Assembly (NCBI GenBank): GCA_902575375.1
Contig: CACGRD010000009.1
Coordinates: 1 to 39,046 of the forward strand
Direction of reading: 5' to 3'
DNA length: 39,046 nucleotides
Source: an uncultured Alphaproteobacteria bacterium
GTDB lineage: Bacteria; Pseudomonadota; Alphaproteobacteria; HIMB59; GCA-002718135
The position numbers and the translations under genes are program-made. Under the pieces are notes generated by a model that was not told the DNA's origin, did not search any database, and saw nothing but the letters and a program-made list of their open reading frames with translations. Position 1 is the first letter of the stretch. Each line of letters starts with the position of its first letter. Positions 1 to 39,046 of this stretch are shown here, in pieces.

Positions 1-52
1 AATTTTTTAAAGCATCTTGATTTAAAAATTCAGTAATTAATATTTTTATCAT
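1..52 (-). CDS. Partial CDS (N-terminus only, runs off left edge): probable D-2-hydroxyacid dehydrogenase family protein, possibly sulfolactate dehydrogenase-like
   Basis: Reverse-strand ATG at 52..50, open to the window edge: MIKILITEFLNQDALKN. This resembles the N-terminal beta-strand of D-isomer-specific 2-hydroxyacid dehydrogenases. It overlaps the stop of the upstream kinase gene (ATGA). Confidence 0.45.
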   Translation of the reverse strand, partial: MIKILITEFLNQDALKN

Positions 53-957
53 TTAATTTTTGTAATTTTTAATTTTTTTATAAATTTATTTACTATATTC
101 TTTTTAGGTATTGAGTATATTCCACCAGTTTTCATACACTTTAATGTTGCTGTTGCAGCAGCAAATAAAATACTTTCAGAATTTGATTTGTGTTGTGATA
201 AAGCTGACGCAAAAGCACCATGAAAAACATCTCCTGCACAATTTGTTTCAACAGTTTTTACTTTAGGAACTTTACAGTGATATAATGAATTATTTTCTAC
301 CCAATAAACTCCTCTTGATCCCATAGTAACAGCTACAAATTTTTTTGTTTCGTTAAATATTTGAAAAAGAGCTGACTCAAAATTCTTATTTTTTTTATAT
401 GTTTTCAAACCCTCTTCAGAGAATATAGGATGGGAAGCATTTTTTATGATCTTTGAAATACTTGAAGAGTTTTTAAAGTTATCCAAATCAGCAACACATT
501 TAATATTTTTTTCCTTAGCATTGATAGCAATTTTAGTAGCTACACTAATCCATCTCATATCTATTGAATAAATATCTTTTTTTCTAAACTCTAAAGTTGG
601 CAATTTTTTATATTTAAGTAACTTTGGATCATTGTAAGCTGCAAGCAATCTTTCACCTTTAGTATCTTCAATTACAAAACTTTGAGATGATTGACAATTT
701 TTTATAATAATTGATTTATCGATATTTATAGAAAATTTTTTAAATTCATTTCTTAAGAAAATTGATGAATCGTCATCACCAAATTTACCAATAAACTTTG
801 AGTTAAATCCTAATTTTTTAGCAGTAAATGCTGATACCGCCGCTGATCCACCTAGTCTTCTATCAATACTACTTGATAAAACCTTAATTGGTTTTTTTGG
901 AAACTTGTCTATTTTACTTATGTAGTCTGCAAATATAGATCCTGCACAAATGATCAT
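49..957 (-). CDS. PfkB/ribokinase-family sugar kinase, resembling the sulfofructose kinase (YihV) clade
   Basis: 302 aa with PfkB motifs (RRLGGSAAVSAFTAKKLGF, NCAGDVFHGAF). From memory, shared blocks with E. coli YihV include SSQS..(I/V).DTKGER, D(V/M)RW, FSE.GL and AGDVFHGA.A.AL...ES..FA...A.LKC...GG. Confidence 0.8.
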   Translation of the reverse strand: MIICAGSIFADYISKIDKFPKKPIKVLSSSIDRRLGGSAAVSAFTAKKLGFNSKFIGKFGDDDSSIFLRNEFKKFSINIDKSIIIKNCQSSQSFVIEDTKGERLLAAYNDPKLLKYKKLPTLEFRKKDIYSIDMRWISVATKIAINAKEKNIKCVADLDNFKNSSSISKIIKNASHPIFSEEGLKTYKKNKNFESALFQIFNETKKFVAVTMGSRGVYWVENNSLYHCKVPKVKTVETNCAGDVFHGAFASALSQHKSNSESILFAAATATLKCMKTGGIYSIPKKNIVNKFIKKLKITKIK

Positions 958-966
958 AAAAATTTT

Positions 967-1536
967 TTATAGATATTTGACAATACCAATAAATTTTCTA
1001 AACCTATCTCTTATGGTTATAGGATTAAGAGGTATAGGATCAATTTTAACATTGCCTGAATTAATCTTTGAAATAATTACATAAGAATTATTTTTGTCTT
1101 CAATTGCTTTTGATAACTCATTTAAGGTTTCTTCTCCTGAACATTCGATTACTTTTTTACAACCAGCGCCAAGTGCAACATCTTTTAAAGAGGTATTTTC
1201 ATCCGTGAATGTTCTTTGGTCCCCAGTTGAACCATATGATCCATTATCAATTATTAATAAAGTGTAATTTGATGGCGCTCTATTACCAATTGTTGCTAAA
1301 GTATTCATATTCATTAATACTGATCCATCACCATCAATGCTAATGACCTGTTTTGTTTGAGATAATGACAAACCCAGTCCTATTGAAGACGACAAGCCCA
1401 TACTACCTAACATATAAAAAAAATTTGGTTGATCATTAATTTTATATAACTCTTGAGATGGAAGACCTATGTTGCAAATTACTAAGTTGTCTTTCAGAAT
1501 ATTTTGTATTTTATTTAATAAGTCAAACCGATTCAT
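967..1536 (-). CDS. comE: Sulfopyruvate decarboxylase, beta (TPP-binding) subunit
   Basis: 189 aa TPP enzyme C-terminal domain (GDGSVLMNMNTLATIG...DNGSYGSTGDQ). Split-subunit architecture, directly downstream of and overlapping the alpha subunit. Confidence 0.8.
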   Translation of the reverse strand: MNRFDLLNKIQNILKDNLVICNIGLPSQELYKINDQPNFFYMLGSMGLSSSIGLGLSLSQTKQVISIDGDGSVLMNMNTLATIGNRAPSNYTLLIIDNGSYGSTGDQRTFTDENTSLKDVALGAGCKKVIECSGEETLNELSKAIEDKNNSYVIISKINSGNVKIDPIPLNPITIRDRFRKFIGIVKYL

Positions 1537-2069
1537 TTATCATCTTTCATTAAATTGAAATCACATAATATAGCAACTGGTGATTCAACAACTTTAGCAT
1601 GTTTGCTAAATGTTGAAATTTTCTCAAGATCATTTTCTGAAGAACAATGCAATATAGGTATTCTTAAAGTTTGTAAAATATCTTCAGTTATTTTAGCCAT
1701 TCCACCTTGTGCTCCTACCGGCTCACCTGGTGTACCTCTGTAACTAATTAGAAAAACAACAGGCATTTGATATAATTGTAATAAAGAAACAATTGCATTC
1801 ACTGAATTTCCTATTCCTGTATTCTGCATCATTATACAAGGGAATTTATTTCCTAAATAAGCTCCAGCACAGATACCCATACCTTCTTCCTCACGTGGTA
1901 CAGCAGAATAGTAAACATCCTTATCTTTTTCTAGAATATCAATCATGTTAGCTAACAACTTACAAGGAACACTTAAGTAAAAATCTACACCGCCTTTTTT
2001 TAAATTATCAATAATTTTTTTACTGATTTTCATTTTTTTGATTTCTATAGATATAAAATGATTAAACAA
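1533..2069 (-). CDS. comD: Sulfopyruvate decarboxylase, alpha subunit
   Basis: 178 aa with PREEEGMGICAGAYLGNKFPCIMMQNTGIGNSVNAI, typical of ComD-type TPP Pyr domains. A shorter start at MKISKKIIDNLKK is likely. Confidence 0.8.
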   Translation of the reverse strand: MFNHFISIEIKKMKISKKIIDNLKKGGVDFYLSVPCKLLANMIDILEKDKDVYYSAVPREEEGMGICAGAYLGNKFPCIMMQNTGIGNSVNAIVSLLQLYQMPVVFLISYRGTPGEPVGAQGGMAKITEDILQTLRIPILHCSSENDLEKISTFSKHAKVVESPVAILCDFNLMKDDK

Positions 2070-2078
2070 TAAATTAAT

Positions 2079-3131
2079 TTATTTAAAATCATTTCTTAAT
2101 TTTATTTTAGTGTTCGAAATATATTTTTCACCTTTTTTTAATATAGTTGATGGAAAATTTGGTTGATTAATAGCATCGGGGAAGATTTGTGTTTCTAAAC
2201 ACATTCCATATTGTAAACCGTAATTTCTATCATATTTTCCGTTGTATGACTCCTTCATCATGTTACCAGTATAAAATTGTATTCCAGGCTGATCAGTTGA
2301 GTATTCTACCCCCATGCCAGTAATTTTACTATAAATGTAAGCTATAGATTTATCAATTGAATGATTTTTAAGAACATAATTGTGATCGATCCCACCACTG
2401 TCTAAAAAAGTATTATTTATTTCAAACGAATTATTTAGATCATATTTTGTATTAACTACATCTAATAGCTTGCCTGTAGGAATTGAACCTTCATCAGTTT
2501 CACAAATTTGATTAGATGATATTTTAATAACATGCTCAGTGATATTTTTGTAATTATTTTTATGACCGTGAAAGTTCCAATAATTATGATTAGTCATATT
2601 AACAATAGTATCTTGGTCTGTAGTAGCATGAAAAGAAATTAACATTTCGTTGTTATTATTTAACTCGTAAATAGTTTTACAATCTAAGTTGCCAGGATAG
2701 TTTTCTTCTAAATGATTTGAATAGTAAGTGAGCTCTACTTTTATACTGTCACTTTTTTTATTTATATCAGCTATTTGCCAAATCTTTTTATTGAAACCTT
2801 CCTTTCCGCCGTGAAGATGATCAGGTGATGTATTAGGACATAAATTATAATCCTCCCCATTAAGACTAAATTTACTTTGCCCTATTCTATTACAAACTCT
2901 TCCAATAATTGAGTTAAAATATCCATGAGCTTCAAGACAATCATCTAAATTACCATAACCTAATAAAACATCCTCTGTTTCATTTTCATTATAAGAAGTT
3001 GGAATACAAACCTCACTCATATAACCACCATATGTATAAAAACTAAAACTATAATTATTGGAGTTAATAATATTGACTACATCAATATCTAAGCTTTTAT
3101 CATTTTGAAGTTTGGTAATTTTATATTCCAT
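2079..3131 (-). CDS. galM: Aldose 1-epimerase (mutarotase)
   Basis: 350 aa with GRVCNRIGQSKFSLNGEDYNL, HLHGGKEGFNKKIW, NMTNHNYWNFHGH and the LDSGGIDHNYVL region. Confidence 0.85.
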   Translation of the reverse strand: MEYKITKLQNDKSLDIDVVNIINSNNYSFSFYTYGGYMSEVCIPTSYNENETEDVLLGYGNLDDCLEAHGYFNSIIGRVCNRIGQSKFSLNGEDYNLCPNTSPDHLHGGKEGFNKKIWQIADINKKSDSIKVELTYYSNHLEENYPGNLDCKTIYELNNNNEMLISFHATTDQDTIVNMTNHNYWNFHGHKNNYKNITEHVIKISSNQICETDEGSIPTGKLLDVVNTKYDLNNSFEINNTFLDSGGIDHNYVLKNHSIDKSIAYIYSKITGMGVEYSTDQPGIQFYTGNMMKESYNGKYDRNYGLQYGMCLETQIFPDAINQPNFPSTILKKGEKYISNTKIKLRNDFK

Positions 3132-4030
3132 TATGTTTTTCTCAATCTTTGAAAATTATTTTTTCTTTGTTGAAGATAAATGATTAATCCACCTAAAACT
3201 ATGAAAAAAGCACCTGGGAAGAGTTGGTCAACTGGCCATTCTGCAAAAAATATCCAACCTAAAATAAGTGCAAAAAATATTTCAATGTAATCAAATGGCA
3301 TAATTTTACTAAGTTCTGCTTTTCTAGCACCGTAGATTAATAATAAAGTTCCAGACCCTCCTGCAATTCCCATAACACAAACTAGTAAGAAATCATTTAT
3401 ACTTTTAAAATTCTCCCACATACCAAAAAACATTACTAACATACATGCAACTATGATTGTCCCTGTTTGACCGTATAAGTTAATAAGTGGTGAAGGAACA
3501 TGATCCTCAAAACTTAAAGAAGTTACTCTTGCTAACGAATATCCTAAGGCAGCAAGTATTGGAAGTAGTAACATATAATTAAAATCTGATGACCAAGGTT
3601 GCATAATTAAAACAATACCTGCAAAACCAGAAATTACTGCACTCATTTTGTACCAACCAAATTTTTCACCTAGTATAGGAATAGCAAGAAGAGTAACCAT
3701 CATAGGTCCTGTGTATTCCATTGTAGCAACTAAAGCAAATGGGAGGTAAGCATAAGAAGTATAGAGACACAATTGAGCCAAAGCTACAAAAACTCCTCGA
3801 AATAATCCTAGCTTCCATTTTGTTATTTTTATTTGTCTACCGTTTCGGTGCCAATCTTGTGAAAAATATAAAGCAATTACACATGGGATCATCCCAAATA
3901 AATTTCGAAAAACAGATAGTTGAGCAGCTGGATAATCGTTTCGCAAAAACTTTATCGTAATGCCCATACAATCTAATAAGAACAAACCTGAAAGTGATAG
4001 GATAACAGCTAAAAATAAATTACTTTTCAT
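3131..4030 (-). CDS. EamA/DMT-superfamily transporter
   Basis: 299 aa, about 10 hydrophobic segments, duplicated EamA pattern (MEYTGPMMVTLLAIPILGEKF...GIVLIMQP). Confidence 0.85.
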   Translation of the reverse strand: MKSNLFLAVILSLSGLFLLDCMGITIKFLRNDYPAAQLSVFRNLFGMIPCVIALYFSQDWHRNGRQIKITKWKLGLFRGVFVALAQLCLYTSYAYLPFALVATMEYTGPMMVTLLAIPILGEKFGWYKMSAVISGFAGIVLIMQPWSSDFNYMLLLPILAALGYSLARVTSLSFEDHVPSPLINLYGQTGTIIVACMLVMFFGMWENFKSINDFLLVCVMGIAGGSGTLLLIYGARKAELSKIMPFDYIEIFFALILGWIFFAEWPVDQLFPGAFFIVLGGLIIYLQQRKNNFQRLRKT

Positions 4031-4062
4031 AATTTGTTATGTGTTTTTAAAAGATACTGCTT

Positions 4063-5049
4063 TTATAAAACACAACACTGGTCTACCCAGTGACCTGGTT
4101 CAACTTCAGTAAGGCCCATTGCTATCTCACCACCTTTGCAATCTATTCCAGGATTAGGACATCTTGTTCTAAATACACAACCTGGAGGTGGATTTAATGC
4201 ACTAGGAATTTCTCCTTTTAGTTCAATAGCCTCAGATCTTTTCTCTGGATCAATTGAAGGAATAGAAGATAATAATGCTTTAGTGTACGAATGTTTAGGG
4301 TTCTTAAATAATTCTCTTGAGGGTCCCATTTCAACTATATGTCCTAAGTACATAACTGCAACAACATCACATACATGCGCAACAACACTTAAATCATGAC
4401 TAATAAATAAGTAAGTAAGGTTAAGTTCAGTTTGAAGTTGTTTTAAAAGATTTAATATATCTGCTTGTATTGATACATCTAAAGCAGCAACACTTTCGTC
4501 AGCTACAATAAATTTTGGATTACTTACTAAGGCTCTTGCGATTGATATTCTTTGTCTTTGTCCTCCAGAAAAAGCATGAGGAAATCGTCGTAAATGCTCA
4601 ATATTTAATCTACACTTAGCTGCGATATCTCTTACTCTTTCATCAGTCTCTTGTCTTGAGTTTGTTATTTTCATTACTTCTAGAGGTTCTGCAATAATAT
4701 CCCTAACGGTCATTCTTGGACTTAAAGCAGCATAAGGATCTTGAAAAATTAGTTGAGCTTTCTTTCTATATTCTTTTAAATCTTGTTTGTTCATATTTGT
4801 TAAATCATAATCTCTTTCATCATCATGAAAAATAACATTTCCTGAACTAATTTTATTAGCCCCAAGTATTGCTCTACCGAGAGTAGTTTTTCCTGAACCT
4901 GACTCGCCAACTAAACCAAAAAAAGATCCTTTTTTTATTTTAATATTAATATTGTTAACTGCATGTATTTTTTGTTTTTTTGAAATAAAATTTTCTTGAT
5001 AATCAAAATTTACTGAAACATTATTAACTGAAATTAAATTATCACCCAT
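4063..5049 (-). CDS. Oligopeptide/dipeptide-type ABC transporter ATP-binding protein (OppF/DppF-like)
   Basis: Walker A GESGSGKTTLGRAI, signature FSGGQRQRISIARAL, Walker B, C-terminal CVFRTRCP motif. The ORF track start at 5103 overlaps OppD by about 60 nt; internal ATG at 5049 (MGDNLISVNNVS) is more plausible. Confidence 0.9.
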   Translation of the reverse strand: MGDNLISVNNVSVNFDYQENFISKKQKIHAVNNINIKIKKGSFFGLVGESGSGKTTLGRAILGANKISSGNVIFHDDERDYDLTNMNKQDLKEYRKKAQLIFQDPYAALSPRMTVRDIIAEPLEVMKITNSRQETDERVRDIAAKCRLNIEHLRRFPHAFSGGQRQRISIARALVSNPKFIVADESVAALDVSIQADILNLLKQLQTELNLTYLFISHDLSVVAHVCDVVAVMYLGHIVEMGPSRELFKNPKHSYTKALLSSIPSIDPEKRSEAIELKGEIPSALNPPPGCVFRTRCPNPGIDCKGGEIAMGLTEVEPGHWVDQCCVL

Positions 5050-6031
5050 TTTGACCACACTGAATTCCACACTGGTCAACCCAGTGACCTGGTTCAACTT
5101 CAATTAATTTCATTTCTATTTTACCATCTTTACCCTCAGGATTATGATGAGGGCATCGAGTTCTAAATACACAACCTGTAGGTCTATCTAATGGACTAGG
5201 AATATTACCTGGTATTGGTTTTAATGGCTCATCTAAATTATTTATATCAGGAAGAGCTTCGAGTAATCCTTTAGTATATGGATGTTTTGGATTTTTAAGA
5301 ATTTCATTTACAGGACCTTTTTCTACTATTCTTCCTAAATACATAACGGCAACTTCATCTGCAACTTGAGCTATAACACCTAAATCATGAGTAATAAAAA
5401 TTACTCCCATTTGATATTCTCTTATTATATCTTTTATTAAATCTATGACTTGAGCCTGTATTGTAACATCTAAAGCTGTAGTAGGCTCATCTGCAAGAAG
5501 TAATTTAGGCATAGTAGATAAAGCCATTGCTATCATTGCTCGTTGACGCATTCCTCCAGATAGTTCAAATGCATATTGATTAAATCTTTTTTCAGCATCT
5601 GCTATACCTACTCTTTTAAGCATGTTTATAGATATTTTCTTTGCATCTTCTTTATTAATATCTCGGTGTATTAATAATTGTTCTATCATTTGTTTACCTA
5701 TTTTTATAGCTGGAGCAAAACTTGCCATAGGCTCTTGAAATATCATTGAAACTTTACCGCCTCTAATTTTACGTAGATCTTCTTTACTAACAAAATTGAG
5801 AGTATTTTCATTTTCTAATATTATTTGTGCATCATTATTATAAAAAGTGTTTCCAGGATTAAGTTGCATAATAGATTTTGCAGTCACTGATTTTCCTGAA
5901 CCTGATTCACCAACAATTCCTAAAACTTTACCTTGTTGTAAAGTAAAAGATATGTTTTCTACAGCTGTAATTCTTCCTTCATCAGTATCAAACTTAACAT
6001 CCAAATTTTTAACTTCTAGTAGGTTTGACAT
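5042..6031 (-). CDS. Oligopeptide/dipeptide-type ABC transporter ATP-binding protein (OppD/DppD-like)
   Basis: Walker A GESGSGKSVTAKSI, signature LSGGMRQRAMIAMAL, C-terminal CVFRTRCPHH. Confidence 0.92.
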   Translation of the reverse strand: MSNLLEVKNLDVKFDTDEGRITAVENISFTLQQGKVLGIVGESGSGKSVTAKSIMQLNPGNTFYNNDAQIILENENTLNFVSKEDLRKIRGGKVSMIFQEPMASFAPAIKIGKQMIEQLLIHRDINKEDAKKISINMLKRVGIADAEKRFNQYAFELSGGMRQRAMIAMALSTMPKLLLADEPTTALDVTIQAQVIDLIKDIIREYQMGVIFITHDLGVIAQVADEVAVMYLGRIVEKGPVNEILKNPKHPYTKGLLEALPDINNLDEPLKPIPGNIPSPLDRPTGCVFRTRCPHHNPEGKDGKIEMKLIEVEPGHWVDQCGIQCGQNG

Positions 6032-7192
6032 TTACTTCACCTTATGAGGATCTGCTGCATCTCTTAGACCGTCACCAACATAAACAAATGTCAATATTAG
6101 AACTACAAGGAAAAATACTGGTATAAAATACCATTGATAATTTAGAAGCACATCTGCCTTTGTTGCATTTTGGAGCAGTACACCTAAAGAGTTAACTGGT
6201 TCTCTTAATCCTAATCCTATAAAACTCAAGGCTGTTTCTGAAAGTAACATATACGGAAAACTTATTACGAGATCTACAATGATATAACTTGTAAAGCTTG
6301 GTAAAAGATGTCGGACAATTATATGTGTTGATGATGCGCCACATAATTTAGCTGCTAGTATATATTCTTGACTTCTTTCACTTAGTAAATGAGTTCTTAC
6401 TCTTCTTGCTAGTGTTGGCCATGAAATTAAACCTAATAAACACGATATGAAAAAAAATCTTAATTCTGAGCTCCATTCTAATGGTGCGAATGCAGCTAAA
6501 CACATAAATAACGGAATTGGTGGAACTGTTCGTATTGCATCAGTAAACATTTGCAACAAGCTATCTACCCAACCTCCATAATAACCAGATATTCCTCCAA
6601 TTATTAATGATAACACAAATGAAATAATGACGCCTAAAGTTCCAACCGCTAAAGAAATATAAATTGCATTTAGTGTTCGGCTAAATAAATCTTTTCCAGC
6701 TTTATCGGTGCCAAATAAATGGATACCACCTTTATCAACTCCAAATAAATGTGTGTTAAATGTAAATCCTGGTATTTTGAAATCAAGAATTTTTCCTGGT
6801 AAATTTATATTAAAATCAAATACTTTATATTCCCAACCTTTAACAAAAAAATACACATATCTTCTTTTTTCAGTGTCAAGTTTATAAACCCATCTGAAGT
6901 TTGTATCAGCACCCCTATATTTTGTTAAAGTATGAAGAAAGGGTCTTGCTGAAAAACCATTTTCATCCCAAAACATTGGTATTTGCGGAGCACCATTTTC
7001 ATATTCTTTGTCACGTCCAGCAATTGTCGGGTCATATGGCGAAAGAAAATCAGCAAATAGACTACAGATAATCATGAATAAAAGTATTGAACCAGCTATC
7101 ATTGCAGATCTGTTTCCAAAAAATCTTGTCCTTACAAGCTGCATTTGTGTTGCAGTATAATAAGCCTCTTTTTTCTTATTACTAACCTCCAC
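6032..7192 (-). CDS. ABC transporter permease (OppC/DppC-like, long periplasmic insert)
   Basis: 386 aa with EYILAAKLCGASSTHIIVRHLLPSF (EAA-type loop) and ETALSFIGLGL. Insert of about 100 aa between TM1 and TM2. Confidence 0.9.
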   Translation of the reverse strand: MEVSNKKKEAYYTATQMQLVRTRFFGNRSAMIAGSILLFMIICSLFADFLSPYDPTIAGRDKEYENGAPQIPMFWDENGFSARPFLHTLTKYRGADTNFRWVYKLDTEKRRYVYFFVKGWEYKVFDFNINLPGKILDFKIPGFTFNTHLFGVDKGGIHLFGTDKAGKDLFSRTLNAIYISLAVGTLGVIISFVLSLIIGGISGYYGGWVDSLLQMFTDAIRTVPPIPLFMCLAAFAPLEWSSELRFFFISCLLGLISWPTLARRVRTHLLSERSQEYILAAKLCGASSTHIIVRHLLPSFTSYIIVDLVISFPYMLLSETALSFIGLGLREPVNSLGVLLQNATKADVLLNYQWYFIPVFFLVVLILTFVYVGDGLRDAADPHKVK

Positions 7193-8195
7193 CCATTACC
7201 CCTTTTCTAATTCTTGGATCAATAATTGCTAGAATAACATCAGTTACAAAATTAACGAATACTATTGTAGCCGTTAAAAGGAAAATTATTGCACCTGCAA
7301 GTTGCTGATCATTAGATCTAGCTAGAGCTTCAATTAATAATGCGCCAGCTTCAGTTAAAATTAATATCAGTGCAACTATTGGTAAGGCACTAAATATTCT
7401 ATTTAAATCAAAACCAATGGAGTTAATTACAGGTCCAAGAGAATGTTTGGCTGGATAACGCCATAATAAACTCATACCTGTTATTCCTCTCGCTTTAGCA
7501 GCCATAACGTATAATTTATCATTTTCGTCTAGCATTAATGCTCTAACAGTTTGTAAGGCGAAAGCTGTTGCGTTCCACCCCAAGACAAAAATTGGAAGCC
7601 AAGCACGACTAAGAAAATCCATAAATTTATTATATGACCAAGGTGCGGTTTCATAATCTTTTGAAAATAATCCTGTCATGGTGTCACCAAAATATACTGT
7701 CATAAAAAGCATAATACAAAGTGCAACTAGAAAATTTGGTAATGCTATACCAAGATAACTTATAAATTTTAAAGTCGTGTCTATTGATTTATATCTTGTC
7801 GTGGCTGAAATTATTCCAACTGGTATAGCTATGATATAAGAAAATAAAAGAGCTGTAATTGCTATTGCTAGCGATAATAAAAATCTTCCGCTAAGCAATT
7901 CATTAATATTCATTCTTAGAATACAGCTATCTCCAAAATCACCCTTAAAAATAATATTTGATACCCATTTTCCATAACGATATAAAAATGGTTTATCTAA
8001 ACCTAATCTTTTTTCTTCTGCTCTAATATCTTCAACAGTAATTGATGATCCTTGAGTATTTTTAAATGCAAGATATCTTTCAGCACATGTTCCTGGAACT
8101 AATTCCATTAAAGAAAATACGATAAAACAAACTAAGAGAAGTGTTATGAAAGCTAAAAATGCTCTTGTAAAAGTAAATTGAATAAAGTTAATCAT
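7182..8195 (-). CDS. ABC transporter permease (OppB/DppB-like)
   Basis: 337 aa with YVMAAKARGITGMSLLWRYPAKHSLGPVI, N-terminal TM and FSLMELVPGT region typical of OppB-like permeases. Confidence 0.9.
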   Translation of the reverse strand: MINFIQFTFTRAFLAFITLLLVCFIVFSLMELVPGTCAERYLAFKNTQGSSITVEDIRAEEKRLGLDKPFLYRYGKWVSNIIFKGDFGDSCILRMNINELLSGRFLLSLAIAITALLFSYIIAIPVGIISATTRYKSIDTTLKFISYLGIALPNFLVALCIMLFMTVYFGDTMTGLFSKDYETAPWSYNKFMDFLSRAWLPIFVLGWNATAFALQTVRALMLDENDKLYVMAAKARGITGMSLLWRYPAKHSLGPVINSIGFDLNRIFSALPIVALILILTEAGALLIEALARSNDQQLAGAIIFLLTATIVFVNFVTDVILAIIDPRIRKGVMGGG

Positions 8196-8229
8196 TCAAG
8201 TTATTGATATTAGAAATATTATAAAAAGA

Positions 8230-8256
8230 AAAGCGGCAATTAGATATTGCCGCTTT
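8230..8256 (-). terminator. Stem-loop/intrinsic terminator between SBP gene and permease genes
   Basis: Perfect 11-bp arms AAAGCGGCAAT(8230-8240)/ATTGCCGCTTT(8246-8256) with 5-nt loop; on the minus strand it is followed by CTTTTCTTTTTAT. Confidence 0.8.
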
Positions 8257-8274
8257 AATTTATGTTTTTATCCC

Positions 8275-10329
8275 TTACTCAGATATAAACCACTGTTGTG
8301 CTAAATATGGGTAAGTTCTATAGTACTCATAAGATGCAGTCTTAAACTGTGTAAAGTTCTTTAATGCATTCCTATGAACTATTGGATATGGCCCAGCTAC
8401 AGTACCAATGAAAACTAGATTTCCAGTTAAGTTTGCAACTAACCTTCCACCAACTTCATCAGACTCTGGTGTGCCAGCTGTTAGTGATTGGAATGTATTG
8501 ATATCATCAATCATTTCATAAGCCCATGCTGGAGGCTCAACTCCATTAGCTCCATCACTATCTATATATTCAGCCCATAGCATTCCCGTTCTTAGATTAA
8601 AATAATCACCAAACGGAGGAACAAATTGTTCGTTCATTCCAAGAATTAATGGAAGTGGCATACTTACATTCCAAGCTGAAACATCAAGCTGGTTTGATGA
8701 TTGTGCTGATCTCATTTCATCAGGAGTAACTTCCTTAAATACAGTTTTTACTCCAACAGCATTCCAAGCATTTGAAATAAGTTCAACCTCACCTCCTCCA
8801 ACACCTTGTGTAGCAAAATCAAAATTGATTACAAGTTGATCACCGTTTGACAGATCTCTAAATCCATCACCATCTTTATCAACAAAACCAATTTCATCTA
8901 GCATAGCTTTTGCTGCATCTGGATCATAAGCAGTATAATGATCTGTCCATTTTTCAGCAAAACTAGTTACTGGAGCAAAAGCTACATATTGTTGAGGCTG
9001 ACCCATTCCATAATAGATTACATCATTTATTTCATCTCTATTAATCGCAGATGACATAGCTTGTCTGAATTTAAGATTACCAAAAAGCTCTCTTTTAGCC
9101 ATATCTTCATGAGTCAAGTTAAATGCAAGATTTGTAAAAGATATTCCTGGCTTAATATCAACTGTATAATCACCAGCGTCAGATCCATCCATTAATTGTG
9201 GAACACCTTCTAATGACAATGATTGAGCTTTGTACTCAACTTCACCATTTACAATCTTAAGAAGTCTAATTTCATTTTCATTTATGTATCTTTCATTCTG
9301 GTAATCAATATAAGGTAATTGATTTCCTGCTGAATCAACCATATGGAAATAAGGATTTGCAGCGTACACTCTACCTTCAGTAGTGTCTTCAATAGTTACA
9401 AAAGACTCTAAAGATGGGTAAACAGCGGTTGGAAGATTAGCTACTTTATCAGGACTTGCTAATAAAGGTGACGGTGTATCTGTCCAACATGAGTTTCCAT
9501 AATAGGCAGCAAGTACTGCATAACCATTTTCAAAACCTGCAGCTTGAGCTAAGCTATCTGCACTGGAATTTACGTCAGGATGAAATTGACCTAAATGATG
9601 CTTAGGCGCAAAACCTTGACAATAGCTTGTAGCAAAGTGCGCAAGGAGTCCTGGCTTAGGAGATGGTAGATTGAAAACAACTGTTTGATCATCAGGTGTA
9701 TCAACTGTCATTCTTTCACCACCAACTAATAGATAATCATATGGTTTCTCTCTTATATTGGAATCCATCATTAGATTATCATACCAAAACTTAACATCAG
9801 CAGATGTAAATGGAGCTCCATCTGACCACTTATGTCCTTTTCTTAAATGAAAAGTTAATTGAGTAAAATCGTCGTTCCACTTCCATGCTTTTGCAACGTT
9901 AGGAACTATATTTGTTAAATCATCGGCATATCTAACAAAATTAACATGTCGTGTTGATAACAAATCAGAAGTTCCAGCTTCAGTCGCATTAGATAGCATT
10001 CTGAAAGTTCCTCCATAGGTACCAATAGAATCGTAAGGTACTACAACTAATGGTTCTTCTGGAAGTCTATCATTTACACTAGGCAAGCCTGAGTTACCCA
10101 CTATAGTTGCATTTATAAGAGCAATGTTAGGATTTTCTGAAAACTGCATTGTGCAATTTGCTGCTTTTTCAAAATCAGCTAGCTCGTAAACCTGCGGATA
10201 AGCTCCTGCAGATACACCTTTCATATCACTCATAGTTATGCCTTGGCAATGACCACCTGCAATAGCTATGTTAGCCCATGAAAACGAAGCTATAGAAAAT
10301 ACAATTGCTAAAAATATTTTTTTAAACAT
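8275..10329 (-). CDS. ABC transporter substrate-binding protein, family 5 (peptide/opine/oligosaccharide type)
   Basis: 684 aa, signal peptide MFKKIFLAIVFSIASFSWANIAIAG, SBP_bac_5 features (NIVPNVAKAWKWNDDFTQLTFHLRKGHKWSDGAPFTSADVKFWYD). Confidence 0.92.
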   Translation of the reverse strand: MFKKIFLAIVFSIASFSWANIAIAGGHCQGITMSDMKGVSAGAYPQVYELADFEKAANCTMQFSENPNIALINATIVGNSGLPSVNDRLPEEPLVVVPYDSIGTYGGTFRMLSNATEAGTSDLLSTRHVNFVRYADDLTNIVPNVAKAWKWNDDFTQLTFHLRKGHKWSDGAPFTSADVKFWYDNLMMDSNIREKPYDYLLVGGERMTVDTPDDQTVVFNLPSPKPGLLAHFATSYCQGFAPKHHLGQFHPDVNSSADSLAQAAGFENGYAVLAAYYGNSCWTDTPSPLLASPDKVANLPTAVYPSLESFVTIEDTTEGRVYAANPYFHMVDSAGNQLPYIDYQNERYINENEIRLLKIVNGEVEYKAQSLSLEGVPQLMDGSDAGDYTVDIKPGISFTNLAFNLTHEDMAKRELFGNLKFRQAMSSAINRDEINDVIYYGMGQPQQYVAFAPVTSFAEKWTDHYTAYDPDAAKAMLDEIGFVDKDGDGFRDLSNGDQLVINFDFATQGVGGGEVELISNAWNAVGVKTVFKEVTPDEMRSAQSSNQLDVSAWNVSMPLPLILGMNEQFVPPFGDYFNLRTGMLWAEYIDSDGANGVEPPAWAYEMIDDINTFQSLTAGTPESDEVGGRLVANLTGNLVFIGTVAGPYPIVHRNALKNFTQFKTASYEYYRTYPYLAQQWFISE

Positions 10330-10346
10330 ATGTTTCTCTCCTATAA

Positions 10347-10358
10347 GATAAATTTATC
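10347..10358. promoter_or_regulatory. Palindrome GATAAATTTATC upstream of the SBP gene
   Basis: Perfect 12-bp palindrome in the 10330-10481 divergent intergenic region. A second inverted repeat, TTGTTTGTAAACAA, lies at 10367-10380. Confidence 0.35.
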
Positions 10359-10481
10359 GTATGATTTTGTTTGTAAACAATTTTGACTTTTTAGCAAAAA
10401 TTTTTGACACTTTTATTACTTTTTTTTCAAAAAAATTGTGTATTTCTTATTAATTAATTACTTTAATAAACATAAGTAAAT

Positions 10482-12017
10482 ATGGGAAAATCCAAAAAAT
10501 CTGTTCTTTTAATATGTGCTGATCAATGGCGTTTTGACTGCTTTAGCTTCCTAAATCATCCATATGCTCTAACACCAAACTTAGACAAGCTTGCTGAACG
10601 AAGTGTTGTTTTTAAATCACATTTTTCAGGAATTGTACCTTGTGGTCCATCTAGAACTACAATGCTTACGGGTTTATATCCATTTATACATCGTTCAGTA
10701 TATAATGGTGCCCCTCTTGATAAAAGATTTACAAATATCGCTAAAGAGGTTCGTAAACTAAATTATAATCCAAGTCTTTATGGATATACGGATACTTCTT
10801 GGGATCCCAGATACTTGGATCCAAAGGATAAAAAAAATTTTACATATGAATCACCAATGGAAGGGTTCGATGATGGTTGTGTTTTACCAGGAGGGAAACC
10901 AGAGCCTTGGGCTAACCATCTTAATCAAAATGGTTTCAAGATTAATAAAGCAGAAGATTTGTACAAAGGAAGAAAGCCTAAAGATGATCAAGCATATATT
11001 TATGAACCATATTATATTCCAACTGAATTTTCAGACACTGCATTTTTAGCAGACAAAGTTGTTAACGATTTAAGAAAAGTCAAAGATCCATTTTTTATGC
11101 ATGTATCTTTTTTAAAACCACACCCACCCTTTCATGTAGCTAATCCATGGTTCAGTAAATTTAATCCAGATAATATTAATTTATCTAAAAATGATATTTC
11201 ACTTAAAGAATTATCAAAAAAACACCCTCTACTTGAAGAGTTATGTAAAAAATTTTTATTAAAAGAAAACTTCTCTGAAATTAATTATGATCTTTTAAAA
11301 GATCAAGATATCAAAAATATTATGAGTGTCTATTTTGCTATGTGCGCAGAAGTTGATTTTAATATTGGTAAAATTTTAAATGCTCTTAAAGAGTCAGGGC
11401 AAGAAGAGAATACAATGATAATATTTACCAGTGATCATGGAGAAATGTTAAATGAAAATAATTTATGGGGAAAATTAGGTTGGTGGGACTCCTCTTATAG
11501 AATTCCGTTATTTATATATGTGCCTCGAAACAATCCAAAAGAAATTAACCATTTAACAGAATCGGTAGATGTTGCTCCTACAATTTTAGAATGGCTTGGT
11601 GGTGAAATCCCCATTGATTGGAATGGTCAATCACTAATGCAAAATATCGATCATAAATACGAAAAATCACCTAATAAAGAATATGTTATTTTTGATTATG
11701 ATTTCAGAGAAAGTACTTCATTTGTAAAAGATAAAAAATTAGCACCCGAACAATGTAATCTATCAGTCATTAGAAATAATAAATGGAAATATGTTCATTT
11801 TCCTTCATTACCATGTTTATTATTTGATTTAGAAAAAGATCCTGAGGAAATAAAAGATCTATCAGACTTAAGAGAATTTCAAGATATAAAACATGAACTA
11901 GTATCAAAATTATTAAGTCACCGCATGATTCATCAGGAGCGACAATTATCAAATACTAAACTTTCTAGTTCAGGTGTTAATACAAATTCTGGACCATTTA
12001 GCAGAAAAATGGAATAA
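10482..12017 (+). CDS. Sulfatase/alkaline-phosphatase-superfamily hydrolase, phosphonate monoester hydrolase/phosphodiesterase (PMH/PDE)-like, formylglycine-dependent
   Basis: 511 aa with sulfatase motif VPC(54)GPSRTTMLTG and TSDHGEML. Near-collinear from memory with rhizobial/Burkholderia PMH (GLYP..HR.V.N..PLD.R..N; KYVHF..LP.LLFDL..DP.E). Confidence 0.82.
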   Translation: MGKSKKSVLLICADQWRFDCFSFLNHPYALTPNLDKLAERSVVFKSHFSGIVPCGPSRTTMLTGLYPFIHRSVYNGAPLDKRFTNIAKEVRKLNYNPSLYGYTDTSWDPRYLDPKDKKNFTYESPMEGFDDGCVLPGGKPEPWANHLNQNGFKINKAEDLYKGRKPKDDQAYIYEPYYIPTEFSDTAFLADKVVNDLRKVKDPFFMHVSFLKPHPPFHVANPWFSKFNPDNINLSKNDISLKELSKKHPLLEELCKKFLLKENFSEINYDLLKDQDIKNIMSVYFAMCAEVDFNIGKILNALKESGQEENTMIIFTSDHGEMLNENNLWGKLGWWDSSYRIPLFIYVPRNNPKEINHLTESVDVAPTILEWLGGEIPIDWNGQSLMQNIDHKYEKSPNKEYVIFDYDFRESTSFVKDKKLAPEQCNLSVIRNNKWKYVHFPSLPCLLFDLEKDPEEIKDLSDLREFQDIKHELVSKLLSHRMIHQERQLSNTKLSSSGVNTNSGPFSRKME

Positions 12018-12024
12018 TTAAGAT

Positions 12025-13074
12025 ATGTTAACTACTGTTATAGGCGCCTATCCAAAACCAAGCTACTTAAAAATAACTGATTGGTTTAATGCTTCTGGTG
12101 GTACAGATACAGAGTATCCAACTAAATTTTATGAAGATGAAATAAAAAAAATGGGCAATAATGTTGAAGAGTTATTTAATAAAGCTACAAAAGAAATAAT
12201 TAGTGATCAGGAAGAATGCGGTATTGATATCCTCACCGACGGTGAAGTTAGAAGAGAAAACTATATTCACTACCATTGTAGGCATTTAGAAGGAATTGAT
12301 TTTACAAATCTCACAGAAAAAGTAGCTAGGACAGGGAATTATAAGTGCTGGTTACCAACAATAACTTCAAAAGTTAAAGCAAAGGAATCTTTTTTAGTTG
12401 AAGAGTGGAAAAAAAATCAAATTTTAACCAATAAGGATTTGAAAATTACTATTCCTGGGCCAATGACTATAACAGATACTATAGCAAATACATTTTATGA
12501 TTCTGATGAACATATGGGTGAAGACTTAGCTGATGCTATTAATGTAGAAATTAAAAGATTAGTTGATGCAGGATGTAAATATATTCAAGTCGATGAACCT
12601 TTGTTCGCTAGAAAACCAGAAAATGCCCTTAATTTTGGAATCAAAAATTTAGAGAGATGTTTTAAGGATATAAATAATCAAAGTATTGAAAAAATTACTC
12701 ATATTTGTTGCGGCTATCCTGATAAATTAGATGCAGTAGATTATCCAAAAGCGCCTTTAGATTCTTACAGTAAAATAAGTAAAGCGTTAGATGAGTCAAT
12801 TATAGATACAGTTTCTATAGAAGATGCTCATCGATATAATGATCTAGATTTTTTAAAAGATTTTAATCAAACAAAAGTTATTTTTGGTTTGATAAAAATT
12901 GCAAGCTCTCAAATAGAGACTAAAGATGAAATAGTCTCTAGAATAAATGGAGCATTGAAATTTATTGATAAAGAACAATTAATTGTTGCTCCTGATTGTG
13001 GTCTTGGTCACTTACCTCGAAATTTAGCAAAAATAAAATTAAAAATAATGGTAGAGGCTTCTAATAGTTTTTAG
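12025..13074 (+). CDS. MetE C-terminal-domain-like Zn-dependent methyltransferase (cobalamin-independent methionine synthase family, short form)
   Basis: 349 aa with Zn-ligand pattern THICCGYP (HxC), VSIEDAH (E), APDCGLG (C). Lacks the N-terminal MetE domain. Confidence 0.8.
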   Translation: MLTTVIGAYPKPSYLKITDWFNASGGTDTEYPTKFYEDEIKKMGNNVEELFNKATKEIISDQEECGIDILTDGEVRRENYIHYHCRHLEGIDFTNLTEKVARTGNYKCWLPTITSKVKAKESFLVEEWKKNQILTNKDLKITIPGPMTITDTIANTFYDSDEHMGEDLADAINVEIKRLVDAGCKYIQVDEPLFARKPENALNFGIKNLERCFKDINNQSIEKITHICCGYPDKLDAVDYPKAPLDSYSKISKALDESIIDTVSIEDAHRYNDLDFLKDFNQTKVIFGLIKIASSQIETKDEIVSRINGALKFIDKEQLIVAPDCGLGHLPRNLAKIKLKIMVEASNSF

Positions 13075-14186
13075 TGTACTAAAGTTTCTGGATTAGCATA
13101 ATCATAATTTAAATCATCAGCAATAGCTTTATATGTAACGGCCCCTTTAAAAATATTTAAACCATTCATAAAATTTTTATCGTTTTTTAAAGCATCTTTA
13201 AAACCATTAGAAGCTAAGTTTTGAATAAATGGCAATGTGACTGCATTTAAAGCAAGAGTGGAAGTTCTAGGAACTCCCCCTGGCATATTTGCAACACAGT
13301 AATGAACAACATCATCAACAACATACGTAGGGTTTGCATGAGTTGTTGGTTTACTAGTTTCAACACAACCACCTTGATCAATTGCAACATCAACTATTAC
13401 AGATCCACTTTTCATCTTTTTGATCATGTCTTTAGTTATAATCTTTGGAGCATTAGAGCCTGGAACAAGTACGCCACCAATTAGTAAATCACATTCAGAA
13501 ATATAATCTTTTAGATTTATTTTATCGCTGTGTAGTGGTTCTATTTTATCACCAAATTTTTCTTGTAATTCTTCTAATCTTTTTTCTGATTTATCCACGA
13601 TGAAAACTTTTGCTTGCATTCCGGTAGCAATTATTGCTGCATTTTCACCTACAACACCTCCACCTAAAATTAAGACATTTCCAGGTTGAACCCCGGGCGC
13701 ACCCCCTAAAAGTAAACCACTTCCACCCTTATGTTTTTCGAGAGAATATGCTCCGGCTTGTATCGACATTCTACCGGCTACAGCGCTCATTGGTGCTAAT
13801 AGAGGTAATTTATTATTATGATCACTTACCGTTTCATAAGCTATACAAATTGAATTTGAATCAATTAAACCCTTTGTTAATTCTGGAGCTGCTGAAAGAT
13901 GTAAATAAGTAAATAAAATTTGGTTTTCTCTTATCATTGCAACTTCATTCATTAGAGGTTCTTTTACTTTTACGATCATTTCAGAATCATTGAAAATATC
14001 TTCAGCTGAATTTACAATTTTTGCCCCTGATAATTCATAGTCACTATTAGAAAAGCCAGCACCAATACCAGCATCTTTTTGAATTAGAACTTTATGTTTA
14101 TTCTTTACTAATTCTTTAACACTTAGCGGAGTAAGCCCAACCCTAGACTCCTGAGCTTTAATCTCAGAGGGAACACCTATTTTCAT
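13071..14186 (-). CDS. ald: Alanine dehydrogenase
   Basis: 371 aa, MKIGVPSEIKAQESRVGLTPLSVKELV..., ILGGGVVGENAAIIATGMQAKVFIVDKS Rossmann motif, VVDVAIDQGGCVETSKPTTH. Confidence 0.93.
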   Translation of the reverse strand: MKIGVPSEIKAQESRVGLTPLSVKELVKNKHKVLIQKDAGIGAGFSNSDYELSGAKIVNSAEDIFNDSEMIVKVKEPLMNEVAMIRENQILFTYLHLSAAPELTKGLIDSNSICIAYETVSDHNNKLPLLAPMSAVAGRMSIQAGAYSLEKHKGGSGLLLGGAPGVQPGNVLILGGGVVGENAAIIATGMQAKVFIVDKSEKRLEELQEKFGDKIEPLHSDKINLKDYISECDLLIGGVLVPGSNAPKIITKDMIKKMKSGSVIVDVAIDQGGCVETSKPTTHANPTYVVDDVVHYCVANMPGGVPRTSTLALNAVTLPFIQNLASNGFKDALKNDKNFMNGLNIFKGAVTYKAIADDLNYDYANPETLVH

Positions 14187-15526
14187 TATCTATCATGCAT
14201 ATAGTTTGAGATACCTGTTCTTAATTTTTCAATTATCTCATCAATATGTTTTTTTTCACAAGTAAATGGAGGTGCAACAATTAAACAATCACCTGTTGCT
14301 TTCAAGCTTAAGCCTGCTTCGAATAATTTTTTAAAACAAGCATATCCAGCTTTACCTAAACGCTCATCCATTTTAATATCAATTCCTCCCATCATTCCAT
14401 ATCCTCTTATATCAGTGATAATATCTAAATCTTTCAATGAAAATAAACCATCTAAGAAATATGGAGACATATCTTTTGCTCTATTAAATAAATCTTCTTT
14501 CTCGATTATATCTTGCATTGCTAAACCTGCTGCCATTGAAACAGGGATAGCAGAATAAGTATAACCATGAAAAAATTCTATAGCTCCTGTAGGTGAAGCA
14601 TCAACAATAGTATCATAGATATGGTCACGTGAAGCTACTGCTCCTAAGGGTACGACACCATTAGTAATTGCTTTAGCCATTGTCATGATATCAGGGCAAA
14701 CATCAAAAGCTTGAGCTGCAAATGGAGCGCCCATTCTTCCCCAACCGGTAATAACTTCATCAAAAATTAAAAGAATTCCGTGCTTATCACAAATTTCTCT
14801 TAGTCTTTTTAAATATCCTTTTGGCGGAACTAAAGTTCCTGTTGATCCTGCTACCGGCTCAACAATACATGCAGCAATATTTTCTGCACCAATGTTACCA
14901 GCAATTCTTTCAAGATCATCTGCAAGATCAGCGCCTGTTTCAGGTTCACCTTTTACAAATAAATTTTCAGGTAAGTGAGTATGTCTTAGATGATGTACAT
15001 TTGGCATAAGAATATTTGAGAAAGTTTTTCTATTAGCAATCATTCCACCAACAGAAATTCCTCCAATATTCATTCCATGATAACCTCTTTCTCTTCCTAC
15101 TATATGAGATCTATGACCTTCTCCTTTTGCTTTAAAATATGCTATGGCTGTTTTAATTGCTGTTTCTACAGCTGATGAACCACAAATAGTAAAAAATATT
15201 TTATTTAAATCTTCAGGTGTATGTTTTGAAACTTTTCTAGCTAAATCAAATGAACCGCCAAAACCTTGTTGAAATGGTTGAACATAATCTAATTGCTCTA
15301 ATTGTTTTGATACTGCTTCTCTTATTTCTGGTCTTGAATGACCAGCTGGACTACAAAATAATCCTGAACTGGCATCAATTAATTTATTACCATAATGATC
15401 AGTATAATAAACACCTTCAGCCTTAACCATTAATCTTGGACTATTTTTATAATCTCTATTGGATGTAAATGGCATCCAATGCTCTTCTAATGAATTAGGT
15501 ATTTCAATTCTTTTTTCTAAATCCAT
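14186..15526 (-). CDS. Class III PLP aminotransferase, omega-amino acid (beta-alanine/taurine):pyruvate aminotransferase-like
   Basis: 446 aa with LLIFDEVITGWGRMG, MTMAKAITNGVVPLGAV and FFHGYTYSAIPVSMAAGLA, as in omega-amino acid:pyruvate aminotransferases. Stop overlaps the start of ald. Confidence 0.85.
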   Translation of the reverse strand: MDLEKRIEIPNSLEEHWMPFTSNRDYKNSPRLMVKAEGVYYTDHYGNKLIDASSGLFCSPAGHSRPEIREAVSKQLEQLDYVQPFQQGFGGSFDLARKVSKHTPEDLNKIFFTICGSSAVETAIKTAIAYFKAKGEGHRSHIVGRERGYHGMNIGGISVGGMIANRKTFSNILMPNVHHLRHTHLPENLFVKGEPETGADLADDLERIAGNIGAENIAACIVEPVAGSTGTLVPPKGYLKRLREICDKHGILLIFDEVITGWGRMGAPFAAQAFDVCPDIMTMAKAITNGVVPLGAVASRDHIYDTIVDASPTGAIEFFHGYTYSAIPVSMAAGLAMQDIIEKEDLFNRAKDMSPYFLDGLFSLKDLDIITDIRGYGMMGGIDIKMDERLGKAGYACFKKLFEAGLSLKATGDCLIVAPPFTCEKKHIDEIIEKLRTGISNYMHDR

Positions 15527-15576
15527 TTTTTTCCTTATTAAGGATTGAGTATATGAAATTATCGATAAATCAAAGA

Positions 15577-15602
15577 ATATTTCTTACACAATAAAGAAAT
15601 AT
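15577..15602. promoter_or_regulatory. Inverted repeat in the divergent aminotransferase/pta promoter
   Basis: ATATTTCTT(15577-15585)-8 nt-AAGAAATAT(15594-15602), perfect 9-bp arms between the divergent genes starting at 15526 and 15645. Confidence 0.45.
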
Positions 15603-15644
15603 CATAGGAAAAATTGTAGCAGTGGTATAGAGAGAATACCAAAT

Positions 15645-16544
15645 ATGAGAACATTACCAAAAGATCTCAAAAGTAAAGCTTTGAAGACTCCTAACATACC
15701 CGCAGTTGTTGTATGTCCTAATCAAGAAAGCATCTTATCGGCTGTAATTGAGGGTAAAAATATGAACCTCATCGATCCAACCTTAATTGGTAATAAAAGT
15801 TTAATTTCCAAAACGGCGAAAAATTTAAGTTTGGATATTTCAAATTTTAATATTGTAGAAGCAAAAGATGAAGAAAATAGTGCTTTAGTTGCTTGTCAAA
15901 TGTCTAATGAAAATAGAAGTAAAATCATAATTAAAGGGAACCTACATACTGATATTTTAATGCGCTCTTATTTAAAAAAAGAATTTAATCTGCTTGATGG
16001 CAGACGATTAAGTCATATCTGGCATATGACTACACCACAACTTAAAAAACCTCTTTTTATCACTGACGGTGCCCTGAATGTTTTGCCAAGAGTTGATATA
16101 AAATTACAGATTCTCAAAAATGCTGTTCAGTTTTATAATAAATTAAACAATAACAAACCAAAAGTTGCAATTTTATCAGGTACAGAAGATCCAATTGAAA
16201 GTATGCCAAGTTCAGTTGATGCAAAAAAAGTTATGGAACTTGCGTTTAAAGAAAATATTAATGCATTTATTCATGGTCCACTTGCTTTTGATAATGCTGT
16301 TTCTGAGGAAGCAGCTACAATAAAAGGAATTAAAAATGATGTTGCAGGTGATGCTGATATATTATTAGTACCTAATTTAGAAACTGGAAATTCTTTATCT
16401 AAAATAATGGTTTATTTTATGAACGCTTGTGCTGCAGGAATAGTAATTGGTGGTAAAGTACCAGTTGTTGTTCCTAGTAGAGCTGATAGTAAATATTCTA
16501 AACTTGCATCAATTATGGCAGCTGTTGTCGCTGCAAATAATTAA
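15645..16544 (+). CDS. pta: Phosphate acetyl/acyl-transferase (short Pta/Ptb type)
   Basis: 299 aa, PTA_PTB fold features: SHIWHMTTPQLKKPLFITDGALNVLP, GPLAFDNAVS, GDADILLVPNLETGNSLSKIMVYF, GGKVPVVVPSRADS. Confidence 0.82.
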   Translation: MRTLPKDLKSKALKTPNIPAVVVCPNQESILSAVIEGKNMNLIDPTLIGNKSLISKTAKNLSLDISNFNIVEAKDEENSALVACQMSNENRSKIIIKGNLHTDILMRSYLKKEFNLLDGRRLSHIWHMTTPQLKKPLFITDGALNVLPRVDIKLQILKNAVQFYNKLNNNKPKVAILSGTEDPIESMPSSVDAKKVMELAFKENINAFIHGPLAFDNAVSEEAATIKGIKNDVAGDADILLVPNLETGNSLSKIMVYFMNACAAGIVIGGKVPVVVPSRADSKYSKLASIMAAVVAANN

Positions 16545-16567
16545 TTAATAAATAAATTTTAAGTCAT

Positions 16568-17425
16568 ATGCTTTTAAGACATTACTTATTAATTTTAATA
16601 ATCACTTTTTTATTTGGAAGTGCCTATCCAGTTCAGAAAGTTATTTTTAATGAAAATGTACCCCCTTTATTAATGGGAAGTTTAAGAATGTTAGTGGTCT
16701 TTATATGCCTTTTGCCTTTTTGGAGATTTAGAATTCCTAAAAAAAAATACTGGCTACCACTTGTCTTTTTTTCAATCTTTATGGGTTTTTTAGTAAATGT
16801 CTTTATGACATTATCATTAAATGAAGCAAATATAGTTTCTCCGATCATTATTGGTTCTCAATTGGCTGTACCATTTGCAATATTATTAAGCTCATTTTTT
16901 TTAAAAGAAAAAGTAAGTATTAAAAAATGGGTACTAATATTTATTTCTTTTTTTGGCATCATTTTATTGGCCTTTGATCCTTTAATAAGAAATGAAATTT
17001 TTGCATTGTTATTAATTACGTTAATGGCATTCTTCTATGCTAGTGCACAAGTATTTTCCAGATACCTAAAAGATTTAGAAGTTACTCTCACAAATGCAGT
17101 AATGGGACTAGTTGGATTTGTATTACTAATTATTTCATCATCAATATTTGAAGGACAAACAATAAACGAAATAAAAAATATTAGTTTTCAGTCATGGTTA
17201 TTAATATTGCATTCAGGTATCTTTGTTTCAATTGCTGCACACATGTCGATGTTTTATTTGTATAGGATGTATCCTGTTAATAGAGTATTTCCATTTTACG
17301 CTTTATTTCCTGTATTTGGTGTGTTGTTAACGTTTATAATTTTTTATGAAATACCAACTTTAATTACTTTTATTGGTGGTATAATTGTAATCGTAGCAAC
17401 TTATTTTATTAATAAGGAAAATTAG
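16568..17425 (+). CDS. EamA/DMT-superfamily transporter
   Basis: 285 aa, 10-TM hydrophobic profile, duplicated EamA repeats. Confidence 0.85.
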   Translation: MLLRHYLLILIITFLFGSAYPVQKVIFNENVPPLLMGSLRMLVVFICLLPFWRFRIPKKKYWLPLVFFSIFMGFLVNVFMTLSLNEANIVSPIIIGSQLAVPFAILLSSFFLKEKVSIKKWVLIFISFFGIILLAFDPLIRNEIFALLLITLMAFFYASAQVFSRYLKDLEVTLTNAVMGLVGFVLLIISSSIFEGQTINEIKNISFQSWLLILHSGIFVSIAAHMSMFYLYRMYPVNRVFPFYALFPVFGVLLTFIIFYEIPTLITFIGGIIVIVATYFINKEN

Positions 17426-18499
17426 CTACTTTAAAACATCTAATCCATCAGATAAATTGATATGTCCTGTTTGACGAGCTTTATTAAACTCTTTAATTCT
17501 GTCAAATATATTGATTCCAATTTGTCTATAAATATCAAGTAAATCAATTAAGACCCAATTTTCTCTAATCAAACCATTTTCTAGCCTCCAGAAATCTAGA
17601 CTTCTCATTTCTAGTGCTTGATTTGATGGAGCAATACCCATCCAGCCATCATTGGTTATTGTTAATCTCATATTAGGCCAACCTGTTTCACACACATAAT
17701 TTCCTTCATGTATCCAGTGTGTTTGCAAATCTTCCATGCCATCGGTGGCTAATTTTTCATTTGATGAACCACCTTTTCTATCTGGCATTGCTCTTAAAAA
17801 TGGGATTTGATGCCAATGTCTGAAACCTGCTATACCTCTACCTGTTCCAATTCCGGCTGGTCCGTACCAATTAAGATTTGGGTGCCAATATTTTTCTAGA
17901 TTCATAATTTTTGGATCTGGATTTTTAGGATGTAAGGATAAATCATTTAACATATCTATAACATGATCAAAATTTTCTTTCTTTTCTCCATTTATTGACA
18001 AGCCATCTCCAGTCATAGGAGCTGGGGTACACAGAAATGCACCAAGTTGAGGAGACATTGGCCATGCATTTGCTTGCATCATAATTTCAGGTAAGTCCCA
18101 AATAGATTGTACTTCAGTAATTTTATTTTCCTCTATTTTAAAAAACTCATGATAGCGCATATGAATTAAATTGCCTGTTGGTGGAATATCTAAGTATGGT
18201 TTTATAAAAGTTCCCATATAATTACCCATTGTACCTATCCATTTTTGCCCTTCAGGGGTTTTTCCCGCCATAATAATCATATCTCTTCTTTCTAGATCAG
18301 GGATACTATCCAATAATGGCAAAATACATTTAGAAAGAAAATTATTTAAACCTTTAAAAGTTCCAAAAGGATGGCAAAAATTAAATAAAGATTCTTTTGT
18401 AAAATAATTGCTTAATGATTTTTCAATTGTCTTTTTGTTAAATGTTTGAGTTGCAATCTGATAGTTGGCAAAAAAATTTTTTAATTCTCTAGAAATCAT
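17426..18499 (-). CDS. Double NTF2/SnoaL-like domain protein (copy 1)
   Basis: 357 aa with motifs LERRDMIIMAGK, KYWHPNLNWYGPAGIGTGRGIAGFRHWHQIPF and LIRENWVLIDLLDIYRQIGINIF. Two repeats visible; paralog of 27683..28780. Confidence 0.75.
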   Translation of the reverse strand: MISRELKNFFANYQIATQTFNKKTIEKSLSNYFTKESLFNFCHPFGTFKGLNNFLSKCILPLLDSIPDLERRDMIIMAGKTPEGQKWIGTMGNYMGTFIKPYLDIPPTGNLIHMRYHEFFKIEENKITEVQSIWDLPEIMMQANAWPMSPQLGAFLCTPAPMTGDGLSINGEKKENFDHVIDMLNDLSLHPKNPDPKIMNLEKYWHPNLNWYGPAGIGTGRGIAGFRHWHQIPFLRAMPDRKGGSSNEKLATDGMEDLQTHWIHEGNYVCETGWPNMRLTITNDGWMGIAPSNQALEMRSLDFWRLENGLIRENWVLIDLLDIYRQIGINIFDRIKEFNKARQTGHINLSDGLDVLK

Positions 18500-19266
18500 T
18501 ATTTAGCAGTCCATCCTCCATCAATTACTAATGAAGAGCCAGTTATCATCGATGCAGCATCAGAAGCAAGATACACTACTGCACTAGCAATATCACTTTC
18601 TGTTGCTACTTTTCCTAAAGGTATATTTTCAATAACAGATTTTTTAAAATTTTTATCTTTGAAAAATTTTTTAACCATAGGAGTTTCAACAAATGTAGGG
18701 CAAACTGAATTAACTCTAATGTTGTGTTTTGCTAAATCGATAGCCATTCCTTTAGTTAGACCTTCAACGCCAAACTTGGTCATATTGTAAACACTTCTAA
18801 GAGGAGCTCCAACTTTACCTAACTGAGATGAAATATTTATAATTGATCCACCACTTTTTTTTCTATTTGTTGATTTTAGCATAATTTTTGTTGCTAATTG
18901 AGCAATATCAAATGATGCTTTAATATTAAGATCAACCACTTCACTCATATCTTTTCTTTTAATTTTAGTAAAATATTCTGGCCTATTTGTTCCAGCGTTA
19001 TTTACTAATATGTCTAATTTTGGAATTTTAGAAAATATTTTTTTTATTTCTTTTAAATTTGTTACATCACAAACAAAGTAGTTGCATTTTCTTTTAATTT
19101 TTTTAATTTGGTTTTTAACAGCTATAAGATCTTTTTCTGTTCTACTTATAATTATTAAATTTGCTCCAGCTTCTGCCAGTGCGATTGCAGATGCTTTACC
19201 AATCCCTTTACCTGCACCTGTAACAAGCGCAGTCTTATCTTTTACTTCGAATTTTTTTAGAAACAT
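18499..19266 (-). CDS. Short-chain dehydrogenase/reductase
   Basis: 255 aa with TGAGKGIG, NNAG, S...YNMTK and GSSLVIDGGWTAK. Confidence 0.9.
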   Translation of the reverse strand: MFLKKFEVKDKTALVTGAGKGIGKASAIALAEAGANLIIISRTEKDLIAVKNQIKKIKRKCNYFVCDVTNLKEIKKIFSKIPKLDILVNNAGTNRPEYFTKIKRKDMSEVVDLNIKASFDIAQLATKIMLKSTNRKKSGGSIINISSQLGKVGAPLRSVYNMTKFGVEGLTKGMAIDLAKHNIRVNSVCPTFVETPMVKKFFKDKNFKKSVIENIPLGKVATESDIASAVVYLASDAASMITGSSLVIDGGWTAK

Positions 19267-19279
19267 TTATGCGTATAAT

Positions 19280-19939
19280 TTACAATGAAAAAATGGTTTG
19301 ATCTAATAAATTCATTTTTTTGATGCACATATCAAATTTATCTTCTTTGTGAAAATCACCTGGAAATGCAATACATTTAACACTTGCATTAACAGCGGCA
19401 TTACTACTTTCCTCTGTATCTTCAATTGCAAGACATTCTTCAGGTTTTAAATTTAATTTTTCTAGTGTTACTTTATATATCTCTGGATGAGGTTTTTCAT
19501 TGTTAACAAATGATCTATTTCCAATAAAATCAAAATCCGCTTTTGAAATTTGATTAGAAAGACTTTCAAATACAGCTTCTACATTATTTACAGTTGTAGA
19601 AGTTGAGAATGCAAGTTTAATATTATAATCTTTAGTATATCTAATCATTTCATAAACACTTTCTCTTAATTTTTGTTTGTTTTGAATAATGAATGAACTA
19701 AATAATTCTGTTTTTCTATCTCTAATTTGTGATGCATTAACATTGATATTATTTTTTTCTGCAAAATCTTCTACTCTCTTAGTGCCACCTGATTTTTTTA
19801 ATAAAATTCTATAATCTTGCTCGTCCCAATACCAATCTAAACCAGCTTCTTTAAAGGCTTCGTTAAATGAATTACGTTGGATATTAGAAGATTCAATCAG
19901 TGTTCCAATTGATCCAAAAAGTAATGCTTTGTATTTCAT
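19280..19939 (-). CDS. HAD-superfamily-like protein with degenerate catalytic motif I
   Basis: 219 aa beta-PGM/CbbY-like layout (NEKPHPEIY, CLAIEDTEES), but motif I reads LFGSIGTL instead of LFDxDGTL. Confidence 0.8.
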   Translation of the reverse strand: MKYKALLFGSIGTLIESSNIQRNSFNEAFKEAGLDWYWDEQDYRILLKKSGGTKRVEDFAEKNNINVNASQIRDRKTELFSSFIIQNKQKLRESVYEMIRYTKDYNIKLAFSTSTTVNNVEAVFESLSNQISKADFDFIGNRSFVNNEKPHPEIYKVTLEKLNLKPEECLAIEDTEESSNAAVNASVKCIAFPGDFHKEDKFDMCIKKMNLLDQTIFSL

Positions 19940-19973
19940 CTTATAATTTTAATAAATAATTATCATATTATTG

Positions 19974-21107
19974 TTAACCCTTTACTGCACCTTGAGTTAA
20001 ACCAGACACTATTTGTTTTTGGAAAAACATCACTAACAAAAACAATGGTGCGGTAATTGATGCAGCAGCAGCAATTGACTCAACTAAATCTGTCATTTTA
20101 GTTTCCATATTAAAATATTGCATAATTGCTGGAACCATAGTTTGTGATTGTCCATCTAATAATAATGCTGCAACAAGATAATCATTATAAGCTAACAAGA
20201 AAGAAAATAATCCTGTTGTAATTACACCTGGCCACATTAAAGGCATCACAACTTTCCAGAAAGCTTGAAAAGGATTACATCCATCAATTTGAGCAGCTTC
20301 ATCTAAATCTTGAGGTATATTCATAAAAAATGATCTCAGCATCCATATTGTAAAAGGTTGGTTAATAGCTACTAACAAAACAATAACAGCAATTTTTTTT
20401 CCATATAATCCATAATTTATAAAAGGTTCTAAATAACCAGTAACCAAAACAGAATGAGGTAAGGCTCTAAAAATTAAAGCAAAAATTAAAAGCCAAAAGG
20501 CAATCATAGAATTACTTCTTGCTAATCCATAACCAGCTAGTGTTCCAACAGTTAATGAAATTGTAACAACCCCACCTGTTACAATCATAGTATTTAAGAA
20601 TTGTTTATAAAATTCATTACCAACCCAAACAGACAAATAATGCTGAGGAGTAAAACCTATGATTGGGTAAGAAAAAATTTTTAAGAATTCTAAATTTGAA
20701 AATAATATATTTACAAATTCAGATAAATTATTTTGAATTAAAAAAAATAATATGAAGGAAATAGTTATATATAAAATGAATAAAATGAAAAAAGTAATTA
20801 AAGAAAATTTTAAAATAGGATTAATTAAATCAAATAAAATTTTTCTTATTTGGTATAATTTATAAAACAAATAAATTGATAGAAAAAGAAAAATAAAGTT
20901 AACAAAAGATAGACCTCCAACCTGTTCTTTTGTGCTTGGACCAATTATTACCTTTAAAGGATTGGAAGCAAAAGAATCAACAGGAAGTTTTATTGACATT
21001 ACAACAATCCATAAGAAAGGGAATAAAGCAATTATACACCACGTAATTATTGTAATTGAAACAATAATTTTAAGAGGCGTGGTTAAGTTAAAAAGTTTAC
21101 TTTCCAT
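19974..21107 (-). CDS. Carbohydrate-type ABC transporter permease (MalG-like) with extra N-terminal TM insertion
   Basis: 377 aa with EAAQIDGCNPFQAFWKVVMPLMWPGV (EAA loop). About 100 aa extra hydrophobic sequence before the conserved core. Confidence 0.9.
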   Translation of the reverse strand: MESKLFNLTTPLKIIVSITIITWCIIALFPFLWIVVMSIKLPVDSFASNPLKVIIGPSTKEQVGGLSFVNFIFLFLSIYLFYKLYQIRKILFDLINPILKFSLITFFILFILYITISFILFFLIQNNLSEFVNILFSNLEFLKIFSYPIIGFTPQHYLSVWVGNEFYKQFLNTMIVTGGVVTISLTVGTLAGYGLARSNSMIAFWLLIFALIFRALPHSVLVTGYLEPFINYGLYGKKIAVIVLLVAINQPFTIWMLRSFFMNIPQDLDEAAQIDGCNPFQAFWKVVMPLMWPGVITTGLFSFLLAYNDYLVAALLLDGQSQTMVPAIMQYFNMETKMTDLVESIAAAASITAPLFLLVMFFQKQIVSGLTQGAVKG

Positions 21108-22126
21108 TATAATCTTTTTTCTTTTTGCTCTTTAAAAGTTCTTCTTAAAACTGGAATTAATATTATTATAATTCCTATCATTGTAAGAACAGAAGTAGCT
21201 GATGCTCTTCCAATAGATCTTGTTCCAGAATCATCAATTCTCAAGAAATCATAAGTCATCCATTGTAATGAAATCCTAAATCCAGAAGCACTAAAACCAA
21301 CAATTTCATCAAAAACTCGATATGAATCCATTAAATGAATTAAAGCAACAAATACTATTAATGGCATGATATGCGGAATTATAATAAATCTTAAACGCTG
21401 AAGTCTATTTGCCCCATCTACAAATGCTGCCTCAATTTTTTCTTTATCGACAGTTTGTAGTCCTGCATAAAAAATAACAAAGGCAAAAGGTATAGTGTGC
21501 CAAACTCTATAAAAAAGCATTAGAATCTCTATCGTCCAGCCTTGAGAAAATAGGGCAATATCTTTATCTAAAATATTTTCTAAAAATAAAGTTAATATAC
21601 CATCTCCTATAAATAACCATTTTATTGATAAAGCACCTATTACAGGTGTAATTATAAATGGGAGCAAGGTTATAAAAATTATTGGACCTTTCAATCTATT
21701 AATTAAAACATTAACGCATAGAGCTAATATTAAACCTAAGATTATTACAAATGGTAAAGTAATAAATGTAAATGTTAGTGTAAACCTTAGAGCTTTATAA
21801 AAATCAATAGATCTTATTTTACTCCATTCAAAACCATCATTTGAAATAACAGATGATAATTGTTGAAATTTCAAAATATTTTTATAATTTTGAAAGCCTA
21901 CCCAAATATTATTTTTTATTTTATTTCCATTTTCATCTAATACAGGAACGGTAATTGTTTCTGTTTTACATCCAAAAGGATCGCAATTTTCTCTTTCAAT
22001 CGTTTCTAATACATCTTGGTTGAATTGAAAACTTTGAATTAAAACTATTAGAAGAGGTAAGGCAATAAATAATGTCATCATTATAAATGATGGCATTGTA
22101 AAAACTAAAAAAGTAGATTTTTTCAT
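21107..22126 (-). CDS. Carbohydrate-type ABC transporter permease (MalF-like)
   Basis: 339 aa with EAAFVDGANRLQRLRFIIIPHIMPLI (EAA loop). Periplasmic insert containing CDPFGC. Confidence 0.9.
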   Translation of the reverse strand: MKKSTFLVFTMPSFIMMTLFIALPLLIVLIQSFQFNQDVLETIERENCDPFGCKTETITVPVLDENGNKIKNNIWVGFQNYKNILKFQQLSSVISNDGFEWSKIRSIDFYKALRFTLTFTFITLPFVIILGLILALCVNVLINRLKGPIIFITLLPFIITPVIGALSIKWLFIGDGILTLFLENILDKDIALFSQGWTIEILMLFYRVWHTIPFAFVIFYAGLQTVDKEKIEAAFVDGANRLQRLRFIIIPHIMPLIVFVALIHLMDSYRVFDEIVGFSASGFRISLQWMTYDFLRIDDSGTRSIGRASATSVLTMIGIIIILIPVLRRTFKEQKEKRL

Positions 22127-22132
22127 TTACTA

Positions 22133-22170
22133 ATATTACCCCCCTTAAGATTTTAAAAGGGGAGTAATAT
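22133..22170 (-). terminator. Stem-loop between SBP gene and permease genes (attenuator/terminator)
   Basis: 14-bp stem 22133-22146/22157-22170. The single imperfect position (140/163) is C-A on + but G.U on the minus-strand RNA, consistent with minus-strand function. Confidence 0.7.
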
Positions 22171-22184
22171 ACAATTATATAAAA

Positions 22185-23399
22185 TTATAAGAGACCTTTT
22201 TCTGTTGCTGCAGTAATATAATCAGCCTCAATTTTTTCTAGAGTAGCTTTTGCAGTAGCTGCGCCAGTCAAATAATCACCAATAGCAGCACCTAAGACTC
22301 CATGGAGTGTGCTCATTTTTGCTGATGCAGGATAAGGAGCTGCTCCAGATTTTGCAGTTAAAATTGCACCAATATTTGATGGAGCTGGATCAAACGCATT
22401 AGACAGCCAAGGAGCAGCTTCAGGGTTCGCTCCTAAGTTTGCTGGATCTAATCCAACCATAGCTAGTTTAAATGCTGCTTCTGCTTCTTCATCAGTAACA
22501 TTTTTAGCTATAACAACACCATCCCACCATAATGTAGATGCTGGTTTACCATTCTTTTTTGCTTTAGGCGCTGATGCAAACTTTACTAATCCAACAACTG
22601 TTGACTCCTCTGCATTGTCCATAGCACCAGCTCGAGACGCCCAAAGGTTTGCAAGAGCAATCTTACCCTGTTGGAATTGTTGTTGAACATATGTAGAATC
22701 TGAAGTTAAATACTCAGGATCCATATATTCTGTTAGTTTTTTCATCATCTTAAGTGTTTCATAGCCATCGTTATTATTAACTGCTGGCATATTTCCATCA
22801 AAAAAAGAATCAGCAAAACCCAAATACATATTTACAAATTCTTCTCCTAAATTCCAACCTGACTTGAATGTTCCGCCAAGTGGATAATCTACAACTCCAG
22901 CATCTTTAATAACTTTAGCAGCTTTCAAAAGCTCGTCATAAGTTGTTGGAATATCTATACCAAGATCACTCAAAATATCTTCTCTGTAAAATAAATGTTG
23001 AGCATTTGTCATCATTGCAATTGCCATAATTTTTCCATCAATTACAATTTTTTGATTATCTTGTAGAGAGTCTCCATATTTAGCAACTAGATCGTCAAGT
23101 GGTCTAGTTACACCAGCATCAAGAACCGATACATTTGTAGAAGCTGAAACACCTGCCATTGTAAATTGAGATGGGTTGCTTTCTAATGATGCAACAAGCT
23201 TATCTCTGTATTCTTGATCAAGTGTAGGTGTAAAATTTCCACACTCTTCCATAGCAGAAGTAACAACTTTCCAGGCATCAAATCCTGCAGATAAAGAAGT
23301 TACTGGTACAGAATTGTTTAGCTCGCAAGCTTTTGCATTAGTACCGGCTAAGAAAAAAAATGATGTGAAAATCGCAAATAATACTAGTATTTTTTTCAT
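22185..23399 (-). CDS. ABC transporter substrate-binding protein, family 1 (carbohydrate type)
   Basis: 404 aa, signal peptide, TTYDELLKAAKVIKDAG, QQQFQQGKIALANLWASRAGAM, directly upstream of MalF/MalG-like permeases. Confidence 0.88.
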   Translation of the reverse strand: MKKILVLFAIFTSFFFLAGTNAKACELNNSVPVTSLSAGFDAWKVVTSAMEECGNFTPTLDQEYRDKLVASLESNPSQFTMAGVSASTNVSVLDAGVTRPLDDLVAKYGDSLQDNQKIVIDGKIMAIAMMTNAQHLFYREDILSDLGIDIPTTYDELLKAAKVIKDAGVVDYPLGGTFKSGWNLGEEFVNMYLGFADSFFDGNMPAVNNNDGYETLKMMKKLTEYMDPEYLTSDSTYVQQQFQQGKIALANLWASRAGAMDNAEESTVVGLVKFASAPKAKKNGKPASTLWWDGVVIAKNVTDEEAEAAFKLAMVGLDPANLGANPEAAPWLSNAFDPAPSNIGAILTAKSGAAPYPASAKMSTLHGVLGAAIGDYLTGAATAKATLEKIEADYITAATEKGLL

Positions 23400-23457
23400 T
23401 TGTTTCCCCTATAATTTATTAATATATTAATTTATAATATTTTATTAATGCAACAGT

Positions 23458-23473
23458 TTGAATAATTATTCAA
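23458..23473. promoter_or_regulatory. Candidate LacI-family operator
   Basis: Perfect 16-bp palindrome TTGAATAATTATTCAA between divergent SBP and lacI-type genes; the same TTGAATA/TATTCAA element recurs at 27621-27635. Confidence 0.65.
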
Positions 23474-23499
23474 GCATTTGCATACATAAAAAAGGAAAA

Positions 23500-24498
23500 A
23501 TGATGAATAAAAATGCCACATCCCAAGATGTCGCAAAATTAGCAGGAGTATCTCAATCAGCTGTTTCAAGATGTTTTACTAAAGGTGCAAGCATCTCAAG
23601 CAGGACAAAACTAAGGGTTCTTGAAGCTGCCAAAAAACTAAAATATAAACCACAAACTTTTTTACAAGATTCTCAAAATATTGAAGATAGTGGACTAGTG
23701 GGAGTTATTTTACCTTATATAACCAATCGATTTTATCCAGAGGTATTAACTGAATTGCATGAAGCGCTACGTTTATCAGGTTTTAGAATTTTATTGATAA
23801 CAACTGATGATGGTGAAGAATTAGACGATAAGCTCATTCAGCCATATTTGAAAGAAAGATTAGTTGCAATAATTTCAGCAACTAAACCAACAGATCATTT
23901 TGTTGAAAATTGCTTAAATAAAAAGATTCAAATTATAGCCTATAATAGAGCTTGGGATATCCCTACTATAAGTTCAGTTGCATGTAATCATAGATTTGGT
24001 GGTGAATTAATTGCAGATCAAATAATCAAAAATAACCATCAGGAAGTTGGTTTAATTGAAGGTCCCACAGGATCTTATGTAAGTAATGAAAGATGTAAAG
24101 GATTTAAAAATAAATTAAAAAAATCAAAAAAATTAAAATTATACTCTCAAAAAGGAAATTTTACATATGAAGGTGGCTATGCTGCAACAGCAAAAATCTT
24201 AACGAATAAAAAAATCTCAGCTATTTTTTGTGCAGATGATACGATGGCATTTGGATGTTTAGATTACATTAAAAAAAATACAAAAATTGAAATACCTAAC
24301 GATATTGAAATATTTGGATATGACGATATCTCAATGGCAAACTGGTCATCTTACAATTTAAGTACTGTAAAACAGCCCTTGAGACAAATGTCAAAATTAG
24401 TAACTCAACTTATTAATGATAATATTAAAGATCCAGATTATGAGGCCGTTAGTCATTTAATCCAAGGAACGTTAATAAAAAGAAAAACATCTAGATAA
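23500..24498 (+). CDS. LacI-family transcriptional regulator
   Basis: N-terminal HTH TSQDVAKLAGVSQSAVSRCF plus periplasmic-binding-like domain. The ORF track start (TTG 23458) lies on the palindrome; ATG at 23500/23503 follows AAAGGA and fits HTH position. Confidence 0.9.
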   Translation: MMNKNATSQDVAKLAGVSQSAVSRCFTKGASISSRTKLRVLEAAKKLKYKPQTFLQDSQNIEDSGLVGVILPYITNRFYPEVLTELHEALRLSGFRILLITTDDGEELDDKLIQPYLKERLVAIISATKPTDHFVENCLNKKIQIIAYNRAWDIPTISSVACNHRFGGELIADQIIKNNHQEVGLIEGPTGSYVSNERCKGFKNKLKKSKKLKLYSQKGNFTYEGGYAATAKILTNKKISAIFCADDTMAFGCLDYIKKNTKIEIPNDIEIFGYDDISMANWSSYNLSTVKQPLRQMSKLVTQLINDNIKDPDYEAVSHLIQGTLIKRKTSR

Positions 24499-24499
24499 A

Positions 24500-25627
24500 T
24501 TATATAACTTTGTTTGCTAATTTAGTTCCTTCAACTAAAGAATGAAGTTTTTCATAACAAATATTTTCATCAATTTTGCCAAATCCTGCAAAAGTACTAA
24601 ATCCGCAATCAGTTCCAGCCATTAGTTGGTCTTTTGGAATTACCGTTGAAAACTGAATTAATCTATCTGCTACTACCTCAGGGTGCTCAACAAAATTTGA
24701 TGTTGAATCGATAACACCAGGAACTAAAACTTTATCTTTTGGTAATTTAATATCTTGAAAAACTTTCCACTCATGTGCGTGTCTGGGATTTGATGACTCA
24801 ATTAAAAAATATTTAATTTTAGATTTTAAAATTATTGGTAATATTTTTTCTAGTGGGATATCATGTGTATGAGGTCCTTCATAGTTTCCCCAACAAATAT
24901 GCATTCTAGTCATATTAACATCTACATTAGTTAAAGCTTCATTCAAACACTCAATTTGAATTTCCGCACGTTTTAAAAATTCTTGTTCGGATAATTCCTT
25001 AAAATTCATATGTCTAGCTAATGCAAGATCAGGACAATCTAATTGCACTTGTATATTTGATTTAGTAATTGTCTCATACTCAATAGCCATAATTTCTGAA
25101 AGTTTATGTAAATATTCATCATCTGTTTTATAAAACCTATTTGGCATAAATACATTTATGACACCTGGTGATGCAGCATTCATAAATGCTTTTTGATGAT
25201 TGTTTTTATCTAATGAATTTTTAAAATTCTCTAAGTCTTTATTTAATGAATCTTTATCTTTGATTTTTAATGCATTAGTACAACACGGTCTGCTATACGT
25301 TGGTGTACCCCCACTTTTAGCTATTTTTTCTTTATACTCTGGAAAATCATCTAAATCAGCTGGTGCTCTTCTTTCACTTTCTCCAGAAAAACCATCTATC
25401 CTATCTTTTATATAAGTGGCATAACTTATTTTACTCATTTCACCGTCACTTATATAATCAATACCAACTTCGATCTGTTTTTTAACAATTGTCTCAACAT
25501 TTTTTTTCAATATATTATTGAAATCTTCTTTAATAAATTTTTCACCCCGATCTTTAGAAAATAAAATTTCTGAAAGTCCTTTTGATCTAGGCAAGCTGCC
25601 TACATGTGTAGTTAATATTTTAGACAT
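24500..25627 (-). CDS. MetE-like Zn-dependent methyl/alkyltransferase (cobalamin-independent methionine synthase / epoxyalkane:CoM transferase-like superfamily)
   Basis: 375 aa with THVGSLPR N-terminus and Zn-ligand pattern MHICWGNY (HxC), FLIESSN (E), GTDCGFS (C). Confidence 0.8.
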   Translation of the reverse strand: MSKILTTHVGSLPRSKGLSEILFSKDRGEKFIKEDFNNILKKNVETIVKKQIEVGIDYISDGEMSKISYATYIKDRIDGFSGESERRAPADLDDFPEYKEKIAKSGGTPTYSRPCCTNALKIKDKDSLNKDLENFKNSLDKNNHQKAFMNAASPGVINVFMPNRFYKTDDEYLHKLSEIMAIEYETITKSNIQVQLDCPDLALARHMNFKELSEQEFLKRAEIQIECLNEALTNVDVNMTRMHICWGNYEGPHTHDIPLEKILPIILKSKIKYFLIESSNPRHAHEWKVFQDIKLPKDKVLVPGVIDSTSNFVEHPEVVADRLIQFSTVIPKDQLMAGTDCGFSTFAGFGKIDENICYEKLHSLVEGTKLANKVI

Positions 25628-25634
25628 TTTTTAA

Positions 25635-26609
25635 TTAACCTGTTTTTATCAAGATTTGTTTCCAAATTGCAGTTTCATCAAATAAAACCCATTCGTTCTT
25701 TATACCTCTTGGTCCTATTTCGGCATGATTAATTCCCATAATATAAATCTCAGAATTAGAAGCTTGCCCAAATATACCATTCCCACTGTGCTTCCCAACT
25801 AAAGACCAGCGTATAGCAACTTTTTTTGGTTGATTTTCTTCTACAGTAAAACTTTTATGTTCTATTCTAAAAAGAGCATCTGGGAAAGATTGTCTTAAAT
25901 TTAGCCAGAAATTTGTTACATCATCGATACCATAACAAACAAAACCTCCTGGTTGAAATTGTTGAACTGATCTGTCATATTTTTTTTCAATTGTAGATTT
26001 AGAATTAATATTAAGAATGTTTTCTAAATTTTCTGCATATTGATCAGCTATATTATTTTTTGATAAAATTGGTGGTGTATAACTTGATTCTTGAGATGAA
26101 TTCTTATCAAATGGTTTAATGCAATTCTTTATTCCACCTTCTTGTTTTATTAAAATTGCTGCATATTTTTTTGGATCTATTTCTAGCTGTCTAACAATTG
26201 CTCCTTGATCTCTAACTAACCATTCATCATAAACTTGATTATTCTTACAAGCGCAGTCAGCAATGACTCTGTATACAAGTTTTTTATTTGTTGCTTTCCC
26301 ATATAAACCATCTTTTACATGAGTGGCTTTACTAAGAATTCTATGAGAAGATAAAAACCCTTCATCTTCGTTACCAATCCAAATTACATCTTCACCTAAT
26401 AATTGCCTATCTGGAAATTCGTCTAAAGTTGCATTAGTTGCATCAACTACTGTATTAGGTCCATAAATGATTCCCATAGGTGATCTAACAGGAATATTTT
26501 CAGCATAATATTCCATAATTGAGTTAACATCTTTTTCTTCCCATATCTGATGAGTTATTTTTAGAATATAATCTGGAAGATTTTCAAACTTGTTATTAAA
26601 ACCTTTCAT
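25635..26609 (-). CDS. Double NTF2/SnoaL-like domain protein (copy 2)
   Basis: 324 aa. Two NTF2-like halves (about 1-150 and 185-324), e.g. IWEEKDVNSIMEYYAENI and VAIRWSLVGKHSGNGIFGQASNSEIYIMGINHAEIG. Confidence 0.65.
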   Translation of the reverse strand: MKGFNNKFENLPDYILKITHQIWEEKDVNSIMEYYAENIPVRSPMGIIYGPNTVVDATNATLDEFPDRQLLGEDVIWIGNEDEGFLSSHRILSKATHVKDGLYGKATNKKLVYRVIADCACKNNQVYDEWLVRDQGAIVRQLEIDPKKYAAILIKQEGGIKNCIKPFDKNSSQESSYTPPILSKNNIADQYAENLENILNINSKSTIEKKYDRSVQQFQPGGFVCYGIDDVTNFWLNLRQSFPDALFRIEHKSFTVEENQPKKVAIRWSLVGKHSGNGIFGQASNSEIYIMGINHAEIGPRGIKNEWVLFDETAIWKQILIKTG

Positions 26610-26621
26610 ATAACTGAATTC

Positions 26622-27593
26622 TTAATTTGTTTGTCTTATAATAAATAAATTTCCATCCTCATCACTTATCTGCTTAATTGATCGTGATGAGTTTTTTGGT
26701 ACTGAAAAAGTATCCTTGTCCTTAATTACTACTTTCTCTCCATCACAATCTATTTCCCATTCACCAGATAAACAATGATATACTTCTGATTTCTCAAATT
26801 TGTATTCATGTATATGGGCATTTTTTCCATGGAGAAGTGAAAGGCTAAATCCTGTTAAATGCGGTATGTTTGGAATAAATGATTTATTATGAATATTAAA
26901 TTGATCAAGGTAATTAATAATTTTATTGGATTGATAGTGTTCATCATCAACAAAGTATTTATCTTTTTCATCAAATCGAATGACAAACTTTTCTATATCT
27001 TCTGAGGAATAATGATCAAAACTCTTTAATTCATCTTCTTTTAATGGTTGAATAATTTTAGTTTCATCAGTAATTTTCTGTTTTTCTGTATCTACTAAAG
27101 AATTATCATTCATTAATACCATACCAGAATCTTTTGCATCTTTTAAAAGTTTTGGAGTCCAGGTGATTACACCTGGATCATTTTCACCTAAAACTACAAA
27201 CATTAACGCTTCTTCTTTGCTTACATTTTGAAAACCTCTAAACATATTTGTAGGGAAAGAAGCAATATCACCTTTTTTAAGTATTACCTCTCCTTCTGTG
27301 CCATCAACTCCCCAATAGAAACGCCAAGCACCAGAATGAATTATAAATACTTCAGCAGTTGTATGGCTATGTAATCCAGAACCGTTCATTGGAGCAGCAC
27401 TTACAGCTCCAATATTGAAGCCATGCGCTTCAGCTATTTTAACATTTTGTTTAGCATCTTCACTAACACCTGGGCCTATTACAGAATAATTTTTCCTATC
27501 TTGATGTCCCTTTAATTTTCCTTCTACAAAAGGAATAGTACTTGGAATAAGTTCCTCAAATTTTGCTAATCTTGTAGTAATATTAATTGACAT
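26622..27593 (-). CDS. Two-domain cupin protein
   Basis: 323 aa. Cupin motifs: domain 1 GSGLHSHTTAEVFIIHSGAWRFYWG...KGDIASFPTNMFRGFQN; domain 2 HIHEYKFEKSEVYHCLSGEWEI. Confidence 0.82.
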   Translation of the reverse strand: MSINITTRLAKFEELIPSTIPFVEGKLKGHQDRKNYSVIGPGVSEDAKQNVKIAEAHGFNIGAVSAAPMNGSGLHSHTTAEVFIIHSGAWRFYWGVDGTEGEVILKKGDIASFPTNMFRGFQNVSKEEALMFVVLGENDPGVITWTPKLLKDAKDSGMVLMNDNSLVDTEKQKITDETKIIQPLKEDELKSFDHYSSEDIEKFVIRFDEKDKYFVDDEHYQSNKIINYLDQFNIHNKSFIPNIPHLTGFSLSLLHGKNAHIHEYKFEKSEVYHCLSGEWEIDCDGEKVVIKDKDTFSVPKNSSRSIKQISDEDGNLFIIRQTN

Positions 27594-27620
27594 ATCTTTA
27601 TGATATTTTATTCATTTTTT

Positions 27621-27653
27621 TTGAATATTATTCAAATTATTGAATAAATCAAT
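27621..27653. promoter_or_regulatory. Candidate LacI-family operator array (two or three overlapping palindromes)
   Basis: TTGAATATTATTCAA (27621-27635), TTATTCAA-ATTA-TTGAATAA (27628-27647) and ATTGA-N5-TCAAT (27639-27653) in the divergent cupin/SnoaL-hpsN promoter. Confidence 0.6.
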
Positions 27654-27682
27654 TAATATTTATTAGTATGTAAATAATTTTT

Positions 27683-28780
27683 ATGACAAATAAAATTGAA
27701 GATTTTGAAACAGGGGAAAAAGAAAACAAGAAAATAATTTTTGTAGATTTAAGTACAAGTGAAAATTTAGAAAATAAAAAAAAATTTAAATATTTATTAA
27801 ATAAAGTTGCTGAATCTCCTTTAGATGAATTAGGAGTTAATTTAAAAAACTTATACCATGAAGAAGCTGAATTAAATGCTTTTCATCCAATAAATGAAAT
27901 AAGTGGTGTTGAGAATATAAAAAATAAACTTTGGATACCTCTAAAAGAAGCTTTTCCAGATCTCGAAAGAAGAAATATAATTGTAATTGGAGGATCTTAT
28001 AGAGACAAAGTATTTGTATCGTTTGTTAGCTATCTAACTGGAACATTTGTCAACGAATGGCTCGGTGTTATACCCACAAAAAAAAATATTTATCTTAGAA
28101 CTTGCGAAGCTCATCAAATCTCTAATGGTAAAATTATAAAATCATATGTTTTAATTGATACAGTTGATTTTATTAGACAAGCTGGACACTGGCCAATTAA
28201 TAAATCTTTAGGAGCAGAAGGTATGTGGTCAGCGCCTATTACTGGAGATGGAGAAAATAATGAAAATTTTGACAACGAATTATCTTTAGAATCTTTAAAT
28301 CAAGCATTAACCATGCAGCGAAGTTTAAATATTAAGCCCGAAAGTGATCCAAACTCAAACAAAGATTATATAAGAGATAAATTACTTAATCATCCTCAAA
28401 AAAATTATTGGCATCCAAAAATGATGTGGCACGGACCTGCAGGAATAGGAACTGCAAGAGGTTTAAAAGGATATGTAGAATATCATCAACTTCCATTTAG
28501 ACTTACATTTAAAGAAAGGGATTATTGGAAAATTGGACATTATATTGAAATTGGTGATGGTAATTATTCAATGACTGGAGGTTGGCATAGCATAGAATGC
28601 ATTCATGGTTCAAAAGAATGGTTAGGTTATGAGCCAACTAATAAAAAAATTACAATAAGAGTTATGGATTTTTATTTACATCATGAAGGGCTGATTAGAG
28701 AAAATTGGGTACCAATCGATATAGCACATATACTAGATCAAATAGGTGTTGATATCTTTAAATTAATTCATAAAAAATAA
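27683..28780 (+). CDS. Double NTF2/SnoaL-like domain protein (copy 3)
   Basis: 365 aa with [43 protein letters not shown] and [23 protein letters not shown]. Ends 2 nt before hpsN. Confidence 0.75.
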
Positions 28781-28782
28781 TT

Positions 28783-30102
28783 ATGGCAATTGAATATTTA
28801 AAAAAAGGATTAGATGAAAAACAAAGAATTGAAGATAATGATAAGGTAAAAAAAATTGTTGAGGAAACATTAAGTAAAATTGAGTCAGAAGGTGATAAAC
28901 ACATTAGAGAGTTATCTCAAAAATTTGATAACTATTCACCAGTTAGTTTTAGGTTAAATGAAGATCAAATTAATCAATTAATCAGTGAAGTCTCTGATGA
29001 TGATAAAGAAGATATTAAATTTGCTCAGAAACAAGTGCGCACGTTTGCTGAAGCACAACTAAAAACTTTAAATGAATTAGAAGTAGAAACGCACCCAGGT
29101 GTTATTCTTGGTCATAAGAATATACCTGTACAAGCAGTCGGTTGCTACGTTCCGGCTGGTAAATTTCCAATGGTGGCTTCTGCACATATGTCAGTTGTTA
29201 CTGCCTCTGTTGCTGGGGTCCCAAGAATTGTAGCCACTACTCCACCTTTTAAAGGTAAACCAAATCCAGCAGTTGTAACAGCAATGAAAATGGGTGGTGC
29301 TCACGAAATTTATGTTTTAGGAGGAATGCAAGGAGTTGGTGCAATGGCTATTGGTACAGAAACTATTAAACCAGTCGATATGCTTGTTGGACCTGGCAAT
29401 GCATTTGTTGCTGAAGCGAAAAGACAATTGTATGGCAAAGTTGGTATCGATTTATTTGCTGGTCCAACTGAAACAATGGTTATTGCTGATGAAACTGTTG
29501 ATGGTGAAATATGTGCAACTGATCTATTAGGACAAGCTGAACATGGATATAATTCTCCTGCTGTAATGATAACAAACTCAAGAAAACTTGCAGAAGAAAC
29601 ATTTAAAGAAATTGAAAGAATTTTAGAAATTTTACCTACTAAAGAAACAGCAAGTAAAAGCTGGAGAGATTATGGGGAAATTATTTTATGTGACACCTAT
29701 GAAGAGATGTTATCTAAAGCAAATGAAATAGCTTCAGAGCACGTTCAAGTAATGACAAAAAAAGATGATTGGTTTTTGGCAAATATGACTACTTACGGCG
29801 CTTTATTTTTGGGTGCTAGAACCAATGTTGCTAACGGTGACAAAGTGATAGGCACTAACCATACACTTCCTACTAAAAAAGCTGGAAGATATACTGGTGG
29901 TTTATGGGTTGGTAAGTTTATTAAAACACACACTTATCAAAAGATTACGACAGATGAAGCTGCCACTCTCATCGGAGAATATGGATCTAGGCTTTCACAT
30001 TTAGAAGGTTTTATAGGTCATGCAGAACAATGTAATGTAAGAGTAAGACGATATGGGAAAAAAAATGTTGGATATGGAAAACCAGCAGGAGAAAAAATTT
30101 AG
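28783..30102 (+). CDS. hpsN: Sulfopropanediol 3-dehydrogenase (HpsN-like, histidinol dehydrogenase superfamily)
   Basis: 439 aa HisD-superfamily protein. From memory it closely matches roseobacter HpsN ([96 protein letters not shown]). Neighbours are ComDE and Xsc, not his genes. Confidence 0.85.
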
Positions 30103-30103
30103 T

Positions 30104-30499
30104 TTATTTTAATTTCCCTTTAACTCTCATTTCATTTCTAATTTTTGTTGCCGAGATATCATGTATTTCTTTTCCTAAATCATGTTCTGTAAATGAATAA
30201 CCAACTCCTCTTCCGTAAGAAATATCAATAATGTTTGGAACCTTAACAACTACATATTCTTTTCCATCAGTAAAACCATGTTGAGCTAAACCTTCATTAA
30301 TTTTCGCTTGTACTTCTTCAAATTGAAATGGATTGTCAGCTTGACCTTCTACACCTGCATCTACACCTCCCACGTCACGATACATAATACATACCTGACC
30401 TGTTTTCTGAAGTGCTCTTTTAAATAATTCTGTATGTCCATGATGCCATGGTTGCCATCTACCTAACATTTGTACTGTTGGTTTTTTCCAATCAAACAT
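30104..30499 (-). CDS. Nucleotidylyltransferase (NMNAT/cytidylyltransferase-like)
   Basis: 131 aa with GRWQPWHHGHTELFKRAL (HxGH) and ISATKIRNEM. Confidence 0.75.
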   Translation of the reverse strand: MFDWKKPTVQMLGRWQPWHHGHTELFKRALQKTGQVCIMYRDVGGVDAGVEGQADNPFQFEEVQAKINEGLAQHGFTDGKEYVVVKVPNIIDISYGRGVGYSFTEHDLGKEIHDISATKIRNEMRVKGKLK

Positions 30500-30905
30500 T
30501 TTTAATCTCCTTTGCTAGATTTTCTATTTCTTCATCTGATAAAAATTTAGTTATTTTAATGTCAGTTTTACTTGGTTGTTCAAACATTTTATTTGTATCT
30601 TCAAACCTACCTTCTTTAATAGTATCCAGCCAGATAACAAAATCAGGCCCAAAAGCTTCTCTTGCTTTTTCAGTTGGTGCTACGAAATCACAAATTACCC
30701 ATCTTCCATTTTGTTTTTCGAAATCGGCAAATGTTTTCATTCTATTGGCTTGTCGTATTCTACCTTCCATCGTAAAATCCCAATCGTTTGCTGACTTCCT
30801 GACTACATCTGCGTTATACCAAGCACAATTATCAATTACTTTAATAAGCCTTTCAGCTAACCAAGTTTTACCAGCACCAGGAAGACCACAAATAAGTATT
30901 TTCAT
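30492..30905 (-). CDS. Small P-loop kinase, adenylylsulfate kinase (CysC)-like
   Basis: 137 aa, Walker A GLPGAGKTWLAERL, ADVVRKSANDWDF, VICDFVAPTEKAREAFGPDFVIWLDT; overlaps the nucleotidylyltransferase gene. Confidence 0.75.
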   Translation of the reverse strand: MKILICGLPGAGKTWLAERLIKVIDNCAWYNADVVRKSANDWDFTMEGRIRQANRMKTFADFEKQNGRWVICDFVAPTEKAREAFGPDFVIWLDTIKEGRFEDTNKMFEQPSKTDIKITKFLSDEEIENLAKEIKNV

Positions 30906-30916
30906 ATGATTATAAT

Positions 30917-31708
30917 TTAAATTTTTGCTATAAAGTTAGGGTTGATAACACTTTCTTTCGTGTTGTATAGTATTATATTTTTATTAAAATCTTTAACTGA
31001 ACCTCCTGCCTCTTCAAGAATAATATGTCCAGCAGCAATATCCCATTCTGAAGTTGGACCTAGTCTAGGATAAATATTTGCCTTACTTTCAGCTAAGTAA
31101 CAAAATTTAAGAGAACTACCAATTTGGATTAACTCAAAATTATTACAATTATCATTTATCCAATTATCAAAATCTTTATTAGAGTGTGATCGACTACCAA
31201 TAACTTTTGTTAAATTACTTTTATCTTTAACAGAATTTATTTTTATAAAATCTTTAGTTGATTCAATATTTGACTCTGTAATTAATTTATATGCACCATA
31301 GTTTTTTAAAGCGTAATAAAGCAAAGACTTAGCAGGTGCATATATAATTCCAAATATTGGTGAATTATTTTTTATTAATGCAATATTAACTGTAAATTCT
31401 CCATTTTTTTTAATAAATTCTTTAGTTCCATCTAATGGATCTATTAACCAATATGAATTCCAATTTTTTCTTTCTTGCCATCCTACTAGACTTTCTTCGC
31501 TTAATATAGGAACATTCGGACTAAAAGATTTTAATCTGTTTAAAATTAAATTATTTGATTTGATATCAGCTTCAGTAATGGGTGAATTGTCATCTTTTAT
31601 TTCTACATTAAAAGATTTTTTATATACTTTTTGAATTTCCTTACCTGCATTTATAGCAGTATTTAATATTTTTAATAAATTTTTTGATTTATGTAATTCT
31701 AAGTACAT
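30917..31708 (-). CDS. cysQ: 3'(2'),5'-bisphosphate nucleotidase (CysQ-like, inositol monophosphatase family)
   Basis: 263 aa with LSEESLVGW, WLIDPLDGTKEFIKKNGEFTVNIALI and SEWDIAAGHIILEEAGG. Confidence 0.88.
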   Translation of the reverse strand: MYLELHKSKNLLKILNTAINAGKEIQKVYKKSFNVEIKDDNSPITEADIKSNNLILNRLKSFSPNVPILSEESLVGWQERKNWNSYWLIDPLDGTKEFIKKNGEFTVNIALIKNNSPIFGIIYAPAKSLLYYALKNYGAYKLITESNIESTKDFIKINSVKDKSNLTKVIGSRSHSNKDFDNWINDNCNNFELIQIGSSLKFCYLAESKANIYPRLGPTSEWDIAAGHIILEEAGGSVKDFNKNIILYNTKESVINPNFIAKI

Positions 31709-31742
31709 GATTCTTTTAATAGAATTTTTTTATTAACTAAAA

Positions 31743-32654
31743 TTATATGTAAATGAAATACATATATCCAAAATACAAAGTTAATCCGATAATTCCATAA
31801 ATACGTCCAATTTTTTTAACAAAGATCATAAACATTAAAATTAATGCTGTAATTGATAACATGAAATATAAGTCTTGATTTGCTAAAACTGCAGGAACTT
31901 TAAAATTACCAAAAAATGAACTAATACCAAGAACGCCCAATATATTGTAAATATTAGACCCCAGAATATTTCCTAGAGCAAAATCAATCTTTTTTCTAAA
32001 TGCAGAAACAATACCAACTGCTAGTTCTGGAAGAGAAGTTCCAAAAGCTACTAATGATAATCCAATTACTGAAGCTGGAACATTATAAGTTCTTGCAATA
32101 TTAATTGCTGAGTCAACAAGTAAATCTGCACCAAATACTAAACATACTATGCCTATTATAATTAATATTAATGATATAGTTATCGAATAATCATTTTTAT
32201 CTATTTCTAAATTATCAATTTCTCCTTTTTTTATTTGAACATACATTAGATAAATTAATGATGTAATTGCAACTAAACCAAAAATAAAATTAAAATAAAA
32301 AAAAGTCATAATAATTAATACAATTCCTAAAATAATATTTATCCAAGCTTGGTTAATCTGATTTTTATTTATATTTATAATTGGAAAAATTAATGTTGTA
32401 GTGGCCATTACAAGTATCAAATTTGCAATATTACTTCCAACAACAGCGCCTAAAGCAAGATCTGAAAAATCATTAAGAACTGCATTAATACTGCTTGCCA
32501 ATTCAGGTAACGATGTTCCACCCGCTACAATTACAACACCAATTGCAAACAATGAGATATTAATCTTTCTTCCAAAACTAACCGAACCTCTTATAATTAT
32601 TTCAGCACCTAAAACTAGAAGCCCTAATCCAATAATAGAAAATAAAATATCCAT
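31743..32654 (-). CDS. Sodium/calcium exchanger family protein (YrbG-like)
   Basis: 303 aa with paired alpha-repeats GGTSLPELASS...GAVVGSNIANL and GTSLPELAVGI...GNILGSNIYNI. Confidence 0.92.
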   Translation of the reverse strand: MDILFSIIGLGLLVLGAEIIIRGSVSFGRKINISLFAIGVVIVAGGTSLPELASSINAVLNDFSDLALGAVVGSNIANLILVMATTTLIFPIININKNQINQAWINIILGIVLIIMTFFYFNFIFGLVAITSLIYLMYVQIKKGEIDNLEIDKNDYSITISLILIIIGIVCLVFGADLLVDSAINIARTYNVPASVIGLSLVAFGTSLPELAVGIVSAFRKKIDFALGNILGSNIYNILGVLGISSFFGNFKVPAVLANQDLYFMLSITALILMFMIFVKKIGRIYGIIGLTLYFGYMYFIYI

Positions 32655-32770
32655 TGAAAATTTTTTATTATTTAAGTTAGTTATATGTTTAAATTAAATA
32701 GTATATAATAAATAAATTTTTCTAAATTATGCACGAAAGTTTTGACTATATTACAAGTGATCAGAAATAA

Positions 32771-34540
32771 TTATTGAATTACTGTATCTTTAGGATCAAT
32801 TCCAGCCACTTCAACTGGTGCTTTCATAGCATCTCTTCTAAAAGGTTCTCCTAATTCTTGATTTAACATTACTTCTATAAAAGTAGTAATACCTTCCATT
32901 TGATCCTTGCAAGATTGTTGCAAGGCTTCTGTTAGTTCCTCTTGAGTGTAAACTTTAACACCCTTAAATCCACACGCTTCTGCAATCTTTGCATAGCTTA
33001 ATTTAGGATCAAGTTCAGTTCCAACAAAATTATTATTATACCAAAGAGTAGTATTTCTTTTCTCCGCTCCCCACTGATAATTTCTAAAAATTATCATTGT
33101 AATATCTGGCCAACCATCTCTATTGCAAGAAGTCATTTCACTCATACTAATTCCAAATGCACCATCGCCCGCAAAGCCTACTACCGGTGTATTGGGACAA
33201 CCTATTTTTGCTCCAATTACAGATGGAAAACCATAACCACATGGTCCAAATAAACCAGGTGCCAAATACTTTCTACCATTCTCAAATGTTGGATAAGCAT
33301 TGCCGATTGCACAATTATTTCCTATATCACTTGATATAATTGCATCTTCAGGAAGACCTGCTTGAATAGCCCTCCATGCCATTCGTGGTGACATTTTCTC
33401 TGGTTCTCTGTCTCGTGAATCTTTATTCCAAGATGTTCCTGGATCATCTTCTTCATGATCAAGGCCAGTTAATGTTTGTAACCAAGCAGACTTTGTCTTA
33501 TGAATTAACTCCTCTCGTTCTTTTCTATCTTTATCACCTGCATTTAATGTAAGATTTTCTAAAATTTGTTTTGCAACTAGTTTTGCATCTCCACAAATAC
33601 CAACACTTATTTTTTTTGTTAAACCAATGCGATCAGAATTGATATCAACTTGAATGACATCAGCATTTTTTGGCCAATAATCTATTCCATAACCTGGTAA
33701 AGTTGAGAAAGGATTTAATCTTGTGCCAAGTGCTAAAACTACATCTGCTTTAGATATTATTTCCATTGCTGCTTTAGATCCATTATATCCTAAAGGACCA
33801 ACCGCAAGGGGATGTTTACCAGGAAAACTATCATTGTGTTGGTATCCGCAGGCAACTGGAGCACTTAATTTTTCAGCAAGTTTTTTGCAATCATCAATAG
33901 CGTCAGCTAAAATCACTCCAGCACCAGATAAAATGACTGGGAATTTTGCATTAGATAAAAGATCAGCAGCTTCTTTAATTGCTTCTGTTCCCCCTGAAGG
34001 TCTTTCAAATTTAATTATAGGTGGCAAGTCAATATCAATAACTTGAGTCCAGAAATCTCTTGGTATATTTAATTGAGCAGGAGCAGATCCTTTAATAGCT
34101 TTTGAAATAACTCTATTTAAGACCTCTGCAACCCTGGAGGGATCTCTTACTTCTTCTTGATAACAGACCATATCTTTAAATAAGTTCATTTGTTCGACTT
34201 CTTGGAAGCCTCCTTGACCAATAGTTTTATTAGCTGCCTGAGGAGTAACTAAGAGCATTGGAGTATGATTCCAAAAAGCAGTTTTTATAGGTGTAACCAA
34301 GCCAGTTATACCAGGTCCATTTTGCGCAATACACATTGCGATTTTACCAGTTGATCTTGTATAGCCATCAGCCATAATTCCGCCGTTTGACTCATGAGCA
34401 ACATCCCAAAATGTTATTCCAGCTTTAGGAAAAAGATCTGATATTGGCATAAATGCCGAACCAATTATTCCAAAAGCGTGTTGAATACCGTGTTTTTGTA
34501 AAACTTTTACGAAAGCTTCTTCTGTTGTCATTTTTGCCAT
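32771..34540 (-). CDS. xsc: Sulfoacetaldehyde acetyltransferase
   Basis: 589 aa TPP enzyme. From memory it strongly matches Xsc (MTTEEAFVKVLQKHGIQHAFGIIGSAFMPISDLFPKAGITFWDVAHESNGG; QGGFQEVEQMNLFKDMVCYQEEVRDPSR). Confidence 0.95.
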   Translation of the reverse strand: MAKMTTEEAFVKVLQKHGIQHAFGIIGSAFMPISDLFPKAGITFWDVAHESNGGIMADGYTRSTGKIAMCIAQNGPGITGLVTPIKTAFWNHTPMLLVTPQAANKTIGQGGFQEVEQMNLFKDMVCYQEEVRDPSRVAEVLNRVISKAIKGSAPAQLNIPRDFWTQVIDIDLPPIIKFERPSGGTEAIKEAADLLSNAKFPVILSGAGVILADAIDDCKKLAEKLSAPVACGYQHNDSFPGKHPLAVGPLGYNGSKAAMEIISKADVVLALGTRLNPFSTLPGYGIDYWPKNADVIQVDINSDRIGLTKKISVGICGDAKLVAKQILENLTLNAGDKDRKEREELIHKTKSAWLQTLTGLDHEEDDPGTSWNKDSRDREPEKMSPRMAWRAIQAGLPEDAIISSDIGNNCAIGNAYPTFENGRKYLAPGLFGPCGYGFPSVIGAKIGCPNTPVVGFAGDGAFGISMSEMTSCNRDGWPDITMIIFRNYQWGAEKRNTTLWYNNNFVGTELDPKLSYAKIAEACGFKGVKVYTQEELTEALQQSCKDQMEGITTFIEVMLNQELGEPFRRDAMKAPVEVAGIDPKDTVIQ

Positions 34541-34672
34541 AATAAATCCTTAATATATTATTCTTAATTACATTAAATTAATTATTAAAAGAACTACAAT
34601 AATCTTGTTAGTTATTTATTAATTTAATAGAATTCCTATTTAATGAAAAAATAATTATTTACGATTGATAAA

Positions 34673-36505
34673 ATGACGCTTCTTGGACAAGAGATTATTA
34701 AAGCTACATCAAAAACTTTGCCTAATCAACCTGGCGTATACCAAATGCAAGATGAAAAGGGTAACATTCTATATATTGGAAAAGCAAAAGTATTATCAAA
34801 TAGAGTAAAAAATTATCTATCTCTAAATAACCTCACCAGAAGAATTCAAAGAATGGTTAGTCTAACTAAATCAATGAACTTTTTTGTTACAAATACAGAA
34901 TTAGAAGCAATCATCCTAGAATGTAATTTAATTAAAAAACATAAGCCAAGATTTAATGTTCTGTTAAGAGATGATAAATCATTTCCCTATATCTTTATTT
35001 CATCAGAGCACGATTTTCCTAGAATTGAAAAACATCGAGGTCCACAAAAGAAAAAGGGTAGGTATTATGGACCATTTGCAAGTCCAGATGCAGTAAATAG
35101 AACTATTAATACGATACAAAGAATATTTCTTTTAAGGTCATGTACAGATAAAGAAGTAAATGCAGGAAATAAGTTATGCTTCAATTATTATCTTAAAAGA
35201 TGTTCAGGTCCCTGCGGAGGAAAAATAACAAAAGAAGCTTATTCAAAATTAATAGAGGCAGCAGATGATTTTTTAAGTAGTGGCAATTCAAAAAATATAC
35301 AAAAAAATTTTACAGATCAAATGTATAAGGCTTCAAAAAAAAATAATTTTGAATTGGCGGCATCTTTAAGGGACAGACTTAAAGCTTTAAAACATATTGA
35401 GCAAAATAATTCTATTAAGATTAAGGATATTAAAAATGCTGATATTTTTGCCATAACATCAAATGAAGGTAAAACATGTATTTATGGAAGTTTTTTTAGA
35501 AATAATACTTCTTATGGAGGTAAAGCTTTCTTCCCAGATCATGACAACTTATTAGATCATGATGAAATAATGTTAGGTTTCTTAAATATATTTTATGCAG
35601 AAAAAAATATACCAGAAACAATTATTACTAACATAGTTATTGACAAAAATAATAATTCACAAATTTTAGGAAAAAATTTTGATAAAACAAAATTCATTAA
35701 ACCATTGAAAGGACCTAAAAAAAATTTACTTAAATTTGCAGAAAAAAATTCTAAAATAAATTTAAACATCAAATTAAATAAACTTAAATCTTTTGATAAT
35801 TTTAATAAAGAAATTAAAAAAATATTCAAACTCAAAGATGAAATTATTAAAATAGAAGCTTACGATAATAGCCATACTTTTGGAAAACATCCTATAGGTG
35901 TAATGGTTGCTTATAATCAAAATGGATTTATAAAATCAAATTATAGAAAATTTAATATACGATTTGATCTTGAAGAAAACAAAAATAAAGTTGATGATTA
36001 TTATATGATGAAAGAAATGTTAACTAGGAGATTTAGTAATTCAAAATTTCAAGACGAATTAGATTTACCAAGTTTATTGCTTATAGACGGAGGCAAAGGA
36101 CAATATAATTCTGCAAAAAAAGTATTAGATAATTTGAAAATAAATATACCAATTATTTCTATGGCAAAAGGTGAGGAAAGAGATGCTGGTAGAGAAATTC
36201 TTATATATGATAAATTAACACATAGATTAAATGAAAATAATCCACTTCTTCACTTTTTACAAAATATTAGAGATGAAGTGCACAGATTTGCAATTACAAC
36301 ACATCGATCCAAAAGAGGGAAGATGGCTATTAGATCAGTGTTTGATGATATAGAGGGAATAGGTCCTGAAAGAAAAAAAATATTAAAAAAACATTTTGGT
36401 ACTGTGGAGAAATTAAAATTAGCTAGTTTAGATGAATTAAAGAAGGTTAAATCTATACCTGAGTCAATTCTGACAAAAATTTATGAATATTTTCATAGCG
36501 TTTAA
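34673..36505 (+). CDS. uvrC: Excinuclease ABC subunit C
   Basis: 610 aa with GIY-YIG domain (PGVYQMQDEKGNILYIGKAK), EAYDNSHTFGKHPIGVMV and C-terminal HhH region. Confidence 0.97.
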   Translation: MTLLGQEIIKATSKTLPNQPGVYQMQDEKGNILYIGKAKVLSNRVKNYLSLNNLTRRIQRMVSLTKSMNFFVTNTELEAIILECNLIKKHKPRFNVLLRDDKSFPYIFISSEHDFPRIEKHRGPQKKKGRYYGPFASPDAVNRTINTIQRIFLLRSCTDKEVNAGNKLCFNYYLKRCSGPCGGKITKEAYSKLIEAADDFLSSGNSKNIQKNFTDQMYKASKKNNFELAASLRDRLKALKHIEQNNSIKIKDIKNADIFAITSNEGKTCIYGSFFRNNTSYGGKAFFPDHDNLLDHDEIMLGFLNIFYAEKNIPETIITNIVIDKNNNSQILGKNFDKTKFIKPLKGPKKNLLKFAEKNSKINLNIKLNKLKSFDNFNKEIKKIFKLKDEIIKIEAYDNSHTFGKHPIGVMVAYNQNGFIKSNYRKFNIRFDLEENKNKVDDYYMMKEMLTRRFSNSKFQDELDLPSLLLIDGGKGQYNSAKKVLDNLKINIPIISMAKGEERDAGREILIYDKLTHRLNENNPLLHFLQNIRDEVHRFAITTHRSKRGKMAIRSVFDDIEGIGPERKKILKKHFGTVEKLKLASLDELKKVKSIPESILTKIYEYFHSV

Positions 36506-36532
36506 AAAATTCTTCATCTAGAAAGAATAGAA

Positions 36533-37075
36533 ATGAACATATCAAATATTCTAACAATAATTAGAATAGCTATAATCCCAATTATAGTTCTTTGTATATA
36601 TCTTACAAATCCATACTTTGGTTGGATTGCTTTTATATTATTTTGTCTAGCTGGAATAACAGATTACTTTGATGGTTATTTAGCAAGACTAAGAAATGAA
36701 GTAACAAATTTTGGAACATTTTTAGATCCAATCGCAGATAAATTACTAGTAGCAGCAGTTATTCTTATTTTGACTTCAAAAGGTGTAATAAGAGATTGGG
36801 ATACAATTCCAGCGTTAATAATATTATTAAGAGAAATAACAGTATCAGGTTTAAGAGAATACTTAGCGGGGATAAAAGTCAGTATACCAGTTTCAAGAAT
36901 AGCAAAAGCAAAAACCTTCCTTCAACTAGCCGCACTTGGATTGCTTATATTATCTGAAAGTAATTTAAATTTATTATTTATTATTTATTTAGGTAAGACT
37001 TTTCTTTGGATTGCTGGAATTTTAACACTTTATACCGCATATGATTATATTAAAGGATCAATAAAACATTTTTAA
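36533..37075 (+). CDS. pgsA: CDP-diacylglycerol--glycerol-3-phosphate 3-phosphatidyltransferase
   Basis: 180 aa CDP-alcohol phosphotransferase motif DYFDGYLARLRNEVTNFGTFLDPIADK. Confidence 0.95.
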   Translation: MNISNILTIIRIAIIPIIVLCIYLTNPYFGWIAFILFCLAGITDYFDGYLARLRNEVTNFGTFLDPIADKLLVAAVILILTSKGVIRDWDTIPALIILLREITVSGLREYLAGIKVSIPVSRIAKAKTFLQLAALGLLILSESNLNLLFIIYLGKTFLWIAGILTLYTAYDYIKGSIKHF

Positions 37076-37076
37076 A

Positions 37077-37322
37077 ATGAGAATTCGATATTTTGCTTGG
37101 ATTAAAGATATAACTAATAAAGATGATGACATAATAGATATAAATCACCCTAAAACTGTACAAGAATTAAAAATATATTTAGAAAATTTATATCCTGAAC
37201 TAAAAAAACATTTTTTACAAGATGTTTTAAGATTTGCAGTTAATCAGGAATATGTTTCAGAAAATTTAAATTTAAAACCAATTGATGAAATTGCAATCTT
37301 TCCACCAGTCAGCGGTGGGTAA
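37077..37322 (+). CDS. moaD: Molybdopterin synthase sulfur carrier subunit
   Basis: 81 aa ending in FPPVSGG (C-terminal GG), adjacent to moaE. Confidence 0.93.
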   Translation: MRIRYFAWIKDITNKDDDIIDINHPKTVQELKIYLENLYPELKKHFLQDVLRFAVNQEYVSENLNLKPIDEIAIFPPVSGG

Positions 37323-37738
37323 TGATAAAAATACAAAAAAAAAATTTTAATTTAGAAGAAGAAATTGAGAAAATTAAAAATAAACATTCAGATATAGGAG
37401 CCCTTACTTCTTTTGTTGGTTTTGTAAGAGATATAAATAACAATAAAGATGTTAAATATTTAAATTTGGAAGTTTATGAAGAGATGGCTTTTAAAGAATT
37501 ATCAAAAATTGAAAATAATGCAGTTAAAAAATGGAGTTTAATAGATACTTTGATAATTCATAGATATGGAAAATTAGGTGTTAATGAAAAAATTGTTTTA
37601 GTTTGTTGTTTTTCACAACATAGAAAAAATAGTTTTGAAGCTTGTGAGTTTATTATGGATTATTTAAAAAAAGATGCTCCATTCTGGAAAAATGAATTTT
37701 ATTATAAAGATGATGAATGGTTAGAAAATTCTAGCTAG
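37322..37738 (+). CDS. moaE: Molybdopterin synthase catalytic subunit
   Basis: 138 aa with GALTSFVGFVRD, LEVYEEMA, HRYGKLGVNE and DAPFWKNEFY. Confidence 0.93.
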   Translation: MIKIQKKNFNLEEEIEKIKNKHSDIGALTSFVGFVRDINNNKDVKYLNLEVYEEMAFKELSKIENNAVKKWSLIDTLIIHRYGKLGVNEKIVLVCCFSQHRKNSFEACEFIMDYLKKDAPFWKNEFYYKDDEWLENSS

Positions 37739-38615
37739 CGTTTTTAACCATGTCGCTAAAATCATTCATGAATTTAAACGTAGTTGTATTATCACCAGTA
37801 TTATATTTGAAATCATCAATGGATTTAATAGGAGTAATTTCTGCAGCAGTCCCAGTTAAAAAAGCTTCATCATAATTTCCAATTTCGTCAGGCATCAAGT
37901 GCTTTTCAGTTATTTCAAAACCTTGATTAGTTGCCATTTCAATAACTGTTTGACGTGTGATACCATTAAGAAAACAATCTGGGATAGGAGTATGGATATT
38001 GTTATCTTTAATAAAAAAAATGTTTGCTCCTGTACCTTCAGCAACATATCCTCTATAATCTAACATCAATGCATCGTGATAGCCTTTTTTTTCTGCAAAT
38101 TCTTTTGACATAGTACAAATAATGTAAGGACCAGAAGCTTTTGCTTCGTAAGGAGCAGTATCTGGTGCAGGTCTTTTCCAAGGAGATGTAATTAGTTTCA
38201 AACCTGCTTTTTGATCTTCAATTTTAAAATATGTAGCCCAATCATCCCAAACCGCAATAGCTACATTGATATTCGATTTACCTGTTGATAAACCCATTTG
38301 ATCTCCACCTCTCCAAGCAAGTGGTCTTACATAACAATTTTTATAATTCATTTTATCAATAAGTTCGTATTTTGCTTTATTAATTTGATCATGAGTGAAA
38401 GGAATTTCCATTCCAATTATTTCAGCAGATTTGAAAAACCTTTTAGTATGCTCCTCTGATTTAAAAATCTTACCATTGTAGGCTCTTTCTCCTTCAAATA
38501 CTGCACTTGCATAATGAAGACCTTGGGAGATTACATGAGAATTTGCATCCTTCCATGGAATTATTTTACCATTCATCCAAATCCATCCATCTCTATTTTC
38601 AAATGATTTAAGCAT
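37731..38615 (-). CDS. ilvE: Branched-chain amino acid aminotransferase
   Basis: 294 aa class IV PLP aminotransferase with ASAVFEGERAYNGKIF, EGTGANIFFIKD and LNGITRQTVIE. Confidence 0.92.
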   Translation of the reverse strand: MLKSFENRDGWIWMNGKIIPWKDANSHVISQGLHYASAVFEGERAYNGKIFKSEEHTKRFFKSAEIIGMEIPFTHDQINKAKYELIDKMNYKNCYVRPLAWRGGDQMGLSTGKSNINVAIAVWDDWATYFKIEDQKAGLKLITSPWKRPAPDTAPYEAKASGPYIICTMSKEFAEKKGYHDALMLDYRGYVAEGTGANIFFIKDNNIHTPIPDCFLNGITRQTVIEMATNQGFEITEKHLMPDEIGNYDEAFLTGTAAEITPIKSIDDFKYNTGDNTTTFKFMNDFSDMVKNAS

Positions 38616-38674
38616 ATTCTTTATTAACTTTTTTTAATGACAATTGACTATCAGTGATGCATAATTAAGTCAAT

Positions 38675-39046
38675 ATGGCTGACCTAAATAAATTGTTAAC
38701 ACCTCTTTTTTTAAATGAGGGTGAGATTAGAAAGATTATAGAGCTGTTATTTTTCTCATATAGAGATTTTACTGAAGGTCCTGATAAAGTTTTAGAAAAA
38801 ATTAATTTTGGCAGAGCTCATCATCGAGTAATATATTTTGTTGGAAAACAAAAAAATCTTACAATTAAGGAACTCCTTTCAATATTGAAAATAACAAAAC
38901 AAAGTTTGTCTAGAGTATTGAACCAACTTGTAAACGAAAAATATATTATATTATCTGTGGGTGAAGATAAACGTACTAAAAAATTAATACTTTCAAAAAA
39001 AGGTCAAGAATTAGAGAAAAGATTATCTGAAATTCAAATAAAAAAA
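38675..39046 (+). CDS. MarR-family transcriptional regulator, partial (runs off right edge)
   Basis: ATG at 38675, open to the window end (124 codons): MADLNKLLTPLFLNEGEIRKIIELLFFSYRDF...LTIKELLSILKITKQSLSRVLNQLVNEKYIILSVGEDKRTKKLILSKKG (wHTH plus wing). Confidence 0.85.
   Translation, partial: MADLNKLLTPLFLNEGEIRKIIELLFFSYRDFTEGPDKVLEKINFGRAHHRVIYFVGKQKNLTIKELLSILKITKQSLSRVLNQLVNEKYIILSVGEDKRTKKLILSKKGQELEKRLSEIQIKK

Follow-up and report, generated by a model that had tools for sequence, protein, structure and literature searches.

A conserved four-half-site array as the predicted operator of a local LacI-family regulator in an order of ocean Alphaproteobacteria

When the same palindromic arm recurs in two divergent promoters of one gene cluster, does a regulator encoded between them govern the whole cluster, and what compound does that cluster handle? 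The question is raised by the window analysed here, a stretch of 39,046 nucleotides (contig CACGRD010000009.1) from an uncultured alphaproteobacterium of the order HIMB59. A preliminary description had proposed that one LacI regulon controls three operons and that the compound handled by the cluster enters DHPS/sulfolactate metabolism. The order of the open reading frames agrees with the three predicted transcription units (Table 1), and in the literature we found no description of this cluster. An ATPase gene for the importer is missing from this cluster but is found in several of the distant homologous clusters.

Table 1 Features of the cluster and its two predicted operator arrays
Feature	Position	Strand	Remarks
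SnoaL-domain protein	17426..18499	-	Last gene of SBP unit
Short-chain dehydrogenase (SDR)	18499..19266	-	
HAD-family hydrolase	19280..19939	-	
ABC permease 2	19974..21107	-	
ABC permease 1	21107..22126	-	
Solute-binding protein (SBP; SBP_bac_1), ABC importer	22185..23399	-	First gene of I1 leftward unit
Operator array I1 (predicted)	23447..23484	none	SBP/LacI divergent promoter; spacers 4-2-4; AATGCAA-CAGT-TTGAATA-AT-TATTCAA-GCAT-TTGCATA
I1 half-sites	23447-23453; 23458-23464; 23467-23473; 23478-23484		AATGCAA; TTGAATA; TATTCAA; TTGCATA
LacI-family regulator	23500..24498	+	HTH and periplasmic-binding-like core; hinge helix degenerate, residues about 50-62
MetE-like (Meth_synt_2) protein	24500..25627	-	
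SnoaL-domain protein	25635..26609	-	
Double-cupin protein	26622..27593	-	First gene of I2 leftward unit
Operator array I2 (predicted)	27609..27646	none	Cupin/SnoaL divergent promoter; spacers 5-1-4; TATTCAT-TTTTT-TTGAATA-T-TATTCAA-ATTA-TTGAATA
I2 half-sites	27609-27615; 27621-27627; 27629-27635; 27640-27646		TATTCAT; TTGAATA; TATTCAA; TTGAATA
SnoaL-domain protein	27683..28780	+	First gene of I2 rightward unit
Histidinol-dehydrogenase-family enzyme, GKFPM motif	28783..30102	+	Neither typical HpsN (GRYAH) nor biosynthetic HisD

Two palindromes at the core of regular arrays

The two palindromes with a common arm lie where they had been described, TTGAATAATTATTCAA at 23458-23473 inside the divergent SBP/LacI promoter and TTGAATATTATTCAA at 27621-27635 inside the divergent cupin/SnoaL promoter. 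Perfect palindromes are generally common in AT-rich DNA, and the exact pattern TTGAATA-N0-3-TATTCAA gives about 0.1-0.2 unrelated matches per genome. However, the window holds two matches against 0.02 expected, a count reached in 0/100 dinucleotide shuffles. A pattern search of the genome (1,093,231 bases, or 1.09 Mb, about 66% complete), which covers the previously suggested check on motif density in unrelated DNA, gave no match outside the window. The pattern is also kept in about 70 related loci. The window count, the genome search and the conserved promoters together refute a chance match. No full array was found elsewhere in the genomes searched by pattern. Searching for the everted 18-mer TATTCAANNNNTTGAATA with 2 mismatches allowed proved too permissive in such AT-rich DNA, giving 61 matches in the own genome compared with 43 for the reversed control. 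In one relative (G002) a copy of TTGAATAATTATTCAA is found upstream of the gene for a rhodanese, but it has no half-sites on its flanks and was rejected as an operator. Apparent second sites in G028, G053, G066 and G052 were attributed to chance, since they fall within genes, or at gene ends, that have nothing to do with the promoters of the cluster.

Each palindrome is the core of an array of four half-sites, TKCAW-N4/5-WTGMA-N5/6-TKCAW-N4-WTGMA. The core centres are 9-11-9 bp apart in I1 and 10-10-9 bp apart in I2, a near-helical spacing that would place all four half-sites on about the same face of the DNA. Further half-sites had been noted at the second promoter up to 27653; they exist, but the last clear one ends at 27646, and they belong to a regular array that both promoters possess, of which 27609-27646 is only one of two. 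The distance across the core-to-core centre is 5 bp in 41/41 distinct cupin/SnoaL promoter sequences and 6 bp in 50 of the 52 SBP/LacI sequences; the single central base by which the two sites differ, previously raised as a caveat, is real and is conserved as a property of each promoter. The centres read TAATTA, TATTA, TTGATA and others, none of them with CG, and the even palindrome with a central CG that is typical of LacI/GalR-family operators is not found in this order.

Conservation of the array and its loss together with the regulator

Among distinct sequences from relatives that have the LacI gene, the perfect array stands in 49/52 SBP/LacI promoters, 41/41 cupin/SnoaL promoters and 28/30 sequences of a third divergent promoter, compared with 0/500 shuffles for each of the three, although the pattern was defined on the same sequences later used to test its conservation. 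The motif is thus kept across orthologous promoters, as the preliminary description had asked to see checked. The third promoter occurs only in a B-type cluster with extra SnoaL genes. Half-site cores vary far less than their flanks (0.19/0.15/0.05 versus 0.94/0.76/0.54 bits), and this persists despite exchanged transporter genes (SBP 40% identical).

Relatives that have the cluster but no LacI lack the array, and agreement at the half-site G/C bases falls from 100% of LacI-positive rows to 11% of LacI-negative rows. Of the 30 cluster-bearing genomes in the order's second family, 28 have no LacI, and six of these 28 are at least 90% complete. Absence from loci cut off by a contig edge (L134, L180, L183, L189, L190 and L191) was not taken as loss. 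None of the LacI-negative genomes read in that family has an intact array, and in its two LacI-positive genomes each of the three promoters retains one. LacI may have been lost independently no more than once or twice, and the LacI tree suggests that the two LacI-positive genomes may have gained the locus by transfer.

The best explanation overall, in which we place high confidence, is that the arrays are operators of the adjacent LacI, a local regulator that very probably binds them and controls only its own cluster. Of the single regulon first proposed for the three operons, the local control is supported by conservation, genome specificity and loss with LacI, but the DHPS link is not. The predicted regulon would comprise lacI itself, the orphan importer operon, the cupin-SnoaL-MetE operon and the SnoaL-dehydrogenase operon. 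The WTGMA half-sites (TTGAA/TTGCA) would be read by the recognition helix GVSQSAVSR, and a regulator bound between two divergent promoters would be expected to block both, probably as two dimers per array, until a metabolite of the imported compound relieves repression.

Two other readings of the array have to be weighed. Another transcription factor could bind it while the adjacent LacI has targets elsewhere or none, and a site without a CG centre and with a variable centre length is indeed atypical of a family in which 1251/1303 surveyed motifs are even palindromes and 1173 have a central CG (PMC4052901). We consider this very unlikely, given that array and LacI are lost together, that the array sits in the LacI gene's own promoter, that clusters of distant LacI relatives with the same helix also have sites with the TTGCAT half-site, and that a wider regulon would need arrays elsewhere in the genomes searched, where none were found. 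Alternatively, one canonical LacI dimer might occupy the central palindrome, the outer half-sites being conserved -35 elements. TTGCAT and TTGAAT resemble -35 hexamers and adjoin plausible -10 sequences, distant operators are single palindromes, and the third promoter of LacI-negative genomes appears to retain its outer half-sites while the central pair is lost; under the preferred reading, too, the flanking half-sites may double as -35 elements. Yet the cupin/SnoaL promoter of LacI-negative genomes has lost its right outer half-site as well, the outer half-sites keep a fixed 4-5 bp from the centre in three unrelated promoters, and the one nearest LacI is about 15 bp from the start codon, too close for the -35 element of a leadered transcript. 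This second alternative is possible but rather doubtful.

A LacI-family variant without the canonical hinge

The regulator starts at ATG 23500 or 23503; a longer reading frame from TTG 23458 begins inside the operator. Its LacI-type HTH domain scores 45.9 bits against a cut-off of 27 (PF00356), and its periplasmic-binding-protein-like effector domain exceeds the cut-offs of PF13377, PF00532 and PF13407, with the fold predicted at high confidence. By its domains the protein is still a LacI-family member, and the absent hinge marks it as a variant: the PNxxARxL motif, with the hydrophobic residue that inserts into the central CG, is missing. Among 55 orthologues the hinge is the most variable region (entropy 1.44 bits, compared with 0.014 in the recognition helix and 0.53 in the rest), and in the window protein it is predicted to be disordered. 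Most paralogues in the same genomes retain PNxxAxxLAS-type hinges. AlphaFold2 places no hinge helix in the window protein (residues 53-62 with pLDDT below 50) and one at 57-65 in a distant control, which is weak evidence as these are monomer predictions and the control's hinge confidence is also low (58-64).

In homologous clusters of other Alphaproteobacteria, LacI has this same recognition helix, and its operators are of the canonical kind, single TTGCATWCGWATGCAA sites. A TTGCATWCGWATGCAA-type site is present in 8/13 distant loci with LacI relatives of 31-39% identity, and none within 2 mismatches was found in the other 5/13; in one distant relative (L240) LacI goes with the site TTGCATACGTATTCAA. 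The distant TTGCATWCGWATGCAA sites stand singly without flanking half-sites, and they include the even palindrome with central CG and have the TTGCAT half-site in common with the arrays. The ancestor presumably used a single dimer with an ordinary hinge helix on one TTGCATWCGWATGCAA palindrome centred on CG. Members of this order have a degenerated hinge helix, no CG centre, a centre of 5 or 6 bp and added flanking half-sites, so that binding would probably depend on contacts made by the HTH of a regulator with a flexible linkage resembling that of CytR, a state that would have been reached independently. AT mutational bias could contribute to the loss of the CG centre, although the half-site G/C bases stay.

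CytR of Enterobacteriales and Vibrionales belongs to the same family, and its relaxed half-site spacing has been ascribed to the flexibility of an unstructured linker between its domains (Jorgensen 1998, title cited in PMC5263246). Here the centre is 5 or 6 bp and the linker is predicted as coil. The optimal CytR half-site pair, AATGYCAAC-GC-GTTGCATT (PMC3454398), resembles the outer TKCAA-N4-WTGMA units of the arrays. The window LacI is nevertheless not a CytR ortholog (NCBIfam NF008269 135.2 bits, cut-off 436), with RbsR-type models scoring higher. CytR acts from sites that have CRP sites on either side and depends on CRP, and its half-site pairs differ from gene to gene, whereas the four half-sites described here return in nearly the same phase at two or three promoters. 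Canonical local LacI/GalR regulons (RegPrecise, PMC4052901) share local control of transport and catabolism, a site in the regulator's own promoter and inverted-repeat operators. The distant clusters conform to this type, CG centre included; the present one departs from it in that CG is absent, the centre can be 5 or 6 bp long inside a single regulon, the hinge is degenerate and there are four half-sites. The CcpA cre-var sites of clostridia (PMC5263246) are also inverted repeats with a variable spacer read by a LacI-family protein, but they comprise two half-sites over a wide spacer range beside canonical cre, not four at near-fixed spacing. We see about even chances that this lineage, lacking hinge helix and CG contact, uses four helically phased half-sites, probably through two flexibly linked dimers, as a second, independent CytR-like way of reading DNA; the independent arrival would be visible by comparison with relatives that keep the canonical operator and the same recognition helix.

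The dehydrogenase and the meaning of the cluster

The proposed link to DHPS/sulfolactate metabolism rests on HpsN, the DHPS 3-dehydrogenase (CpHpsN, PDB 8v35). The product of 28783-30102 has the histidinol-dehydrogenase family domain (PF00815, 445 bits), scores higher against HpsN than HisD structures (401 versus 260 bits), and has residues identical to 8v35 at catalytic Glu318, His319 and Asp352 and at the Zn ligands. Genes for xsc, omega-aminotransferase, alanine dehydrogenase and phosphotransacylase also lie nearby. However, GKFPM stands in place of GRY(A/S)H, the HpsN-specific motif that carries the sulfonate-binding His126 (PMC11382572). At this position the relatives from clusters of other alphaproteobacterial families carry GKFPM or GKYPL, and in one genome (G374) a cluster enzyme of this subfamily coexists with a separate GRYAH HpsN-type enzyme. 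A GRYNN-type enzyme takes the same place in 11 loci, and the genome pattern search found no array near xsc. A regulon serving DHPS/sulfolactate metabolism through HpsN is therefore unlikely, and the sulfur compound originally suggested is probably not what the cluster acts on. A role as biosynthetic HisD was also rejected, given that close similarity to HisD is lacking and that a separate HisD-like protein (29-36% identity) is present in most of the searched relatives with more complete genomes.

Annotation of the GKFPM subfamily as HpsN is thus likely to be wrong, and the subfamily should not be counted as DHPS degradation by annotation alone. Together with SnoaL, cupin, MetE-like, SDR and, in distant clusters, RraA-like proteins, it marks a conserved alphaproteobacterial cluster. 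Canonical hinge with CG, degenerate hinge with array, and lost LacI with decayed array form a natural series for testing the role of the LacI hinge helix. For an order of ocean bacteria that is abundant but little studied, the cluster also offers a complete predicted regulon.

Probable operator arrays at the cluster promoters

The preliminary description had placed palindromes in two divergent promoters of one cluster with a LacI gene, and both were found at their positions. The pattern TTGAATA-N0-3-TATTCAA has 2 matches in the window versus 0.02 expected from dinucleotide shuffling, and none outside it in 1,093,231 bases of the same genome (~66% complete). It is present in 60 of 100 genomes of the family, mostly at the cluster locus, with roughly 0.1–0.2 background matches per genome.

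Conservation in orthologous promoters, an early proposed check, is borne out by an array of four alternating half-sites (cores TKCAW-N4/5-WTGMA-N5/6-TKCAW-N4-WTGMA), kept in the solute-binding protein (SBP)/LacI promoter (I1), the cupin/SnoaL promoter (I2) and a third divergent promoter (I3). Among distinct sequences from loci with the LacI ortholog, all 20 core positions are perfect in 49/52 (I1), 41/41 (I2) and 28/30 (I3), compared with 0/500 dinucleotide shuffles for each, and variation is far lower in the cores than in the flanks. When up to two mismatches were allowed in 12 genomes, all arrays with zero or one mismatch lay at the cluster. An exact TTGAATAATTATTCAA at L141 7733-7748 in G002, a LacI-lacking genome of the window's own family, lies upstream of rhodanese and sulfur-transport genes; flanking half-sites are absent there and the match is probably chance.

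Features of the window
Feature	Position	Strand
PehA-like phosphoric/sulfuric ester hydrolase, adjoining second MetE-like gene	10482-13074	
Flanking genes	13071-16544	
Cluster	17426-30102	
Array, I1	23447-23484	
LacI	23500-24498	+
Array, I2	27609-27646	
Histidinol-dehydrogenase-family gene	28783-30102	+
xsc	32771-34540	

Genes for an SBP, two permeases, HAD, SDR and SnoaL proteins run leftward from the LacI promoter. Next to LacI, MetE-like, SnoaL and double-cupin genes run leftward from the second divergent promoter, and SnoaL and the histidinol-dehydrogenase-family enzyme rightward. The relatives, which include MarineAlpha5_Bin5, AG-337-I02 and many AG- single-cell genomes, and the contig names put the window among AT-rich marine Alphaproteobacteria, probably those of the HIMB59/AEGEAN-169 group. 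A and B cluster types lie between similar flanks with SBPs 40% and permeases 42–54% identical, and the operators are kept despite this strong divergence. B-type clusters have an additional divergent SnoaL gene pair, with the I3 array between them. At least three types occur, with diverged transporter genes swapped between conserved flanks (window 17426-30102; L032-L088, L175-L194), possibly at a genomic island or allelic replacement site. At L195 (G117) the cluster genes are split into short open frames, through either decay or assembly errors.

LacI and its probable operators across families

In the order's second family, 30 genomes have the cupin ortholog and only G122 and G125 of these have LacI; both retain arrays at all three promoters. 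Among the genomes read that lack LacI, the cupin/SnoaL promoter can still be aligned, but TTGAATATTATTCAA has given way to sequences such as TTAAATATTATTTAA; their half-site G/C positions match the LacI-containing consensus in 11% of cases, versus 100% for LacI-containing rows. G002 of the first family likewise lacks both LacI and an array at this locus. Independent losses may number only one or two. The G122 LacI groups among first-family sequences in the tree, so it may have been transferred; the association holds either way. At L196-L209, LacI-lacking second-family loci, a conserved element around AGAGAAATSGTCGCGGAAA lies between the SnoaL and SBP genes, upstream of the latter at the position of the lost LacI gene, and is possibly a new regulatory element.

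LacI relatives (31–39% identity) occur in homologous clusters of other alphaproteobacterial families, with SBP, permease, SnoaL, dehydrogenase (59–84% identical), SDR, SnoaL2, cupin and MetE-like genes, and in several cases ABC ATPase, abhydrolase and RraA-like genes. TTGCATWCGWATGCAA-type sites (≤2 mismatches), with the canonical length and a CG centre, occur at 8 of 13 distant loci, where mononucleotide shuffles average 0.1–1.0 per locus even allowing three mismatches; flanking half-sites are absent there. The recognition helix VSQSAVSR is common to window and distant proteins (single exception, VSRSAVSR). Given this helix and these sites, the order's operators can be interpreted as forms of TTGCATACGTATGCAA that have lost the CG centre and, in most half-sites, carry A instead of the outer C; TTGCATA persists in some half-sites, one of them in the window.

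Comparison of 55 distinct orthologues shows an invariant recognition helix (0.014 bits per column) and the greatest variability in the hinge region (1.44 bits versus 0.53 for the rest), which lacks PNxxARxL; the hinge is retained in most LacI paralogues from these genomes. AlphaFold2 gives no helix at residues 53–62 of the window LacI (pLDDT below 50) and a helix at 57–65 in a distant control. Camas et al. (PMC2978694) describe insertion of a residue from the hinge at the central CG, with rare exceptions, and of 1303 regulators 1251 have even palindromes and 1173 a central CG (Ravcheev et al., PMC4052901). Joint loss of hinge helix and CG centre in this order is internally consistent. In the tree, a single long-branched clade holds the order's cluster LacI proteins; it groups with the distant cluster proteins, and nearly all same-genome paralogues fall elsewhere. 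CytR offers the closest precedent: the relaxed spacing of its half-sites is put down to a flexible unstructured linker, according to a reference in PMC5263246 and to PMC3454398. The model score does not place the window protein among CytR orthologues.

The cluster dehydrogenase

The dehydrogenase had been called hpsN and the cluster proposed to feed DHPS/sulfolactate metabolism, a link that the sequences do not support. The gene product matches HpsN structures at 401 bits and HisD at 260 bits, and it retains catalytic residues, but has GKFPM in place of the HpsN-specific GRY(A/S)H, a motif in which His126 makes contact with the sulfonate (PMC11382572). GKFPM is found in 83 cluster enzymes read and GKYPL in five distant ones. 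Since G374 encodes a separate GRYAH HpsN in addition to its GKFPM cluster enzyme, and a distinct HisD-like protein (29–38% identity) occurs in 11 of 12 other genomes searched, the cluster enzyme is a third subfamily beside HpsN and HisD. At 11 first-family loci (L178, L179, L181, L182, L183, L144, L051, L072, L077, L082, L138) a GRYNN enzyme of 428–432 residues occupies the same place; it is ~47% identical to the GKFPM dehydrogenase, with a higher HpsN score (522 bits).

Proximity to xsc (sulfoacetaldehyde acetyltransferase) has no regulatory counterpart, the genome pattern search giving no array match there. Alanine dehydrogenase, omega-aminotransferase and phosphotransacylase genes, together with xsc, flank the cluster (13071-16544 and 32771-34540), which suggests that taurine breakdown is encoded beside it without the LacI array.

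Proposed regulation

The comparisons argue strongly that this LacI binds the array. That two dimers occupy each array, that they repress rather than activate, and that an effector is involved are each weaker proposals, and a live alternative is that the outer half-sites are partly promoter elements. Most likely, LacI would sit on the array and repress both divergent promoters, its own gene included, until released by an effector that derives from the compound taken up.
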